Origin: Thermohalobaculum sediminis
GTDB lineage: Bacteria > Pseudomonadota > Alphaproteobacteria > Rhodobacterales > Rhodobacteraceae
Direction: 5' to 3'
NCBI RefSeq assembly: GCF_023487995.1
Contig: NZ_JAMFKN010000009.1
Span: forward strand, 124,001-188,000
DNA length: 64,000 bases
Shown here: positions 1-64,000 of the stretch, piece after piece
How positions within the stretch are numbered: the first letter of the stretch is position 1
Layout of the letters: every line of letters starts with the position of its first letter
Notes under the pieces: model-generated
The model's input: the letters and a program-made list of their open reading frames with translations, nothing else
What the model was told of the DNA's origin: nothing
Database searches by the model: none
Position numbers and translations under genes: made by a program

Positions 1-274
1 CGATGTGATGGACCGAATTGCCATGGAAATCCATGTAGCGCCGGTCGGCGGTGTCCTCGATCCAGATGCCTTCGGCCTTGACGATCGTCGAGAGGCAAGG
101 GGACGAAAGGCTCTGGTGCAGGAAGGCGTCCGCGTCGCGTGCCAGCAGCTCGCGCGTCGCGGCGTCGGGGTGGCGCGCCGCCCATGCCCGGCGCGCGGCC
201 GAGCTGTTCGACTCGCCCTCGGTGTGCTGGATCGGGCCCGTCGCCCCGCGCCCGCCGCTTCTGGTCCCGCTCAC
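1..274 (-). CDS. pbfA: PbfA-like PLP-dependent (R)-1-hydroxy-2-aminoethylphosphonate ammonia-lyase, 5' part only
   Basis: The first 91 residues are present and the rest runs off the left edge. The reading frame starts at a GTG (272-274) preceded by a purine-rich GAAGGCGGGG tract. Visible motifs include FLHQSLSSPC near residue 51 and YMDFHGNSVHHI near residue 80, which match the N-terminus of the class III aminotransferase-fold enzymes found in phosphonate operons. PbfA is known to eliminate ammonia from (R)-1-hydroxy-2-aminoethylphosphonate to give phosphonoacetaldehyde, the same intermediate PhnW makes from 2-aminoethylphosphonate. It follows phnW-phnA-phnY on the same strand, 143 bp after phnY, so it probably widens the operon's substrate range. 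A plain aminotransferase cannot be excluded because the catalytic lysine lies outside the window. Confidence 0.75.
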   Translation of the reverse strand, partial: MSGTRSGGRGATGPIQHTEGESNSSAARRAWAARHPDAATRELLARDADAFLHQSLSSPCLSTIVKAEGIWIEDTADRRYMDFHGNSVHHI

Positions 275-417
275 GTCCCCGCCTTCCCGCCATGCCCGCA
301 CGCAACCCGCGCGGCGCGAACGCCACCCCTCACGGGGTCGCGTGCGCGCCGCGCTTTTTGAAAAATTTATTCAGGTCAATGCCTTGAGAATGACTTCTCG
401 CGCAAAATCCTCCCCGC

Positions 418-1884
418 TCACCCCCAAGGCAGCGAGAAGGTCTTGACGTTGGTGAAGGACTTCATCGCCTCGATGACGCCCTCCTTGTAGCCGTTGCCGC
501 TGTCCTTGATGCCGCCGAAGGGCGACATCTCGATGCGGTAGCCCGGCACCTCCCAGATGTTCACCGTGCCGACGTTCAGCCCCCGGATATAGCCCTGCAT
601 CCGCCGCCAGTCGTTGGTGCAGACCCCCGACGAGAGGCCAAAGGCGGTCGAGTTCGAGATCGTTATCGTGGCCTCGTCGTCGTCCGGCACGCGGACCACG
701 GGGATGACGGGGCCGAAGGTCTCTTCCATCACCAACTCGCTCTCGTGCGGCACGTGATCGACCACGATGGGCGGCAGCAGGGCGCCTTTGCGGCCCGGAT
801 CGTAGAGCACCTTCGCCCCCTGAGCCGCCGCCTCGTGGACGCGCCGCTCGAAGGTCTCGGCGGCCCTTGCGTGGATCACCGTGCCCAGCTCGGTCGCGGG
901 GTCCATCGGGTCGCCGAAGCGCAGCCGCTTCGCCCGCTCCAGCACCAGCGGCACGAAGCGGTCGGCCACGCTCTCCTGGCACAGGATGCGCTTGACCGCC
1001 GTGCAGCGCTGGCCCGAGTTCTTGGTGGCCCCCGCCACCGCGAGGTCGGCGGCCTTGGCAAGGTCGGCGTCGCTCAGGTCGTTGCAGATGATCAGCGGGT
1101 CGTTGCCGCCCAGTTCCAGCACCTGCCGCTTGTAGACGGCCTTGGCCGCGATCATCTTGCCGACTGGCACGCCCCCGGTGAAAGTGATCAGCTCGACATG
1201 CGGGTTGGTGATCATCTCGTCGCCGATGTCGCCCGGCCAGCCGGTGACGACAGACAGCATCTCGGGCGGCAGCCCCGCCTCGTAGATCGCGTCCGCCAGC
1301 CAGATCGCGGTCAGCGGCGTCAGTTCGGTGGGCTTCACCACGATGCAGTTGTTGGTGGCGATCGCCGGCGCGATCTTGTGGCTCACCATGTTGAGCGGGT
1401 GGTTGAACGGCGTGATGGCCGAGATCGCCCGCAAGGGCTCGCGCGTCGTGAAGATCTTGCGCGCCTTGCCGTGCGGGGTCAGGTCGCAGGAGAAGATCTC
1501 GCCGTCGTCGAGGATGCAGAGCTGCCCGGCCAGCGTGTAGACGTCATAGGCCCGCCCGCATTCGTACATCGAATCCGCCAGCGAGATGCCAAGCTCGGCC
1601 GTGATGATCGGCGCGAGCTCGGCCTTCCGCTCGTCGATGATGCGCGCGATGTTGAGCAGGATCCGCTGCCGTTGGTAGCGGGTCAGGGTGGGCCGGTAGG
1701 CCGCCGCGATCTCGAAGGCCTCGCGCGCATGCTCGGCCGTGCCCGCGGGGACCGAGCCGATCACCTCGTCGGTGTAGGGGTAGTGGACCGGGACGCGGTC
1801 GGCAGTGTCGACCTTGCGCCCGGCGATGCGCATTGCCTCGTGGCGCAGCGCGATGGGGGGGGATTTCGTCAGCATGGAGCTCAC
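418..1884 (-). CDS. phnY: Phosphonoacetaldehyde dehydrogenase
   Basis: A 488-residue aldehyde dehydrogenase that oxidises phosphonoacetaldehyde to phosphonoacetate with NAD+. The general-base glutamate is in LELGGND (Glu257) and the nucleophilic cysteine in NSGQRCTAV (Cys294); the C-terminal half has the ETFGPV and PFGGIKDSG motifs of the family. Its ATG overlaps the phnA stop by four bases (ATGA), so the two are translationally coupled. The flanking phnA and phnW supply the product's user and the substrate's maker, which is why PhnY is preferred over a general aldehyde dehydrogenase. Confidence 0.93.
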
Positions 1885-3131
1885 TTCGCGGCGGCGTTGG
1901 TGGCGTAGAAGAAGGCGTCGAAATTGCGCAGCTTGGGCGCCTGCGGCAGCTCGATGGGGCGGTTCACGATGAATGGCACCTCCTGCTCGGTCAGCCCGCC
2001 ATGGCTGCGCAGGGGCTCCTTCAGCGCGGCGAGGTCGTGGCGGTGTGCCGAGGTGCCGATGGTCATGTTCTCGCCCGAAACCATCACGATGTCGCCGATC
2101 CGGTCGGCCGGCAGCTCGAAGCGGCGCACGGCCTCGGCCTTGTCTATGACAAGGATGATCCCCTCAACCGCCCGCAACCTTGCCATCACGTCACCGGTGT
2201 CGGCGCCGGCGGGCAGGTAGGCGGTGGCGAACGAGCCGAGCGCCCCGTGGTGGACCACGTAAGGGTCGGTGATCGGCAGGATCACGCGCGCCGCGTCCTT
2301 GCCCAGCCAGCCATCGAGCAGGTCCTGCACATAGACCACCGCGGGCGAGCCATCGGCGAGGTGCTTGGGCTTCATGCCGTGGTCGGCGGTCACGACGATG
2401 GCTGCGCCCAGCGCGTCGAGCTCGGCAAGGTAGCCGTCGAACATGCGGTAGAAGTCCTTGGCCTCGGCGTCCTCGGGCGCGTGCTTGTGCTGCACGTAGT
2501 CAGTGGTCGTCAGGTACATCACGTTGGGCTGCCACTCGCGCAGCAGCTTGACGCCGGCGGCGAACACGAATTCCGAGAGATCCGCCGAATAGACCTCGGG
2601 CACCGGCCGGCCGAGCCACGCGCTCGCGTTGTCGATCCCGTTCTCGGCCTTCGTGGTGGTGTCGGACCTCTCGGACGAGAAGCAGATCGCCCGGCCCTCG
2701 TCGAACCGCAGCCCGGCGCCCAGCAGCGCGCGCAGCTTGTCCTTGGCGGTGACGATGGCGACGCGCGCGCCCGCCTCGTAGAACTGGCTGAAGATCGTGG
2801 GCGCGCGCAGGAAGCGCACGTCGTTCATCATCACCTCGGCCCCTGTCTCGGGGTCGTAGAGGTAGTTGCCGCAGATCCCGTGCACGGCGGGCGGCGCGCC
2901 GGTCGCGATCGAAAGGTTGTTTGGGTTGGTGAAGGACGGGATCACCGAATGCGCGATCCGTGCCGTCCCCGTCTCGCGCATCCGCGCCAGCGTCGGCATC
3001 AGCCCATCGGCAATGGCCGCGTCGAGATAGGCGGGCTCGCAGCCGTCGAGGCAGATGGCGATGGCCGGCACCTTCGGCCAGGGATAGCTGCGGCCGTTCG
3101 CCGTGACGGTCATGCGGGTGGTCTCGTTCAT
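1881..3131 (-). CDS. phnA: Phosphonoacetate hydrolase
   Basis: A 416-residue enzyme of the alkaline phosphatase superfamily that cleaves the C-P bond of phosphonoacetate to acetate and phosphate. The metal-binding ICLDGCEP motif (Asp29), the nucleophile motif PSFTNPNN (Thr68) and a late [10 protein letters not shown] zinc motif are all visible. The start at 3131 is chosen because GGAAGGCAGGACA lies just upstream; an in-frame ATG at 3146 is part of that same purine tract and is less likely. It lies 28 bp after phnW and overlaps phnY. This is the phosphate-releasing step, so the operon can supply phosphorus as well as carbon and nitrogen. Confidence 0.93.
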
Positions 3132-3159
3132 TGTCCTGCCTTCCATTGTCAGTCCGGGC

Positions 3160-4356
3160 TCAGGCCGCGAGCCGCGCGCGCTCGGCGATCGCCGCGGCCG
3201 GGGGGGCCGCGCTCGCGACGCCCATCTCGGCCAGCGCCTCGGCCGCCGCCGCCACGACGCGGCGCATCACGTGCTCGTCCATCCGCCCGATGCAGCCGAC
3301 GCGGAACGAGTCCACGACCGTCAGCTTGCCCGGGTAGATGATGAAGCCCTTGGCCTTCATCAGGTCATAGAACCGGCTGAAGGAGAAGGCCGCATCGGCG
3401 GGACAGAAGAAGGTCACGATGATCGGCGACAGCCAGCGATCCTTCAGCAGCGTCTCGAAGCCGAGCGCCCGCATCCCCTCGACCATCACGTCGCGGTTGC
3501 GGGCATAGCGCGCGCCGCGCCCGGCGACGCCGCCCTCGGCCGCGTGCATTTCCAGCGCCTTGAGGAAGGCCGCGACCACATGGGTGGGCGGCGTGTAGCG
3601 CCACTGCCCGGTCTTGACCAAGTAGGCCCACTGCGCATGGACATCGAGGCAGAGCGAGTGGCTGTTGCCCTTCGCGGCCTCGAGCTCGGACTTCCGGGCG
3701 ATCACGAAGCCGAAGCCCGGCACGCCCTCGATGCACTTGTTGGCCGAGGACACCATCGCCTCGTAGCGGATCTGGTTCACGTCGAGCGGGATGGCGCCGA
3801 AGGCGCTCATCGAATCGACCAGCAGCTTTCGGCCGCGGGCATAGACGGCCTCCGAGATCTCGGCCACCGGGTTCAGGATGCCGGACGAGGTCTCGCAGTG
3901 GATGACCATCACATGGGTGATCGCGGGGTCGGCGTCGAGTGCCGCGCCCACCTCGTCGCCGCGCGGGGGCATGTAGTCGCCCTTGTCGATCAGCGTGTGC
4001 GCGCGCCCCAGGTAACGCAGCGTCTCGGCCGCGCGCAGGCCATAGGCGCCGTTCGCCAGCACCAGCACCTTGCCGTCGCGAGGCACGAAGCTGCCCAGCA
4101 TCGCCTCGACCGCGAAGCTGCCCGAGCCCTGCATCGGCACGCAGGCGAACTCGCCGCGCGTGTCGCCGGCCAGCGCGACCAGCCGTTCGCACAGTTGCGC
4201 CGTCATGGCGCGGAAATCGGCGTCCCAGGAACCCCAGTCGCGCAGCATCGCCTCCTTGACCTCGAAGGCGGTGGTCAGCGGACCGGGCGTGAGCAGGTAG
4301 GGCTCGCCCAGCTTCGGGGCGGGAAGCGGCTCGGGCGTAGTGCGGGTCGCGGACAT
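3160..4356 (-). CDS. phnW: 2-aminoethylphosphonate:pyruvate aminotransferase
   Basis: A 398-residue class V aminotransferase that moves the amino group of 2-aminoethylphosphonate to pyruvate, giving phosphonoacetaldehyde and alanine. The N-terminal LLTPGPLTT motif and the PLP lysine in SSANKCIEGVPGFGF (Lys207) fit the family, as does the length. The start at 4356 is preferred over the upstream ATGs at 4392 and 4395 because GAGAGGGA sits six to nine bases before it. It is the first gene of the leftward operon phnW-phnA-phnY-pbfA, and one TCGAT-N7-ATCGA palindrome lies about 65 bp upstream. Confidence 0.93.
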   Translation of the reverse strand: MSATRTTPEPLPAPKLGEPYLLTPGPLTTAFEVKEAMLRDWGSWDADFRAMTAQLCERLVALAGDTRGEFACVPMQGSGSFAVEAMLGSFVPRDGKVLVLANGAYGLRAAETLRYLGRAHTLIDKGDYMPPRGDEVGAALDADPAITHVMVIHCETSSGILNPVAEISEAVYARGRKLLVDSMSAFGAIPLDVNQIRYEAMVSSANKCIEGVPGFGFVIARKSELEAAKGNSHSLCLDVHAQWAYLVKTGQWRYTPPTHVVAAFLKALEMHAAEGGVAGRGARYARNRDVMVEGMRALGFETLLKDRWLSPIIVTFFCPADAAFSFSRFYDLMKAKGFIIYPGKLTVVDSFRVGCIGRMDEHVMRRVVAAAAEALAEMGVASAAPPAAAIAERARLAA

Positions 4357-4420
4357 GGGGTCCCTCTCGCGGGAAGATGCGTCGGGCGCCATCATCGTGG
4401 CCGGCGCGTCATTCGTAAAA

Positions 4421-4437
4421 TCGATATTTCGTATCGA
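4421..4437. promoter_or_regulatory. Palindromic operator candidate, phnW side
   Basis: The sequence is TCGATATTTCGTATCGA, a TCGAT-N7-ATCGA inverted repeat that contains a T-N11-A core as in LysR-family boxes. It lies in the AT-rich phnW/lysR intergenic region, about 65 bp from the phnW start. A second copy with the same arms and the same spacing lies at 4552-4568. The divergent LysR protein is the obvious ligand (inference). Confidence 0.6.
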
Positions 4438-4551
4438 ACCATTGGTTTTTCTGTGCTTCTATCGCAGGCCGCTGGGCGGCATGCGTTCTCCGCAGGACGC
4501 GGCCGGTGCAGTTGCGATCCATAAGCCGCGTCGTTGGCGTAGCTACTGATA

Positions 4552-4568
4552 TCGATGGAATTTATCGA
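4552..4568. promoter_or_regulatory. Palindromic operator candidate, regulator side
   Basis: The sequence is TCGATGGAATTTATCGA, again TCGAT-N7-ATCGA with a T-N11-A core. It ends nine bases before the GTG start of the LysR gene, so a bound protein would cover the ribosome-binding region or promoter. This suggests autoregulation. It is 131 bp, centre to centre, from the first site. Confidence 0.55.
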
Positions 4569-4576
4569 GAGGTGCC

Positions 4577-5452
4577 GTGCGCTACGTCCAGCTGAGGGCA
4601 TTCCACCATGTCGCGATCTGCGGCGGCTTCTCGCGCGCCGCCGAGGAGCTGCGCCTTACCCAGCCGGCGATCTCGGACCAGGTGCGCAAGCTCGAGGAGG
4701 AGTATGACGTGCTCCTCTTCAACCGCCACAAGAAGCAGGTCTCACTTACCCCGAGCGGCGAGCGCCTGCTCGAGATCACGCGGCGCATGTTCGACAACGA
4801 GCAGCAGGCGCTGGAGCTTCTGTCCGAGAGCCGGGCGCTGAGGGCGGGAACGCTGCGGATCGTGGCCGACAGCGCTCACCACCTGCTGCACATCCTGGCC
4901 CGGTTCCGCGAGAAGTATCCCGGCGTGCGCATCTCGATCCGCGCCGGCAACACCCAGACCGTGATCGAAAGCCTGTTCCGCTATGACGCCGACATCGGCG
5001 TGCTGGGCGAAGTGCCCGAGGCGCGCGAGTTCGAGACGCTGCATCTCAACGCCACCGCGATCTCGGCCTTCGTGGCGGCGGATCATCCGCTGGCCGGGCG
5101 GGCGTCGTTCACCTTCGCGGACCTCGCCGGCCTGCCGCTGGTGATGCGCGAGGAGGGCTCGAAGACGCGCCGCAAGCTCGAGGAGGGGGCCGCCGCGGCC
5201 GGGTATGCGCTGGTCCCCGCCATCGAGGCGGAGGGACGCGAGGCGGTGCGCGAGATCGTGGCCTCCGGGGCAGGGGTTGGCTTCGTCTCGGCCGCCGAGT
5301 TCGGCGAGGACCCGCGTCTCGTCCTGATCCCGATCGAGGGGGCCGAGGCGATGCGGATGGACGAGGCCCTGATCTGCCTGCGTGAGCGGCGTGGCGGCAA
5401 GCTGGTTCATGCCTTCTTCGAGATCGCGCGCAGGCTCGCGACGGCTCGCTGA
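4577..5452 (+). CDS. LysR-family regulator of the phosphonate operon
   Basis: A 291-residue LysR-type transcription factor. The N-terminal winged helix-turn-helix covers residues 1-60 (SRAAEELRLTQPAISDQVRK, FNRHKKQVSLTPSGERL), followed by a periplasmic-binding-like effector domain to the end. The start is GTG with GAGAGG upstream. It is divergent from phnW, the usual arrangement for a LysR activator of its neighbouring operon; an aminophosphonate ligand is likely but inferred. The two TCGAT-N7-ATCGA repeats between the genes are candidate binding sites. Confidence 0.9.
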   Translation: MRYVQLRAFHHVAICGGFSRAAEELRLTQPAISDQVRKLEEEYDVLLFNRHKKQVSLTPSGERLLEITRRMFDNEQQALELLSESRALRAGTLRIVADSAHHLLHILARFREKYPGVRISIRAGNTQTVIESLFRYDADIGVLGEVPEAREFETLHLNATAISAFVAADHPLAGRASFTFADLAGLPLVMREEGSKTRRKLEEGAAAAGYALVPAIEAEGREAVREIVASGAGVGFVSAAEFGEDPRLVLIPIEGAEAMRMDEALICLRERRGGKLVHAFFEIARRLATAR

Positions 5453-5592
5453 GAGGGGCGCCCGCCCGCGGGGTCGTCCCCGTACCGCCACCTGTGCTAG
5501 GATCCCGACGCAACCGAATTTCGCGACCGCCGCGACGGCATACTGCCGGGTGCATTTCCGCATCGGCGAGGCGAAGACGGGGAGGGGGATTG

Positions 5593-7245
5593 ATGAGCTA
5601 TTTCGATGTCGACGTCTATTCGCGCCCGATCACGACGGCCTCGGCCGAGGCGCAGCTCTGGTTCGACCGCGGGCTGGTCTGGACCTTCGGCTATCACCAC
5701 GAGGAAGCCATCGAGTGTTTCCGGCGCGCGCTGGAACACGATCCCGACTGCGCAATGGCGCACTGGGGCATCGCCTACGCGGTCGGCCCGAACTACAACA
5801 TGGAGTGGCGCCATTTCGACCCGGACGGCAAGGCGCAGGCGCTGGCCGCCGCCTTCGATGAAACCGCCGCGGCGATGCGGCTGGCGGGCAGGGTCACGCC
5901 CGTCGAGCGCGCCCTGATCGAGGCGCTGCCGGCACGTTACCCGCAGCGCGATCCCATCGAGGCGCAGGAGCCCTGGAACGACGCCTTTGCCGACGCGATG
6001 CGGGATGTCTATCGCGCGTTCCCCGACGACCTCGAGGTCGCGACGATCTTCGTCGAGGCGATCCTGAACCGCACGCCGTGGCGGATGTGGGACCTGCGGA
6101 CCGGGGGCGTCGCGCCCGGCGCCGGGACCGCCGAGGCGCGCGAGGTGCTGGAACGCGCGATGCGGGACGACCCGACGGCAATGCGCCATGCGGGGATCCT
6201 TCACCTCTATGTCCACCTCATGGAGATGTCGCCCTTCCCCGAGCTTGCGCTCCGCGCGGGGGACGTCCTGCGCACGCTGGTGCCCGATGCCGGCCACCTG
6301 GTCCACATGCCGACGCATATCGACATCCTGTGCGGCCAGTACCGTGACGTCCTCTACTGGAACCAGAAGGGGATCGAGGCCGACCGAAAGTACTACGACA
6401 GGCACGGGGCGCTGAACTTCTACTCGGCCTACCGCATCCACAACTACCATTTCGCCATCTACGGGGCGATGTTCCTCGGCCAGTACGAGCCGGCGCTGGC
6501 CGCGGCCGAGGAGCTGATCGAGACGACGCCCGAGGAACTGCTGCGCCTGCCGACGCCGCCGATGGCCGACTTCATCGAGAGCTACATCTCGATGAAACAG
6601 CATGTCTTCATCCGCTTTGGAAAATGGCGCGAGATCATCGCGCAGGAGCTTCCCGAGGACCGCGAGCTCTACTGCATGACCACGGCCAGCATGCATTACT
6701 CGAAGGGCGTGGCCCACGCCGCGCTGGGCGAGATCGAGGCGGCCGAGCAGGAGAAGGCCCGCTTTCTCGCGGCGCGCGAGCGGGTGCCCGAGAGCAGGCT
6801 CCTGCACAACAACACCTGTCTCGACCTGCTGGCGATCGCCGAGGAAATGCTGAATGGCGAGATCGAGTACCGCAAGGGGAACCACGATCTTGCCTTCGCG
6901 CATCTTCGCCGGTCGGTCGAGCTCGACGACAACCTGCCCTATGACGAGCCCTGGGGCTGGATCCAGCCGACGCGCCATGCCCTTGGGGCCCTGCTGTTCG
7001 AGCAGGGCCGGGTCGAGGAAGCCGAGGCGGTCTATCGCGAGGACCTCGGCCTCGGCGGGGCGCTGTCGCGCGCGACCATCCATCCCGACAACGTCTGGAG
7101 CCTGCGGGGCCTGCACGACTGCCTGGCGCGGCGCGGCGAGACGATCGAGTCGCGGCTGATCAGGCAGCGCCTCGACATTGCCGCGGCGCGTGCCGACATG
7201 CCGGTCCGGGCGTCGTGCTTCTGTGCGAGGGCTGCGGCGGAGTAA
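5593..7245 (+). CDS. Tetratricopeptide-repeat protein of unknown role
   Basis: A 550-residue soluble protein without a signal peptide or membrane segment. TPR-like helices start near residue 25 (HHEEAIECFRRALEHDPDCAMAHWGIAYA) with further degenerate repeats across the chain; the middle is rich in histidine and aromatic residues (HMPTHIDILCGQYRDV, YRIHNYHFAIYGAMF). ATG at 5593 is preceded by GGAGGGGG, which decides the start. It lies between the phosphonate regulator and the Sox cluster, 140 bp after the former, and is convergent with soxR. No enzymatic motif was recognised and it is not obviously part of either neighbouring system. Confidence 0.8.
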   Translation: MSYFDVDVYSRPITTASAEAQLWFDRGLVWTFGYHHEEAIECFRRALEHDPDCAMAHWGIAYAVGPNYNMEWRHFDPDGKAQALAAAFDETAAAMRLAGRVTPVERALIEALPARYPQRDPIEAQEPWNDAFADAMRDVYRAFPDDLEVATIFVEAILNRTPWRMWDLRTGGVAPGAGTAEAREVLERAMRDDPTAMRHAGILHLYVHLMEMSPFPELALRAGDVLRTLVPDAGHLVHMPTHIDILCGQYRDVLYWNQKGIEADRKYYDRHGALNFYSAYRIHNYHFAIYGAMFLGQYEPALAAAEELIETTPEELLRLPTPPMADFIESYISMKQHVFIRFGKWREIIAQELPEDRELYCMTTASMHYSKGVAHAALGEIEAAEQEKARFLAARERVPESRLLHNNTCLDLLAIAEEMLNGEIEYRKGNHDLAFAHLRRSVELDDNLPYDEPWGWIQPTRHALGALLFEQGRVEEAEAVYREDLGLGGALSRATIHPDNVWSLRGLHDCLARRGETIESRLIRQRLDIAAARADMPVRASCFCARAAAE

Positions 7246-7277
7246 GGAGTGGGGAGGGAGGTTCGGCGGCTTCGAGC

Positions 7278-7298
7278 GCGCGCCTCAGTGGGGCGCGC
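7278..7298. terminator. Possible bidirectional hairpin terminator
   Basis: GCGCGCC (7278-7284) pairs with GGCGCGC (7292-7298) around a seven-base loop that holds the stop codon of the ArsR gene. It lies between two convergent genes, as expected for a shared terminator, but there is no T-tract on either side. Confidence 0.35.
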
Positions 7299-7629
7299 AG
7301 AACAGTTCGTGCAGCGTGCCGAGGAGCGCGCGCGCGCGCTCGTCGCAGAGCGAGTAGTAGATCGCCTTGCCATCGCGACGGGTGGTCACGAGGCCCTGCA
7401 GCCGCAGGCGCGCAAGCTGCTGGCTCACGGCCGCCTGCTCCCAGTTCAGAAGGTTCTCTAGCTCGGTCACCGACTTCTCGCCGCCCGAGAGGAAGCAGAG
7501 GATCAGGAGCCGCCCGGAATGGCTCATCGCCTTGAGCATGGCTGCCGCTTCTTCGACGTTGCGGGCCATCTCCTCGGGATCGAGATCGGTTGCCTCGCCA
7601 GATTGTTGTCCGTCGACGCTCGCGTCCAT
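7285..7629 (-). CDS. soxR: SoxR: ArsR-family, persulfide-type repressor of the sox genes
   Basis: A 114-residue ArsR-family winged-helix protein. The recognition region is LENLLNWEQAAVSQQLARLR (residues 57-76) and the wing is VTTRRDGKAIYYSL. It has cysteines at 45 and 111, exactly 66 residues apart; SqrR (41/107) and BigR (42/108) use a pair with the same spacing to form a polysulfide bridge. A third cysteine at 95 is extra. The neighbours are the soxS and soxVW genes, and in Paracoccus-type clusters SoxR represses soxSVW and soxXYZ. The start at 7629 lies 11 bp after the HbpS-like gene, so it is probably the last gene of a soxS-hbpS-soxR operon. Confidence 0.88.
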   Translation of the reverse strand: MDASVDGQQSGEATDLDPEEMARNVEEAAAMLKAMSHSGRLLILCFLSGGEKSVTELENLLNWEQAAVSQQLARLRLQGLVTTRRDGKAIYYSLCDERARALLGTLHELFCAPH

Positions 7630-7640
7630 GCTGGCGGTCC

Positions 7641-8144
7641 TCAGAATGCGATTTCGTCTTCGATCGCGGCGATGCCGGCGCGCGCGCACTCGTCGTCGAT
7701 GTCCGGGCCGGGCGCGCCCGAGACGCCCACGCCGCCCAGAAGCGCGCCGTCCCCGGCCAGGATGGGCACCCCGCCGCCCAGCGCGATTGCCCGGGCCGAA
7801 TCGCGGATCCCGGCCGAAAGGCTGCCGTCGCGCGTCTCGTGGTCCAGCGCGAGCGTGTCGGTGCGGAAGCTGACCGCCGTCCAGGCCTTGCGCTGGGCGA
7901 TTTCCTCGACATGCGGGCCCGCGAAGCGGTCGCGCAGGAACACCTGCAGCACGCCGAAGCGGTCGACCACGGCGACGCCGACCTGGTAGCCGCCGGCCCG
8001 GCAGCTCTCCATCGCCGCGACGGCCAGTTCGAGCGCAAGCTCGGGCTTGAGCAGCTTGACCTCGACGAAGGCGCCGCCCTCGTCCTGGGCCTGCGCCCCC
8101 AGCGGGGCAAGTGCGATGGCGGTCGCGGCCAGCAAGCGTCTCAT
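7641..8144 (-). CDS. Exported HbpS/GlcG-family protein within the sox cluster
   Basis: A 167-residue protein with a signal peptide (MRRLLAATAIALAPLGAQAQ, cleaved after about residue 20) followed by the HbpS/GlcG domain. Typical motifs are VGVAVVDRFGVLQVFLRDRF, AQRKAWTAVSF, and GGGVPILAGDGALLGGVGVSGA. Members bind haem or small ligands, but no function is settled for a sox-linked copy. Its ATG overlaps the soxS stop by four bases and it ends 11 bp before soxR, so it is embedded in the regulatory operon. A role in haem or sulfur sensing in the periplasm is a guess from context only. Confidence 0.85.
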   Translation of the reverse strand: MRRLLAATAIALAPLGAQAQDEGGAFVEVKLLKPELALELAVAAMESCRAGGYQVGVAVVDRFGVLQVFLRDRFAGPHVEEIAQRKAWTAVSFRTDTLALDHETRDGSLSAGIRDSARAIALGGGVPILAGDGALLGGVGVSGAPGPDIDDECARAGIAAIEDEIAF

Positions 8145-8518
8145 TCGTCGGTCTCCCTGCGTTGTTCGGGTGGAAGCGAGTCGATCAGGTTGGCCAGCAG
8201 GGGCCAGAAGAAATCCTCGCCCGGATAGCCCTCGATGCGGCCGATCTCGATGCCGTCGGATACCAGCACGAAGGTCGGCGTGAACACGGCGGGTCGGTGG
8301 AAGCGCAGGTCGCTCGGCAGGGGCGAACGCAGGTCGACCCGGCGCAGCGGCGCGGCGCGGCCCTCGTCGGTCAGCGCGTAGGCGTCGCCGACCTCGGCGT
8401 CCCAGCGGGCGCACCAGTTGCATCCGGGCTGCTCGATCATCACGAGCCGCACTTCGGCTGCAGCGGGCGCCGCGAGTGCCAGCACTGCGGCAAGAAGGCC
8501 AGTTCGAACGGCGGTCAT
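8141..8518 (-). CDS. soxS: SoxS periplasmic thioredoxin
   Basis: A 125-residue exported thioredoxin-fold protein. The signal peptide is MTAVRTGLLAAVLALAAPAA and the redox motif is CNWC (Cys33/Cys36), with a cis-proline region VFTPTFVLV later. In Paracoccus, SoxS keeps the SoxY carrier in an active state by reducing mixed disulfides on its C-terminal cysteine. It is divergent from soxV with only 66 bp between the starts, and its stop overlaps the start of the HbpS-like gene. Confidence 0.85.
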   Translation of the reverse strand: MTAVRTGLLAAVLALAAPAAAEVRLVMIEQPGCNWCARWDAEVGDAYALTDEGRAAPLRRVDLRSPLPSDLRFHRPAVFTPTFVLVSDGIEIGRIEGYPGEDFFWPLLANLIDSLPPEQRRETDE

Positions 8519-8538
8519 TGACGCGTCCCACGATTTAT

Positions 8539-8554
8539 AGATAATTTTATATCT
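8539..8554. promoter_or_regulatory. Inverted repeat in the soxS-soxV intergenic region
   Basis: AGATA and TATCT flank six A/T bases in an AT-rich stretch that stands out from the surrounding GC-rich DNA. The region must hold both divergent promoters. It is a candidate SoxR operator half; it overlaps the element shared with the soxW-soxX gap at 8547-8567. Confidence 0.45.
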
Positions 8555-8567
8555 CTTTATGCGTCGG
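8547..8567 (+). promoter_or_regulatory. Element shared with the soxW-soxX gap (copy 1)
   Basis: Sixteen of 21 positions match 9940-9960, with a shared AT-rich left half (TATAT, then TCT) and an identical right end TGCGTCGG. It ends 17 bp before the soxV start. A common operator or promoter element for the two sox promoters is the simplest reading. Confidence 0.5.
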
Positions 8568-8584
8568 GAAGGCAAGGGCACCGA

Positions 8585-9325
8585 ATGGACCTCGGCATCA
8601 CATTTGGGGGAGCGGCGCTGGCGGGGCTCCTGTCGTTCCTGTCGCCCTGCATCCTCCCGATGGTGCCGTTCTACCTGTGCTACCTCGCCGGCATCTCGGT
8701 GCATGAACTGCGCGGCGACCAGACCATCGCGCCGGGCGCGCAGCGGCGGCTGGTGACCCAGTCGGCGGTGTTCGCGCTGGGCGTCACCACGATCTTCGTG
8801 CTGCTGGGAATGGGGGCGACGGCGCTGGGGCAGGCCTTCGCGCAGTGGAAGAACCAGCTTGCCTATGTCGCGGCCGCGGTGTTGTTCCTGTTCGGGCTCC
8901 ATTTCCTTGGCATCCTGCGCATTCCGTTTCTCTACCGCGAGGCGCGGATCGATGCGGGCACGCAGCCCTCGACGCTGATCGGCGCCTATGTGATGGGCCT
9001 CGCCTTCGGGTTCGGCTGGACCCCCTGCGTGGGCCCGGCGCTGGCGGCCATCCTGATGATCGCCTCGGGCATGGGCGACATCGCGCAGGGCGGGGCGCTC
9101 TTGATGGTCTATGGCCTCGCGATGACCTTTCCCTTCGTGGTCGCGGCGTTCTTCGCGCGGCCCTTCCTGTCGTGGCTGCAACGGCATCGCCGGCATCTGG
9201 GGCATGTCGAGAAGGCGATGGGCGCGATGCTGATCGTCTTCGCGGCGCTCATCTCTACGAACTCGCTGACTTACATCGCCGACTGGATGATCAGAAACGT
9301 GCCGTGGTTCACCACGGTCGGATGA
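8585..9325 (+). CDS. soxV: SoxV, CcdA-like membrane electron carrier
   Basis: A 246-residue integral membrane protein of the DsbD/CcdA family with about six membrane segments. The two conserved redox cysteines are in FLSPCILPMVP near residue 20 and GWTPCVGPALA near residue 145. SoxV passes electrons from cytoplasmic thioredoxin across the membrane to periplasmic thioredoxins such as SoxW and SoxS. It is the first gene of the rightward cluster and is followed 17 bp later by soxW. Confidence 0.92.
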   Translation: MDLGITFGGAALAGLLSFLSPCILPMVPFYLCYLAGISVHELRGDQTIAPGAQRRLVTQSAVFALGVTTIFVLLGMGATALGQAFAQWKNQLAYVAAAVLFLFGLHFLGILRIPFLYREARIDAGTQPSTLIGAYVMGLAFGFGWTPCVGPALAAILMIASGMGDIAQGGALLMVYGLAMTFPFVVAAFFARPFLSWLQRHRRHLGHVEKAMGAMLIVFAALISTNSLTYIADWMIRNVPWFTTVG

Positions 9326-9342
9326 ACCCTTGGGAGGACGAC

Positions 9343-9903
9343 ATGCGCATCTTCGCCTCGGCATGCCTGCTTGCCGCGCTGGCCTTTCCGGCCCTTTCCG
9401 CGACGCTGGGGGATGACGGCCTGCACAAGCCCGACTGGCTTCGCGACACCTTCAGGGTGATGGCCGAGGACCTTGCCGAGGCCAATGCCGAGGGCAAGCG
9501 GATGCTGGTGATCTTCGAGCAGCGCGGCTGCCTCTACTGCTCCAAGATGCACGAGGAGATCTTTCCCGACCCGCAGATCGACGCGCTGATCCGCGAGCAT
9601 TACTTCGTCGTGCAGATGAACCTGTTCGGCGATGTCGAGGTGACCGACTTCGACGGTACAGTGCTGTCCGAGAAGGACATGGCGGCGCGCTGGGGCGTGC
9701 TGTTCACCCCCACGATGATGTTCATGCCCGAGGCGATTCCGGAGGGGGGCACCGCGGCCCAGGCGGCCGTCGCGGTCATGCCCGGGGTCTTCAGCAAGCT
9801 GACCACGCGGAACCTGCTGACCTGGGTGCTGGAGCGCGGCTACGACAGCGGCGAGCACTTCCAGAAGTATCACGCCCGGCACCTGGACGGCGCCACCGAG
9901 TGA
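9343..9903 (+). CDS. soxW: SoxW periplasmic thioredoxin
   Basis: A 186-residue exported thioredoxin. The signal peptide spans about residues 1-20 (MRIFASACLLAALAFPALSA), the active site is CLYC (Cys63/Cys66) in a FEQRGCLYCSKMHEE context, and the cis-proline loop is VLFTPTMMF. Electrons should come from SoxV, encoded just upstream. The ATG at 9343 follows GGGAGGACG. Confidence 0.9.
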   Translation: MRIFASACLLAALAFPALSATLGDDGLHKPDWLRDTFRVMAEDLAEANAEGKRMLVIFEQRGCLYCSKMHEEIFPDPQIDALIREHYFVVQMNLFGDVEVTDFDGTVLSEKDMAARWGVLFTPTMMFMPEAIPEGGTAAQAAVAVMPGVFSKLTTRNLLTWVLERGYDSGEHFQKYHARHLDGATE

Positions 9904-9939
9904 ACGCAATCGCTCGCAACTTTCTTTACATGCAAACAA

Positions 9940-9960
9940 ATATATTTCTCGTTGCGTCGG
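9940..9960 (+). promoter_or_regulatory. Element shared with the soxS-soxV gap (copy 2), with AAATATATTT palindrome
   Basis: This lies in the 107-bp gap before soxX, the place where SoxR is reported to bind in related Paracoccus-type clusters. It matches 8547-8567 at 16 of 21 bases. A perfect ten-base palindrome AAATATATTT occupies 9938-9947, overlapping its left end. Confidence 0.5.
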
Positions 9961-10010
9961 ACGCCAAATCCCATTAGGGGTCTGTGAAAATGACCAGCGG
10001 GAGGAAGAAC

Positions 10011-10487
10011 ATGATTCGCGGCATGTTGGGGCTGCTCGTCGGCTGCTCACTGGCGGGAGCCGCCCTGGCCGAGACGGCGCCTGCCGACATGAAGGTCGGC
10101 GAGAACGGGGAGGTCGCCGCGTCGCTGACCGGCGCGCCCGGAAATGCGGCCGAGGGGCGCAAGGTCTTCTCGTCGCGCTCGGCGGGGAACTGCGTGGCCT
10201 GCCACGCCGTGAGCGAGATGGCGCATGACGTGCAGTTCCACGGCGATGTCGGCCCGTCGCTGGACGGCGTGGCCGATCGCTGGAACGAGGCCGAGCTGCG
10301 CGGCATCGTCACCAACGCCAAGAAGATCTTCGAGGGCACGGTGATGCCGGCATTCTACAAGACCACCGGATACGTCCGCCCCGGCGACGCCTTCACCACC
10401 AAGCCCGCCGCCGAGCCGCTGCCGCCGCTGCTGACGGCACAGCAAATCGAGGACGTGGTCGCCTACCTGATGACACTCAAGGAATGA
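10011..10487 (+). CDS. soxX: SoxX, monohaem cytochrome c of SoxXA
   Basis: A 158-residue periplasmic cytochrome c. The signal peptide covers about residues 1-22, the haem site is CVACH (61-65), and VMPAF near residue 112 offers the distal methionine. SoxX accepts electrons when SoxA joins thiosulfate to the SoxY cysteine. ATG at 10011 follows GGGAGGAAGAAC; the in-frame GTG at 9984 and ATG at 9990 lack such a site. It opens the structural soxXYZABCDEF run. Confidence 0.94.
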   Translation: MIRGMLGLLVGCSLAGAALAETAPADMKVGENGEVAASLTGAPGNAAEGRKVFSSRSAGNCVACHAVSEMAHDVQFHGDVGPSLDGVADRWNEAELRGIVTNAKKIFEGTVMPAFYKTTGYVRPGDAFTTKPAAEPLPPLLTAQQIEDVVAYLMTLKE

Positions 10488-10516
10488 ACCAGAGCCGCAT
10501 GGCACGGAGGAAACAT

Positions 10517-10936
10517 ATGCAATTGACCAGACGAGGCGCGCTGGCGCTGGGTGCGGGCTTTGCGGCTACCATGCTGCTGCCCTTCGGTGCCGCGCAGGCG
10601 GCCGTCGACGAGGCGCTCGCCGCCTTCACCGGCGGTGCGGCGATCGGCGAGGGCGGGATCACGCTGACCACGCCCGAGATCGCCGAGAACGGTAACACCG
10701 TGCCGGTGACGGTTTCGGCCCCGGGGGCGGTGTCGATCATGCTGCTCGCCGCCGGCAACCCGAACCCCGGCGTCGGCACCTTCAACTTTGGCCCGCTCGC
10801 GGCCAGCCAGTCGGCGACCACGCGGATCCGGCTTGCGGGCACCCAGCAGGTCATCGCCGTCGCGAAGATGGCGGACGGCTCGTTCGTCAGGACGGCGAAC
10901 GAGGTCAAGGTCACCATCGGCGGCTGCGGCGGCTGA
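10517..10936 (+). CDS. soxY: SoxY sulfur carrier subunit
   Basis: A 139-residue protein with a Tat signal (LTRRGALALGAGFAATMLLP) and the hallmark C-terminus GGCGG, where Cys137 carries the sulfur substrate through the cycle. ATG at 10517 is chosen because ACGGAGGAAACAT precedes it; the upstream in-frame ATGs at 10484 and 10499 do not have a site. SoxZ, its partner, follows 19 bp downstream and would be co-exported with it through the Tat pathway. Confidence 0.95.
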   Translation: MQLTRRGALALGAGFAATMLLPFGAAQAAVDEALAAFTGGAAIGEGGITLTTPEIAENGNTVPVTVSAPGAVSIMLLAAGNPNPGVGTFNFGPLAASQSATTRIRLAGTQQVIAVAKMADGSFVRTANEVKVTIGGCGG

Positions 10937-10955
10937 GACGAGAGAGGACGAGAAA

Positions 10956-11285
10956 ATGGCCGAGAACGTAAAGCCCCGGGTCCGTGTCCCGAAAACCGCC
11001 AAGGCGGGCGAGGCGGTCGTCATCAAGACGCTGATCTCGCATCCGATGGAGAGCGGTCAGCGCAAGGACAAGGACGGCAACCTCATCCCCCGCCAGATCA
11101 TCAACCGTTTCACCTGCGAATTCGAGGGCGAGATGGTTCTGGACGCGACGCTCGAGCCCGCGATCTCGACGAACCCTTACGTCGAGTTCGAGGCCAAGGT
11201 GCCTGCGTCGGGAAGTTTCAAGTTCACCTGGTATGACGACGACGGCTCGGTCTACGAGACCACCGAAGCGATCACCGTGAGCTGA
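10956..11285 (+). CDS. soxZ: SoxZ, partner of SoxY
   Basis: A 109-residue beta-sandwich protein without its own signal peptide, matching SoxZ in length and in motifs such as KTLISHPMESGQRKD near the start and FTWYDDDG near the end. It dimerises with SoxY to present the swinging C-terminal arm. The start at 10956 follows GAGAGGACGAGAAA. The missing signal peptide is normal: SoxYZ is exported as a complex on SoxY's Tat signal. Confidence 0.95.
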   Translation: MAENVKPRVRVPKTAKAGEAVVIKTLISHPMESGQRKDKDGNLIPRQIINRFTCEFEGEMVLDATLEPAISTNPYVEFEAKVPASGSFKFTWYDDDGSVYETTEAITVS

Positions 11286-11321
11286 GACTTCGGGTCAGCC
11301 GAAGCGAGCAGGGAGGAACCC

Positions 11322-12173
11322 ATGTCTCAGAAATACGCCCTGATCGGACTTGTCGCGCTTGCCGCTGTGGCGGGCGCGGCCAAGGCCGACCCGGTGGACG
11401 ACACGCTGGTCATCAACGACGAGATCGAGATGATCACGGTGGCACCGGCGCCGGATCACCTCAAGGACGTGTTCGACGTCGTGCGCTCGGGCTGGCTCTA
11501 CCGCGAGACCGAGACGCGCGACATGCAGCGCGACGACTTCGAGAACCCCGCCATGCTGCATGTCGAGGCCGCGGCCGCCGTCTGGTCGACGCCCGAGGGC
11601 ACCGAGGGCAAGTCCTGCGCGTCCTGCCACAACGACCCCGAGTCGATGGCCGGCGTCCGTCCGACCATGCCCAAGGTCAACCCGAACAACGGCGAGCTCT
11701 GGGCGCTCGAGCAGTATGTCAATGCCTGCCGCACCGAGCGGATGGGCGCCGAGGCGTGGAAATGGGACAGCCAGGACATGCGTGACATGACCGCGCTGAT
11801 CTCGTCGGTCTCGCGTGGCTTGCCGATGAACGTGGCGATCGACGGCCCGGCCGCCCCGTTCTGGGAGAAGGGCAAGGAGATCTACTACACCCGCTATGGC
11901 CAGCTCGAGCTGTCCTGCGCGAACTGCCACGAGGATAACAACGGCCGCTACATCCGGGCCGACCATCTGAGCCAGGGCCAGACCAACGGCTTCCCGGTCT
12001 ATCGCTTCCGCACCACGAACCTCGTCTCGATGCACAACCGCTTCAAGGGCTGCATCCGCGACACTCGTGGCGAGCCCTTCGAGATCGGCTCGCCCGAGTT
12101 CGTGGCGCTCGAGCTCTATGTCGCCTCGCGCGGCCAGGGCCTCTCGGTCGAAGGACCCGCGGTCAGGCAGTGA
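11322..12173 (+). CDS. soxA: SoxA, dihaem catalytic subunit of SoxXA
   Basis: A 283-residue periplasmic cytochrome. A signal peptide ends near residue 22 (AAKA). Haem motifs are CASCH (99-103) and CANCH (199-203), so both haems are kept. Cys244 in FKGCIRDTR matches the active-site cysteine that becomes a persulfide haem ligand. SoxA joins thiosulfate to SoxY by an oxidative disulfide bond. It is followed by a 124-bp gap with a strong palindrome before soxB. Confidence 0.95.
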   Translation: MSQKYALIGLVALAAVAGAAKADPVDDTLVINDEIEMITVAPAPDHLKDVFDVVRSGWLYRETETRDMQRDDFENPAMLHVEAAAAVWSTPEGTEGKSCASCHNDPESMAGVRPTMPKVNPNNGELWALEQYVNACRTERMGAEAWKWDSQDMRDMTALISSVSRGLPMNVAIDGPAAPFWEKGKEIYYTRYGQLELSCANCHEDNNGRYIRADHLSQGQTNGFPVYRFRTTNLVSMHNRFKGCIRDTRGEPFEIGSPEFVALELYVASRGQGLSVEGPAVRQ

Positions 12174-12180
12174 CGCACAT

Positions 12181-12202
12181 GCCCGCCCCCGCGGGGGCGG
12201 GC
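12181..12202. terminator. Perfect 22-bp GC palindrome between soxA and soxB
   Basis: Both arms are GCCCGCCCCCG and its exact complement with no loop spacing, starting seven bases after the soxA stop. As RNA it would fold into a very stable hairpin. CCCTTTT lies a few bases downstream, so it resembles an attenuator or a processing stem inside the operon. A second, smaller stem (GCAAG/CTTGC) lies near 12243-12257. Confidence 0.5.
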
Positions 12203-12297
12203 CACCGACCCTTTTCACCTGTGCCGATCGAACGGGCGGGGGGCAAGCATGCCTTGCGCCGCACGCGACAGGCATGTCTGATGACGGAGACAACGGG

Positions 12298-13989
12298 ATG
12301 ATTTCGCGGCGCGATTTCCTGCAGGCCACCGTGGCGGCCTCGGCCATCTGGGGTGCCTCGGGCGTCGGCAAGTGGTCGAGGCTGGCGGCGCAGCAGGCGC
12401 TGGGCCAGGATCAGCTTCTGGCGTTCGAGCCGCTGGGCAACGTCACGCTGATCCACATCACCGACGTGCACGCCCAGCTCAAGCCCGTCTGGTTCCGCGA
12501 GCCCGAGATCAATCTCGGCGTGGGCGAGGCAGCGGGCAAGCCGCCGCATGTCACGGGCGCCGATTTCCAGAAGATGTTCGGCATCGAGAGCGGCAGCCCC
12601 CATGCCTACGCGCTGACCTACCCGGATTTCGTCGCACTCGCCCGCGGCTACGGCCGGATGGGCGGCATGGACCGCGTGGCGACCGTGGTGAAGGCGATCC
12701 GCGCCGAGCGGCCCGAGGCGATCATCCTCGACGGCGGCGACACCTGGCAGGGTTCGCTCACGGCGCTGCGCACCAACGGCCAGGACATGGTCGACGTGAT
12801 GAACAAGCTTGGCGTCGAGGCGATGACCAGCCACTGGGAATTCACGCTGGGCATCGACCGCGTGACCGAGATCGTCGACAGCCTGCCGTTCCCCTTCCTG
12901 GGCGCGAACATCTTCGACGCCGAGTGGGACGAGCCCGCTTACGAGCCCTACAAGATCTTCGAGCGGGGCGGCGCCAAGGTCGCCGTCATCGGCCAGGCCT
13001 TCCCCTACATGCCGATCGCGAACCCGGGCTGGATGTTCCCCAAGCTGTCCTTCGGCATCCGCGAGGAGCGCATGGCCGAGGTGGTGCAGGAGGTGCGCGA
13101 CGCCGGCGCCGACCTCGTGGTGGTGCTGTCGCATAACGGCTTCGACGTCGACCGCAAGATGGCCGGGCGCGTGCCGGGGATCGACGTCATCCTGACCGGC
13201 CACACCCACGACGCGCTGCCCGAGCCGGTGATCGTCGGCAACACGCTGGTCATCGCCTCGGGCTCGAACGGCAAGTTCGTCTCGCGCGTCGATCTCGACG
13301 TGCGCGAGGGGCGGATGATGGGCTTCCGCCACAAGCTGATCCCGATCTTCTCCGACGTGATCGCGCCGGACCCCGAGATGACGGCCCTGATCGACGGCCA
13401 CCGCGCGCCCTTCCAGGCCGACCTCGACGAGGTGCTGGGCACGACCGAGAGCCTGCTCTACCGCCGCGGCAACTTCAACGGCACCTGGGACGACCTGATC
13501 TGCCAGGCCCTGCTGGAGGAGCGCGAGGCCGACATCGCGCTCTCGCCCGGCTTCCGCTGGGGCCCCAGCCTGCTGCCGGGCGAGCCGATCAGGCGCGAGG
13601 ACCTGATGAATGCCACCGCCATGAGCTACCCGTCTGCCTATCGCAGCGAGATGACCGGCGAGTTCCTCCACACGATCATGGAGGACGTGGCCGACAACCT
13701 GTTCAACCCCGACCCCTATTACCAGCAGGGCGGCGACATGGTGCGCGTGGGCGGCATGGGCTACGACATCGACGTGTCGAAGCCGATGGGCTCGCGCATC
13801 TCCAACATGACGCTGCTCAGGACCGGCGAGCCGATCGACCCGGCGCAAACCTATGTCGTCTCGGGCTGGGCGAGCGTGAACCCCGAGACCGAGGGGCCGG
13901 CGATCTGGGACGTGGTCGAATCCTACCTCAAGCGCAAGGGCACCGTGACGGTGGAGCCCAACACCTCGGTGAAGGTGTCCGGCGCATGA
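12298..13989 (+). CDS. soxB: SoxB thiosulfohydrolase
   Basis: A 563-residue dimanganese enzyme that hydrolyses sulfate from SoxY-bound S-thiosulfonate. It has a Tat signal (ISRRDFLQATVAASA) and the 5'-nucleotidase-family metal motifs: HITDVHAQ, LDGGDTWQGS, SHWEFTLG, SHNGFD and GHTHDALPEP. The ATG at 12298 follows ACGGAGACAACGGG; an alternative ATG at 12274 would add eight residues ahead of the Tat motif. Confidence 0.95.
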   Translation: MISRRDFLQATVAASAIWGASGVGKWSRLAAQQALGQDQLLAFEPLGNVTLIHITDVHAQLKPVWFREPEINLGVGEAAGKPPHVTGADFQKMFGIESGSPHAYALTYPDFVALARGYGRMGGMDRVATVVKAIRAERPEAIILDGGDTWQGSLTALRTNGQDMVDVMNKLGVEAMTSHWEFTLGIDRVTEIVDSLPFPFLGANIFDAEWDEPAYEPYKIFERGGAKVAVIGQAFPYMPIANPGWMFPKLSFGIREERMAEVVQEVRDAGADLVVVLSHNGFDVDRKMAGRVPGIDVILTGHTHDALPEPVIVGNTLVIASGSNGKFVSRVDLDVREGRMMGFRHKLIPIFSDVIAPDPEMTALIDGHRAPFQADLDEVLGTTESLLYRRGNFNGTWDDLICQALLEEREADIALSPGFRWGPSLLPGEPIRREDLMNATAMSYPSAYRSEMTGEFLHTIMEDVADNLFNPDPYYQQGGDMVRVGGMGYDIDVSKPMGSRISNMTLLRTGEPIDPAQTYVVSGWASVNPETEGPAIWDVVESYLKRKGTVTVEPNTSVKVSGA

Positions 13990-14012
13990 CGACGAGCACG
14001 AAGGAGCGCAAG

Positions 14013-15278
14013 ATGACCGACAGGAGCGGCGCCTCGCGGCGCGATTTCCTCAGGGCGGGGCTTGCCGGGAGCGCGGCGGCGCTGGCGTCGGGAACGCTGG
14101 CCCGCGCCGCCGGCCCGGACCCCGCGATCACCGAGCTGCAACCCTGGATGACGGAGCTGGGCGAGGGCGTCGATGCCCGGCCCTATGGCAAGCCGTCGCA
14201 GTTCGAGGCGCATGTGGTGCGGCGCAACGTGGCGTGGCTGACCGCCGACCCGATCAGCTCGGTCAACTTCACGCCGCTGCACGAACTCGACGGCATCCTC
14301 ACGCCGAACGGGCTGTGCTTCGAGCGCCACCACGCGGGCATCGCCGAGATCGACCCCGCGAAGCACCGCCTGATGATCAACGGGCTGGTGGACACGCCGC
14401 TGGTGTTCACGATGGCGGACCTGATGCGCTTCCCGCGCGAGAACCGGGTCTATTTCCTCGAATGCGCGGCGAACTCGGGCATGGAGTGGCGCGGCGCTCA
14501 GCTCAACGGCTGCCAATACACCCACGGCATGATCCACAACGTCATGTACACCGGCGTCCGGCTGAAGCACCTGCTGGACGAGGCGGGCGTGCGCACCAAC
14601 GGCAAGTGGATCCTGCCGGAGGGGGGCGATGCCTCGGGCATGACGCGCTCGATCCCGATCGAGAAGGCGATGGACGACTGCCTCGTGGCCTTCAAGATGA
14701 ATGGCGAGGCGCTCAGGCCCGAGCAGGGCTATCCCCTTCGGCTGGTCGTGCCGGGCTGGGAAGGTAACATGTGGGTCAAGTGGCTGCGCCGCATCGAGGT
14801 CGGCGACGAGCCCTGGCACCACCGCGAGGAGACGTCGAAATACACCGACCTGCTGGAAGGCGGGAAGGCGCGGCGCTTCACCTGGGTGATGGACGCGAAA
14901 TCCGTGATCACCAACCCCTCGCCGCAGGCGCCGATCACGCATGGCCGCGGCCGGACTGTCCTGACCGGCGTCGCATGGTCGGGGCGCGGCACCATCCCGC
15001 GGGTCGACGTGACCATCGACGGCGGCAAGAACTGGTACCAGGCACGCATGGACGGGCCGTCGCTCGACAAGTCGATGCACCGTTTCTACTTCGAGTTCGA
15101 CTGGGACGGCTCGCCCCTGCTGCTGCAGTCGCGCGCGCACGACTCGACCGGCTACGTCCAGCCCACCAAGGACGAGCTGCGCGCCTTCCGCGGTGTCGAG
15201 TCGATCTACCACAACAATGGCATCCAGACCTGGTACGTGAACGAGAAGGGAGAGGCCGAGAATGTCGAGATTTCTTGA
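14013..15278 (+). CDS. soxC: SoxC, molybdopterin subunit of sulfane dehydrogenase
   Basis: A 421-residue molybdenum protein of the sulfite oxidase family with a Tat signal (SGASRRDFLRAGLAGSAA). The molybdenum-binding cysteine is in YFLECAANSGMEW, followed by the C-terminal dimerisation domain. With SoxD it oxidises the outer sulfur on SoxY by six electrons. ATG at 14013 follows AAGGAGCGCAAG and is preferred to the one at 13986 that overlaps the soxB stop. It overlaps soxD by 17 bp. Confidence 0.95.
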   Translation: MTDRSGASRRDFLRAGLAGSAAALASGTLARAAGPDPAITELQPWMTELGEGVDARPYGKPSQFEAHVVRRNVAWLTADPISSVNFTPLHELDGILTPNGLCFERHHAGIAEIDPAKHRLMINGLVDTPLVFTMADLMRFPRENRVYFLECAANSGMEWRGAQLNGCQYTHGMIHNVMYTGVRLKHLLDEAGVRTNGKWILPEGGDASGMTRSIPIEKAMDDCLVAFKMNGEALRPEQGYPLRLVVPGWEGNMWVKWLRRIEVGDEPWHHREETSKYTDLLEGGKARRFTWVMDAKSVITNPSPQAPITHGRGRTVLTGVAWSGRGTIPRVDVTIDGGKNWYQARMDGPSLDKSMHRFYFEFDWDGSPLLLQSRAHDSTGYVQPTKDELRAFRGVESIYHNNGIQTWYVNEKGEAENVEIS

Positions 15279-16302
15279 GGCCACGCTCGCGCTCTCGCTC
15301 GTCGCGACGCCCGCCGCCGCCGACAGGCTGGGGCTCGGCCGCCCGGCGCTGACCGAGGAGATCGCCGCCTGGGACATCGACGTGCGCCCCGACGGGCAGG
15401 GCCTGCCCGAGGGGCGGGGCGACGTGATGACGGGCGAAGGGCTCTACATCGACAACTGCGCCGTCTGCCATGGTGACTTCGGCGAGGCGGTCGGCCGCTG
15501 GCCGGTGCTCGCGGGCGGGCAGGGGACGCTGAACCACGAGGACCCGAACAAGACCATCGGCTCGTACTGGCCGTATCTGTCGACGGTCTATGACTACGTC
15601 CATCGCGCCATGCCCTTCGGCAACGCGCAGTCGCTGAGCGACGACGACGTCTATGCGATCACCGCCTACCTGCTCTACCTCAACGATCTGGTCGAGGACG
15701 ACTTCGAGCTGAGCCGCGAGAACTTCGCCGAGGTGCGGCTGCCGAACGAGGAGAACTTCTTCATGGACGACCGCGACGAGGTGGAACTTCCCGCCTTCAC
15801 GCGCGAGCCCTGCATGGAGAACTGCAAGGAGACGGTCGAGATCACCGCGCGCGCCGCCGTGATCGACGTGACGCCCGAGGACACCGCGGCGCGCGAGCGC
15901 CGCGCTGCCGCGCCCACGGCCGAGCCGGCCGCAGAAGTCGCCGCCGCGACGCCCGAGCCGGCGGTTCCCGCCGTGAGCCCCGAGCAGGTCGCGGCCGGCG
16001 AGAAGGCGTTCCGCGCCTGCCAGGCCTGCCACAAGGTCGGCGAGGGTGCCAAGAACGGCACGGGGCCGGCGCTCAACGGCGTCGTCGGCCACGCGGCCGG
16101 GAAGGCCGAGGGCTTCAAGTACTCGAAGGCGATGGCCGAGAAGGTCGAGACCGGGCTCGTGTGGACGCCCGAGGCGCTCGATGCATTCCTCGCCGACCCG
16201 CGGGGCTTCATGAAGGGCACCCGCATGGCGTATGGTGGCATGAAGGATGCCGATCAGCGCGCCGCCGTGATCGCGTATCTGTCGACCTTCGCGGAGGATT
16301 GA
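15262..16302 (+). CDS. soxD: SoxD, dihaem cytochrome c subunit of sulfane dehydrogenase
   Basis: A 346-residue periplasmic cytochrome. The N-terminal domain has CAVCH (66-70). An alanine/proline/glutamate-rich linker spans about residues 205-240, and the C-terminal domain is a class I cytochrome c with CQACH (253-257) and a GTRMAYGGM methionine region. Overlaps with both soxC and soxE indicate coupled translation. Its C-terminal domain closely resembles the N-terminal half of SoxE. Confidence 0.94.
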   Translation: MSRFLEATLALSLVATPAAADRLGLGRPALTEEIAAWDIDVRPDGQGLPEGRGDVMTGEGLYIDNCAVCHGDFGEAVGRWPVLAGGQGTLNHEDPNKTIGSYWPYLSTVYDYVHRAMPFGNAQSLSDDDVYAITAYLLYLNDLVEDDFELSRENFAEVRLPNEENFFMDDRDEVELPAFTREPCMENCKETVEITARAAVIDVTPEDTAARERRAAAPTAEPAAEVAAATPEPAVPAVSPEQVAAGEKAFRACQACHKVGEGAKNGTGPALNGVVGHAAGKAEGFKYSKAMAEKVETGLVWTPEALDAFLADPRGFMKGTRMAYGGMKDADQRAAVIAYLSTFAED

Positions 16303-17003
16303 TGCGCAAAGGCCTCGCGGCCCTTCCCGTCCTCGCCGCGCTCGCCGCGCCAGCGGCGGCGTCTGAGATCGGCGACCGCGAGCGCGGCGCGGCGCTGTTC
16401 GACGAATGCGCCGGATGTCACGAGGTCGGGCCGGGGGCGCAGGACGCCACCGGCCCGCATCTCAACCGGGTGTTCGGGCGCAGGGCGGGCTCGGTCGAGG
16501 GCTACGACTATTCCGAGGGCCTCGCGCGCATGGGCGCGGACGGGCTGGTGTGGACGCTCGAGACGCTCGACGCCTATCTCGAAAACCCGCGCGCGCTGGT
16601 CTCGCGCACGCGGATGAATTTTGCGGGCTTCGACGACCCGCAGGACCGCGCAGACGTGCTGGCCTACCTGAGGGGTTTCTCCGACAACCCGCGAGACATC
16701 CCCGAGGCCGAGCCGACCGCGCGGCGCGAGATCTACACGGTCCCGCCCGAGATCCTCGCGCTCAACGGCGACAGCGAGTATGGCGAATACCTGTCGGCCG
16801 AGTGCCGCACCTGCCATCAGGCGAGCGGCGGCTATGACGGCATCCCCAGCATCACGCAATGGCCGGTCGAGCATTTCGTCGTCGCCATGCATGCCTACAA
16901 GGCCAGGGTGCGGCCGCACCCGGTGATGCAGATGATCGCGGGACGCCTCGGCGACGAGGAAATCGCCGCACTCGCCGCATATTTTGCTACGCTGGAAGAA
17001 TGA
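16302..17003 (+). CDS. soxE: SoxE, dihaem cytochrome c
   Basis: A 233-residue exported cytochrome with a signal peptide ending near residue 21. It has CAGCH (36-40) and CRTCH (168-172). In Paracoccus SoxE pairs with the flavoprotein SoxF, giving a flavocytochrome c-like sulfide dehydrogenase. The soxD stop and soxE start share one base (TGATG). The first half matches the last domain of SoxD, as if one arose from the other. Confidence 0.92.
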   Translation: MRKGLAALPVLAALAAPAAASEIGDRERGAALFDECAGCHEVGPGAQDATGPHLNRVFGRRAGSVEGYDYSEGLARMGADGLVWTLETLDAYLENPRALVSRTRMNFAGFDDPQDRADVLAYLRGFSDNPRDIPEAEPTARREIYTVPPEILALNGDSEYGEYLSAECRTCHQASGGYDGIPSITQWPVEHFVVAMHAYKARVRPHPVMQMIAGRLGDEEIAALAAYFATLEE

Positions 17004-17045
17004 AAGCCGTCCGCCCGTGACGGCGTTGATGGGGAGGATGTTGCC

Positions 17046-18302
17046 ATGAGCTGGAGCCGGCGTGCGTTTCTGGGAGCAACCGCAGCCATCGTGGCGGCAC
17101 CCGCCACGATCGGTCAGGCGCGGCCGCGCGTCGTCGTGATCGGCGGCGGCGCGGGCGGGGCCACCGCCGCGCGGTATCTGGCGCGCGACGGGAAGGGCGC
17201 GCTCGACGTGACGCTGGTCGAGCCGAACGCGACCTATCACACCTGCTTCTTCTCGAACCTCTATGTCGGCGGCTTCCGCGACTACGACTCGCTTGGGCAT
17301 GGCTACGAGCGGCTCGTTTCGGCGCATGGCGTGCGGCTGGTGGCGGACCGCGCCGCCGGGGTCGACCGCGACGCGCGCGTGGTCGCGACCGCGGGCGGCG
17401 AGAAGCTGCCCTATGATCACCTGGTCGTCTCGCCCGGGATCGACTTCGTCGAGGGCTCGGTTCCGGGCTGGAGCCTCGCGGATGCCGAAGCCATGCCCCA
17501 TGCCTACAAGGGCGGCGAGCAGGTCCGGCTTTTGCGCGCCAAGGTCGAGGCGCTGCCCGAGGGCGGGGTCTTCGCCATGGTGGCGCCGCCCAATCCCTAT
17601 CGCTGCCCGCCCGGACCCTACGAGCGGATCTCGATGATCGCGCATCTGCTCAAGCAGCGGAACCCGACGGCCAAGATCCTGCTGATCGACCCCAAGGACA
17701 AGTATTCCAAGCAGGCGCTGTTCGAGGAGGGCTGGCAAAAGCATTATCCCGGCATGATCACCCGCATCGGCCCCGACTTCGGCGGCGCGAATGTCGAGGT
17801 GCGGCCCGCGGCGATGGAGGTCGTGGTGGACGGCCAGGTCGAGAAGGTCGATGCCGCGACCATCATCCCAGCCCAGCGCGCGGGCGACATCGCGGCAATG
17901 GCGGGCCTGACGAACGACGCCGGCTGGGCGCCGATCGACCCCGGCAACATGCGCTCGCGCATGGACCCCGCGATCACGGTGCTGGGGGATGCGGCGCAGC
18001 AGGGCGACATGCCGAAATCCGCCTTCGCCGCGAACAGCCAGGCGAAGGTGGCGGCGAATGCCATCCGGGGCGAGCTGACCGGCTCGCGGGTGTTCCCCGC
18101 CAAGTATTCCAACACCTGCTGGTCCCTGATCGCGACCGAGGATGGCGTCAAGGTGGGCGCCGCCTACGAGCCCACGCCCGAGAAGATCGCCAGCGTCGAC
18201 AGCTTCATCAGCCAGACCGGCGAGGACGCGCGCCTGCGCAAGGCGACCTTCGAGGAAAGCCTTGGCTGGTATGCGGGGATCACGGCGGACATGTTCGGCT
18301 GA
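17046..18302 (+). CDS. soxF: SoxF, FAD-containing sulfide dehydrogenase subunit
   Basis: A 418-residue flavoprotein of the FccB family with a Tat signal (SWSRRAFLGATAAIVAAPA). The FAD-binding VVVIGGGAGGATAARYL lies near residues 26-43. The redox pair is Cys187 in NPYRCPPGPYER and Cys358 in NTCWSL, the positions that form the active disulfide in flavocytochrome c; Cys67 (YHTCFFS) is also conserved. It partners SoxE. The gene closes the sox run and converges on the transporter gene across a hairpin. Confidence 0.93.
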   Translation: MSWSRRAFLGATAAIVAAPATIGQARPRVVVIGGGAGGATAARYLARDGKGALDVTLVEPNATYHTCFFSNLYVGGFRDYDSLGHGYERLVSAHGVRLVADRAAGVDRDARVVATAGGEKLPYDHLVVSPGIDFVEGSVPGWSLADAEAMPHAYKGGEQVRLLRAKVEALPEGGVFAMVAPPNPYRCPPGPYERISMIAHLLKQRNPTAKILLIDPKDKYSKQALFEEGWQKHYPGMITRIGPDFGGANVEVRPAAMEVVVDGQVEKVDAATIIPAQRAGDIAAMAGLTNDAGWAPIDPGNMRSRMDPAITVLGDAAQQGDMPKSAFAANSQAKVAANAIRGELTGSRVFPAKYSNTCWSLIATEDGVKVGAAYEPTPEKIASVDSFISQTGEDARLRKATFEESLGWYAGITADMFG

Positions 18303-18311
18303 GGCATTTCA

Positions 18312-18335
18312 GGGGGCGGGCCTTGGCCCGTCCCC
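18312..18335. terminator. Convergent hairpin terminator after soxF
   Basis: GGGGGCGGGCC pairs with GGCCCGTCCCC around a two-base turn, one pair being a wobble. It lies between the stops of two convergent genes. No clear T-tract follows. Confidence 0.55.
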
Positions 18336-18338
18336 GCC

Positions 18339-19403
18339 TCATGCCGCGATCCGGCTGCCGCGCTCCTGATCGACGAGGAAGTCGGTCGCCACCGCGCCGA
18401 TCCACATGCAGGTCAGCGCGGCCCAGGCGGTGGCCACGAAGATCGAGCCGCCGGTGACGCCTGCGCCGATCGCGCAGCCGCCGGCCAGCATGCCGCCGAA
18501 GCCCATCAGGGCGGCGCCGATCATGGCGCGGCGCATCGAGCCTGCGCCCTCGAAGCCCTGAAGCTTCAGCTCGCCCGCAGATGCGGCGGCCGCGAAGGCG
18601 CCGAGGAACACGCCCGGCACCAGGCCCACGTCGAAGCCCAGCTCCGGCAGGGGCTCGAGGAAGAACATCAGCGTCCGCGCCGACGGGCCGGTAAAGGTCG
18701 CCGAGGTGATGCTGACCGGCTCGAAGCTGACCTGCGCCAGCCAGAAGGTCAGGGCATAGCCCAGCGCCACGGCAAAGCCGACGCCCGAGGCGAAGACCAG
18801 CGTGCGAAGCCCGATCCGGTTGCGCTGCGCGAGGACGAGCGCCACGGCCGCCGCGACGAGGCCGAGCGCGAGGCCCGACGATTCGGGCAGGCCCATGAGC
18901 GCGCGCAGGTCGACATTGCGCCCGCCCGGCGTCACCCAGAGCCGCGCGAGCCCGTCGCGCAGCGGCGCGAGCCAGCCCTGAAGGCTCATCTGCGCCACGA
19001 CCGCGAAGATCAGCCCCGAGATCACCGAGCGCAGGTTGCCGGTGGCCGCGAGCACCAGGAGCCGCCCCGAGCAGCCGCGTGCCAGCACCATGCCTGCGCC
19101 GAACATCAGCCCGCCGATGATCGCCCCCGACCAGCTTCCGGGCACCGCCATCATACGCGCCTCGGACGGGCGGAACAGCTCCAGCGCCTCGGCGGCCTGG
19201 ACCCATACCACCGCGGTCGAGAAGGCGAGCAGCCAGACCGCGACGCGTCCGCCAAGCTCGCCGCGCGCGAACTCGACCGTCGCGGCACGCAGGCAGAAGG
19301 CCGAGCGCTGCGCCGCCACGCCGAACACCGCGCCGGTCACGAGCCCGAGGATGGCCGCCATCGGGCCTTCGCCCACGGCTTCGATGAGGTCGAGAAGGGA
19401 CAT
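18339..19403 (-). CDS. YeeE/YedE-family transporter, probably for thiosulfate
   Basis: A 354-residue membrane protein with two sulfur-transport repeats and about nine or more membrane segments. Conserved cysteine motifs are QRSAFCLRA, ARGCSGR and GGCAIGAG; in TsuA the equivalent cysteines relay thiosulfate through the pore. Its position directly after the sox cluster supports thiosulfate or another sulfur compound as cargo. Start taken at 19403 (MSLLDLIEAVGEGP); an upstream in-frame ATG at 19460 gives an unconvincing arginine-rich leader. A near-consensus FNR box lies 55 bp upstream. Confidence 0.85.
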   Translation of the reverse strand: MSLLDLIEAVGEGPMAAILGLVTGAVFGVAAQRSAFCLRAATVEFARGELGGRVAVWLLAFSTAVVWVQAAEALELFRPSEARMMAVPGSWSGAIIGGLMFGAGMVLARGCSGRLLVLAATGNLRSVISGLIFAVVAQMSLQGWLAPLRDGLARLWVTPGGRNVDLRALMGLPESSGLALGLVAAAVALVLAQRNRIGLRTLVFASGVGFAVALGYALTFWLAQVSFEPVSITSATFTGPSARTLMFFLEPLPELGFDVGLVPGVFLGAFAAAASAGELKLQGFEGAGSMRRAMIGAALMGFGGMLAGGCAIGAGVTGGSIFVATAWAALTCMWIGAVATDFLVDQERGSRIAA

Positions 19404-19457
19404 GCGCCAGGTTCCGTCGCGGATTTCGCCCCATCCTGCCGGCTGCGCGCGCGCGCG

Positions 19458-19471
19458 CATTGACGCAGATC
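19458..19471. promoter_or_regulatory. FNR/FnrL-type box upstream of the YeeE/YedE gene
   Basis: TTGACGCAGATCAT matches TTGAY-N4-RTCAA at every defined position but the last. It lies 55-68 bp before the transporter's start codon. Confidence 0.45.
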
Positions 19472-19520
19472 ATCCGCTGCAACATGTCGCGGGGGGCGCC
19501 CGAGGGCGCGGAGGAAGCAC

Positions 19521-20684
19521 TCACTCGGCGAGGTCGCGCATCACCCGGATCAGGTCTGCCTTCCCCTCGAAGCCGATCCCGGGCAGGTCCGGCATCACGA
19601 TATGCCCCTCCTCGACAAGCACGCCGTCGGGAAAGCCGCCATAGGGCTGGAACAGGTCGGGGTAGCTCTCGTTGCCGCCAAGACCCAGACCGGCCGCGAT
19701 GTTGAGGGACATCTGGTGCCCGCCATGCGGGATGCAGCGCGCCGGCGACCATCCGAACTGCGCGAGCACGTCGAGCGTGCGCAGGTATTCCACCAACCCG
19801 TAGGACAGCGCACAATCGAATTGCAGCCAGTCGCGGTCGGGCCGCATCCCGCCATGGCGCAGCAGGTTGCGCGCATCCTGGTGCGAGAACAGGTTCTCGC
19901 CGGTCGCCATGGGGCCGGGGTAGAACTCGGACATCGCGGCCTGCAGCGCATAGTCGAGCGGATCGCCGATCTCCTCGAACCAGAACAGCGGGTACTCCCG
20001 CAGCATCTTGGCATAGGCGATCGCGGTCTCGAGGTCGAAGCGCCCGTTGGCATCGACGGCAAGCTGCGCCTCGGCGCCGATCTCGCCCAGCACCGCCTCG
20101 ATGCGCCGGCGGTCCTCGTCGATCCGGGCGCCGCCGATCTTCATCTTGACGACGGTGTAGCCGCGATCGACGTAGCTGCGCATCTCGGCGCAAAGCGCGC
20201 GGTCGTCCTTGCCGGGATAGTAGTAGCCGCCGGCGGCGTAGACGAAGACCCGCGGGTCGGCCTCGCGCCCCTTGCGCGCGGCCAGCAGCCGGAAGAGCGG
20301 AACTCCCGCGACCTTGGCGACCGCATCCCAGACCGCCATGTCGATGGTGCCGACGGCGACCGACCGCTCGCCATGCCCGCCGGGCTTCTCGTTGCGCATC
20401 ATCGCGGCCCAGATGCGCCCGGGGTCGAAATTCGTGCCCTCGTCGTCGAGCAGGCTGGCGGGATCTGCTTCCAGGATGCGGTCGCGGAATCGCTCGCGGA
20501 TCAGCCCGCCCTGGCCATAGCGGCCGTTCGAGTTGAAGCCATAGCCGACGACCCGCCGGCCGCCCCGCACGATGTCGGTGACGACGGCCACGACGCTCGC
20601 GGTCATCTTGCTGAAGTCGATATAGGCGTTGCGGATCGGGGACGAGATCGGCTGGGTGACCTCGCGGATTTCGACGATGCGCAT
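19521..20684 (-). CDS. tarD: D(-)-tartrate dehydratase (enolase superfamily)
   Basis: A 387-residue mandelate-racemase-group enzyme predicted to dehydrate D-tartrate to oxaloacetate. It strongly resembles the Bradyrhizobium enzyme, with PISSPIRNAYIDFSKMT at the start, the catalytic KMK in VVKMKIGG, the metal ligands in LAVDANGR, FEEIGDP and ATGENLFSHQD, and the catalytic histidine region CIPHGGHQ. ATG at 20684 is preceded by GGAACGGAGCGAGAG. It follows the CMD-like and PanE-like genes on the same strand. Confidence 0.88.
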   Translation of the reverse strand: MRIVEIREVTQPISSPIRNAYIDFSKMTASVVAVVTDIVRGGRRVVGYGFNSNGRYGQGGLIRERFRDRILEADPASLLDDEGTNFDPGRIWAAMMRNEKPGGHGERSVAVGTIDMAVWDAVAKVAGVPLFRLLAARKGREADPRVFVYAAGGYYYPGKDDRALCAEMRSYVDRGYTVVKMKIGGARIDEDRRRIEAVLGEIGAEAQLAVDANGRFDLETAIAYAKMLREYPLFWFEEIGDPLDYALQAAMSEFYPGPMATGENLFSHQDARNLLRHGGMRPDRDWLQFDCALSYGLVEYLRTLDVLAQFGWSPARCIPHGGHQMSLNIAAGLGLGGNESYPDLFQPYGGFPDGVLVEEGHIVMPDLPGIGFEGKADLIRVMRDLAE

Positions 20685-20884
20685 CTCTCGCTCCGTTCCT
20701 GCGTCGGGTTGGGCGGCGTTCAACCTAGCCGCGCGGCGCGGCTCGACGCGAGGGGTCTTTCAGCACGCTGGGGATAGGCGCGCTGCTGGTCGATGTCGCG
20801 ACCTGCGGCGTTTGCCGGACGGGCCTGCGCGTGGTCGTTGGCGAGCCTGACGAGCCCACGTTCTCGCCGGAGCCGGGCCATGCG

Positions 20885-21427
20885 TCAGGGCGCGAGCGGC
20901 GCGCGCGTCAGCTCGGCGGCAATTTCGGCGTCGAGCGGGGTGTCGAAGCTTTTCACGATGAAGGCGAGCGTCGTGTAAAAGCCCACCGTCGCGATCAGGT
21001 CGAGCATGGCCTCGGTGCCAAGCTCCGTCGAAATCCCCGACTGGAGCCCGGCCGACAGGCGCCCGTGATCGACGAGGTCATCCACGGCCCGCGCGAGCAG
21101 GGCGTCAGCCCCCTCCATCGCATCGGGCGCGCCCCGCATCGCGGCGATCCGCCGGTCCGAGAGGCCGGCCTTCCGCGCGCGGACGACGTGGTGATCCCAC
21201 TCATAGGCTGCCCCGAGCCGGTGCCCGACCCGCAGGATGACGACCTCCAGCCGCTCGTCGCCCAGCGCGTTGCGCGTGACCACGTGCTGCCGCAGGCCCG
21301 ACCAGGCGCTGACCAGGGCCGGGTGATGCGCCATTACGCGATAGACGTTGCCGCGGCCGATGAAGCTGTCCTTGAGGTGCGCGAGGGCCGGCGGCCAGTC
21401 GTCGTCGGTGATGGGGTCGAGTGGCAT
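20885..21427 (-). CDS. AhpD/carboxymuconolactone decarboxylase-like protein without CxxC
   Basis: A 180-residue all-helical CMD-domain protein. The region LEVVILRVGHRLGAAYEWDHHV (from about residue 60) is the family core, but where AhpD has a CxxC pair this protein has none, so a peroxidase role is unlikely. The start follows AGGAGGTGCCGG. It sits between the PanE-like gene and the tartrate dehydratase gene, suggesting a role in a small hydroxyacid pathway; the reaction is not known. Confidence 0.8.
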   Translation of the reverse strand: MPLDPITDDDWPPALAHLKDSFIGRGNVYRVMAHHPALVSAWSGLRQHVVTRNALGDERLEVVILRVGHRLGAAYEWDHHVVRARKAGLSDRRIAAMRGAPDAMEGADALLARAVDDLVDHGRLSAGLQSGISTELGTEAMLDLIATVGFYTTLAFIVKSFDTPLDAEIAAELTRAPLAP

Positions 21428-21570
21428 CCGGCACCTCCTGCCTTGCTGGAGAGGCCAGCCTAGCGCAGCCCGCCCGCCGGGCGAAGGTCCACGACCATTT
21501 GCGTTCGGTACGCGCGAAGGGGCGCCGCGTTGTCGCGGGCGCCCCTCGGGCCGAATGGCTTCGCAGAATG

Positions 21571-22623
21571 TCAGGCGACCTTGACCCGGTTGCGGGCGAG
21601 TGCCGCGTCGACATGCGCGACCACCTCGTCGACCCCGGGGTGCCCGAGGCCGAGCTGCCGCCCGATCGCCTGCACCACCCGGTCCACGCGCTCGATCAGG
21701 GGCGCGCCGGACATCACCGCGCGGGCGGCCGAGGACGGCTTGAGCAGGCTTTCCGCCGCGCGGGCGTACTTCTCGAAGGGCACCTGCGCGTCGGGCTCGG
21801 CGCCGAGGCGGCGAGCGAGCATGTCGACATGCTCGTAGATCGCGCGCGAGCGGTCGAGATCGTCATGCACGGCCTCGCGGATCGCGCGCGCGCCCGAGGC
21901 GGTGACGCAACGATAGTTGCCGGTCAGCAGCATGCTCCACTTCGCCAGTGGCACGAACAGCGAGTCCGAGACGCGTAGCTTCACCGGCACGTCCTGGCCG
22001 TCCAGCGTCACGGCGTCGATGTCGGCCTCGAGCCGGCGCAGCATCTCGGTGTGGCGCGCATCCTCGAAGGCCGCGGCCTTGAAGTTGGTCGGCAGGCCGA
22101 CATGGAGCACGTTCGCCCCCTCGCCCTCGGGGCGGAACGCCTGCGGATCGGGCGAGCAGAGCGTGACCAGCCCCGGCTCGAAGCGGTCCCAGACCCGCGC
22201 ATCGGTGAAGGCGCCCTCGAGCGCGCGGGTGTCGATGCCCGGCAGCCGCTTGAGGAAGGGCAGGGGCGGCATGTTCATGATCGACAGGCATGGCACGCGC
22301 GCCTCGGCGATCCGGGCCAGCAGCGTGCGGATGGCATGGGCGCAGTATTGCGGCTCCTGCATCGCCAGCGCGACGAGGTCGTAGCGGGCGGGATCGGCGG
22401 CTTCGGGCGTCACCGCGTCGATGCGGCCGGGAAGATCGGCCGAGCGGATCGCGCGGTGGGCGTCCTCGCCCTTCAGCCTGATCCGGACCTCGGTGCCCTC
22501 GGAATTGATCAGCGCAGCGGTGCCGGCGCGGCAGACCAGCGTCACGTCATGCCCCGCCATGGCCAGCTTGGTGCCCAGCAGCGAGCCGTAGGATGCGCCG
22601 AGAATGAGGATCTTGAGTGTCAT
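21571..22623 (-). CDS. Ketopantoate reductase-like (PanE/ApbA family) dehydrogenase
   Basis: A 350-residue NAD(P)-dependent 2-hydroxyacid dehydrogenase-like protein. The N-terminal Rossmann motif is ILILGASYGSLLGTKLAMAG, with GAS replacing the usual GAG, and the C-terminal helical domain holds a LAKWSMLLTGNYRCV region where the catalytic lysine should be. GGAGAC lies before the start. It is the first gene of the leftward set with the CMD-like and tartrate dehydratase genes, so its substrate is more likely a tartrate-related or branched hydroxyacid than ketopantoate. Confidence 0.8.
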   Translation of the reverse strand: MTLKILILGASYGSLLGTKLAMAGHDVTLVCRAGTAALINSEGTEVRIRLKGEDAHRAIRSADLPGRIDAVTPEAADPARYDLVALAMQEPQYCAHAIRTLLARIAEARVPCLSIMNMPPLPFLKRLPGIDTRALEGAFTDARVWDRFEPGLVTLCSPDPQAFRPEGEGANVLHVGLPTNFKAAAFEDARHTEMLRRLEADIDAVTLDGQDVPVKLRVSDSLFVPLAKWSMLLTGNYRCVTASGARAIREAVHDDLDRSRAIYEHVDMLARRLGAEPDAQVPFEKYARAAESLLKPSSAARAVMSGAPLIERVDRVVQAIGRQLGLGHPGVDEVVAHVDAALARNRVKVA

Positions 22624-22752
22624 GGACGGTCTCCTGCTGCCACCGTTGGTGTCGGGCCTCTACGGCGCCTTGCCGTGACCAATTGGGTAACATTGCCGGG
22701 CGGGCGATGCATGACGAACCGGGTTTCTGTGTAGGATGTGGGCTTAACAGCG

Positions 22753-22774
22753 TTTACAATTGTAATGTTGTAAA
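22753..22774. promoter_or_regulatory. Nested palindromic operator upstream of the PanE-like gene
   Basis: TTTACAA and TTGTAAA form seven-base arms around eight bases. Nested in it is the perfect palindrome TTACAATTGTAA (22754-22765). It sits about 130 bp upstream of the PanE-like start, in the 235-bp gap after opgH. The style suits GntR- or LacI-type operators, but no such regulator is present in the window. Confidence 0.5.
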
Positions 22775-22858
22775 TTCGGCAGATCGGGTCCCGAGAGGCG
22801 CGTCACCGCCCCCCGGCCGGGCCATCGCACAGATGGGGCAGGATGGCCGCGGCCCGGC

Positions 22859-25048
22859 CTAGGACACCGCGGCGACGTCACGGGCCGCGGTTGCCGCCTG
22901 CGGCCAGCGCGCGCCCCAGAGCCGAAGAAGATCGGCCGAGCCCACGAGCATCTCGTGCTCCTGCGACGTCAGCCAGCGGGCGGCCTGTTCGGGCCGATCC
23001 GCGGCTTCGATCTTGGCGCGCGCGGTGACGCGGGCGATTGTCTGGCTCTCGTCCCACTCGGGCGGCGATCCGATCGAGCGCAGGTGCAGCGCAAGCGCCC
23101 CGGCGTCCTGCGCGAGCGTCTCGATGCGGATCTGCGAGACGGGTTCGAATTCGGCCGCCGCCGCGGCTGCGGCACGCATGATCGCGGGCGGGCTCTCCTC
23201 CTCGGGCGTCACGAGGAGCTTGTGCCCGAGCGCCCAGTCCGCGGCATGGCGCGCGCTGCTCCACCGCGACAGCGCCGGGGCGAGCACCAGCCCCGCGAGC
23301 ACGGGCAGGATCCAGATGACCTGGTTGGGCGCGAACCAAGCGAAGGCCGCCCCGAGCACCAGCCCGGCAACGACGCCCGACCAGTGGCGCGCGAAGGCCT
23401 CGCGCCAGGAAAGCTCCATGCCCTCGCGCTGCTGGCGGCCCCAGCCGGAATCGCGGCCGAGCAGGATCTCGGTCACGTGACGCGCCTGCAGCAGCATCAG
23501 CGTCGGGGCGTAAAGGGCGCTCAACAGCACCTCGAAGACCGTGCTGGCCAGAAGGCGCGCCGCACCCCCGGCGCCCCGGCGGCCGGCGCGGCAGCTCAGC
23601 GCGCGCATGAGCCCCGCGATCTTCGGCAGGAGCAGCAGGCCCATCGCGAGCAGGAACAGGTGCCGCATCCGCTCGGCATCGAACACCGGCCAGTCCGGGA
23701 ACAGCTGCAGGGTGTCCGCGAAATACTCGGGCCGCACCAGCATGGTCTGCGCCGTCAGCACCATGCCGACCAGCAGCATCGCAAGCCAGATGGGCGACAT
23801 GAGATACGCGCCGATGCCGATCGCCATGTGGACCCGGTTCGGCAGCCTCAGCCGGTGCGCGCCGATCACCTTGGCGTGCTGTAGGTTGCCCTGCGCCCAG
23901 CGCCGGTCGCGGACCGCGAGGTCCAGCAGCGAGGGCGGCGCGCCTTCCCAGCTCCCCCCGAGGTCGGGGTCCATGCGGACCTCCCAGCCCGCGCGGCGGA
24001 TCAGCGCCGCCTCGACGAAATCATGGCTGAGGATGTGGCCGCCGAAGGGCTTGCGGCCAGGTAGTTGCGGCAACCCGCAGCTCGCGGCGAAGGCGGGCAC
24101 GCGGATTAGGGCGTTGTGACCCCAGTAGTTGCCGTCGAGCCCCTGCCAGGCCGCCACGCCGCGCGCGATCACGGGGCCGTAGATGCGGCCCGCGAACTGC
24201 TGCAGGCGGGCAAACAGCGTGGTTCCCCCGGCAAGGGCGGGCACGGTCTGGAGGATGCCGAGCCCCGGCGCCGCGTCCATCCGGCGGACCATCTCGACGA
24301 TCGTCGCCGCGTCCATCAGGCTGTCGGCATCGAGCACGAGCATGTAGTCGTAGCGCCCGCCCCAGCCGGTGATGAAGTCGTGCAGGTTCCCGGCCTTCTT
24401 GCCGGTGTTGCGCCAGCGCCGCCTGTACCAGACGGCGACCCGCCCCGCGAGGCGCGCCCTCAGCGCGTTGAAGGCCGCGGTCTCCATCAGCCAGGTGCCG
24501 GGGTCGCGCGTGTCGGACAGGATGAAGATCTCGAAGGCGTTGCCGTGCCCCGCCTCGGCCAGCGCCTCGCCCATCGCCGCAAGCGCGCCGCAGGTGCTCG
24601 ACGGGTCCTCGTTGTAGACCGGCATCAGGATGGCGGTGCGGCCCTTCAGCGGACCCTCGCGCGGCACGTCGCGCCGACCAGGGGCGAACAGGAGCCCGGC
24701 AATCGTCTGCGTGGCCGAGAGCGAGATCCAGCCGAAGGTGATGGTGAACAGGCCCAGCAGCACGAGCTGGAAGAAGGTGCGCGTCTCGTTGCCGAAGACG
24801 AGCAGCATCTGGTCGAAGCCATAGGCCGTCAGCCCCGCGGCGCCGCCGAAGGCGACGAGCCGGGCGAAGGCCGTTTCGACCGACGCGGGCGGAAAGGCGA
24901 CGACCGGCGCGCGGGCAAGCTCCTGCTCGGGCATTTCCAGCGGCGCCGGGGGCGGGGTCGGCGAGTGCAGGAACTCGGCGGGGCGGGCGGGCGCCGGGGT
25001 CGCGGCGGGGCGTGCGGCGATGCCGCGCGGGTCCGATTGCTCGCTCAT
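22859..25048 (-). CDS. opgH: OpgH/MdoH periplasmic glucan glucosyltransferase
   Basis: A 729-residue inner-membrane family 2 glycosyltransferase that builds the glucan backbone from UDP-glucose and passes it to the periplasm. Membrane segments flank a cytoplasmic catalytic domain with ILMPVYNEDPS, VLDADSLMD, GGHILSHDFVEA and the RRWAQGN (QxxRW-type) motif. It is shorter than the enterobacterial enzyme, mainly at the N-terminus. Its ATG overlaps the stop of the upstream opgG gene by four bases, so the two are coupled. Confidence 0.92.
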   Translation of the reverse strand: MSEQSDPRGIAARPAATPAPARPAEFLHSPTPPPAPLEMPEQELARAPVVAFPPASVETAFARLVAFGGAAGLTAYGFDQMLLVFGNETRTFFQLVLLGLFTITFGWISLSATQTIAGLLFAPGRRDVPREGPLKGRTAILMPVYNEDPSSTCGALAAMGEALAEAGHGNAFEIFILSDTRDPGTWLMETAAFNALRARLAGRVAVWYRRRWRNTGKKAGNLHDFITGWGGRYDYMLVLDADSLMDAATIVEMVRRMDAAPGLGILQTVPALAGGTTLFARLQQFAGRIYGPVIARGVAAWQGLDGNYWGHNALIRVPAFAASCGLPQLPGRKPFGGHILSHDFVEAALIRRAGWEVRMDPDLGGSWEGAPPSLLDLAVRDRRWAQGNLQHAKVIGAHRLRLPNRVHMAIGIGAYLMSPIWLAMLLVGMVLTAQTMLVRPEYFADTLQLFPDWPVFDAERMRHLFLLAMGLLLLPKIAGLMRALSCRAGRRGAGGAARLLASTVFEVLLSALYAPTLMLLQARHVTEILLGRDSGWGRQQREGMELSWREAFARHWSGVVAGLVLGAAFAWFAPNQVIWILPVLAGLVLAPALSRWSSARHAADWALGHKLLVTPEEESPPAIMRAAAAAAAEFEPVSQIRIETLAQDAGALALHLRSIGSPPEWDESQTIARVTARAKIEAADRPEQAARWLTSQEHEMLVGSADLLRLWGARWPQAATAARDVAAVS

Positions 25049-26697
25049 CGCGTCACCGTCCAGCGGTAGAGCCATGTCTCGGACTGCCGCTGGCCCGCCT
25101 CGTTCTCGAGCGCGAGCTGCAGTTCGGCCGCCTCTGCATTTCCCGGCTCGAACACGAAGGCCGCGCGCAGCATCTGGCCACCCGGCAGCGGCGTCAGCGT
25201 GACAGGCGACACTGCGCCGGCGCTGGCCGTGACGAGGCCGCGCGGCATCCCCACGCTCTCGGACGGCAACGCGAAGTCGATCACGAAATCGCGCTTCGTG
25301 CGGTCGTGCATCGAGATGCCGCTGCGCGTGGTCCTGACCCGCGCGAGGGGGGCCGCGTCGGGTGGCGTCGCGCACCAGTGCAGGCGGTAGGCGAACTCGT
25401 GGCCCGCCTCGGATGGCTGCAACGGCTCGCGCGGCCGCCAGAAGGCGACGATGTTGTCGTTGAATTCGTTCTCGACCGGGATCTCGACGAGCATGACTGT
25501 GCCGGGCCCCCATTCGCCCAATGGCTCCACCCATCCGCTCGGGCGCCGATCATAGCGTGCTTCGGCGTCCTGGTAATGGCTGAAATCGAGCGGGCGCTGC
25601 GTGAGGCCGAATCCCTTGGGATTCTCGTCGACGAAGGCCGAGATCTCGACCCTTGCGGGGTTCGTGAGCGGACGCCACAGCCGCGTCCCCTGGCCGGTGA
25701 TCATCTGCAGGCCCGCGCTGTCATGCACCGCGTCGCGGAAATCGTCGATCCCTGCGCGCTGTTCGGGCCCGAAATAATACATCGAGGTAAGCGGCGCGAT
25801 GCCGATCTGGTCGATCTGGGTCCGCGGGAAAAGCCGGCAGCGGGTCTGCATCACCGTCGTCTCGCCCGGCCTGATCTCGAACTCGAAGGCGCCGGTCACC
25901 GAGGGACTGTCGAGCAGCGCATGGACGAGGATGTCGCGCGCGTCGGGACGCGGCTCGTGGATCCAGAAATTGCGGAAATGCGGGAACTCCTCGCCCCGCG
26001 GGTCGGCGGTCGCGATCGCGAGGCCGCGGGCCGACAGCCCGAAGATCATGTTGCGCGCGATGCCGCGAAAGTAGCTTGCGCCCTGGAAGACGAGGAATTC
26101 GTCCAGCACGTCGGGGCTGTTGATCGGGCTGCGCAGCCGGAAGCCGGTGAAGTCGAGCCCGTCGCCGGCCCCGGAAGGCGCGCGCCCGTCGGGGAAGGGG
26201 AAGTGGCTCGCGTCGAAGTCGAAGAGGTCGGACGAGAAGGCGAGGTCCTCGACCGCGGCCTGCCGGACGATCGAGATGCTCACCCGCTGGCGGTAGACCG
26301 ATCCGGGCGGCAGGAGGTCGATGGCGAACGCGCTGCCCGAGCCTGCCAGCGGACGGGCATCCGCGCGGAAGCGGATGGCGCGGTACTGATCGTATTCGAG
26401 ATTCGCGAAGGGCGCGCGGAGGGTCATCGCCGGGGCCGCGTAGTCCTTCGACGCCCGGTCCCGCGCCAGTGCGACGAGATCTGCGAAGTCGAAGGGAGGG
26501 GTTGCCGCCGGAGTCTCGGCGAGGGGTGCATCCGGTACCACCGCCGCCCCGGCGGCCTGCTGGGCCGACGCGGCACCCGCGGCGACGGCGCCGAGAACGC
26601 CGGCGCCTGCTCCGGCGATGAAGCCGCGGCGGCTGATCGTCCCGGATGGCGGCGCGGGCCGCGTCGTGGACATCGGGGTCGGACGGGATCGGGACAT
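25045..26697 (-). CDS. OpgG/OpgD-family periplasmic glucan protein, first copy
   Basis: A 550-residue Tat-exported protein (TISRRGFIAGAGAGVLGAVAAGAASA) with the MdoG domain from about residue 70 to the end. Family motifs include FDFADLVALARDRA, NPKGFGLTQRPLDF, YDRRPSGWVEP and a C-terminal Ig-like part. Members of this family (GH186) are beta-1,2-glucanases or transglycosylases. A Tat rather than Sec signal is more typical of OpgD. The start at 26697 follows GAGGAGACAG. It is the promoter-proximal partner of opgH. Confidence 0.9.
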   Translation of the reverse strand: MSRSRPTPMSTTRPAPPSGTISRRGFIAGAGAGVLGAVAAGAASAQQAAGAAVVPDAPLAETPAATPPFDFADLVALARDRASKDYAAPAMTLRAPFANLEYDQYRAIRFRADARPLAGSGSAFAIDLLPPGSVYRQRVSISIVRQAAVEDLAFSSDLFDFDASHFPFPDGRAPSGAGDGLDFTGFRLRSPINSPDVLDEFLVFQGASYFRGIARNMIFGLSARGLAIATADPRGEEFPHFRNFWIHEPRPDARDILVHALLDSPSVTGAFEFEIRPGETTVMQTRCRLFPRTQIDQIGIAPLTSMYYFGPEQRAGIDDFRDAVHDSAGLQMITGQGTRLWRPLTNPARVEISAFVDENPKGFGLTQRPLDFSHYQDAEARYDRRPSGWVEPLGEWGPGTVMLVEIPVENEFNDNIVAFWRPREPLQPSEAGHEFAYRLHWCATPPDAAPLARVRTTRSGISMHDRTKRDFVIDFALPSESVGMPRGLVTASAGAVSPVTLTPLPGGQMLRAAFVFEPGNAEAAELQLALENEAGQRQSETWLYRWTVTR

Positions 26698-27025
26698 CTG
26701 TCTCCTCAGGCGCGACACTGCAACACCCACCCCGAAACGCGCGCAGCCCCTCGCAGTCATGCGGTCGAGAAGCGGAGCCGTGGCCGGATGACTCTGCCGA
26801 CGCGGCACTTCCGCCGCAGGCCGCACAAAATCGGGCTGCTAAATAATGAGCATTCCCGCGCCCGACAATAAGGAGAGTGGGCGTGGCGCAATCGCAACGC
26901 AAAGAAAGATATTTGAGTTTCGCCGCACTCGGCAACCCCACCCATGAATCCCGTCCCAAGCTCGCCTCATTTCTGAACACATTCTGGCCGCGTGGGTTCC
27001 TGGGGTGGATGTGTCCGGGCGGGGG
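26698..27025. other. Divergent intergenic region, opgG copy 1 / ABC transporter
   Basis: This 328-bp stretch must hold the promoters of both divergent operons. Bases 26830-26960 are clearly richer in A/T than the surroundings. No convincing palindrome was found. An AAGGAG precedes a GTG at 26877, but the 75-codon frame it opens overlaps the ABC gene and looks unlike a protein. Confidence 0.5.
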
Positions 27026-29257
27026 ATGGTTCGCGGTAGGGTACAGGCTTTCGGTGAGTCTCGGGCGGTCGCGCCATGGCGCGGGACCGGGGGCGAGGCG
27101 CTGATCGCAGCCCGGATCTGCACGCTGGCCGCGATGGTCGGCTTCCTGCCCATCGTCCTCGCCCACGCGCCGCCCGAGGTGGCCCAAGCCCTTTCCGAAC
27201 ACGGCGTCCGCGCGGCTCAACTCGCCGCGGCCGCCCTTGCCGCGATCGCGGCGATGGATTTCCCGGCTGTTGCGGCCTGGCTCGACCGCGCCATCGGGCC
27301 GGATCGTCTGCGGCGCCCACTGGTCCGCGCCGGCCGCACGCCCGTCTCGCACATGCGCGGCTTCTGGGGGTTGCTCGGGGCCTATTGGGTCTCGGAGCGG
27401 TGGGTCGAGGCCTGGGCGTTGACGATCGGCATGTTCGGCCTCACCACCCTCATCAGCAAGAGCAGCGTCTGGGCCGCGACCTCGAGCGCCGATTTCCTGA
27501 ACGCGCTGGTCCGCTTCCACAGGCCCGAGGACGGCATGGAGCCGGTCTCGTATCTCGTCACGGCGGTCGCGGTCTTCGCCGCCGTCCATCTCGGGCGGAT
27601 CGGGGCGAGCGGCATCCGGCACCTGTGCTCGAGCACGCTGCACCGCAAGGCGCGGGGATGGACTCAGGCGCAGTTCTCGGGCGCGATCCTCGCCCGCCAC
27701 CATGTCGCCGCGAGCCTGATGAGCGACCGCGACACCGGCCGCGGCGCGCGGCTGCCGGACAACATCGACCAGCGGGTCGACGAATGCACGATGAACGTGT
27801 TCGCCGGCCTCGTCGGGCTTGCAATGGGGGTCTGGGGCGCGATCGCCTCGATCTACTTCATCTCGGTCGCGGTGATCGAGCGCTCGACCGAGGTCGCCTT
27901 CCTCGAGCGCTGGGCGGCCGCGGCCTCGGCGTTTCTGGGGCGCCACCTTGGCATGGGCCCGGTCGATCTCACGCCGGGCGAGTATGGCAGCGCGCTCCTC
28001 GTGCTCCTGCTGGTGCTGGTCTATGTGCCCGTCGGGCTCGCGATCGCTTGGCGGATGGGCCGGGTGCTCGAGCGCCAGACGCTGGCGCAGCAGAGCGCGG
28101 GCGGATCGTGGCGCGGCGAATACAACGCCATGCTGGCCCGCGCCCCGCAGCTTGCCGCCTCGCACGGGCAGAAGGTGCAGGCCCGCGTCAATGGCCGGCT
28201 CTACACGGCCGTCGATGGCGTGTGGCACCGGGTGAACATCACCCGGTTCAACTTCATGGTGTTCACTGACGCCTACAATTTCATGGCGAACCGCCTCGTG
28301 GCCTACCTGCCGGCCCTCCCGGCCTTCCTCGAGGGGGGCATGAGCTTCCGGCGCTATTCGGCGACGTCGGAGCTGGTCGCCCAGTTCATCAACGACACCT
28401 CGTGGTTCATCCATGTCATGCCGGCGCTGGCGACGCTCAAGGCCAATGCACGCCGCCTCAACGAGCTCGCCAACGCCATCGAGGACGTGCAGGAGCGCTC
28501 GGATTTCTACGCGCGGACGGGCGTGTCGGACTTCCGGTTCCACAGCCAGGACGCGGCGCTGGGCGTGTCGGTCCCGAGGATCGAGCTCAGCCATCGCGGG
28601 CACGAGGCCGCGCCGTTCCTGCGGGCCAAGGGGCTCGTGTTCCGGCCGGGGCAGTGGGTCTATGTGCGCGGCGGCAATGGCTGCGGCAAGAGCAGCCTGA
28701 TGAAGGCGATCGCCGGCCTGTGGCCCTACGGCAAGGGTGAGATCGTGCTGGGCGAGGGTGCGCGCTGCTTCTTCGCCGGGCAGGACCCGGACCTGCCGGT
28801 GCGGCTGAGCCTGCGCGAGTTGGTCTGCTACCCGGCCCTCGAGGACGAGCATGCCGAGCGCGAGGTCGCGGCGGCTCTGGCCGAGGTGGGGCTCGGCAAG
28901 TTCATCCGCCACATGGACGCGGCACTGCACGACGGCCTGCCGTGGCAGAGCGTGCTGAGCGGCGGCCAGCGCCAGCGTCTCGTGCTCGCGCGCATCCTTC
29001 TCCATCGCCCCGACGTGCTGCTGCTGGACGAGGCGACCTCCGCACTCGACCCCGACGCGGTGCGCGAGTTCCACCTGCTGCTGCGCGAGCATTGCCCCCG
29101 GGCCGTGGTTCTCAGCGTCATGCACGACGCCGAGATCCCGCGCGACCCCGGGGGGCGGCCGTTCTACGCGAGGATGCTGCTGATCGCCGATGGCGAGGCG
29201 CAGCTCGTTCCCCTAGACTCGCTGCCGGCCGGTCGCGAGGCGATCGCCGCGGAGTGA
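27026..29257 (+). CDS. SbmA/BacA/ABCD-like ABC transporter, fused membrane and ATPase domains
   Basis: A 743-residue half-transporter. The N-terminal half has about six membrane segments and the NIDQRVDECTMN motif typical of the ABC_membrane_2 (SbmA/BacA/YddA) group. The ATPase follows with Walker A GGNGCGKSS near residue 550, signature LSGGQRQR and Walker B VLLLDEATSALD. Bac/Sbm relatives move peptides, vitamin B12 or lipids; here the glucan genes on both sides suggest export or retrieval of a glucan, which is inference. The start is uncertain: GTG at 27005 or 27011 is possible. Confidence 0.85.
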   Translation: MVRGRVQAFGESRAVAPWRGTGGEALIAARICTLAAMVGFLPIVLAHAPPEVAQALSEHGVRAAQLAAAALAAIAAMDFPAVAAWLDRAIGPDRLRRPLVRAGRTPVSHMRGFWGLLGAYWVSERWVEAWALTIGMFGLTTLISKSSVWAATSSADFLNALVRFHRPEDGMEPVSYLVTAVAVFAAVHLGRIGASGIRHLCSSTLHRKARGWTQAQFSGAILARHHVAASLMSDRDTGRGARLPDNIDQRVDECTMNVFAGLVGLAMGVWGAIASIYFISVAVIERSTEVAFLERWAAAASAFLGRHLGMGPVDLTPGEYGSALLVLLLVLVYVPVGLAIAWRMGRVLERQTLAQQSAGGSWRGEYNAMLARAPQLAASHGQKVQARVNGRLYTAVDGVWHRVNITRFNFMVFTDAYNFMANRLVAYLPALPAFLEGGMSFRRYSATSELVAQFINDTSWFIHVMPALATLKANARRLNELANAIEDVQERSDFYARTGVSDFRFHSQDAALGVSVPRIELSHRGHEAAPFLRAKGLVFRPGQWVYVRGGNGCGKSSLMKAIAGLWPYGKGEIVLGEGARCFFAGQDPDLPVRLSLRELVCYPALEDEHAEREVAAALAEVGLGKFIRHMDAALHDGLPWQSVLSGGQRQRLVLARILLHRPDVLLLDEATSALDPDAVREFHLLLREHCPRAVVLSVMHDAEIPRDPGGRPFYARMLLIADGEAQLVPLDSLPAGREAIAAE

Positions 29258-29312
29258 CGGCCGCGGCCCCCCGCGCCGGCGGCGGAGCGGCGGGAGACGG
29301 GGCAGAAAGCCG

Positions 29313-31580
29313 ATGGCGCAGGGCACCAGCATCGACGACCTGATGGCGCGGATGACGCTGGCCGAGAAGATCGGGCAGCTCAATCTCCTCAGTGCCGGCG
29401 AGGGGCCCGAGACGGGCAGCCCGCGCAGCCGCGACATCCGCGCGCGGCTGGCCGAGGGCCGTCTTGGCGCGCTGTTCGGCACCAAGTCGGTGCGCTCGGT
29501 CCGGGCGTGGCAGGAGCTTGCGGTCGCGGGCTCGCGGCACGGCATTCCGCTGCTGTTCGCCGAGGACGTGATCCACGGCCATCGCACCATCTTTCCGTTG
29601 CCGATCGCGCTCGCCTCGTCGTGGGACATGGCGCTGGTCGAGGCGACCGCGCGTGTCGCCGCGGCCGAAGCGGCGGCCGAGGGGATCCGGCAGGTCTATG
29701 CGCCGATGGTCGATATCGCCCGGGATGCCCGCTGGGGCCGGATCGCCGAGAGCCCCGGCGAGGACCCCTTCCTTGCCGCCCGCTATGCCGAGGCGATGGT
29801 CCGGGGCCTCCAGGGCGCGGACCTCCGCGCGCCGGACGCGGTGGCCGCCTGCCTCAAGCATTTCGTCGCCTACGGCGCGGCGGCTGGCGGGCGCGACTAC
29901 GACAATGCGAGCCTCGCGCCCGCCGAGCTGATTGGCGTTTATGCCGAGCCCTTCCGGGCCGGGGTGGCGGCGGGGGCGGCGAGCGTCATGGCGGCCTTCA
30001 ATGCCGTCAACGGGCAACCCATGCACGCGCATCGCAAGCTGATCGACGGCTGGCTGCGCGGGACCTGCGGCTTCGAGGGGTTGGTCGTCGCCGACTACAC
30101 CGGCATCCACGAGCTGATGGCGCATGGCATCGGCGACCGCGAGACGGTGGCGGCGCTCGCGCTGGTTGCGGGGGTCGACATCGACATGATGGGCGAGGAC
30201 TACCTCGCCTGTCTGGATCGGATCGCCGCCGAGGGCCTTGTCCGCCCGGATGTTGGAATCGAGATCGACCCGGCACAGGTCGTCGAGGCGATCGACCGCT
30301 CCTGTCGGCGGGTGCTGGAGATGAAGGAGCGGGTTGGGCTGTTCGACGATCCGTTCCGCTACTGCGACGAGGCCCGCGCCGCACGCCTCACTCTCGCGCC
30401 GGCGCACCGCGATCTGGCGCGCCGGGCCGCGGCCGCCTGCTGCGTGCTGCTGAAGAACGCAGGCGGGGTGCTGCCGCTGGCGCCCGGCGCGCGGGTGGCG
30501 CTGATCGGGCGGCTCGCGGACGACCGCGCCAACATGCTGGGCACATGGGCGGTATCGGGCGACCCGGCCGAGGCGGCGACGATCCTCGAAGGGCTGCGCG
30601 AGACGCATGACGGCGAGGTGCGCCACGCGGTCGGCGCGAACCTGGTCGATGATCCCGAGATCGCAGCCCGACTGGACGTGTTCGGGCCCATCGTGCGTCT
30701 CGACCCGCGTCAAGAGCGCGAGATGACCGCCGAGGCCCTCGCCCTCGCCACCGACAGCGATGTCGTCGTGTTGGTCGCGGGCGAGGCGAAAGAGCATTCC
30801 GGCGAGAGCGCAAGCCGCACCGAGCTCGACATCCCGGCGCCGCAGCGGCGGCTCCTCGAGGCGCTGGCCGGGGCGGGCAAGCCCGTCGTCCTCGTGGTGC
30901 TGGCGGGCCGTCCGCTGGTGCTGGCGCGCGAGGCCGGGCTTGCGGATGCGCTGGTGCTGGGCTGGTTCGGCGGAACCGAGGGCGGCCGCGGCCTCGCCGA
31001 CGTGCTGACCGGCCGCGCCGAGCCTGGCGGGCGGCTCGCCGTCTCGCTGCCGGCGCGAACGGGGCAGGTGCCGCTGCATCACGGCGCCGAGACGACCGGC
31101 AGGCCCTGGACCGGGCGGTTCGAGAAGTTCCGCACGGGCTATCTCGACCTTCCCGACGACGTTCCACCGGCTGGCGGGCTCTATCCCTTCGGCTTCGGAC
31201 TCGGCTACACCGACTTCGAGCTGGACGCGCCCCGCGTCACGCCCACGAGGCCGACGGGCGGGGACAGGTACGTGACGGTCACGGTGGCGGTCCGCAACAC
31301 CGGCGCGCAGCGGGGGGCCACGGTGGTGCAGCTATATGTCACCGACCCGGTGGCACGCTGCGTCCGGCCCTCGCGCGAGCTGAAGGGCTTCGAGCGGGTG
31401 ACGCTCGACCCGGGCGAGGCGCGCGAGGTCGCGTTCACCCTTGGCCGCGAGGACCTCGCCTATCTCGTGGGCGAGACCATCGGCACGCTCGAGCGCGTCT
31501 GGGACCCCGGCACCTTCGTGATCCATGTCGGCCTGAACGCGCGCGACCTTCGGAGCGTCGAGATCGCATGGACCCCCTGA
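29313..31580 (+). CDS. GH3 beta-glucosidase
   Basis: A 755-residue glycoside hydrolase family 3 enzyme with an N-terminal barrel, the second alpha/beta domain and a C-terminal fibronectin III-like domain. The nucleophile is Asp261 in LVVADYTGI; EAKEHSGESASRTEL holds the likely acid/base region. No signal peptide is evident, so it probably acts in the cytoplasm on imported or released sophoro-oligosaccharides. It overlaps the next gene, a GH144 glucanase, by 13 bp, which points to beta-1,2-glucan breakdown. Confidence 0.88.
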   Translation: MAQGTSIDDLMARMTLAEKIGQLNLLSAGEGPETGSPRSRDIRARLAEGRLGALFGTKSVRSVRAWQELAVAGSRHGIPLLFAEDVIHGHRTIFPLPIALASSWDMALVEATARVAAAEAAAEGIRQVYAPMVDIARDARWGRIAESPGEDPFLAARYAEAMVRGLQGADLRAPDAVAACLKHFVAYGAAAGGRDYDNASLAPAELIGVYAEPFRAGVAAGAASVMAAFNAVNGQPMHAHRKLIDGWLRGTCGFEGLVVADYTGIHELMAHGIGDRETVAALALVAGVDIDMMGEDYLACLDRIAAEGLVRPDVGIEIDPAQVVEAIDRSCRRVLEMKERVGLFDDPFRYCDEARAARLTLAPAHRDLARRAAAACCVLLKNAGGVLPLAPGARVALIGRLADDRANMLGTWAVSGDPAEAATILEGLRETHDGEVRHAVGANLVDDPEIAARLDVFGPIVRLDPRQEREMTAEALALATDSDVVVLVAGEAKEHSGESASRTELDIPAPQRRLLEALAGAGKPVVLVVLAGRPLVLAREAGLADALVLGWFGGTEGGRGLADVLTGRAEPGGRLAVSLPARTGQVPLHHGAETTGRPWTGRFEKFRTGYLDLPDDVPPAGGLYPFGFGLGYTDFELDAPRVTPTRPTGGDRYVTVTVAVRNTGAQRGATVVQLYVTDPVARCVRPSRELKGFERVTLDPGEAREVAFTLGREDLAYLVGETIGTLERVWDPGTFVIHVGLNARDLRSVEIAWTP

Positions 31581-32860
31581 ACCCAGGCCTGCCACCGAAA
31601 GGACTGTCGGACGATGCCCTGCTCGACGCCGTCAGCCGCGCCGCGCTCGACTACTTCTGGTCCTTCGCCCACCCCGTCAGCGGCATGGCACGCGAGCGCA
31701 GCGGCGGCAGCTTCGGCTACGACACCGATGCGACCGTGACCACCGGGGGCACGGGCTTCGGCATCATGGCGATGCTGGCGGGGGCGGCGCGCGGCTGGCT
31801 GGACCGGGCGCAAGTCGCGGGCCGGATCGGCCGGATCGTCGATTTCCTGGAGGTGGCCGAGCGTCACCACGGGGTATTCCCGCATTTCATGAATGGCGAA
31901 ACCGGCCGGACGATCCCCTTCAGTCCGCGGGACGATGGCGGCGACCTCGTCGAGACGTCGTTCCTGATCGCGGGGCTTCTTGCGGCGCGTCAGGCCTTTG
32001 CCGGCGAGCCCGGGCTGGTCGCAGGGATCGACCGGATCTGGCATGGCGTCGAGTGGTCCGCCCATCTGCGCGACGGCGGCCGCGAGCTGATGTGGCACCG
32101 CAGCGACCGCCATCCCTGGGACGCGCGAAGCCTGCCGATCCGGGGCTGGAACGAGTGCCTCGTGACCTATGTCCTCGCGGTCGCCTCGCCCACCCATTCC
32201 GTCCCGGCCAGCGTCTATCACGACTGCTGGGCACGGGGTGACCAGTTCCTCAACGGGCGGCGCTATCACGGCATCCGCTTGCCGCTGGGCCCCGCCGGCG
32301 GGGGGCCGATGTTCCTCTCGCACTATTCGTTCCTGGGACTCGACCCGAACGGGCTCGCGGACCGCTATGCCGATTACGGCGAGCAGGTCCGGGCGCATGC
32401 GCGCATCAACCACGCGCACTGCGTCGCGAACCCGCATGGCTATCCCGGCTATGGCCCTGAGTGCTGGGGCCTGACGGCCAGCGACAGCCCGCTGGGCTAT
32501 GCCGCCCACTCGCCGACCGAGGATCTCGGTGTGATCTCGCCCACCGCCGCGGTCGCGTCGATGCCGTATCTGCCGGACTGTGCGATGCGGGCGCTGCGCC
32601 ACTTCGTCGAGGACCGGGGCGCGGCGCTCTGGGGGCGCTTCGGGCTGGTCGACGCCTTCGCGCCGGGCGCGGGCTGGGTGGCGCCGGCGACGCTGGCGAT
32701 CGACCAGGGCCCCATCGTCGTGATGGTCGAGAACCACCGCAGCGGCCTCCTGTGGGATCTCCTGATGTCGGCGCCGGAGGTAAGGGCGGCGCTGCGCGCG
32801 CTGGAGTTCAGAAGCCCCCGCCTCGACGGCACAGACGCGGCATCGCGCGCGAACGCCTGA
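31568..32860 (+). CDS. GH144-type (glucoamylase-like fold) beta-1,2-glucanase candidate
   Basis: A 430-residue (alpha/alpha)6-barrel protein of the glycoamylase-like family that contains the endo-beta-1,2-glucanases of GH144. Recognisable parts are SRAALDYFWSFAHPVSGMAR, the TGGTGFGIMAM segment, RGWNECLVTYVLA and the acidic stretch AAHSPTEDLGVISPTAA. No clear signal peptide is seen at this start. Coupled to the GH3 gene and next to opgGH, it probably cuts periplasmic glucan or its fragments. Beta-1,2 specificity is inferred from family and context. Confidence 0.78.
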   Translation: MDPLNPGLPPKGLSDDALLDAVSRAALDYFWSFAHPVSGMARERSGGSFGYDTDATVTTGGTGFGIMAMLAGAARGWLDRAQVAGRIGRIVDFLEVAERHHGVFPHFMNGETGRTIPFSPRDDGGDLVETSFLIAGLLAARQAFAGEPGLVAGIDRIWHGVEWSAHLRDGGRELMWHRSDRHPWDARSLPIRGWNECLVTYVLAVASPTHSVPASVYHDCWARGDQFLNGRRYHGIRLPLGPAGGGPMFLSHYSFLGLDPNGLADRYADYGEQVRAHARINHAHCVANPHGYPGYGPECWGLTASDSPLGYAAHSPTEDLGVISPTAAVASMPYLPDCAMRALRHFVEDRGAALWGRFGLVDAFAPGAGWVAPATLAIDQGPIVVMVENHRSGLLWDLLMSAPEVRAALRALEFRSPRLDGTDAASRANA

Positions 32861-32867
32861 CGGCCGA

Positions 32868-34238
32868 TCAGCCGCCCGCCAGCCTCGCGCGCACCGTGCG
32901 CCGGCTCTCGACGGCCGAGATGAGCGCGGCGTGGCTCCAGGTCAGGTCGGGGCAGGAGGCGGGCGCGCCCGTTGTTCCGTCGATCTGCTCGGGCAGGCGG
33001 CCGTCGGGAGGCGCATGGTGGCGGACCGCGGCGAGGTAGCGCTCGCCCTCGATCACGATCCGCGCCGCCGCGGCGCCGCGATCGCCCGAGCGCGCGGCCG
33101 CATCGTCGCCGAGGAACGCGCCAAGGGACCTCGACGCGTCCGCCGGCAGCGCCTGGCCGGTCAGAACGCTCCCGGCGAGCGCGAAGTGGAACTCCGCCAT
33201 GCCCAGCGTTGTCGGGATCCACGGGTTGCCGCCGAAAAAGCGATCCGCCGGCCCGCGACCGATCACGGGGAACGCCGCGCTCCAGACCGGAAAGCGGCGC
33301 GCGGACCACTCGACCAGCCATGCCGCGGTCGCGAGGAGGCGCGGGTCCGCCGGGCCGAAGGCGTCGCCCCAATCTCCCGCAATGAGCGCGCCGAGGATCA
33401 CCGCGGCGTCGCTCGCTCCCGGCGCGGCGATGCTCGACGCGCGGATGACGCCGCTTGCCGGATCGGCCAGCCCCCCGAGCGCCGCCTCGATCCGCGCGAG
33501 CGGGGCCTGCGTCGCGGCCTCGGTCAGGACACCCGAATCGCAGGCCGCGCGAAGCGCCGCGCGCTGTGCCATCAGGGTGAAGGCATGGAGGCCGTTTTCC
33601 CCCTCCTCCTCCCACGGGCCGACGCAGGGCGCGGCCGCCTGCGCGACGGTGTAGGCGAGGTCCAGCGCGAGCAGCCGGTCCCCCGCGACCCCGCGCGCCG
33701 CGCCCATCGCCATGAACGACAGCGCCCGCAGGGCCGGCCCGTCATGCTGCGGGCGCGACCAGCGCTCGGCATCGACGCTGCCGTCGAGATTGGCGCGCGG
33801 CTCGCCCAGCAGCACCGGGCCGGCGAGCGCGGCAAGCTCGGCGTCCGGGCGCAGGAAGCGCCGGAACCGGGGCAGGGTGGTCGCCCTCAGCGGGTTGGCG
33901 GCGGGGCCCGGCTGGGTCGCGATCCGCAGGCTGAAGGCGGCATGGTCGCGCATCCGCTCTTGCCACGAAGATGGTTCCCGCACCGCCAGCATGGGTGCGA
34001 GCCGCATGACGACGGCGGCATCGCGGACCCAGTGCCAGGCGTAGTCCGGCATCGGATCCCACCTCGCGCGGTGGCGCGACGCGACGACCGAGCCGGGCGC
34101 CGCGACGATCTGCTGGCCGAATTCGGCCCGCTCGTGCCGGAAATTCTCTGGAGACACGCTCAGCCGCATGGCCTCGCGCGAGGCGCGCGCCTGCGCCTCG
34201 AGCCAGCGGTCGAGCCCGTCCTCGGCCGCCGCGGTCAT
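32868..34238 (-). CDS. GH15 glucoamylase-family protein
   Basis: A 456-residue GH15-like enzyme. Conserved landmarks are the substrate site YAWHWVRDAA (66-75), RPQHDGPALRAL (162-173), the catalytic-acid region PWEEEG (208-213) and the C-terminal LPEQIDGTTGAP with the presumed catalytic base Glu417. GH15 enzymes release glucose from alpha-linked ends. Rhodobacter periplasmic glucans are known to contain one alpha-1,6 bond among beta-1,2 bonds, so the alpha bond is a possible target (inference). It converges with the GH144 gene across seven bases and its start overlaps the hydrolase stop. Confidence 0.8.
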   Translation of the reverse strand: MTAAAEDGLDRWLEAQARASREAMRLSVSPENFRHERAEFGQQIVAAPGSVVASRHRARWDPMPDYAWHWVRDAAVVMRLAPMLAVREPSSWQERMRDHAAFSLRIATQPGPAANPLRATTLPRFRRFLRPDAELAALAGPVLLGEPRANLDGSVDAERWSRPQHDGPALRALSFMAMGAARGVAGDRLLALDLAYTVAQAAAPCVGPWEEEGENGLHAFTLMAQRAALRAACDSGVLTEAATQAPLARIEAALGGLADPASGVIRASSIAAPGASDAAVILGALIAGDWGDAFGPADPRLLATAAWLVEWSARRFPVWSAAFPVIGRGPADRFFGGNPWIPTTLGMAEFHFALAGSVLTGQALPADASRSLGAFLGDDAAARSGDRGAAAARIVIEGERYLAAVRHHAPPDGRLPEQIDGTTGAPASCPDLTWSHAALISAVESRRTVRARLAGG

Positions 34239-35002
34239 CGGCGCCGCCCCGCCGCGATGACCCGCTCGAGCGCCGCGCCCAGCCGCCGCGCGTAGTCCGC
34301 GCCGGTCGGGCAGTGATGCTGGCCGGGCAGGATCTCGAGCGAGACCACGAGCGGCAGGCGCGCGGCCAGCGTCTGCATGTCGCAGGGCGGCGTGAGGCCG
34401 TCCTCGGCGCCGGTCATCAGGGCCACCGGGACGGCGATGCGGTGCGCCGGCGCGATCAGGTCATGGCCCCGCCATTCCGCGAAGGCGCCCGGCACCTCGT
34501 CCCGCAGCGCCTCGAGCGCCTCTGCCCCCATGCGGGCACGCGCAGCAATGAGGGCCGCGCCCGAGACGACGGGAGATATCGCCAGAACCCCCGCGATCTC
34601 GCCCGGCGCGGCTTCGGCGGCCAACCGCAGCGCGGCATGGGCGCCCATGCTGTGGCCGACCAGCAGCATGCCGCAGCCACTCCCCGCCGACAGTGAGGCG
34701 CGCGCCCAATCCGATACATGCCCCAGCGCCTCGATCTGCCCGGCCATGGTGAAGCGGTCCGGCCGCCCGGCACCCTCGCCGGCCGGCGAGTTCGGCAGAT
34801 GCGGCGCGACGACCTTCAGCCCCCGGCCGAGGCACGCGCGCACCACGGGTTGCATGTGCGGCTGATCTGGGCTGCCGCTCCGGCCATGCGCGATCAGCGC
34901 GAGGCCGCGGGGCGCCTCGCGCGGTGTGTAGACATCGACCGGAAGCCGCCCGGCCGCCGTAGGGGCCGGGAGCGTCGTGCGGACCGGCGCCATCTCGCCC
35001 AT
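34235..35002 (-). CDS. Dienelactone-hydrolase-like alpha/beta hydrolase
   Basis: A 255-residue hydrolase with the nucleophile elbow GHSMG (Ser118), an acid in LMTGAEDGLTPP and a late GQHHCP histidine. It has no signal peptide. Its stop overlaps the GH15 start by four bases and the second opgG lies 48 bp upstream, so the three form a leftward operon. Removal of acyl substituents from the glucan or its fragments would fit, but the substrate is unknown. Confidence 0.75.
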   Translation of the reverse strand: MGEMAPVRTTLPAPTAAGRLPVDVYTPREAPRGLALIAHGRSGSPDQPHMQPVVRACLGRGLKVVAPHLPNSPAGEGAGRPDRFTMAGQIEALGHVSDWARASLSAGSGCGMLLVGHSMGAHAALRLAAEAAPGEIAGVLAISPVVSGAALIAARARMGAEALEALRDEVPGAFAEWRGHDLIAPAHRIAVPVALMTGAEDGLTPPCDMQTLAARLPLVVSLEILPGQHHCPTGADYARRLGAALERVIAAGRRR

Positions 35003-35050
35003 GCCGTCAGCCCCCGCGCCGGCCCGGACGGCGCGACGCCCGGCCCCGCA

Positions 35051-36631
35051 TCATCCCTTCCGGTCGGTGGTCGCGAGCGCGACCCAGGTTTCGGTCAGCG
35101 CGGCGTCGCCCCGCCTAAGATACGCGCGAAGCTGGACCGGCTCGGTGCCCGTGGCGCGGAAGTCGAAGCTGAGCCGCCAGCGATCGGTTCCCACGACCGG
35201 GCGGCAGCCGATCGGGCCCAGGATCTCACCGCCCACGGCCTCGATCACGGGCTCGACGCCGCTTTGGACCGTGAGGCCCTTGAGCGCCGCGCCCTGGAAG
35301 TCGATCACCATCTTGTCGATCCCCTCGGGGATGTCCTGCCCAGGCGCGCCGCCCTGGCCCTGGCGGGTCGAGAAGACGCGGGCGACGGTGGGCTCGGGGT
35401 CGCGCTCGCCCCAGACGATGCGGTAGTCGAAGGACAGCATCTCGCCCGGCGGGGGAAGCTCGGCGGGCGACCAGTAGGCGACGATGTTGTCGAAGGTCTC
35501 GTCCACGGTCGGGATCTCGATCAGCTGCACCGCGCCCTTTCCCCAGTCGCCGACAGGCTCGATCCAGGCCGAGGGGCGGCGGTTGTAGAACACGCCGTCG
35601 TCCTGGTAGTTCTCGAAGGCGCGGTCGCGCTGGATCAGGCCGAAGCCGCGCGGGTTCTGGTCGAAGAAGCTCGAGGTCCGCACGACGCTGGGATTGCCCA
35701 GCGGGCGCCAGATCCGCTCGCCCGCGCCCGTCGCCAGCGCGAGCCCGTCGCTGTCGTGGATCTCGGGCCGCCACTCGTCGGCGAGGATCCGGCTGCGCTC
35801 GGAGAACCAGTACATGCTGGTGAGCGGCGCGATGCCGAGGCGCTCGACCGCGCGGCGCAGGAACAGCCGGGCCGAGATCGTCGTCACGTGCGGCTCGCCC
35901 GCGCCGCCGCGCCTGAGCCCGAACTGGTAGGCGCCCGAGACCGAGGGGCCGTCGAGCAACGCCCAGGCGGTCAGCGTGTCGGCCGGATCGACCGGCGGGC
36001 CGATCCAGAAATGGCTGAAGCGGGGGAACTCCTCGGGCTTGGCAAGCCCCGTGTCGATGGCGAGGCCGCGCGCCGAGAGGCCGTACTGGCCGAGCGGCCC
36101 GTCGGTCCTGAAGTACGAGGCGCCAAGGAACGACACCCAGTCGGGCGCGAGCCCCGGCCGCATCACGCGGAAGCCCGCGAAGCCCACATCCTCGGGCAGA
36201 TCGCGCGCCGGGCTGTCGTCGGGCATCGAGAAAAAGTCCCGCCGGTAATGCACCTCGCGGGCGGTGCCGTTCTCGACCAGGTGGACGCGGACGGGCTCGC
36301 GGAAATAGCGGCCGGGATGGAACAACTGGATCGGCGCCGACGCGCCGACATGCATCAGCGAGGCATCGTCGCGGAACCGGATCTGCCAGTGCGCATCATA
36401 GTCGATCTGCTCGATCTGCTCGGGCACCGCGATCACCGGCGGGCGGTAGGGCTCGGCGGCCGCGCTCCGGGCGAGCGCGACGAGGTCGGGGAAGGAGAAG
36501 GCCGTGGGCGGGCCCAGAACAGGCAGCGTCTTCGCCTGGGCCAATGCGCCCGGCACCGGGCCAGCCATCAGGGCGGCGAGGCCAGCGAGGCCGCCTGCGG
36601 AAAAGTGACGACGGGATAGCTCCGTTGACAC
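35051..36631 (-). CDS. OpgG/OpgD-family periplasmic glucan protein, second copy
   Basis: A 526-residue paralogue of the 25045-26697 protein, also Tat-exported (ELSRRHFSAGGLAGLAALMAG). Shared motifs are FSFPDLVALARSAA, GIAPLTSMYWF, NPRGFGLIQRDRAF and YNRRPSAWIEP. It starts at GTG with GGAGATATCGC upstream. Two family members in one locus suggest split roles, for example hydrolysis versus cyclising transglycosylation, as known for different OpgG/OpgD enzymes. Which does what cannot be told from the sequence alone. Confidence 0.88.
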   Translation of the reverse strand: MSTELSRRHFSAGGLAGLAALMAGPVPGALAQAKTLPVLGPPTAFSFPDLVALARSAAAEPYRPPVIAVPEQIEQIDYDAHWQIRFRDDASLMHVGASAPIQLFHPGRYFREPVRVHLVENGTAREVHYRRDFFSMPDDSPARDLPEDVGFAGFRVMRPGLAPDWVSFLGASYFRTDGPLGQYGLSARGLAIDTGLAKPEEFPRFSHFWIGPPVDPADTLTAWALLDGPSVSGAYQFGLRRGGAGEPHVTTISARLFLRRAVERLGIAPLTSMYWFSERSRILADEWRPEIHDSDGLALATGAGERIWRPLGNPSVVRTSSFFDQNPRGFGLIQRDRAFENYQDDGVFYNRRPSAWIEPVGDWGKGAVQLIEIPTVDETFDNIVAYWSPAELPPPGEMLSFDYRIVWGERDPEPTVARVFSTRQGQGGAPGQDIPEGIDKMVIDFQGAALKGLTVQSGVEPVIEAVGGEILGPIGCRPVVGTDRWRLSFDFRATGTEPVQLRAYLRRGDAALTETWVALATTDRKG

Positions 36632-36852
36632 GCGATATCTCCAGATCCGCTGATTTGGGTCGTCCGCTAACCAGCCTCAGCGCGCGTGCGTTGGCAAGGG
36701 GCGACTGCGGCGACGGCCTGCACATGGCGTGGCTGGCCCGGTGCGCGCGATGACGAGCGGGCGCTCGATCGCGGCGCGCCGCGTTCGGGCCCCCGGGGCA
36801 TGCGAGGCGCGGCGATGGGCACCACCGGCGCGAGTGGCTTATCGGGGCGCGC

Positions 36853-37695
36853 TCATCGGCGATCCTCGCCCGGATCGAGGGCATGGCCGCTGGCGGGGCC
36901 GCGGACGGGCTGGACCAGCATCCGGTCGAGCCAAAGGTCGCGGGCGGTGCGGAACTGCTCGATCCCGATCTGCATCCCCTCGTGACCGCGCGCGGGTTGG
37001 GCCACGTAGGTGCCGAGCAGCCGGTCCCACCAGGGCAGGTTGAAGCCGTAGTTCGAGTTGGTCTCGCGCGGGTCGGACGAGTGGTGCACGCGGTGCATGT
37101 CGGGCGTCACCACCAGCAGCCGCAGCACGCGGTCCACCGGGCGCGGCAGATCGATGTTCGAGTGGTTGAACAGCGCCGTCGCATTCAGCACCACCTCGAA
37201 CAGCAGCACGGCGACGGCTGGCGGCCCCAGCGCCGCGACGACGGCGAGCTTGATGCCCATCGAGATCACGATCTCGACCGGATGGAAGCGCAGCCCCGTG
37301 GTCGCGTCGAAGTCGAGGTCGGCATGATGCATCCGGTGCAGCCGCCACAGCCCCGGCACCGCGTGGAACATCACGTGCTGCAGATAGATCGCGAGATCGA
37401 GCAGCAGCATCGAGGCGATGATCGCGACCCATGCTGGCGCCTCGATGTTGTTGAAGAGCCCCCACCCCCGTTGCTCGGCCATGACCGCGAGGCCGACCGC
37501 GAGGATCGGGAAGGTCAGCCTCAGGATCGCCGTGTCGAGCACGACGAGCGCGAGATTGTTGGTCCACCGGATCACCCGCGGGATCTCGCGCCGGCGGCGG
37601 GGCGCGGCGACCTCCCACAGCATCATGCCCGCCAGAACCCCCAGGAAGGCGGCGAGGCGCAGCGCAGGCTCGTGGGCGAGGATCGTCTGGGCCAT
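36853..37695 (-). CDS. Sterol desaturase/fatty acid hydroxylase-family membrane protein
   Basis: A 280-residue membrane di-iron protein. The three histidine clusters are HVMFH, HRMHHADLDFD and HRVHHSSDPRETNSNYG, with about four membrane segments around them. Members hydroxylate or desaturate lipids; the substrate here is not identifiable. The start at 37695 (MAQTILAHEPALR) is preferred over 37755, which adds a proline-rich tail. It stands alone between the glucan island and an AraC regulator. Confidence 0.85.
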   Translation of the reverse strand: MAQTILAHEPALRLAAFLGVLAGMMLWEVAAPRRRREIPRVIRWTNNLALVVLDTAILRLTFPILAVGLAVMAEQRGWGLFNNIEAPAWVAIIASMLLLDLAIYLQHVMFHAVPGLWRLHRMHHADLDFDATTGLRFHPVEIVISMGIKLAVVAALGPPAVAVLLFEVVLNATALFNHSNIDLPRPVDRVLRLLVVTPDMHRVHHSSDPRETNSNYGFNLPWWDRLLGTYVAQPARGHEGMQIGIEQFRTARDLWLDRMLVQPVRGPASGHALDPGEDRR

Positions 37696-38014
37696 GGGCA
37701 GTCGCGGTCTCTCCGGCGTGAGCGGGCCTGTGGACGGGGCGGGAGCCGTCCGCAATCAAGCCAAGATCGTCTATCGGCGCGGGGCCACCCGGGTCAACCG
37801 ACGCAAGGGCCTCCCGTATCGACGCCGACGCCCTCGTCGCGCGCGCCCCCTCCACGACCGGGCCGCCTGACGGGGTGCGCTCGCCGGGGAGGCCGACTCC
37901 CGGACGATGCGGCGTTTTGGACAACGGCGATGGTTCATCGGAAATTTGATTCCCGTTGATTCTGCGTCATAACCTTCGCGAGATATTAACGTCCTGCGAC
38001 AAAGGAATTTCCGC

Positions 38015-39055
38015 ATGGTCGCGCGAGCGAAGCCGGCCGCATCGATGCCAATCGCGTCGTCGGCGGTCCGGTCGAGGGTGGTCACGACCGACGATTTCGA
38101 CCCGCCGATACGGTACGAGGCGTGGCGCGAGCAGATGCTCGGGATCAACGAGGTGATCGTCGATCCGGGCTGTCGGCCAGGGTTCTCGGCGCGCGTCGAG
38201 CATTGGCAGCTTGGACGGATGCAGCTGAGTGACAAGCGGACGCCGGCGATGCGCCTCGTCCGCCGGCAAGGCGACGCATCGAGGGACGGCCACGACGAGC
38301 TGGTGCTGCGGGTCACGCGCCGGGGCGTCGGTTCCAGCGCGGCAGGTGACCGCCGGTTCAGCGCGGGTCCCGGCGAGCTCGTCATCGAGTCGCTCACCGA
38401 AGGTTACGAGGACATCTGGACCGAGGCCGAATGGGTCACGCTCAAGGTGCCCAGGGACCTTTTCCCCGGCCTTGAGGAGACCTTCGCGACCATCGGGCCC
38501 GGCCCCGTGGCTGGCACCGCCGCGCGGCTTCTGGCCGATTACCTGCTCGCCTTGCCGGCACGGCTTCCCTTGGCGACCGAGGCGGAGCTGCCGATGATCG
38601 CCGGGATGACGCGGTCGATGATCGCGCATTCGCTGCTGGGCACGCAGGGGCCGAGGCTCATGTCCCCGTGCGATTTCGAGAGCGTGGCGCGCGCGCAGGT
38701 GGGCCGCGTGATCGACCAGCATGTCGGCTCGGCCTGCCTGACGCCCAGGCGGATCTGCGATCTGACCGGGATATCGCGTTCGTCGCTCTACCGCATGTTC
38801 GAGGGCGTGGGCGGTGTCGCGAACCACATCCAGCAGCGCCGGCTGCAGCTCGTCCACGCCGCGTTGTGCGACCCGGCGCGGGCGCATGAGCGGATCTCGA
38901 CCATTGCCGAGCGCTTCGGCTTCCACTGCACGAGTTCGTTCAACCGGACGTTTCGGCGCGCCTATGGAATGACACCCGGCGAGCTGCGCGCGCTGGCGCT
39001 CGGGGCCTCGCGGACCGGGGTCGTCCTGCCCGCCATTAACCGGCAGGCGTCTTGA
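38015..39055 (+). CDS. AraC-family transcriptional regulator
   Basis: A 346-residue regulator with a ligand-binding N-terminal domain (about 1-230) and a two-HTH AraC domain near the C-terminus, including LTPRRICDLTGISRSSLYRMF and ISTIAERFGFHCTSSFNRTF-REAY-like MTPGELR. The start follows AAAGGAATTTCCGC. It is divergent from the sterol-desaturase-like gene, 319 bp apart, which could be its target. The effector is unknown. Confidence 0.88.
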   Translation: MVARAKPAASMPIASSAVRSRVVTTDDFDPPIRYEAWREQMLGINEVIVDPGCRPGFSARVEHWQLGRMQLSDKRTPAMRLVRRQGDASRDGHDELVLRVTRRGVGSSAAGDRRFSAGPGELVIESLTEGYEDIWTEAEWVTLKVPRDLFPGLEETFATIGPGPVAGTAARLLADYLLALPARLPLATEAELPMIAGMTRSMIAHSLLGTQGPRLMSPCDFESVARAQVGRVIDQHVGSACLTPRRICDLTGISRSSLYRMFEGVGGVANHIQQRRLQLVHAALCDPARAHERISTIAERFGFHCTSSFNRTFRRAYGMTPGELRALALGASRTGVVLPAINRQAS

Positions 39056-39138
39056 GCGGCTGCGGCGCATCGCACGGCCATGGTCCGGCCGGAGGGGGCA
39101 TTTCGGCGCTACGCCTTCGGGGGCGGGCGCTCGATCGC

Positions 39139-39531
39139 CTACTCCTCGAAGAGGCCCGTGGCATCCCGGTCGCGCTCGTATCGTCTCGCGACCGGAAACG
39201 GCGGAAGCCATGACTCGCGCCGCACGGTCCAGATCTCGTAAGTCGGCGTCAGTTGATCCGGGGCATCCAGCGAGCCGAGGTTCACTTCCACCTCGTCCAC
39301 GCTGCGCCCGAACACCGGCGATCCGCATCGCGGGCAGAAGAAGCGCCCGGCAAACTCGCGTGTCTCGCCCTCGACCGTCACCGAATCCGCCGGGAACACC
39401 GCCGATGCGTGAAAGAGCGCCCCGTGATGCTTGCGGCAATCGAGGCAGTGGCAAAGTCCGATCCGGTACGGGCGCCCGGACGCCACGATCCGGACATTGC
39501 CGCACAGGCAGCCGCCAGTAAATCGTTCCAT
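39139..39531 (-). CDS. GFA/CENP-V-family zinc protein
   Basis: A 130-residue protein with the zinc-binding cysteine pattern of the glutathione-dependent formaldehyde-activating fold: GGCLCGNVR, CHCLDCRK and FFCPRCGSP. The start at 39531 follows GGAGGAGATGCGGC. Most members have no proven substrate. It converges on the AraC gene and no operon partner is evident. Confidence 0.85.
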   Translation of the reverse strand: MERFTGGCLCGNVRIVASGRPYRIGLCHCLDCRKHHGALFHASAVFPADSVTVEGETREFAGRFFCPRCGSPVFGRSVDEVEVNLGSLDAPDQLTPTYEIWTVRRESWLPPFPVARRYERDRDATGLFEE

Positions 39532-39912
39532 GCCGCATCTCCTCCACCAGCACCCGTTCGGAAGGCATACGACGAACGCGGCCGCTCTGGCGAATGATAG
39601 CCGCAGACGGGGCGGCGGTGCCGCCGGGCAGTCCGCGGTCGCGTTCGGCTGGCCGGAGTCGCCGCCGGGCCGATCGTGCCGGCGGCCGCGCCTTGCCGGC
39701 ACCGCCCGTGGCCTCTGTCCCGAATCTCCGGCTCGGCGCGCGCGGGCGATCCTGAGTTGTGCCGCGATCATCCTTGGCCCGCGCGGGAGTCCCACGAGGT
39801 TCGGCGTCGTGGTCTTGGTCGGACACTTGATCTCGTTGTTCCCGAATCGCGAAATGCGCGTGGCCCGATTGACGGTGACGTTGTGCCCATGCATCAGAAC
39901 GGAGGCCGAAAG
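39532..39912. other. Intergenic region upstream of the efflux operon
   Basis: This 381-bp region separates the divergent GFA and efflux genes. The first two-thirds are very GC-rich and the last 100 bases are more mixed, with a TTGACG that could serve as a -35 element about 45 bp before the efflux start. No gene or repeat was recognised. Confidence 0.4.
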
Positions 39913-41016
39913 GTGAGGCTGATTCCCGCGTTCGTGCCCGTCGCCTTGCTCCTCGGCATCTCCGGCTGCGACGAGCCTGACGATGCGCCCGCCGAGCCTG
40001 CGATCTGGTCGGTCCGCACCACGATCGTCACCGACATGGCCGAGGCCGAGCGCCGGACGTTCTCAGGCGTGCTGACCGCGGCCGAGACCATGCGACTCGG
40101 CTTTCCCGTCGCCGGCCGGCTGCTCGAGGTCCCGTTCCGCGAGGGCGAGAGCATCACCGCGGGCGAGGTCGTCGCCCGGCTCGATCCCTCCGAAGTCGAG
40201 CGCGAGATCGCGGCGGCGGAGGCCCGCGTGGCGGCCGCGCTGGGGCGGCTCGAGGCGGCCGACGGCGAGTTCCGCAGGCAGAATGCGCTGTTCGAGCGCG
40301 GGCTGATCGCGCGTGCCGCCTTCGAGAGGGCGAGCGCCGAGGTCACCACGGCGCGCTCGGAGCTGCGCCTTGCCGAGACCGAACTGTCGGGGGCGCGGGA
40401 GCGGCTCGACCGCGTCACACTGGTGGCGCCGCGCGACGGGGTGGTCACCAAGCTGCTCGCGAACCGCTTCGAGGAGATCGCCGTCGGGGCGCCGGTCTAC
40501 GAGGTGGCGGTCACCGCCGACCTTCAGGCCGAGGTCCTGGCGCCCGAGCGGCTCATCGGCACGATCGGTCCCGAGACGCGCGCGGTCGTTCGCCTGCCGG
40601 CCTTCCCCGGCGCCGAGATCCCGGCGCGGGTGAGCGAGATCGCCTCCGACGTCGAGGCGGGCAACGCCTTCCGCGTGAAGGCGCGGCTCGAGAACCCGCC
40701 GGCGGGCGCCAAGACGGGGCTGTCCGCCTCGGTCACGTTCGAGCTGCCGCGCCGCGCGCAGGGCCTCGTGGTACCGCTTTCGGCGCTGGTATTCTCGCAG
40801 ACGAGTTCGGCGCCGACGGCCGGCGACGCGGCTTCGGTCTATGTCTTCGACCCGGTCGCCGGGAGGGTGGGCTTGCGGGCGATCCGCATCGACGGGGTCG
40901 CGGGGAACGAGGTCCTGGTGACCGACGGTCTGGAACCCGGTGAGCACGTCGTCACCGCCGGCGTCGCGCTGCTCGATGACGGGCAGCGCGCGCGGCTCTG
41001 GAGCCTGCCGGAATGA
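39913..41016 (+). CDS. RND efflux periplasmic adaptor, lipoprotein
   Basis: A 367-residue HlyD/AcrA-like membrane fusion protein. The N-terminus is a lipoprotein signal (ALLLGISGC, Cys19), then lipoyl half-motifs around a coiled-coil hairpin (about residues 90-165), and a beta-barrel. The GTG at 39913 is chosen because ACGGAGGCCGAAAG precedes it; the upstream ATG at 39889 lies before the signal and reads through that site. Its stop overlaps the pump start by ATGA. No outer-membrane channel gene is present nearby. Confidence 0.9.
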   Translation: MRLIPAFVPVALLLGISGCDEPDDAPAEPAIWSVRTTIVTDMAEAERRTFSGVLTAAETMRLGFPVAGRLLEVPFREGESITAGEVVARLDPSEVEREIAAAEARVAAALGRLEAADGEFRRQNALFERGLIARAAFERASAEVTTARSELRLAETELSGARERLDRVTLVAPRDGVVTKLLANRFEEIAVGAPVYEVAVTADLQAEVLAPERLIGTIGPETRAVVRLPAFPGAEIPARVSEIASDVEAGNAFRVKARLENPPAGAKTGLSASVTFELPRRAQGLVVPLSALVFSQTSSAPTAGDAASVYVFDPVAGRVGLRAIRIDGVAGNEVLVTDGLEPGEHVVTAGVALLDDGQRARLWSLPE

Positions 41017-44000
41017 CGGGGCTGACGCGGTTCGCGCTCGATCAGTGGCGGGTGGTGCTCACGCTGATCGTTCTCGTGATCGTCGGTGGAACGACGGCCT
41101 ATTTCCAGCATCCCAGCCAGGAAGACCCCGAGATCACCATCCGCACAGCGGTCGTCACGGCGCAGTTCCCCGGCATGCCGGCGCGGTGCGTCGAGCAGTT
41201 GCTGGTCAAGCCGATCGAGGAGGCCGCCCGCCAGATCGCCGAGGTCGAGACGATCGAGAGCGCGGCCCAGACCGGCCTTGCGACGGTGAAGGTCGAGCTG
41301 CGGCCCGAGATCGTCGAGGTGCAACCGGTCTGGAGCACGCTGCGCGACAAGATGGCCGATCTCGCGCCGCGCCTGCCGGAGGGTGCGGACGGCCCGCATG
41401 TCAATGACGACTACGGCCGCGTCGCCGTCACCACGCTCGCCCTGCACGGCGCGGACTACTCGCTGGCCGAGCTGCGCGCGACGGCACGCTGGGTGCGCGA
41501 CCGTCTTGCCGCCGTGCCGCAGGTTAGCCGGATCGACATCTTCGGCGTGCAGGACGAGCGGATCTGGATCGAGTTCGACCGCGCGCGCCTCGACCAGTCG
41601 GGCCTCACCGTCGAGCGGATGCTGGACGCCATCGCCGACCAGAACCTGATCCTGTCAGCCGGGGCGCTCGAGACCGAGCAGGGCTTTCGCTATGCGCTGG
41701 CGACCAGCGGCGTGTTCGAGGACTGGCAGCGCGTCGGCGATGTCCCCGTGGCCACGCCCTCGGGCGAGATCCTCTATGTCCGCGACCTTGCCCGGCTGGT
41801 GAGGGGCTATGTCGATCCGGTCCGCAAGCCGGTCTTCTTCGACGGCCGCCCGGCGGTCACGCTCGGCGTCTCGATGGTCGAGGGGGCGGCGATCCAGAGC
41901 TTCGACGCCGCGCTGCAGGCGCGGCTCGCCGGGATCCGAGCCGACCTGCCGCTGGGCCTCTCGCTCGATCTGGTGACGCACCAGCCGCCGATCGTGGCCG
42001 AGTCGGTGGCCGAGGCGACCGAGAACCTGATCCAGACCATCGCGACGGTGCTGGGCGTCGTGATCCTGTTTCTCGGCATCCGCGCCGGGGCGATCGTGGG
42101 CGCCATCGTGCCGCTGTCGATCTTCATGGCGCTGGTGGGCATGGTGCTCTGGGACGTGCCGCTGCACCGCATCTCGATCGCGGCGATCATCATCGCGCTG
42201 GGCCTGCTGGTCGACAACGGCGTGGTGATGGCCGAGGACATCAAGAAGCGGATCGACGGCGGTACCGCGGCGCGCGGCGCGGCGCTCGAGGCGAGCCGCA
42301 CGCTCGCCGTCCCGCTGCTCACCTCGTCGCTGACCACCATCCTTGCCTTTCTGCCGCTGATGCTGGCGAGCGACGCGACCGGAGAATTCCTGCGGGCGCT
42401 GAGCCAGGTGCTGATCCTGACGCTGCTGGCGAGCTGGCTCCTGTCGGTGACGGTGACGCCGGTTCTCTGCGTCCGATTCCTTGACCGCGGGGCCGGGCAG
42501 GGCGCCGCACAGCCACCCGCGCCCGGCCGGGCCGAGACGGTCTATGCGGGCGCGCTGCGGCGCGTGCTCGCGCGCCGGGGGGTGTTCCTCGCCGGCACTC
42601 TCGCGGTCTTTGCCCTGGCACTCGGGGCGCTCGGCCGCGTGCCGACGGGCCTGCTGCCGCCGTCGGAGCGGGCCCAGTTCGTCCTCAATCTCGAGCTTCC
42701 GGCGGGATCGAGCGAATCCGAGACCGCGCGCGTCGCGCAGCGGCTCGCGCTGTTCCTCGCGGACGGGGCGGCGAACCCCGAGGTCACCGGCAGCGTCGTT
42801 TATGTCGGCGCCGGCGGCCCGCGCTTCTTCCTCGCCCTCGCACCCGTCGACCCCGCGCCCCATGTCGCATTCGCCGTGGTGAACACCGCCTCGGCCGACG
42901 ACGTCGCCCCGGTCCGCGCCCGGGTCGAGGCGTGGATGGCCGCCCAGTTGCCCGAGGCGCGCGGCTGGACCGAGCGGCTGTTCCTTGGCAGCGACCCGCC
43001 CGGCACGGTGCAGATCCGGCTCAAGGGCGACGACATCGACACGCTGTTCCAGGCGGGGCGCGCGGTCGAGACCGCCTTCGCCGAGATCGGGGGAACGCGC
43101 GAGATCCGGAGCGACTGGGCGAACCCGGTCCTCCAGCTCAACGTCCTGATCGACCAGGCCCGCGCGCGACGCGCCGACGTGGCGCCGTCGGCCGTCGCGC
43201 GGATGCTCCAGACGAAGTTCGACGGCACGCAGGTCACCGACTACCGCGAGGGGGACCTCTCGATCCCCGTGGTGCTGCGCGCCCGGCCCGAGGATCGCGC
43301 GAGCATCGATGATCTTGCCGACTCCACGGTGCTCTCGGCCTCGGGCATCGCGGTGCCGCTCCTGCAGATCGCCGATCTCGGGGGCGAGCTTCAGCCCTGG
43401 GTCGTTCGCCACCACCAGCAGGAGCGCGCTCTGACTGTCTCGGCGGTCAATCCGGCCATGACGGCGGCGGCACTCCTCGACGCGATCGCGCCGGCGCTCG
43501 ACGCCCTCGATCTGGGCGACGGCGTGCGCTGGGAGGCCGACGGCGAGGTGCGCGCGAAGGCCGAGGCGAACGACGCCCTGTTCGCGACCCTGCCCCAATG
43601 CCTGATGGGGATCGTGCTGATCCTGATCTGGCAGTTCAACTCGTTCCGGCGGCCTGCGATCATCCTGGCGACGATCCCGCTTGTCCTGATCGGCGTCTCG
43701 CTGGGGATGAACCTGATGCGGGGCGTGCTCGACTTCAACGCGATGCTGGGCATCCTTTCGCTCGCGGGGATCATCATCAACAACGGCATCGTGCTGATCG
43801 AGCGGATCGACGAGGAGCGGCGGGCGGGGCTTGCGGTCGAGCCCGCGGTGGTCAGCGCCTGCACGGCGCGACTCAGGCCCATCGTCATGACGACGCTCAC
43901 CACGATCCTCGGCCTCCTGCCGCTGCACCTGTTTGGCGGCGAGCTCTGGCGCGGGATGACCATCGTGATGATGTACGGCCTTGGCGTCGGCACGATCCTG

Positions 44001-44102
44001 ACGCTGTTCGTCGCGCCGGCGCTCTACCTCGTGCTCTTCGGCCGGGGCCGCGCGCGGGCGGGAGCGGATGCTGTGCCGGGGGCCGAGGCGCGGCCGGCAT
44101 GA
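41013..44102 (+). CDS. RND efflux pump, inner-membrane permease
   Basis: A 1029-residue RND transporter with twelve predicted membrane segments in the 1+5 / 1+5 pattern and two large periplasmic loops. The proton-relay segment IALGLLVDNGVVMAEDIKKR has one aspartate-asparagine pair where AcrB has two aspartates. The repeat in the second half reads LAGIIINNGIVLIERI. Substrate cannot be predicted. It is coupled to the adaptor gene and followed after 58 bp by a channel gene. Confidence 0.93.
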   Translation: MTGLTRFALDQWRVVLTLIVLVIVGGTTAYFQHPSQEDPEITIRTAVVTAQFPGMPARCVEQLLVKPIEEAARQIAEVETIESAAQTGLATVKVELRPEIVEVQPVWSTLRDKMADLAPRLPEGADGPHVNDDYGRVAVTTLALHGADYSLAELRATARWVRDRLAAVPQVSRIDIFGVQDERIWIEFDRARLDQSGLTVERMLDAIADQNLILSAGALETEQGFRYALATSGVFEDWQRVGDVPVATPSGEILYVRDLARLVRGYVDPVRKPVFFDGRPAVTLGVSMVEGAAIQSFDAALQARLAGIRADLPLGLSLDLVTHQPPIVAESVAEATENLIQTIATVLGVVILFLGIRAGAIVGAIVPLSIFMALVGMVLWDVPLHRISIAAIIIALGLLVDNGVVMAEDIKKRIDGGTAARGAALEASRTLAVPLLTSSLTTILAFLPLMLASDATGEFLRALSQVLILTLLASWLLSVTVTPVLCVRFLDRGAGQGAAQPPAPGRAETVYAGALRRVLARRGVFLAGTLAVFALALGALGRVPTGLLPPSERAQFVLNLELPAGSSESETARVAQRLALFLADGAANPEVTGSVVYVGAGGPRFFLALAPVDPAPHVAFAVVNTASADDVAPVRARVEAWMAAQLPEARGWTERLFLGSDPPGTVQIRLKGDDIDTLFQAGRAVETAFAEIGGTREIRSDWANPVLQLNVLIDQARARRADVAPSAVARMLQTKFDGTQVTDYREGDLSIPVVLRARPEDRASIDDLADSTVLSASGIAVPLLQIADLGGELQPWVVRHHQQERALTVSAVNPAMTAAALLDAIAPALDALDLGDGVRWEADGEVRAKAEANDALFATLPQCLMGIVLILIWQFNSFRRPAIILATIPLVLIGVSLGMNLMRGVLDFNAMLGILSLAGIIINNGIVLIERIDEERRAGLAVEPAVVSACTARLRPIVMTTLTTILGLLPLHLFGGELWRGMTIVMMYGLGVGTILTLFVAPALYLVLFGRGRARAGADAVPGAEARPA

Positions 44103-44160
44103 CGGTCGCGAGCGGGCCCGGCGCGACCGGAGCGAGAGAGAAGCGAGGCGTCTTGGTCAG

Positions 44161-44580
44161 ATGATCCTTCACCAGCTTGCCATTGGCGCGGGCGCCATCG
44201 CGGTCAGCGTCATCATCCATGCGAGCTTCATGCTGGCAGCGGCAGCCATGCCCAAGCGCGAATTGCCGCCGAGACGCGGCCTTCTCCGCAAGGGCCTCGT
44301 CATCATTGCGGTCGTGCTGTGGTTCTTCCTGTCGATCTGCGTGCAGTGCTGGGTCTGGGCGATGCTTCTGCTCTCGCTCGGCGCACTCGGCTCGCTCGAG
44401 GCGGCGCTCTATTTCTCGACCGTCACCTTCACGACGCTCGGCTATGGCGACATCGTGCTCGGCGAGGACTGGCGCCTGCTCGGGGCGTTCGCCGCGGCCA
44501 ACGGCACGATCATCATCGGCTGGACCACGGCGATGGTGTTCCTCGCGGTGCAGAGGGTCTACGAGATCCACGCGCGCTGA
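44161..44580 (+). CDS. Small two-pore-segment potassium channel protein
   Basis: A 139-residue membrane protein of the Ion_trans_2 family. It has membrane helices at about 5-28, 44-75 and 108-132, with the potassium selectivity filter TTLGYGD (91-97) before the last helix. There is no RCK domain. It follows the RND pump on the same strand, with a weak ribosome site, so co-transcription is possible but no functional link is known. Confidence 0.83.
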   Translation: MILHQLAIGAGAIAVSVIIHASFMLAAAAMPKRELPPRRGLLRKGLVIIAVVLWFFLSICVQCWVWAMLLLSLGALGSLEAALYFSTVTFTTLGYGDIVLGEDWRLLGAFAAANGTIIIGWTTAMVFLAVQRVYEIHAR

Positions 44581-44889
44581 CGCACTCCTCTCACCGCGTC
44601 CGAGGATCGCGTTGCGCGATCGTCGGTCTTACGGATGTCGTCGCAGGCAGCCGAGCGGCGGACGCCAACCCGCCTCGCGGTACGGCTCGGGCGTCGGGCC
44701 GATGCCGGACGCGGACGGTGGCAACCGCGGCTTGATCCAGAGGACCTCCGGGCCGAGCCATTCTGGCGAAAGGATGTCGCATGACAGCAGGAGGATGGCA
44801 AATCCGTCCTCGTCGAGCGGCGTCGTGCCGTCGACGGCGCGGTTCAGTGACCCGGCCCGAAGCCGATCGGCAGGACGTGCTGCCGCGAC
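44581..44889 (-). pseudogene. Coding-like sequence continuing in frame after the HTH/TPR gene stop
   Basis: Right after the TGA at 44890-44892 the same frame stays open for 86 codons to a TAA at 44629-44631. The residues look protein-like (LDEDGFAILLLSCDILSPEW, LWIKPRLPP, EPYREAGWRPPLG) and third codon positions are mostly G or C. There is no ATG, GTG or TTG near its beginning. It may be a severed 3' part of the upstream gene, the tail of a lost gene, or readthrough. No family was recognised. Bases 44581-44628 hold nothing recognisable. Confidence 0.35.
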
Positions 44890-46335
44890 TCATTCCGGCA
44901 CGCCGGCCCTAGCGAGGCCATCGACGAAGACATCGCGGTGGGCGAAGTGGCGCAGGCTCTCGCGGATCGTCGAAAGGCGCAGCGGCGGCTCGATCCGGCC
45001 GCGTGCGGACATGAATTCGTGCGCCTCTTCCATCAGGCCGAGATGCCCGCAGCAGCTGATCAAGGTGTTGTAGTGGCCGCCATAATCGGGGAACGCCGCG
45101 ACCGAGGTGCGCAGATACGGCAGCGCCTCGGCGAAGCGGCGCGCGGCCAGCAGCGCAAGCCCGTGAACCGATGTGTAGAGACCCGAGAAGGTGTCGAGCG
45201 GACTGAGGCGCAATGCCTCGGCGGTTTCCTTCTGCGCATCCGTGAAGCGCCCGGCACGCAGCAGCGCCCAGCCATGCATGCTGTGGCCCAGCGCGAAGCT
45301 CGGGTTGATCGCGAGCGCCGCGGCAAGATCCGCGATGGCGCGGTCGTGCTGGCCCGCCGTGCTGAGCGAGAACCCCGCGACCATGCGCGCCCAGGGGTCG
45401 CCCGGGTCGAGCGCGAGCGCCGCGCGAGCATGGCGGTCGGCTTCGCGACGCCCGGCTGCCCGGTCCGGCAGCCAGTCGCAATGGGCTGCCCACGACGTTG
45501 CCCAGCCTAGCAAGGCGTGAGCCCTCGCATAACCGGGCTCCAGCGCGATGGCCCGATGCAGCAGGGCGCGTGCCTCCTCGTTGCGCGCGCGCTCGACGCG
45601 GTGGACGAGGTCGATGGCGCGCATCACCAGGCCCCAGGCGTCGATGCTCTCGGGCTGCAGCAGCGTCGCGCGCATGCTCTCCTCGGAATAGACGTGGGGC
45701 TCGACGGCCGCGACGACACGGGCGGTGATGTCGTCCTGAAGCGCGAAGATGTCCCGCAGCTCGCGGTCGTAGCGCTCGGCCCAGATGCTCTTGCCGGTCT
45801 CGGCATCGACGAGGTGCCCGGTGACGCGCAGGCGCCCGTCGGCCGCGCGCACCGAGCCCTCGAGCACGTAGCGCACGCCTAGCTGGCCTGCCGCTTCGCG
45901 CAGGTCGGCCCCGCGCCCGCGGAACACGAAGGTCGAGCCGCGCGCGATCACGAAGAGCCAGCGCAGCCGGGCCAGCGCGGTGGCGATGTCCTCGGTGATG
46001 CCGTCCGCGAAGAAGTCCTGTGCCGGATCGCCCGAGAGATTGGCGAAGGGCAGCACGGCGATCGACGGTCGGGTCGGCGCCGCGCCCAGTGCCCTGGACG
46101 GCGGGTCTGCCTCATGCATCGCTGGCGTGGCCGCATCGCCCATCAGCGGCCGCAGCGAGAGCCCGGTCCGGTCCTCGACGATCGCCAGCGTGCGCTCGGA
46201 AAACAGCCCGGTCATGAACTTGTCGATCGTCGACTTGCCCAGCCGCGTGCGGAAGGCGAATTCCTCGCGCGAGATGTGCTCGCGCGCGATGTGAGCGCGC
46301 ACGGCGGCGGCAACGCGCTTGTGACCGTCGCTCAT
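44890..46335 (-). CDS. HTH / TolB-like / TPR regulatory protein
   Basis: A 481-residue soluble protein in three parts: an XRE-like helix-turn-helix at about residues 1-65 (EEFAFRTRLGKSTIDKFMTG), a FlgO/TolB-like domain at about 90-215 (IAVLPFANLSGDPAQDFFAD, LREAAGQLGVRYVLEGSVR), and TPR repeats to the end. Similar cores follow adenylate-cyclase or CadC-like domains in other proteins. A perfect 14-bp palindrome (46342-46355) lies in its leader. It is divergent from a secreted protein gene. The signal sensed is unknown. Confidence 0.83.
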   Translation of the reverse strand: MSDGHKRVAAAVRAHIAREHISREEFAFRTRLGKSTIDKFMTGLFSERTLAIVEDRTGLSLRPLMGDAATPAMHEADPPSRALGAAPTRPSIAVLPFANLSGDPAQDFFADGITEDIATALARLRWLFVIARGSTFVFRGRGADLREAAGQLGVRYVLEGSVRAADGRLRVTGHLVDAETGKSIWAERYDRELRDIFALQDDITARVVAAVEPHVYSEESMRATLLQPESIDAWGLVMRAIDLVHRVERARNEEARALLHRAIALEPGYARAHALLGWATSWAAHCDWLPDRAAGRREADRHARAALALDPGDPWARMVAGFSLSTAGQHDRAIADLAAALAINPSFALGHSMHGWALLRAGRFTDAQKETAEALRLSPLDTFSGLYTSVHGLALLAARRFAEALPYLRTSVAAFPDYGGHYNTLISCCGHLGLMEEAHEFMSARGRIEPPLRLSTIRESLRHFAHRDVFVDGLARAGVPE

Positions 46336-46640
46336 CGCGTCGCCCGCCGGCGGGCGGGCTGGTTCGGGCGGCTGCCGTCATCCTTCATCGTCGCGACTTT
46401 CCCGAGGTGAGGCCTTGCCGCGAGGCCGTCCGAACTCTCGCTCACCGCCGGCGCGGGGGTCAAGCGGCTGGCGGCGTGGCGCGGTTTCCCCGACTTCCGG
46501 CAAGCGGCGGAAAGGACGGGAAAGATTCGGCGAAATCCGGCGGGAGCCGCGGAAAGCCGGCTGCGCTAGAGCGATGCGCAAGCCGGGCCGACACCGTCGG
46601 ACACACCGGCCCTGAAAACCCCGAGAACCGGAGACCAGCC
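46336..46640. other. Divergent promoter region with a 14-bp palindrome
   Basis: This 305-bp gap separates the HTH/TPR gene from the exported protein gene. GCCCGCCGGCGGGC (46342-46355) is a perfect palindrome just before the HTH/TPR start. The rest contains several CGGAAA/GGGAAA repeats around 46500-46560 but no recognised binding site. Confidence 0.4.
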
Positions 46641-47309
46641 ATGCCTGCCAAGACCAAGGTCTTTGTTGTCGCCGCCGCCACGCTTGCGGTGTCGTCGGCC
46701 CTCGCCAGCCCGTTGAGCGATCCGTCCGCCGCGCGGATCGACGCATCGTCCTCGCCGCTGGCGGGCGAGCCGAGCCTCGCCGAGGTGCGCGCGGCGACCG
46801 AACGCTTCCGCGACGTCGAGGTCGCGCTGGCCGAGGGCTATGTCCGCGATCCGAGCGACATGTGCGACACCGCCGACATGATGGGCCGGCCGGCCGAGCT
46901 GGGCGTGATGGGGATCCACTTCTTCCGCCCGGACCTCCTCGGGATCTCGGCGCCGCCGAACCCGCGCGTCAGTGGAAGCGGCACCCACACCGATTTCCTC
47001 GAGCCGTCGATCCTGATCTACGAGCCGCGCGCCGACGGCGGCCTCGACCTCGTGGCCGTCGAGAACCTCGTCTTCATCGCGGCATGGGAGGCGGCCGGCA
47101 ACGCGGCGCCACCAACCTTTCACGGCGTGCCCTTCGACACCATGATCGACGATCCCGCCACGTCGGTGGACGAGGCGCACATGTTCGAACCGCACTACGA
47201 CATGCATGTCTGGCTCTATCGCGAGAACCCGAGCGGCGTCTTCGCGCAGTTCAACCCAAAGGCAAGCTGCGTCCACCATCGCACGGCGATGCACGCTCAC
47301 GGTGGCTGA
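46641..47309 (+). CDS. Exported conserved hypothetical protein
   Basis: A 222-residue protein with a Sec signal peptide (KVFVVAAATLAVSSALASP). After a short helical part come MCDTADMMGRPAELGVMGIH, ILIYEPRADGGLDLVAVEN and a histidine-rich end (MFEPHYDMHVWLYRENPSG, SCVHHRTAMHAHGG) that could bind metal. Similar periplasmic proteins are widespread in proteobacteria but have no assigned function to my knowledge. It is divergent from the HTH/TPR gene. Confidence 0.78.
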   Translation: MPAKTKVFVVAAATLAVSSALASPLSDPSAARIDASSSPLAGEPSLAEVRAATERFRDVEVALAEGYVRDPSDMCDTADMMGRPAELGVMGIHFFRPDLLGISAPPNPRVSGSGTHTDFLEPSILIYEPRADGGLDLVAVENLVFIAAWEAAGNAAPPTFHGVPFDTMIDDPATSVDEAHMFEPHYDMHVWLYRENPSGVFAQFNPKASCVHHRTAMHAHGG

Positions 47310-47740
47310 CGGCCCCTGTGGCGCGGGATGGCACGAAAGGCGCGCGCCCGGTGCGAGGTGCCGTTCTCATCCCGCGAGCGACCGGCTGCCGCGGTGAGGG
47401 CTCGACCCGAACCTGACCGGCATTGCCCTTGGGGGCGCGGCCTCACCGCGGCGGGGGGACAATCCGTGACACAGGGCGCCACGGGGCGGACGGTGCCGAT
47501 GTTCGCTGGATGCGCACACGCCATTAGGGCTCGTCCGCCGGCGCGAGGCGGCCGCCTCCGGAATGACCGTCGGGCGTGCCCATCCTCGAAGGGCAGGGGT
47601 GCCTCCCGCCGCCCCGATCCGGGTTCCTTCGACGGACCCCGTGCCCTACAAGTTCCATTCGAGCATGCGGTGGAGCCGGGTCGGGGGCCGCCGGCGCGGC
47701 GAAAGCCGCTCCCCTCCGGGAGGCGCAGGGAGAGGACGTG
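47310..47740. other. Intergenic region before the PRPP synthetase gene
   Basis: The 431 bases carry open frames only of the arginine/proline-rich kind that GC-rich DNA gives by chance. No repeat, RNA or binding site was recognised; a promoter for the downstream gene is presumably here. Confidence 0.35.
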
Positions 47741-48757
47741 ATGCTGGGCGATACGCGAAGGACCCTCCCGGGTGCCCCGCTGCACCTGTTTGCGCTCGAC
47801 GCGACGAGCGCGCTTGGCGCGGCGATCGGCGCGGCCATTGGCCAGCCGCCGAGCAGGCACGAGGAGCGCAGCTTCGAGGATGGCGAGCACAAGGCGCGTC
47901 CTCTGGTGAGCGTGCGGGGGGCGGATGTCTACGTGGTCCAAAGCCTGCACGGCGGCCCCGGCGAGAGCGGCAACGACAAGCTGGTGCGGCTCCTGTTCTT
48001 CATCGGCGCGTTGCGCGACGGCGGTGCCGCGCGGATCACCGCGGTGGTGCCCTATCTCGCCTATTCCCGGAAGGACCGGCAGACGAAGCCGCGTGACCCG
48101 GTGAGCACGCGCTACATGGCGGAACTGATCGAGGCAGTGGGAACCGACGCGGTCGTGACGCTCGACGTGCACAACATCGTCGCCTTCCAGAACGCCTTCC
48201 GGATCAACGCCTGGCATCTCGACACGCGACGGCTGATGATCGAGCGCCTTCTGTCGGACCTTCCCGGGGGGGCGATCGTCGTCGCGTCGCCCGACCCGGG
48301 CGGCGTGAAGCGGGCGCAGCTCTTTCGCGAAATGCTCGAGGCGCGCCTTGGCCGCCCGGTCGGTGCGGCCTTCATGGAGAAGCGGCGCAGCGGGGGCGTG
48401 GTCAGCGGGACGCTCCTCGCCGGCGATGTGGAGGGCGCGCATGCGATCATCGTCGATGACATGATCGCCTCGGGCCACACGATGGTCCGCGCCGCCGAGG
48501 CGCTGCGCGCCCAGGGCGCGCTTGGCGTGACCGCGATTGCCGGCCATGGCCTCTTCACCGAGGGCGGTGCCGCGGCGCTCGCGCGGCCCGAGATCGACCG
48601 CTGGATCGTGACCGACGCCGTGCCGCTGTTCCGGCTGCCCGAGGATCTGGCGCGGCGCCGGGTCGAGGTGGTCAGCGTCGCGCCGCTGTTCGCCCAGGCG
48701 ATCCGTCGTCTCAGCGGCGGCGGCTCGCTGGTGGACCTCATCGAGGGCGAAGCGTGA
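47741..48757 (+). CDS. Ribose-phosphate pyrophosphokinase (PRPP synthetase)-family enzyme
   Basis: A 338-residue enzyme predicted to make PRPP from ribose 5-phosphate and ATP. It has the RSFEDGEHKARPLVSVRG substrate region, the ATP-binding PYLAYSRKDRQTKPRDPVS, the metal-binding DVH (142-144) and the PRPP loop VDDMIASGHTM (238-248). It diverges from the usual housekeeping Prs, so it is likely a second, dedicated copy. The start follows GGGAGAGGACGTG. It overlaps the convergent kinase gene by 20 bp. PRPP is the pentose donor for DPPR-synthase-type UbiA enzymes, one of which lies 2 kb away. Confidence 0.85.
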   Translation: MLGDTRRTLPGAPLHLFALDATSALGAAIGAAIGQPPSRHEERSFEDGEHKARPLVSVRGADVYVVQSLHGGPGESGNDKLVRLLFFIGALRDGGAARITAVVPYLAYSRKDRQTKPRDPVSTRYMAELIEAVGTDAVVTLDVHNIVAFQNAFRINAWHLDTRRLMIERLLSDLPGGAIVVASPDPGGVKRAQLFREMLEARLGRPVGAAFMEKRRSGGVVSGTLLAGDVEGAHAIIVDDMIASGHTMVRAAEALRAQGALGVTAIAGHGLFTEGGAAALARPEIDRWIVTDAVPLFRLPEDLARRRVEVVSVAPLFAQAIRRLSGGGSLVDLIEGEA

Positions 48758-49814
48758 GCGCCGCCTGTTCGGCCTGGTCGAGATAGCGGTTCGCGAGGGG
48801 AATCCACTTGCGCGGTGTCCGCGGGTGCGGATCGAGCAGATGTGCCAGGGTCTGCCGGGCCCGCAACATGGCGCGATAGGCGGTGTAGAAGGCGATCAGC
48901 CGCGGGGTGGGGTCGTCCTGCATGATTTCGCCGCAGCGCCGGATCAAGGCCGGACCGATCGAGGCCGCCCCGAGCACGCTGCATTCCATCCCCAGATAGG
49001 CCAGCTCGTCGAATGGATCGACCAGCCGGAGCGGGCGCGAGAATTCGAGACAGTCGATCACCACGGGAGGATCGTCGAGGCAGACATGCTCGGGACGCAG
49101 GTCGCCGTGCCCCTCGACGACCCGGCCCTCGATGACGCGGCCCTTCACGAGGTCCGGCTCATCGCGGAGCAGGGCAACCAATTCCGCGTTGATGGCCGCT
49201 CCCCGCTCCGCCACCGAGGTGAACGCCTGCAGCGCGAGCACGCGGCCATTCTCGTCAAGCTCGTGGGCGAACCTCGCGAGGTGCCCGGCGGCATCGACCT
49301 CGGCGGGTTCCAGCGAACGGTAGAACGCCGCAAGCCGCGTTGCGACCGCCTCGATCCGGTCGGGCGTTGCCGTGCCGGTTGCGATTGCCCGGTCCAGCAT
49401 GTCGCTGTCGCGCAAACGACGCATGACCACCAGCCAGTCGACCACCGGGCCATTGCCGTCGAGCACGAGTCCGCGGCCGTTCTCGACCGTCAGGCGGGCG
49501 ACGCCGCGATAGACATCCGGCGCCAGCCGGCGGTTGAGCCGCACTTCCTCCTCGCAGATGATCCGGCGTGCCTCGATCGTCGAGTAGTCGAGAAAGGACG
49601 TCCGAACCTGCTTCTTCAGCTTGTAGGCGCGGTCTGCGGCGAGGAAGACCCAGGCCTTGCTGGTCTCGCGCACCTCGACCGGGCCTGCAACGGAATAGAT
49701 CTCCGGCGCCGAGAGGACGGCGACCTTGACGCCGATGGGCGGCTCCTCGCCGACCCACCGTGGCGCGCGCGGCTTCGGGGCGCGCCGACCGGCGTCTTGG
49801 AAATGACCTGCCAT
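48738..49814 (-). CDS. APH-fold kinase-like protein
   Basis: A 358-residue protein of the aminoglycoside phosphotransferase/protein-kinase-like fold. A lysine-rich strand AYKLKKQV (64-71), catalytic loop EGHGDLRPEHV (234-244) and metal aspartate in VIDCLEFS (Asp254) are present. Relatives are often annotated as N-terminal partners of an AAA ATPase domain, which is absent here. An exact-consensus FNR box lies about 98 bp upstream. The substrate is unknown; a sugar or ribose derivative would fit the locus. Confidence 0.75.
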   Translation of the reverse strand: MAGHFQDAGRRAPKPRAPRWVGEEPPIGVKVAVLSAPEIYSVAGPVEVRETSKAWVFLAADRAYKLKKQVRTSFLDYSTIEARRIICEEEVRLNRRLAPDVYRGVARLTVENGRGLVLDGNGPVVDWLVVMRRLRDSDMLDRAIATGTATPDRIEAVATRLAAFYRSLEPAEVDAAGHLARFAHELDENGRVLALQAFTSVAERGAAINAELVALLRDEPDLVKGRVIEGRVVEGHGDLRPEHVCLDDPPVVIDCLEFSRPLRLVDPFDELAYLGMECSVLGAASIGPALIRRCGEIMQDDPTPRLIAFYTAYRAMLRARQTLAHLLDPHPRTPRKWIPLANRYLDQAEQAALTLRPR

Positions 49815-50115
49815 TGTCTTTCGTGCGACCTTCTGCCCCGGCGAAGCCGAGGCCTCGCCATCCCGATCGTTCGGTCATCATCGCGGCCGCGGCGCCGCGT
49901 GTGCATTGACGCCAATCAAGGAACCCGGCGCGCCATTGTGAAAAGCTCAGGAACGCAGGTGCTGGTGACGCCGACCCGCGGCGGCATCCGGTTGGCGCGT
50001 GGCAAAGGGCACCAGCCCGATGCGGGCGGGGTTGCCTGTATATGGTGGGGGCAGCGGGCGCGCTGCATGTTGGAACAGGCTTGGGCCCGGATGCCGGGAT
50101 GGAGTGCGCGGAGCG
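49815..50115. other. Divergent intergenic region with an FNR box
   Basis: About 300 bp between the kinase gene (leftward) and the gtrA-like gene (rightward). Apart from the FNR-type box at 49906-49919 no gene or repeat was recognised. Confidence 0.4.
49906..49919. promoter_or_regulatory. FNR/FnrL box, exact consensus
   Basis: TTGACGCCAATCAA fits TTGAY-N4-RTCAA at all defined positions. It is centred about 98 bp before the kinase start and about 200 bp before the gtrA-like start. FnrL controls oxygen-responsive genes in Rhodobacterales, so this part of the glycan locus may respond to oxygen. Confidence 0.6.
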
Positions 50116-50529
50116 GTGAACTCATTCACGCTGGTCATTCGTTACGTGGGCTTTGCTGCGGTTGCGACCATTGGCAACCTCGGGACGCAGCGGGCCGTTC
50201 TGTCGATGGGCGAGCACTGGTTCCTTGCTGCGCTGGTCGCCGGAACCGCTGTCGGGCTCGTGACGAAATACGTGCTCGACAAGAAATGGATCTTCCATGA
50301 CGCGCGTCGGCCGCTGCCCACCGAGGCACGGATGTTCACGCTCTACACTGCAACGGGCATCGGTACGACGCTATTGTTCTGGGGCGTCGAGTCCGCATTC
50401 TGGCTTGTCGGCCAGAGCCACGCGATGCGTGAACTCGGCGCGGTGATCGGTCTCGCGATCGGCTACACCGTTAAGTTCAATCTGGACCGCCGGTTCGTGT
50501 TCGGAAAGGCGGCAGTGCCTCAGCGATGA
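50116..50529 (+). CDS. GtrA-family membrane protein
   Basis: A 137-residue protein with four membrane helices and GtrA landmarks (VIRYVGFAAVATIGNLGTQ, TKYVLDKKWIF near the middle, GYTVKFNLDRRFVF at the end). GtrA proteins help move polyprenyl-linked sugars across the membrane; the mycobacterial relative Rv3789 is linked to decaprenyl-phosphoryl-arabinose. It begins with GTG and converges on the HAD-UbiA gene with three bases between the stops. Confidence 0.85.
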   Translation: MNSFTLVIRYVGFAAVATIGNLGTQRAVLSMGEHWFLAALVAGTAVGLVTKYVLDKKWIFHDARRPLPTEARMFTLYTATGIGTTLLFWGVESAFWLVGQSHAMRELGAVIGLAIGYTVKFNLDRRFVFGKAAVPQR

Positions 50530-50532
50530 GCT

Positions 50533-52023
50533 TCAGATCGCAAGGACGATCAGGACCAGGCCAGCGAGCAGGATCGCCCAGCCCGCCCGGTCATGCAGGA
50601 CGAACGCGACCGTGTCGTAATCCTCGCGCCCTTCGATGCCCAGCCGAACGATCCTCAGAAGCCAGATGACCAGCGGGATGACGGCGAACGCCAGCAGCAC
50701 CGGGTTGGCGTAGAGTTCCGCGGCCCGGGGCCCGGACGCGTAAAAAAGGAACAGAAGGGCCGCCATGGCTATCGAGCCGTAGGCGATGCGCTCGAGATTC
50801 AGGAGATCGGCCGGCGAGTAGCCCCTGCCCGGCAGGGGGCCCTTCGCGCCCAGACGGCTGAGCGCCGTCAGCCGTTTCGCGCAAGCCAGCGCAAGGAAGA
50901 CCGTGAACCCGAGCGCGAGCAGGATCGGCGGGATCGGCACGCCTGCGGCCACAGCCCCGGTGAATACCCGGAGCATGAAGAACAGCGCGAGGGCAAGAAC
51001 ATCGAGCCAGCGACGCTTCTTCAGCATGAGGGAGTAGGTGAGGCTGCCGATCATGTAGAGGAGCGTCAACGCGCCGACCGCCGGGCTCACGCCGAGCGCG
51101 ATGATCAGGGCCAGGAGGACGAGGACGGCACTTGCCCCGGTGGCGGCCTGGATCGGAAGCAGGCCCGACGCGATGGGCCGATTGCGTTTTTCCGGATGGC
51201 GGCGGTCGGACTCGAGGTCGAGCAGGTCGTTCAGGATGTAGATCGCGGAGGCCCCGAGACTGAAGGCCAGCGCCGCCAGAGCAACCTGCGCCAGCCCTCC
51301 CGGATCGAGGTCATGCGCCACCAGGAGAGGAAGGAAGAGAAGGGCGTTCTTTGCCCAATGTGACGGGCGCAATTCTTGAAGCAATGCTCGAAATTTCCAA
51401 TCTTGCCTAATGATATCGATAGGTTTTCCAGCTCTCTCGAGCCGGTGGCGAAGCCTTTGCGATGGTGCGACGGCGATGATTTCCCGAGCGCCCTCCCAAG
51501 CCTTCATGTCGGTATCGGAATTCCCCGCGTAATCGTAGCGTCCCGTGCCGAACCGCTGGGCGAGAAAGCCCGCCTTGGCGTCGCCCGTCAGGTTCGTCTC
51601 GCGATCCGAGCCGAAATGCGGCCCCGGCAGGCCGAGGCGCGCCGCGACCGCATCGACGAGGCCTTGCGCCGAGCCGGAGACCAGATGGACCGGCCGCCCC
51701 TCGCCCAGCGCGGTATGGACACGCTCGAGAAGCCGTTCCTCGAGCGGAAGCAGGTCGATGCAGGGCGTTGCGATGGCGGCGAGTTCATGCTTGAGCCGGC
51801 TCGGCGAGCCGATGTGCGCTATCGAGACCCGCAACGTTGCCGCCGTGTCGTGCCCCAGCGCGGCCCAGAAAGTCTCGTGGAGCAGATCGGTGCGCAGCAA
51901 GGTGCCGTCCAGGTCGAGGACGAGCGGAACCTTCGCCGCAGGCTGCGCAGTTGCTTCTGGCTCCATGTCATCGGGCTCGCATTCGGCTTGCATGAGGGAA
52001 GACGCGCGGGCGGCGCATGGCAC
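50533..52023 (-). CDS. HAD phosphatase-UbiA prenyltransferase fusion, DPPR-synthase-like
   Basis: A 496-residue bifunctional protein. The N-terminal HAD domain has DLDGT (37-41), a middle SGS and a YAGNSDTD region near 164-172. The C-terminal UbiA domain has about nine membrane helices with RPSHWAKN (219-226), NDLLDLESD (265-273) and LKKRRWLDVLALALFFMLRV. These UbiA motifs are those of enzymes that attach 5-phosphoribose from PRPP to polyprenyl phosphate, and the HAD domain could remove the 5-phosphate. The start is unclear (52023, 51993 or 51966). Confidence 0.85.
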   Translation of the reverse strand: MPCAARASSLMQAECEPDDMEPEATAQPAAKVPLVLDLDGTLLRTDLLHETFWAALGHDTAATLRVSIAHIGSPSRLKHELAAIATPCIDLLPLEERLLERVHTALGEGRPVHLVSGSAQGLVDAVAARLGLPGPHFGSDRETNLTGDAKAGFLAQRFGTGRYDYAGNSDTDMKAWEGAREIIAVAPSQRLRHRLERAGKPIDIIRQDWKFRALLQELRPSHWAKNALLFLPLLVAHDLDPGGLAQVALAALAFSLGASAIYILNDLLDLESDRRHPEKRNRPIASGLLPIQAATGASAVLVLLALIIALGVSPAVGALTLLYMIGSLTYSLMLKKRRWLDVLALALFFMLRVFTGAVAAGVPIPPILLALGFTVFLALACAKRLTALSRLGAKGPLPGRGYSPADLLNLERIAYGSIAMAALLFLFYASGPRAAELYANPVLLAFAVIPLVIWLLRIVRLGIEGREDYDTVAFVLHDRAGWAILLAGLVLIVLAI

Positions 52024-52072
52024 TGACGGTAGGCTGTCGTCCGGGCACGGAAAAGAACTTTAGCGCCATGGA

Positions 52073-52086
52073 TTGATTTGAATCAT
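52073..52086. promoter_or_regulatory. Near-consensus FNR box / palindrome between UbiA and epimerase genes
   Basis: TTGATTTGAATCAT fits the FNR pattern except for its last base. It also contains a TGATT/AATCA inverted repeat with two bases between. It lies 50 bp before the UbiA start and about 90 bp before the epimerase start, in the divergent promoter region. Confidence 0.45.
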
Positions 52087-52176
52087 GTCGTCGCGGGCCG
52101 GAATCTTCCCACCCTGCGGCTTGAGCAAAGGGCGCCGAGCGCGCTTCGGCATGTGTTCGTGGAAAGCCAGTCGAGA

Positions 52177-53214
52177 ATGAAACGGGTTCTGGTGACCGGC
52201 GGCGCCGGGTTCATGGGCATCAACCTCGTGCGTTACCTGCTCGAGCGCGGGTACGGGGTGCGCAGCTACGACATAGCGCCATTTGCCTTTCCCGAGGCGG
52301 ACCGGATCTCGGTGCTCCAGGGCGACATACGCGACGTTCGACACCACGACGCCGCTTTCGACGGCGTCGACATCGTCGTGCATTGCGCCGCGGCCCTTCC
52401 CTTGGCCGAACCGGCCGAGATCAGGTCCACCAATGTCGACGGCACCCGAATGCTGCTCGAAACCGCGCTGGATCGGGGGGTGGAGAGGTTCGTCTTCATC
52501 TCGTCGACCGCGGTCTACGGTATCCCGGACCACCATCCGATCCTCGAGGATGACCGGCTCGATGGCGTGGGCCCGTATGGCGCGTCCAAGATCGAGGCGG
52601 AGGCGCTGTGCCGCGCGGCCCGGGCCTCCGGGCTCTGCATCCCGATCCTCAGGCCGAAATCCTTCGTCGGGCCCGAGCGCCTCGGGGTTTTCGAGCTCCT
52701 CTACGAGTTCGCGGCCGATGGCCGGAATTTCCCCGTCCTCGGCTCGGGCGACAACCTCTACCAACTGCTCGATGTCGAGGATCTCTGCCGTGCCGTCGAG
52801 CTTGCGGCCACTGCCGACCCCGCGGCCGCCGACGATACCTTCAATGTCGGTGCCGAGCGGTTCGGAACGCTGCGCGAGAGCTTCCAGGCCGTGCTCGATC
52901 GCGCGGGGCACGGCAAGCGGGTCGTCTCGCTGCCCAAGGGGCCAGCGGTCTGGACGCTCAGGATCCTCGAGCGGCTGGGGCTCTCGCCCCTCTATGGCTG
53001 GATCTACGAGACGATGACCGAGGACAGCTTCGTCGGCATCGACCGGATTCGCGAGCGTCTCGGCTTCGTGCCGCGCCACTCGAACGTCGAGGCGCTGGTC
53101 CGGAACTTCGACTGGTATCTTGCCAACCGGGACCGCATCCCCGAGACCAGCGGCACGACGCACCGCGTCCACTGGAGAAAGGGTGCGCTCGCCCTTGCGC
53201 GCCATGCGTTCTGA
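52177..53214 (+). CDS. NAD-dependent sugar epimerase/dehydratase
   Basis: A 345-residue extended short-chain dehydrogenase. The Rossmann motif TGGAGFMG is at 7-14 and the catalytic YGASK at 134-138, with SSTAVYG before it. It probably alters a nucleotide- or lipid-linked sugar; the substrate is not evident. ATG at 52177 (MKRVLVTGGAG) is chosen since the family begins here and GGAAAG lies upstream. It overlaps the next gene by 11 bp, so they are co-transcribed, and it is divergent from the HAD-UbiA gene. Confidence 0.87.
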   Translation: MKRVLVTGGAGFMGINLVRYLLERGYGVRSYDIAPFAFPEADRISVLQGDIRDVRHHDAAFDGVDIVVHCAAALPLAEPAEIRSTNVDGTRMLLETALDRGVERFVFISSTAVYGIPDHHPILEDDRLDGVGPYGASKIEAEALCRAARASGLCIPILRPKSFVGPERLGVFELLYEFAADGRNFPVLGSGDNLYQLLDVEDLCRAVELAATADPAAADDTFNVGAERFGTLRESFQAVLDRAGHGKRVVSLPKGPAVWTLRILERLGLSPLYGWIYETMTEDSFVGIDRIRERLGFVPRHSNVEALVRNFDWYLANRDRIPETSGTTHRVHWRKGALALARHAF

Positions 53215-54940
53215 GCGCGCGCGCCTTCGGCTTGCGGCGGGGCTGCTCGCCGCCCTGCTGGCCGGTGCAACGGGCGCCCCCGCGGCGGCCGGCATGCAGG
53301 CGGATCGCAGGGCGGCCTACGAGGCGGTCGGCCCGAAATCGATCCTCGACCTGCAACCGTTCCGCAGCGAGAGCGAAGCCCGGCTTGCGGAGGGGACCGC
53401 GCTCCGCCTCGTCTCGATCAATCCTGCGGTCAATGGCTGGTTTCTCCTCGTCCTCGGCGAGGGGGCGGCGGCGCGGAGCTTTCACCTCGAGAACCCCGAC
53501 CCCCGGCAGCGGAGCGTGACCCTCCAGCCGGGCCCGGCCGCGACGCTCGTGCTGGAGGGGCCGGGCGGGCGAACGACCTGCGAGCCATGGGCCGGCACGC
53601 CCTCGGATCTCGACCGTGCCGTGGCGAGCGGCCTTCCATTCGCGCCGCTCTGCGGCGATCGACTCCTCCTCCGCAACCGCGTTTCCGGCTCGGCGACCAG
53701 CCTCGAGCGGACGACTGACTTCCTGCGCGATCACGTCTGGGGCGGCGAGTCGGTGGTCGGCTTCGTCCGCGACACCTTCTTCCGCGACTCCCATGCCGAG
53801 GAGAGCCCCGAGGTCGGGACTGCCTCGGGACATTCCGCGGCAGGCCCCCGACCCGCGCCGCTGAAGGCGCCCGACGATGCCCGGCCGGTGCTTTCGGTCG
53901 TCCATGACCTCGGGCTTGCCGGGGGGCAGGGCGCCAGAATGGCCGAAGGGACCTGGTATCCCGTCGCCGGGCTCGATGGCGTCTTCGCGAGCGCCATCCG
54001 GCCGGCCGCGATCAGCGACGCGGTGCTGCGCGGCCCCGGCAAGGCCAACGCCCTCGACCCGATCGAGGGAGATGCGACGGCCATCCTCGTGGCCTTCGAT
54101 CTCGCGCGCTTCGATCTCGGTTTCGCGATGGGGACCGACCATCCGCGGCTCGACTGGTCGCCGCGTGCGCCGGCATCGGTCCGCGCGGGCGGACTCCCGG
54201 GACCCGACGGCGTCGGCTCGCCCGAGCCTCTCGTCATGCTGGGCATGGTGAGCCCGGCCCTGACCGATCGCACGGTGGCCACCTTCACCGGAGGGTTCAA
54301 GCGCCAGCATGGCGCCTTCAAGTGGGGGCCGCTCTCGACGGTCAATTCCGGGTCGCATTACGGCTTCGTCGAGCAGGGCACGGTGCTGGGCAAGCTCCAG
54401 CCCGGGCTTGCCACGGTCTATGCGCTGGCGGATGGCACGATCGGCATGACGACCTGGACCGGGGCCGACGACGCCCTGCTGCCGCGGATCCGCTTTGCGC
54501 GGCAGAACGGCGTCGCGCTGGTCGAGCCCGACCCGGCGACGGGCGAGCCCCTGCCGGGGCGCTTCGTGACGCAATGGGGACCGGGGAACTGGTCCGGCTC
54601 GGCTGCTGCCGAGCTCAGGACGCTGCGCGCCGGGGCCTGCATGGCGGCGGCCCGGGGCGGTCGCTATCTCGTCTACGGATATTTCTCGACCGCCACACCG
54701 TCCGCCATGGCGCGCACCTTCCAGGCCTATGGCTGCGAGTATGCGATGCTGCTCGACATGAACGCGCTCGAGCACACCTACCTCGCGCTCTATGTGCGTC
54801 GCGCCGGTCAGGTCCATGTCGAGCACATCGTTCCAGGCATGGGGCTTGTCGACCGCAAGGACAAACGCGGCAACGTGATCCCGCGGTTCCTGGGCTATCC
54901 CGACAACCGCGACCTCTTCTACCTGACGCGGAAGGAGTAG
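53204..54940 (+). CDS. Exported NAGPA-like (phosphodiester glycosidase-like) protein
   Basis: A 578-residue protein with an N-terminal signal sequence (LAAGLLAALLAGATGAPAAA). The second half resembles the NAGPA domain (phosphodiester glycosidase): a TFTGGFKRQHG stretch, VYALADGTIGMTTW, then LRTLRAGACMAAARGG and CEYAMLLDMNALEHTYLALY, where usual members have a DGG motif. The first third has no recognised domain. It overlaps the epimerase gene and is followed after three bases by the FGE-like gene. It may act on a glycan phosphodiester in the periplasm. The family call is tentative. Confidence 0.6.
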   Translation: MRSERARLRLAAGLLAALLAGATGAPAAAGMQADRRAAYEAVGPKSILDLQPFRSESEARLAEGTALRLVSINPAVNGWFLLVLGEGAAARSFHLENPDPRQRSVTLQPGPAATLVLEGPGGRTTCEPWAGTPSDLDRAVASGLPFAPLCGDRLLLRNRVSGSATSLERTTDFLRDHVWGGESVVGFVRDTFFRDSHAEESPEVGTASGHSAAGPRPAPLKAPDDARPVLSVVHDLGLAGGQGARMAEGTWYPVAGLDGVFASAIRPAAISDAVLRGPGKANALDPIEGDATAILVAFDLARFDLGFAMGTDHPRLDWSPRAPASVRAGGLPGPDGVGSPEPLVMLGMVSPALTDRTVATFTGGFKRQHGAFKWGPLSTVNSGSHYGFVEQGTVLGKLQPGLATVYALADGTIGMTTWTGADDALLPRIRFARQNGVALVEPDPATGEPLPGRFVTQWGPGNWSGSAAAELRTLRAGACMAAARGGRYLVYGYFSTATPSAMARTFQAYGCEYAMLLDMNALEHTYLALYVRRAGQVHVEHIVPGMGLVDRKDKRGNVIPRFLGYPDNRDLFYLTRKE

Positions 54941-54943
54941 GAG

Positions 54944-55948
54944 ATGTTCCGCAAGCTCGTGACGGCTTGTTTCGCGATCCTTCTTGGCGCCGCGGCGCAG
55001 GCGAACCCGCCGGAGACCCTTCCGGAAGCGAACGAGCGCCTGTTCGAGGAGCTCCGCTCGGTTCATGGCTACGACGATGCCGTGATGGCCCGGCTCCGCG
55101 CGATCTTCGCGCGTTCGGGCTTCATCGGCCAGGGCAATCCCGCAATCACCCGCCACCCGATGACGCCTGACCAGTGCCGGCAACGGATCCCGGGCGGCGT
55201 GGCGGCCTATGACGACGAGCGCGCGACCCGCATCTGCGGCGCGCGGTACATGGCGCCGCTCTACGACCCGGCGACCCAGCGGCCCGAGGATGCGCGCGCC
55301 TGCATCGACCGCTTCGAATTCCCGAACATTCCATGCGCCTATCCGGTGGTGTGGACCAAGGCCGTCGAGGCGGCCGAGATCTGCGAAGCCGTCGGCAAGC
55401 GCCTCTGCGACGCGCATGAGTGGGAGGGGGCCTGCGCCGGCGCGCTGGGGCCGCCCGACTACCGCTTCGACCTCGCGGCTGGAGCCCCGGCCAACACCGC
55501 CGTCAGCCGGATGCGCGCGGCGCACAACGCGAAATACGAGGGGAGCAAGACCTGGAGCTACGGGCCCGAATACCAGAGCGGTGTCTGTGCGGCGGCGAGC
55601 GCCAAGAGCCCGAGCTGCGGCGGCGGCGGTTTCAACAGCTGCGGGTCGAACACCTATCCGGCCGGCGCCTTCCCCGGCTGCCGCAGCGCGCTCGGCGTCT
55701 ACGACATCAACGGCAATGCCGCCGAGCACATGAACCTGCCTCTCGCCCCGGACGAGATGGCGAGCCGCGGCAGCGACACCCTCGGCGTGACCGAGATGAA
55801 GGGAAGCTGGTTCATATTCGACAACTACCGCGCCCATCCCGACTGGTGCCGGTGGCGCGCACCCTTCTGGCACGGAAGCCGCGTGCGATCGCCGTCGAGC
55901 CACGCAAACTACCATCTCGGCTTCAGGTGCTGCAGCACACTCGACTGA
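54944..55948 (+). CDS. Exported formylglycine-generating-enzyme-like protein
   Basis: A 334-residue secreted protein (signal peptide near residues 1-21) of the FGE-sulfatase/SUMF1 fold. Landmarks are CIDRFEFPNIPCAYPVVWTK, GKRLCDAHEWEGACAG, VYDINGNAAEHM, and a final NYHLGFRCC. Twelve or more cysteines suggest disulfides. FGE proteins that activate sulfatases need specific copper-binding cysteines that cannot be placed with confidence here, and no sulfatase gene is in the window. Three bases separate it from the NAGPA-like gene. Confidence 0.75.
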   Translation: MFRKLVTACFAILLGAAAQANPPETLPEANERLFEELRSVHGYDDAVMARLRAIFARSGFIGQGNPAITRHPMTPDQCRQRIPGGVAAYDDERATRICGARYMAPLYDPATQRPEDARACIDRFEFPNIPCAYPVVWTKAVEAAEICEAVGKRLCDAHEWEGACAGALGPPDYRFDLAAGAPANTAVSRMRAAHNAKYEGSKTWSYGPEYQSGVCAAASAKSPSCGGGGFNSCGSNTYPAGAFPGCRSALGVYDINGNAAEHMNLPLAPDEMASRGSDTLGVTEMKGSWFIFDNYRAHPDWCRWRAPFWHGSRVRSPSSHANYHLGFRCCSTLD

Positions 55949-55974
55949 CGGGCGCGCGCCGGGTCCGTCGCCCG
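55949..55974. terminator. Possible convergent terminator
   Basis: CGGGCG (55949-55954) pairs with CGCCCG (55969-55974) across a 14-base loop, lying exactly between the stops of convergent genes. It is short and has no T-tract, so the call is weak. Confidence 0.3.
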
Positions 55975-55975
55975 C

Positions 55976-56854
55976 TCAGTCGCCAAGCGCCGCGACGAGC
56001 CGGTCGGGGCGCTCGATCGGACCTTCGCCGCTGACGATCCCTGCGAGGTCCGGGTCGGCCAGGACTTCCGCAAGCGGACGCGGGACGCCATTGACCTGCG
56101 CCGTCGCGGCGACCAGCCGGATGCCGTGGCTGTAGTCGGCATACTGCGCGCCGTGCACGGTGCTGAGAGGCTGGATCGGCCGCCCGTTCGGGCGGTGCCA
56201 GCCATAGATCGCGACCTTGCCATGCGCCTTGGCGAGGCGCCGCGACAGGACCACATCCTTCTTGTGGCCGGCCGTCAGCGCGCCGAGCGGCTGTCCCGAG
56301 GCCGTGCGCTGCCGGTCGACCTCGGCATTGTGCTCCACGAAGTATCGGGTCGAGGTCATCGCCGCTGTGGGCTCCATCGGCCTCGGCGGCAGCCGGACGC
56401 TCGCCGCGGCGTAGATCGCGTCGACCATCCTTGGCGTCGGCAGCATGAAGTCGAGCGCGCCGGCAATCCTGAGCGCCGCCGGCAAGCCGACCGGCGTGCG
56501 GACGAAGTCCGTATCATCGCCCACGGCGAGGTAATCCGGCGTCACGCAGATCGTGATCCGCACATCCCTATCGTCCCGCGTGGTGCCTTCCAGCGTGACC
56601 GGAACGAGCCGACGCAGGAATTGCGGAACATTGCCTCCAAGCACGGCCTCGACGATCACGCTGTCGCGCTGGGAGCCAGCGAGGCTCGTCGCGGCCCGCA
56701 TGAGATCCGACGCCGTCGGTGCCCCGACCGGCCGGTTCGGAATGCTCGCAGCAAGAGACGACCCGCATCCCGTTGCCGGGACCGCGGACGCGTGCCGTGG
56801 CGCTCCGATCAAGGCCACGCAGGCAAGCGCCAGCGCAAAGCGCAATGGGGCCAT
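55976..56854 (-). CDS. Exported hypothetical protein
   Basis: A 292-residue protein starting MAPLRFALALACVALIGA, a signal peptide that ends around residue 25. GCGGAGAACC lies upstream. It has no recognised domain; readable stretches include VPVTLEGTTRDDRDVRITIC, FMLPTPRMVDAIYAAASVRLP, and VAIYGWHRPNGRPIQPLSTVHGAQYADYSHGIRLV with a W/H/Y-rich cluster that could be an active site (split over residues ~215-250). It converges with the FGE-like gene and may belong to the same exported set. Confidence 0.68.
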   Translation of the reverse strand: MAPLRFALALACVALIGAPRHASAVPATGCGSSLAASIPNRPVGAPTASDLMRAATSLAGSQRDSVIVEAVLGGNVPQFLRRLVPVTLEGTTRDDRDVRITICVTPDYLAVGDDTDFVRTPVGLPAALRIAGALDFMLPTPRMVDAIYAAASVRLPPRPMEPTAAMTSTRYFVEHNAEVDRQRTASGQPLGALTAGHKKDVVLSRRLAKAHGKVAIYGWHRPNGRPIQPLSTVHGAQYADYSHGIRLVAATAQVNGVPRPLAEVLADPDLAGIVSGEGPIERPDRLVAALGD

Positions 56855-57525
56855 TGGATCGGTTCTCCGCTTCTCGCCGGCATTGGCAAGGTATGTCCCA
56901 CACACGCCTTGCCGTCCCGCTCTCTTAGCCGACAGGTGCCGATCGCTGCAAGCGCACGGCCTAGGGGGCAACACGTGGGAGGTGTCGGACCACGACGAAC
57001 CGGTCGCAGCCAGTCCGGGGCAGGGTTCTCGTGGCCGCGCCGAGTTCAAGCCACGCGGCAAGAGCGGCGGTTCGGTCGACCTGGTGGATGCCCCTGCGCG
57101 ACAGGCTGCGTCCCTGGCCGAGGCGGTTCTGGATCGAGGAATGGACGGTAGCAAACCCGTGCCGCGAAGACCCGACGGGCTCGCGGCGGATATCGATGCC
57201 GCGCGTCATCGTCCTCCACGCGGTTCAGACGGGACAACGGGCGCGTCCGAATTTTCGATTCTGTATCAGCGGCTTGTGAGTGATGGCGGAGGGGACGGGG
57301 CTGGGATCGAACGTTCTCTAAGGTTAGAATGACGGCGCTCATGGGTCGTCAGTCAGGAAGGTTACGTGGACACTCGACGTGCTGGTCACCGCTCCATGTC
57401 GCAGTCGGAGCGAATGGGGGGATATCGGCTGAGGCTCAAGCTGGCCATCCTTCATGCAGCCAGCCTCGTTCCCGAGGATGGAAACCGGCTATACTCTTCC
57501 ATGTCTCGGAACCGGAGAGCGTTGA
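56855..57525. other. 671-bp region before the ABC exporter operon
   Basis: Between the hypothetical gene and the exporter operon. Parts are less GC-rich than the rest of the window, especially around 57240-57380. One possible small gene is listed separately at 56982-57332. The last 150 bases presumably hold the exporter promoter. No repeat was recognised. Confidence 0.35.
56982..57332 (+). CDS. Possible small hypothetical protein
   Basis: An open frame of 116 residues from a GTG, in a stretch no other gene covers. The composition (AEFKPRGKSGGSVDLVDAP, SLAEAVLDRGMDG, ASEFSILYQRLVSDGGG) is more protein-like than chance frames nearby. The start has GGGAG directly adjacent, which is too close for a normal site, so a real start may differ. 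No family was recognised and it may be a remnant. Confidence 0.28.
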   Translation: MSDHDEPVAASPGQGSRGRAEFKPRGKSGGSVDLVDAPARQAASLAEAVLDRGMDGSKPVPRRPDGLAADIDAARHRPPRGSDGTTGASEFSILYQRLVSDGGGDGAGIERSLRLE

Positions 57526-58266
57526 TTGGAACCGCTGTCCCGCTCAAACTCAACCAGTTCTCCGCCCGCGATCCTGCGCGCGGTCAAGCTGACGAAGGTC
57601 TATGGCCATGGGGCCTCGGCCGTTCATGCGCTGCGTGGCGTCGATCTTTCTCTGGTGCGCGGTGAGCTGGTTGTTCTTCTTGGGCCATCGGGCAGCGGAA
57701 AATCGACGCTTTTGAACATTCTCGGTGGGCTCGACCAGCCAACCGGCGGCGAGGTGCTCTTCGACGGGCAACCCCTGTCCGATGCGGATGACGACCGCCT
57801 GACCCGTTTCCGGCGCGAACGTGTCGGTTTCGTCTTCCAGTTCTACAACCTGATCTCATCGTTGACCGCCGTCGAGAACGTGGCCCTCGTCACCGAGATT
57901 GCCGCCAATCCCATGTCGCCTCGCGAAGCGCTCGATCTCGTCGGCCTCGCGGAGCGCGCGAACCACTTCCCGGCCGAGCTTTCAGGAGGCGAGCAGCAGC
58001 GGGTCGCCATCGCGCGGGCCATTGCCAAGCGGCCGGAGATCCTTCTTTGCGACGAGCCGACTGGTGCGCTCGACAGCCAGACAGGGGTCGTGGTGCTGGA
58101 GGTGATCGAGCGCATCAATCGCGAGGTCGGGACGACGTCGCTCATCATCACTCACAACGTCTCGATCGCCGGGATGGCGGACCGGGTTGTCACCATGGCG
58201 GACGGGCGCATCGTCGAGGACCGTGTCATCGAGACCCGCGTCGCGCCGTCGGCGATCACGTGGTGA
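57526..58266 (+). CDS. MacB/LolD-type ABC transporter ATPase
   Basis: A 246-residue ATP-binding subunit. Walker [11 protein letters not shown], the Q-loop [18 protein letters not shown], signature [14 protein letters not shown] and Walker [15 protein letters not shown] are intact. It starts with TTG with CCGGAGAGC upstream. It overlaps the FtsX-type permease gene by four bases (GTGA). The order ATPase, permease, adaptor resembles DevBCA or MacAB exporters. Confidence 0.9.
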
Positions 58267-60635
58267 GCCCGATGCGGATGCTCGACGTCAAGCTGATGCG
58301 AGACCTGTGGCGGCTGAGGGGCCACGTCGTCGCCGTGGCACTCGTCGTTGCTTCGGGCGTCGCGCTTCTCGTCATGTCGCTGAGTGCACTCACCTCGCTC
58401 AGCGCGACGACCGATGCCTACTACCAGCGTCAGGGTTTTGCCGAGGTGTTCGCAGGCCTGAAGCGCGCTCCCGAGCGCCTTGCCACGCGGATCGGTGCGA
58501 TCCCGGGCGTCCAGACCGTCGAGACCCGTATCACCGCATTTGCGACCGTCGATATGGAAGGAATCAGCGAACCCGTCACGGCTCGGCTGGTTTCGCTTCC
58601 TGCGGCAGGCAGAGAGCCTCTTCTCAACCGACCCGTGCTCCGCGCGGGGCGCATGGTGGATGCGGGGCGCGACGACGAGGCCATCCTTCACGCGCCCTTC
58701 GCCGAGGCAAACGGTCTCACGCTTGGCGACGGCCTGAGAATCCTGATGAACGGCAAGCTGCGGGAGGTCCGGGTCGTCGGGCTCGCGCTGTCGCCGGAAT
58801 ACGTCTATGCGATCGCACCGGGCGGGCTGATGCCCGATGACCGACGCTTCGGCGTGATCTGGATGGCGCGAGAGGCGCTCGCCGCTGCCTACGACATGGA
58901 TGGCGCCTTCAACGATGTGAGCCTCTCGCTCCTGCATGGCGTCCCGCCCGAGGGGGTTATCGCAAGACTCGATCCGCTCCTCGAACGATACGGCGGCACG
59001 GGCGCGGTCGCCCGCGAGGATCAAGCCTCGAACTGGTTCCTCCAGAACGAGCTGGCGCAGCTCCGCACGATGGCGACGATCCTCCCGACGATCTTCCTTG
59101 TCGTTGCTGCCTTCCTCACCAACGCCGTGCTCGCCCGCCTCATCGCAACCGAGCGCCGCGAGATCAGCCTTCTGAAGGCTTTCGGATACTCGAATGCCGC
59201 GGTCGGCTGGCACTATGCGAAGCTCGCGCTCGCGATGGCGCTGTTGGGGGTGCTCCTGGGCTGGGTGCTCGGCGCCGGACTGGGGCGCTACAACACCGAG
59301 CTCTATTCGGACTTCTTCCGCTTTCCCTTCCTCCACTACGGTCCGAGCGGCGCCGAATTTGCGATCTCGGCTGTGGTCGCGCTCGGATCGGCGCTCGCGG
59401 GCGCGGCCTCGGCGGTAGGCCGCGCGGTCGCCCTGCCGCCCGCCGAAGCGATGCGCCCGCCCGCGCCGGCGGGCTTCCGCGCGACGCTCGTGCCCGAGGG
59501 GCTCGCGCGACGCCTCGACACGCCGACGCGCATCGTGCTGCGCCAGATCGCCCGGACCCCGCTGCGCTCGCTCGTGACCGTCGCGGGTGTCTCCCTTGCC
59601 GTCGCGGTCCTCGTCACCGCGCTGCAGTGGGGTGACGCAATCGCGCTGATGGTCCGTAGCCAGTTCTCGGACAGCCAGCGCCAGGACATGATTATCGCGT
59701 TCCACGAACTTCGCGCCGATCGGGCCCGCCATGACCTTTCGCGGCTTCCTGGCGTCATGTCGGTCGAGCCGATGCGCATTGTCCGGGCTGATCTCAGGGC
59801 CGGCGCGCATCTCCACCGCGGGGCGCTGACGGGGCTTCCCCGAGATGCATGGCTTCAGGCAATCCATGACGTGGGCGGCTGGACCCTGCCGGTGCCGCCT
59901 GGCGGGGTCGTGATCGGGAGCGCCCTCGCCGCGAAGCTCGGCGTCTCGCCGGGCGATCGTATCTCGGTCGAGGTGCTCGAGGGCGCGCATCCACGATTTT
60001 CGATCGAAGTCGCCGCGGTCTTCGAAACATGGATCGAGATGCCGGCCGTTTTCGCTCTTGATCGGCTCAACCGTGAGATGGGCGATCCGCCGGCCTTCGA
60101 CCAGGCGGGCCTTCTCGTCGATCCGAAAGTGCAGGACGCACTCTTTGAAACACTTCGAGAGATACCCGGCGTCTCGGCGGTGGTGGTCAAGCGCCATGCG
60201 GTCGCAACGATGTTCGAGACCCTCGGCGAGACAATCCTGATCTTCACGTCGTTCTTCGTGGTCTTCGCCTGCGCGCTGGCGGCGGGCGTGATCTACAACG
60301 CGGCCCGCATCGCGCTCTCCGAACGCGCGCGCGAACTCGCCACGTTGAGGGTTCTCGGCTTCACGAGATGGGAGATTTCCTACATCCTGATCGGGGAGAC
60401 GGCGTTGCTCGTCCTCGTCGGCTTGCCGCTCGGCTGCCTCGTGGGGTGGGGCCTCGCGATGCTGATCGCGGAGGCCTTCGCGACCGAGCTATACCGTGTG
60501 CCGCTCACGGTGCTGCCGCCAACCTTCGGCACGGCGGTCATGATCGTGCTCGCGGCGAGCATCGGCTCGGCGGCGCTGGTGCGGCGGCGCCTCGACCGTC
60601 TCGACCTGATCGCGGTGCTGAAGACAAGGGAGTGA
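58263..60635 (+). CDS. FtsX-family ABC permease
   Basis: A 790-residue permease with two FtsX domains. An N-terminal helix ([20 protein letters not shown]) is followed by a large periplasmic domain, three membrane helices around residues 275-410, a second periplasmic domain, and a last three-helix set near the C-terminus. Start GTG at 58263 overlaps the ATPase stop; ATG at 58272 is possible. Together with the ATPase it would drive a mechanotransmission exporter acting on a periplasmic or envelope substrate. Confidence 0.88.
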
Positions 60636-60641
60636 CGGATC

Positions 60642-61847
60642 GTGACGCCAGCTTTCAGGCGGCTGACCTTCTGGGCGATCCCGGCCCTCGCTCTCGCCGG
60701 CGGGCTCGCGGCAGCCTTCTGGCCGAGGCCGGTCGAGACCGACCTTGCCCGCGTGGAGCGCGGCCCGCTCATTTCCAGCGTCGCCGAGCAGGGAAAGACC
60801 CGGATCGCGGACGTGTTCGTCGTGTCGGCCCCGGTCGGTGGCCGGGTCCTACGCGTCACCATCGAGCCCGGCGACAGTGTGGTCGCGAACGAGACCGTCG
60901 TGGCCGAGATCGAGCCGCGCGATCCCGAATTCCTTGATGTGCGGAGCGAGGCCGAGGCGCGGGCGGCCGTCGCGGCCGCGCGCGCGGCTTTCGCCCACGC
61001 GCAAGCCCTGCTGGAGCAGGCGCGCGCCGAACTCGATTTCGCCACCGCCGAGGTCGCGCGGGTCCGCAACCTTCGCGCCACCAACACCGTCTCCGAGCGC
61101 GCGCTCGAGGACGCCGAACGATCCTTCCGCACCCGACAGGCCGCCGTCTCGACCGCCGAGGCGGCCGTGGAGATGCGCCGCTTCGAGCTTGAGGCAGCCG
61201 AGGTCCGGCTTTTGCGGCCGGAGGAGGCCCAAGAGCGCGCTGGCAGCTGTCCATGCATCCCGATCCGCGCGCCCGTTGACGGCCAGGTGCTGCGCGTCCT
61301 TCATGAGAGCGAGGGCGTCGTCGCAGCCGGAACGCCCCTGCTCGAGATCGGGGATCCGCAAGCGCTCGAGTTCGTCGTCGAGTTCCTCTCGACCGATGCC
61401 GTGCGGATCCGGCCCGGCCAGCGGGCAATTATCGAGGACTGGGGCGGCGCGGAGTCCCTGAACGGCGTCGTGGAGCGGATCGAGCCCTTCGGCTTCACCA
61501 AGGTCTCCGCGCTAGGCATCGAGGAGCAGCGCGTGAACGTGATCGTCGATCTGACCGACCCGCTGGAGAAGCGGGCGCGGCTCGGCCACGGCTTCGAGGC
61601 GGAGGTCCGCGTCGTTCTCGGAGAAGCGGAGTCTGCGCTCAAGGTGCCGCTGACCGCGCTCTTCAGAGACCGAGACATGTGGGCCGTGTTCGAGGTCGTC
61701 GAGGGGCGTGCAAGGCTCCGCACGGTAGAAATCGGCGAACGCACTGACACCGAGGCTAGTATCATCGAGGGCCTCGAGGAAGGTGCCCGGGTTGTGCGCT
61801 TCCCCGATGACCGCATACTCGACGGGCTCCGCATCCGCACACGATAG
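60642..61847 (+). CDS. HlyD-family adaptor of the ABC exporter
   Basis: A 401-residue membrane fusion protein with an N-terminal membrane anchor (FWAIPALALAGGLAAAF), a lipoyl domain, a long alanine/arginine-rich coiled-coil hairpin (about residues 100-200) and a barrel (LEFVVEFLSTDAVRIRPGQ). It begins with GTG six bases after the permease stop, with GGGAG upstream. No outer membrane channel lies near. Its stop is followed at once by insertion-sequence debris. Confidence 0.9.
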   Translation: MTPAFRRLTFWAIPALALAGGLAAAFWPRPVETDLARVERGPLISSVAEQGKTRIADVFVVSAPVGGRVLRVTIEPGDSVVANETVVAEIEPRDPEFLDVRSEAEARAAVAAARAAFAHAQALLEQARAELDFATAEVARVRNLRATNTVSERALEDAERSFRTRQAAVSTAEAAVEMRRFELEAAEVRLLRPEEAQERAGSCPCIPIRAPVDGQVLRVLHESEGVVAAGTPLLEIGDPQALEFVVEFLSTDAVRIRPGQRAIIEDWGGAESLNGVVERIEPFGFTKVSALGIEEQRVNVIVDLTDPLEKRARLGHGFEAEVRVVLGEAESALKVPLTALFRDRDMWAVFEVVEGRARLRTVEIGERTDTEASIIEGLEEGARVVRFPDDRILDGLRIRTR

Positions 61848-61919
61848 AGCTCCTGCGCCGTCCGCATTGCTGAGGCGGGCGTCACGTATGGCCGCTACGG
61901 CTACCGGCGGATCGCCTTC
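61848..61919 (+). mobile_element. IS3-family transposase remnant
   Basis: A short segment reads IAEAGVTYGRYGYRRIAF in the frame that continues from the adaptor gene's stop. YGRYGYRRI is typical of the IS3-family OrfB N-terminal region. Only about 20 codons remain, cut off on the left at the adaptor stop and on the right where the IS6-type sequence begins. Confidence 0.5.
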
Positions 61920-62227
61920 GTGGTCCACCGCCCGCCACGGGTAGTGGCGGTCGCCGTTGATCTTCACGAACATCTTGTCGACGTGCCATCGCCAGTTCGA
62001 GAAGGCGCGCAGTCTGTCTATGCGCTTGCGTCGGATCTCTGCCGCAAACACCGGTCCGAACCGACGCCACCAGAAACGCACCGTCTCATAACTGACGTCG
62101 ATGCCGCGTTCGTGCAGCAGGTCCTCGACGTTCCTAAGCGAGAGCGGAAACCGGATTTACATCATCACGGCCAGGGGATGACCTCGGGGCTGGTCTTGAA
62201 ATACCGGAAGGGGCTGCGTTGGCTCAT
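61911..62227 (-). pseudogene. IS6-family transposase, truncated with an in-frame stop
   Basis: From ATG at 62225-62227 the frame reads MSQRSPFRYFKTSPEV, then a TAA where relatives have a tyrosine, then IRFPLSLRNVEDLLHERGID, SYETVRFWWRRFGPVF, AAEIRRKRIDRLRAFSNW and YPWRAVDHEGD. That is the N-terminal half of an IS6-family transposase through the second catalytic aspartate; the rest, including the catalytic glutamate, is gone. It is non-functional. The left break abuts an IS3-type fragment. Confidence 0.75.
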
Positions 62228-62266
62228 GCCGCGAGGGCAGGGAGGTGGCTTTCCACGCTCAACCTA

Positions 62267-62284
62267 GTTTGCTCTGACAGTGCC
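62267..62284 (-). repeat. IS6-type terminal inverted repeat
   Basis: Read leftward it is GGCACTGTCAGAGCAAAC, 40 bp upstream of the transposase start, as expected for the left end of an IS6-family element. Confidence 0.6.
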
Positions 62285-62332
62285 TCGCCCATAACGCGAG
62301 ACTAGGGAGGTCGCCATTCCGCCTCCAGCAGA

Positions 62333-62351
62333 GTTGCTCTGACAGAACCTT
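62333..62351. repeat. IS-end-like repeat, copy 2
   Basis: GTTGCTCTGACAGAACCTT; shares GCTCTGACAG with the IS6-type end at 62267-62284 and differs from copy 3 by one base. Confidence 0.5.
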
Positions 62352-62380
62352 AAAAGGTCCGGTCGCCCGCCTCAAGAAGG

Positions 62381-62399
62381 GTTGCTTTGACAGAACCTT
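62381..62399. repeat. IS-end-like repeat, copy 3
   Basis: GTTGCTTTGACAGAACCTT, 48 bp from copy 2 and identical but for one base. No transposase lies between copies 2 and 3, so they look like solo ends left by earlier insertions. Confidence 0.5.
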
Positions 62400-62441
62400 C
62401 AGCACGACGGACGGGCCGAGCGAGCCCGCCCGTCACTCGGC

Positions 62442-64000
62442 TCAGACGTTTGTGCCGAGCGGAAGATCGCGCAGCCGTCGCCCCGTCGCCGCAAAAATTG
62501 CGTTGCCCATCGCTGGTGCGACAGGCGGTACGCCCGGCTCGCCAATCCCCGACGCGTGGACCGAGAACGGATGAGGCACGATATGGACCTCCACCTTCTC
62601 CGGGAAATTGTCCGCGCGTGCCACGTCGTAGTCATGGAAATTCGACTGCTGCACACGTCCATCCGCAAAGGTGATCCCGGAGTTGAGCGCGAGTGTCATG
62701 CCCATCACGGCCGAACCTTCCATCTGGCTACGGATCCGCTCGGGGTTCGCTGCAAAACCGCAGTCGACGGCGAAATGCATCTCCGGGACGCGGATCTGGC
62801 CGTCGACGATCCTGACCCTAGCCGCGACTGCGACATAGGTGACAAAGGAACGATGAACGGCAAGGCCGAGCCCCTCGCCCTCAGGCAGCGTTGCGCCCCA
62901 TCCGGCCGCGTCCGCCGCGACCTCGACCACATGAGCGAGGCGCCCCGTGTCGATCGGATATTCAGCATACGGCTCGCCGTAGTTCCAAAAGTCCTCGGGC
63001 ATCCCCGCCGTCGCGACGTCGATCGTGCGCGGCGGGCCGATCAGTTCGAGCAGCATCTCCTTGTGGTCGCGCCCCAACTCGTGCGCCAGTTCGGCGATGA
63101 AGCTCTGCACCGCCCATGCCCGCGGAACGTTGGAAACCGAGCGGAACCAGCCAATCCGTGCATGGGCCAAGGCCGGCGCGTTGTCGCAGCGGATGTTGGC
63201 GACGTCCCAGGGAGCATCGACATGGCCCATTCCGTTCTCGATGAAGAACTGATGGCCGTTGTCAGGTGCGAACGTCGATAGGATTGACGGTGCTACCGAG
63301 GTGTGGTGCCAGCCGGTTACCTTGCCCGCGTCATCCATCGCGACGCGTAGACGCTCGACCGAGGTCGTGTGCATGAAGCTGTTGTGGATGTCGTCCTCGC
63401 GCGTCCACTGCACCCGGACTGGCGCGTTTACGGCCTTGGAGAGTCGCGCTGCCTCGATCGCGAAGTCCCATTTCGACTTCCGCCCGAATCCGCCACCGAG
63501 CAACGTGACGTTGACCTTCACCTGTTCGATCGGAAGGGCGAGGTCCTTCGCCACGTCCTCGCGCGCGCCGTAGGGGCTCTGGACGGAGGTCCAGATCTCG
63601 CAGCCATCCGTGGTCACCGACGCGATCGCCACGGGTGGCTCCATCGGAATATGCGCCATGTGCGCCTGATAATAGGAGCGCTCGAAGATCGTTGACGCCG
63701 CGGCGAAGGCGCCGGGTACATCGCCCTGATCTCGGAAGATCTTGTCGGGGGCCTTTGACGCCTCTTCCATCTCGGCGCGGTAGGCCGCGCTTTCGTATGA
63801 GGCATGCGGCCCGTCGTCCCACTCGATCTTCAGGCGCTCGCGACCACGCTCGGCCGCCCAGGTGTTCGTGGCGACGACGGCTATCCCGCCAAGCGGCAGG
63901 AAATTGACGGGAGCAGGGGCGCCCGCGATCTCGATCACCCGCTCGACACCCGGAACCGCGAGCGTCTCGCTGGCATCGTAACTCTTGACCTTGCCTCCGA
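62442..64000 (-). CDS. Molybdenum hydroxylase large subunit (isoquinoline 1-oxidoreductase beta-like), 5' end missing
   Basis: A xanthine-oxidase-family molybdopterin subunit whose beginning lies beyond the right edge; the frame is open through base 64000 without a start, and at least 519 codons are present. Motifs include VNVTLLGGGFGRKSKWDFA, RVQWTREDDIHNSFMHTTS, a DAPW...CDN region and GIGEPGVPPVAPAMGNAIF near the C-terminus with the family's active-site glutamate. The small iron-sulfur subunit should lie outside the window. Substrate, aldehyde or N-heterocycle, cannot be told. Confidence 0.85.
   Translation of the reverse strand, partial: GGKVKSYDASETLAVPGVERVIEIAGAPAPVNFLPLGGIAVVATNTWAAERGRERLKIEWDDGPHASYESAAYRAEMEEASKAPDKIFRDQGDVPGAFAAASTIFERSYYQAHMAHIPMEPPVAIASVTTDGCEIWTSVQSPYGAREDVAKDLALPIEQVKVNVTLLGGGFGRKSKWDFAIEAARLSKAVNAPVRVQWTREDDIHNSFMHTTSVERLRVAMDDAGKVTGWHHTSVAPSILSTFAPDNGHQFFIENGMGHVDAPWDVANIRCDNAPALAHARIGWFRSVSNVPRAWAVQSFIAELAHELGRDHKEMLLELIGPPRTIDVATAGMPEDFWNYGEPYAEYPIDTGRLAHVVEVAADAAGWGATLPEGEGLGLAVHRSFVTYVAVAARVRIVDGQIRVPEMHFAVDCGFAANPERIRSQMEGSAVMGMTLALNSGITFADGRVQQSNFHDYDVARADNFPEKVEVHIVPHPFSVHASGIGEPGVPPVAPAMGNAIFAATGRRLRDLPLGTNV

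Follow-up and report, generated by a model that had tools for sequence, protein, structure and literature searches.

A conserved gene set beside the periplasmic glucan genes of Thermohalobaculum sediminis that may serve glucan recycling

In Thermohalobaculum sediminis, the genes for a periplasmic beta-1,2-glucan are accompanied by a conserved set of genes whose products look able to re-import the glucan ring and to break it down into glucose. Periplasmic glucan may therefore be recycled in bacteria of this kind. Such glucans occur widely among Proteobacteria and are important for adaptation to osmotic conditions and for interaction with hosts. We consider it fairly probable that the locus serves both to make a periplasmic beta-1,2-glucan, probably with one alpha-1,6 closure, and to import and dismantle this same glucan. 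The more specific proposal of a dedicated recycling of osmoregulated periplasmic glucan, in which the ring is taken up whole by a YddA-type importer and a specialised GH15 subfamily acts on the alpha-1,6 junction alongside GH144 and GH3, is tentative, with slightly less than an even chance of being right.

The locus and its glucan synthesis genes

The window, i.e. the whole stretch of 64,000 nucleotides that was analysed, contains eight adjoining genes (Table 1), all of which had been named in a preceding sequence-only reading and were recovered by ORF inspection combined with Pfam and NCBIfam searches. They form three groups, namely opgGH, ABC-GH3-GH144 and GH186-hydrolase-GH15, within which genes overlap by 4 bases (opgG/opgH), 13 bases (GH3/GH144) and 4 bases (hydrolase/GH15), while 7 bases separate the convergent GH144 and GH15 genes. 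The spacing suggests that the three groups are operons. An OpgC domain is also encoded in this genome. The host belongs to the genus Thermohalobaculum and not to Rhodobacter; a congeneric genome, G001, is that of Thermohalobaculum xanthum.

Table 1. Genes of the locus, with window positions and the basis of each assignment
Feature	Position	Strand	Basis and remarks
opgH (MdoH), membrane beta-1,2-glucan synthase	22859..25048	-	NCBIfam MdoH models and start-codon analysis
opgG1, GH186/MdoG, twin-arginine signal	25045..26673	-	PF04349, 574 bits; earliest possible ORF start 26826
ABC transporter, membrane domain fused to ATPase, Rv1819c/YddA/SbmA-like	27005..29257	+	Pfam, AlphaFold model; start uncertain; proposed glucan importer
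GH3 beta-glucosidase, BglX-like, without visible signal peptide	29313..31580	+	Pfam; NCBIfam BglX
GH144 endo-beta-1,2-glucanase, without visible signal peptide	31568..32860	+	PF10091; CpSGL similarity
GH15 protein, without visible signal peptide	32868..34238	-	PF00723; model fold; proposed remover of alpha-1,6-linked glucose
Alpha/beta hydrolase, Ser-Asp-His triad	34235..35002	-	Pfam; proposed cytoplasmic deacylase of substituted glucan
opgD2, GH186, twin-arginine signal	35051..36631	-	PF04349, 594 bits; predicted alpha-1,6-cyclising transglycosylase

OpgH reaches 813 bits with its best NCBIfam MdoH model, which is under the cut-off of that model (864), and it passes or approaches three other MdoH models, two of them above the cut-off (759 and 682 bits). 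The start of the gene, formerly placed at 25534, most likely lies at 25048. The ATG at this position overlaps the opgG stop by the 4 bases mentioned, and in the 891-aa ORF the initial 162 residues come from reading through opgG.

The ORFs at 25045-26826 and 35051-36631 are the only two PF04349/GH186 members in the genome. Both carry a twin-arginine stretch at the N-terminus when read by eye (RRGFIAG and RRHFSAG), in line with their earlier description as Tat-exported OpgG/OpgD paralogues. The nearest PDB chain to opgD2 is 8x18, the structure of XccOpgD, which is an alpha-1,6-cyclised beta-1,2-glucohexadecaose synthase of family GH186. In the alignment, opgD2 shows Y78, D345 and R477 together with D293, D381 and Q432, corresponding to the XccOpgD-type set of W/Y76, D343 and R477 and catalytic D291/D379, with a short loop A without GW; equivalents of XccOpgD E376 and Q431 are present as well. 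OpgG1 lacks the cyclase markers of this type in the same alignment, having Y/A/T at XccOpgD positions 76/343/477. A tyrosine at the W76 position is also found in E. coli OpgG when the alignment is read by hand, so that this residue was dropped as a stand-alone marker and only the complete set is informative. Most clade members (see below) do not carry the complete set. In opgD2 the markers predict an alpha-1,6-cyclising transglycosylase, and a beta-1,2 ring closed by one alpha-1,6 bond is therefore plausible for this host; Cereibacter, Ralstonia and Xanthomonas are known to produce such rings. The marker survey comprised 60 regions fetched of 77 GH186 matches plus the loci's own copies, i.e. 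85 rows (79 distinct over the core), in which few clade members hold the complete set; GW in the whole loop region was seen in 4 of the 85 rows, representing three distinct proteins (L124, L080 and L072).

Hydrolases, transporter and site of breakdown

The GH3 protein scores 671 bits with NCBIfam BglX (cut-off 666) and has 3u48, 5xxl and Lin1840 as relatives in the PDB. Its residues D261 and E498, which we take to be the catalytic Asp and Glu, are invariant in all 41 aligned sequences; the enzyme may prefer beta-1,2 bonds. The GH144 protein matches PF10091 with 235 bits and CpSGL (5gzh) with E=5.7e-133, and CpSGL residues D139, E142 and general acid E211 align with its D126, E129 and E196 (numbering hand-matched to PMC12102758), suggesting that it is an endo-beta-1,2-glucanase. 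With the window included, E196 is present in 43/43 sequences and D126 and E129 in 42/43, with one gap. Rows labelled D135, which are one residue off, are left out of all residue-conservation counts. The retained catalytic residues and the solved relatives, including the beta-1,2-glucanase CpSGL as well as Lin1840, agree with the view that GH144 and GH3 are candidates for cutting the beta bonds.

The GH15 protein belongs to PF00723 (93 bits), and its model (pLDDT 94) finds fungal glucoamylases as top fold matches. The catalytic pair E210/E417, corresponding to E179/E400 of A. niger, is conserved in the clade, E210 in 45/45 and E417 in 44/45 sequences with one gap. From the company of its gene alone, we infer that the enzyme would remove glucose attached to a beta-1,2 chain by an alpha-1,6 bond. 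In the alpha/beta hydrolase, S118 and D201 of the triad are found in 27/27 and H229 in 22/27 sequences (window included), and this enzyme may remove acyl groups from the glucan.

Signal peptides were judged by a home-made hydrophobicity rule rather than by SignalP, and in the window proteins by eye. The rule found none in 42 GH144 and 40 GH3 proteins and one doubtful case among 44 GH15 proteins (L045, where the stretch resembles an alanine-rich helix), compared to 18 positives among 19 GH186 proteins; of the alpha/beta hydrolases, 5/26 were positive. No signal peptide is visible in the GH3, GH144 and GH15 proteins of the window, even when the upstream frames are inspected: ahead of GH3 the frame is interrupted by stop codons, and ahead of GH144 and GH15 it falls within the preceding gene. 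As these three hydrolases lack signal peptides while GH186 proteins have them, the breakdown of the glucan is probably cytoplasmic and would follow import by the ABC protein. The periplasmic breakdown assumed in the sequence-only reading was rejected for the same reason, so that its idea of a dedicated recycling locus keeps the conserved module and the GH186 genes described below but not the site.

The ABC protein of the window matches ABC_tran with 72 bits and ABC_membrane_2 with 19.4 bits, the latter under the Pfam cut-off of 24.4. Its AlphaFold model (mean pLDDT 77) finds Rv1819c (6tqe) as top PDB match, followed by ABCD3/ABCD1, for which reason SbmA/BacA-like was a fair label; McjD, MsbA and similar exporters match this model as well. 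By this fold, the protein appears to combine an SbmA/ABCD-like membrane domain with one fused ABC ATPase. Of the 40 ABC matches in the clade, 9 were compared with Pfam: all 8 divergent relatives included (of 12) matched ABC_membrane_2, SbmA_BacA and ABC_tran, and the one close relative (of 28), L048, matched ABC_tran without a membrane-domain family. In addition, the L076 protein finds 6tqe with phmmer at 2e-70. Since Rv1819c is reported to move cobalamin in both directions (PMC10960864, excerpts), membership in this family does not fix the direction of transport. According to excerpts of PMC13316013, SbmA imports peptides and the YddA family is said to have no known function. The cytoplasmic enzymes and the periplasmic substrate together point to import, with the glucan as the proposed cargo.

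Conservation of the module

To find related loci, GTDB contigs were scanned for GH15 with two short peptide patterns, yielding 137 stretches of which 88 were confirmed. The best 80 of these were kept and comprise 44 closest loci and 36 others, separated at 290 bits within a score gap from 193.7 to 291.5. The GH15 tree gave the identical split, with the 44 loci and the window forming one clade of 45 (support 100/100). The locus HMMs derive from the window plus five loci of its family. Three of these five recur among the 44, as L005/L044, L018/L053 and L020/L080 are pairs of identical records.

Within the clade, GH144 lies in 43/44 loci, 42 of them by score and L073 with the final residues of GH144 at a contig end; in L077 the contig breaks off within GH15 and a separate contig carries GH144, and all 44 genomes possess GH144. 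GH3 and the ABC match are each present in 40/44 loci, and at least four gene orders occur. GH186 is encoded by all 44 clade genomes, compared to 44/332 in the class sample and 180/394 in the family. The neighbourhood search proposed with the sequence-only reading therefore recovered a conserved module, and an association unique to this genome is rejected. The 44 loci are not independent, as several can come from the same genus, above all from Paracoccus. Adjacency of GH186 was dropped as a requirement because only 15/44 loci contain it. Around the 36 other GH15 loci, GH144, GH3 and GH186 were found in 0/36 and an ABC match in 2/36, and GH186 was found in none of their 35 genomes (two loci share one), a weak control since they are mostly from other lineages, e.g. 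Bdellovibrionota and Pseudoalteromonas; the class and family rates are the fairer yardsticks.

Four family genomes hold ABC, GH3, GH144 and GH186 without GH15, suggesting that GH15 is not always needed or that their glucan differs. In G358 the neighbourhood is incomplete because the module sits at a contig end. G569 has a full-length GH15 of the clade type with none of the other module genes within 20 kb around it, GH144 and GH186 being located elsewhere in the genome. In G048 there is a weak relative of GH144 (E 3e-27, 33% identity), yet no GH186. Weak matches were left out of the survey, namely those to GH15 in G561, G605, G039 and G764 (class sample) and G227 (family sample) and those to GH144 in G094 and G150.

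Proposed recycling, alternatives and known systems

In the recycling that we propose, OpgH would build the beta-1,2-glucan chain and deliver it to the periplasm, where the two exported GH186 proteins would trim it and close it into a ring. Once the glucan has become dispensable, e.g. because osmolarity has risen, it would be carried into the cytoplasm by the Rv1819c/YddA-like ABC protein, and there the alpha/beta hydrolase may strip acyl groups. GH144 would cleave beta-1,2 bonds and thereby open the ring, GH3 would then take glucose from the non-reducing end up to the alpha-1,6-linked unit, and after GH15 had cleared this unit, GH3 could complete the breakdown. The module thus supplies candidate proteins for every step.

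The same genes could instead serve to feed on beta-1,2-glucans of other bacteria, the ABC protein importing and the hydrolases degrading them, with the opg genes adjoining through shared regulation. Such uptake clusters exist in Listeria and Streptomyces (PMC12369401, excerpts), 29/44 clade loci have no GH186 in the fetched flanks (some of which end at contig ends), and in the four family genomes mentioned ABC, GH3 and GH144 have no adjacent GH186. On the other hand, GH186 is encoded throughout the clade genomes and the loci contain no secreted GH144 depolymerase (signal peptide absent in 42/42), which makes foreign glucan an unlikely substrate.

Still less probable is a role of GH15 in glycogen or maltodextrin metabolism, with a location here by chance or in a general sugar island, leaving only GH144 and GH3 to act on beta-1,2-glucan. 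Its fold and catalytic pair are indeed those of ordinary glucoamylases, and the four family genomes manage without it; however, GH144 accompanies the clade-type GH15 across several gene orders, no comparable linkage is seen in the other 36 GH15 loci, and G121 and G712, which have GH15 fragments only, encode no PF10091 protein. A role of the ABC protein as exporter, with cytoplasmic hydrolases clearing misplaced glucan, would fit the matches to McjD and MsbA. Most ABC proteins with a type IV fold are exporters, and NdvA/ChvA export cyclic beta-1,2-glucan in rhizobia. We nevertheless regard this as very improbable, because E. coli OpgH already delivers its product to the periplasm (PMC11842490, excerpts) and GH186 is exported, so that no export step is needed, and because Rv1819c as best fold match imports cobalamin (PMC10960864) and SbmA imports peptides (PMC13316013). 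Glucan would be a cargo different from those reported for proteins of this fold.

Recycling of the bacterium's own glucan would differ in several respects from known systems. The beta-1,2-glucan utilisation clusters (SOGP/GH3/ABC in Listeria, GH193/GH1/ABC in Streptomyces, and GH144 clusters) resemble the locus described here in combining a beta-glucosidase and an ABC transporter with an endo-acting or phosphorolytic beta-1,2 enzyme; the excerpts of PMC12369401 name neither glucan synthesis genes nor GH15 in them, and the Listeria and Streptomyces importers are ABC transporters with a solute-binding protein. The beta-1,2-glucanases in the excerpts of PMC12102758 were cloned minus their N-terminal signal peptides, whereas the GH144 proteins here show none. 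In Caulobacter, EstG and BglX are described as enzymes of glucan metabolism with a genetic interaction with OpgH; opgH is the sole opg homologue, the reported glucan is a cyclic hexamer, and the excerpts of PMC11389396 mention neither GH144 nor GH15 nor an ABC module. The excerpts of PMC11842490 name no enzyme for cutting the alpha-1,6 bond of the cyclised beta-1,2-glucan, and among the matches listed from open-licence papers there was no report of such a recycling pathway. If our proposal is true, periplasmic glucans would be a recycled pool comparable to peptidoglycan recycling, a YddA-like transporter would gain a function or first cargo, and GH15 a new activity. A parallel for ring uptake followed by opening in the cytoplasm is the use of cycloisomaltooligosaccharides (PMC13084667, excerpts), which involves another linkage, an importer with a solute-binding protein and a substrate other than the cell's own envelope glucan.

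The locus and its hydrolases

All eight adjacent genes listed by the sequence-only reading were found at the locus, within a 4.31 Mb genome whose contig C43 holds the window; G001, a second genome from this genus, belongs to Thermohalobaculum xanthum. A genome search showed that the locus houses both of the genome's PF04349 (GH186) proteins and its only PF10091 (GH144) protein.

Layout of the locus, its flanks and two GH15 fragments in other genomes
Feature	Positions	Strand	Content
Locus	window 22859-36631		eight genes in three groups
opgG-opgH group		minus	opgH start at 25048, four-base overlap with opgG
ABC-GH3-GH144 group		plus	
GH186-alpha/beta hydrolase-GH15 group		minus	
Left of locus	window 17046-19460		flavocytochrome c sulfide dehydrogenase flavoprotein; Sulf_transp-family (PF04143) protein
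Right of locus	window 36853-44102		fatty acid hydroxylase; AraC-type regulator; GFA-domain protein; HlyD/AcrB-type pair
Fragment in G121	L021:8788-9925		cluster-type alpha/beta hydrolase adjoining GH15 fragment (model positions 3-88)
Fragment in G712	L195:9301-10226		truncated GH15, C-terminal part

The nearest matches of the GH144 protein are solved GH144-type proteins, including the endo-beta-1,2-glucanase CpSGL, and the kin of the GH3 protein are 3u48, 5xxl and Lin1840, of which we take 5xxl to be BT_3567, a beta-1,2-preferring enzyme. The GH15 protein was modelled as a single-domain glucoamylase fold (pLDDT 94) and has kept its catalytic glutamates. Judged by their sequences, the enzymes of the locus look intact.

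Conservation of the gene association

GTDB contigs were scanned with the GH15 alignment, and the best 80 of 88 confirmed loci were divided by HMM annotation into 44 with a GH15 score of 291 bits or more and 36 that score under 194 bits. In the tree a branch supported at 100/100 sets the 44 loci together with the window apart, and the hosts of this clade include Paracoccaceae, Roseobacteraceae, other Alphaproteobacteria and Gammaproteobacteria.

GH144 was scored in 42/44 of the high-scoring loci by HMM annotation. In L073, scored without it, the C-terminal end of GH144 sits at the contig end beside GH15, so that GH144 is in the locus in 43/44; in L077 the contig stops inside GH15 and a PF10091 protein is found on another contig. 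The same 44 loci contain GH3 in 40 cases, an ABC match in 40 (28 close, 12 divergent), the alpha/beta hydrolase in 26, GH186 in 15 and OpgH in 11. GH144, GH3, GH186, OpgH and the hydrolase were annotated in none of the 36 low-scoring loci, and an ABC match in two. At least four gene orders occur within the clade (L044 type; L078 and L092; L082; L096), suggesting that function, and not only an inherited neighbourhood, holds these genes together.

Full-length GH15 of this kind is present in six of the 394 genomes of the family sample, the window's included, and in all six GH144, GH3, the ABC gene and GH186 lie within one stretch. The sequence-only reading had left room for an association unique to this genome; it recurs both in the family and among the GTDB loci. 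Four further family genomes encode GH144 (E below 1e-100) without GH15, with GH3 and an ABC match close to GH144; GH186, GH15 and the hydrolase were not found in the fetched stretch. These four must either manage without GH15 or make another glucan. Their loci are L035-L038 (in G358, G202, G236 and G097); L036 has a second ABC match past GH144; the ABC match of L037 lies on the opposite strand.

Co-occurrence with GH186 and probable ring closure

GH186 is encoded in all ten of these GH144 genomes (six with GH15, four without), compared with 180/394 in the family sample; it is absent from G048, whose GH144 relative is a weak one at 33% identity. As for whether the glucan is the cell's own or a foreign one, all 44 clade genomes encode GH186, against 44/332 genomes of a class-wide sample; it is encoded in 0/35 genomes of the other GH15 group, but these belong mostly to other lineages. 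Besides the window, the class sample yielded a full-length GH15 of this type (G569), a GH15 fragment (G712) and four further weak matches, and GH186 is present in both G569 and G712. In G569 the other module genes were not found near GH15 within the 20 kb fetched, and GH144 lies elsewhere in the genome. G121 and G712 contain GH15 fragments only and neither genome encodes a PF10091 protein, as if the module genes had been lost together; the hydrolase and GH15 fragment of G121 are a probable module remnant. The GH15 fragment of G712 neighbours a putative insertion-sequence transposase, an ORF identified just from the start of its sequence.

The second GH186 protein of the locus (opgD2) has XccOpgD as its closest match and possesses all three proposed cyclase marker residues and a short loop A, the GW motif being absent. 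According to an excerpt of Motouchi et al. (PMC11228985), these residues are proposed markers of alpha-1,6-cyclised glucohexadecaose synthases, with Tyr allowed for Trp76. The first GH186 protein (opgG1) lacks the three-marker set. Only a few clade members have the full set, so the clade may differ in the size of the ring and even in whether a ring forms. The gammaproteobacterial Panacagrimonas MAG of L082, which carries a GH15/GH144/GH3 cluster, encodes both L126, a GH186 protein whose markers W/D/R are exactly those of XccOpgD, and L124, one with GW within the loop A region.

Site of breakdown and candidate pathway

Signal peptides, judged by a simple rule in the clade loci, were found in 0/42 GH144, 0/40 GH3 and 1/44 GH15 proteins (the one doubtful) and in 18/19 GH186 proteins. 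For the window's own GH3, the upstream reading frame is closed; the corresponding frames of GH144 and GH15 run inside the gene before them. The idea of glucan recycling proposed from sequence is considerably strengthened by the comparative evidence, but the proposed site has shifted, as breakdown would probably be cytoplasmic and follow ABC import.

As a whole, we infer the following order. Once imported, the glucan would lose its acyl groups to the alpha/beta hydrolase (the genome encodes an OpgC domain outside the locus), GH144 would open the ring, GH3 would strip the chain and GH15 would remove the alpha-1,6 glucose. An exo-acting beta-glucosidase would be halted at an alpha-1,6 unit, which would account for the presence of GH15 in the locus; in the excerpt of PMC11228985, the XccOpgD product was treated with the beta-glucosidase BtBGL and CpSGL together. 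The locus brings known protein families together in a new combination, and the matches listed from the open-licence literature contained no report of such a recycling pathway. In Caulobacter, OpgH is genetically linked to EstG and BglX, as an excerpt of PMC11389396 describes, and this is a precedent in part.

With a product in the periplasm and enzymes in the cytoplasm, an importer would be needed, and the ABC protein, whose model has Rv1819c as its closest match, fits as a candidate. For the YddA family, which comprises such transporters, an excerpt of PMC13316013 gives the function as unknown; the recycling reading would give both GH15 and the YddA-like transporter a specific candidate role. 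The divergent ABC relative L076 also matches Rv1819c (6tqe) in sequence (2e-70), and ABC_membrane_2, SbmA_BacA and ABC_tran were detected in 8/8 divergent relatives tested.
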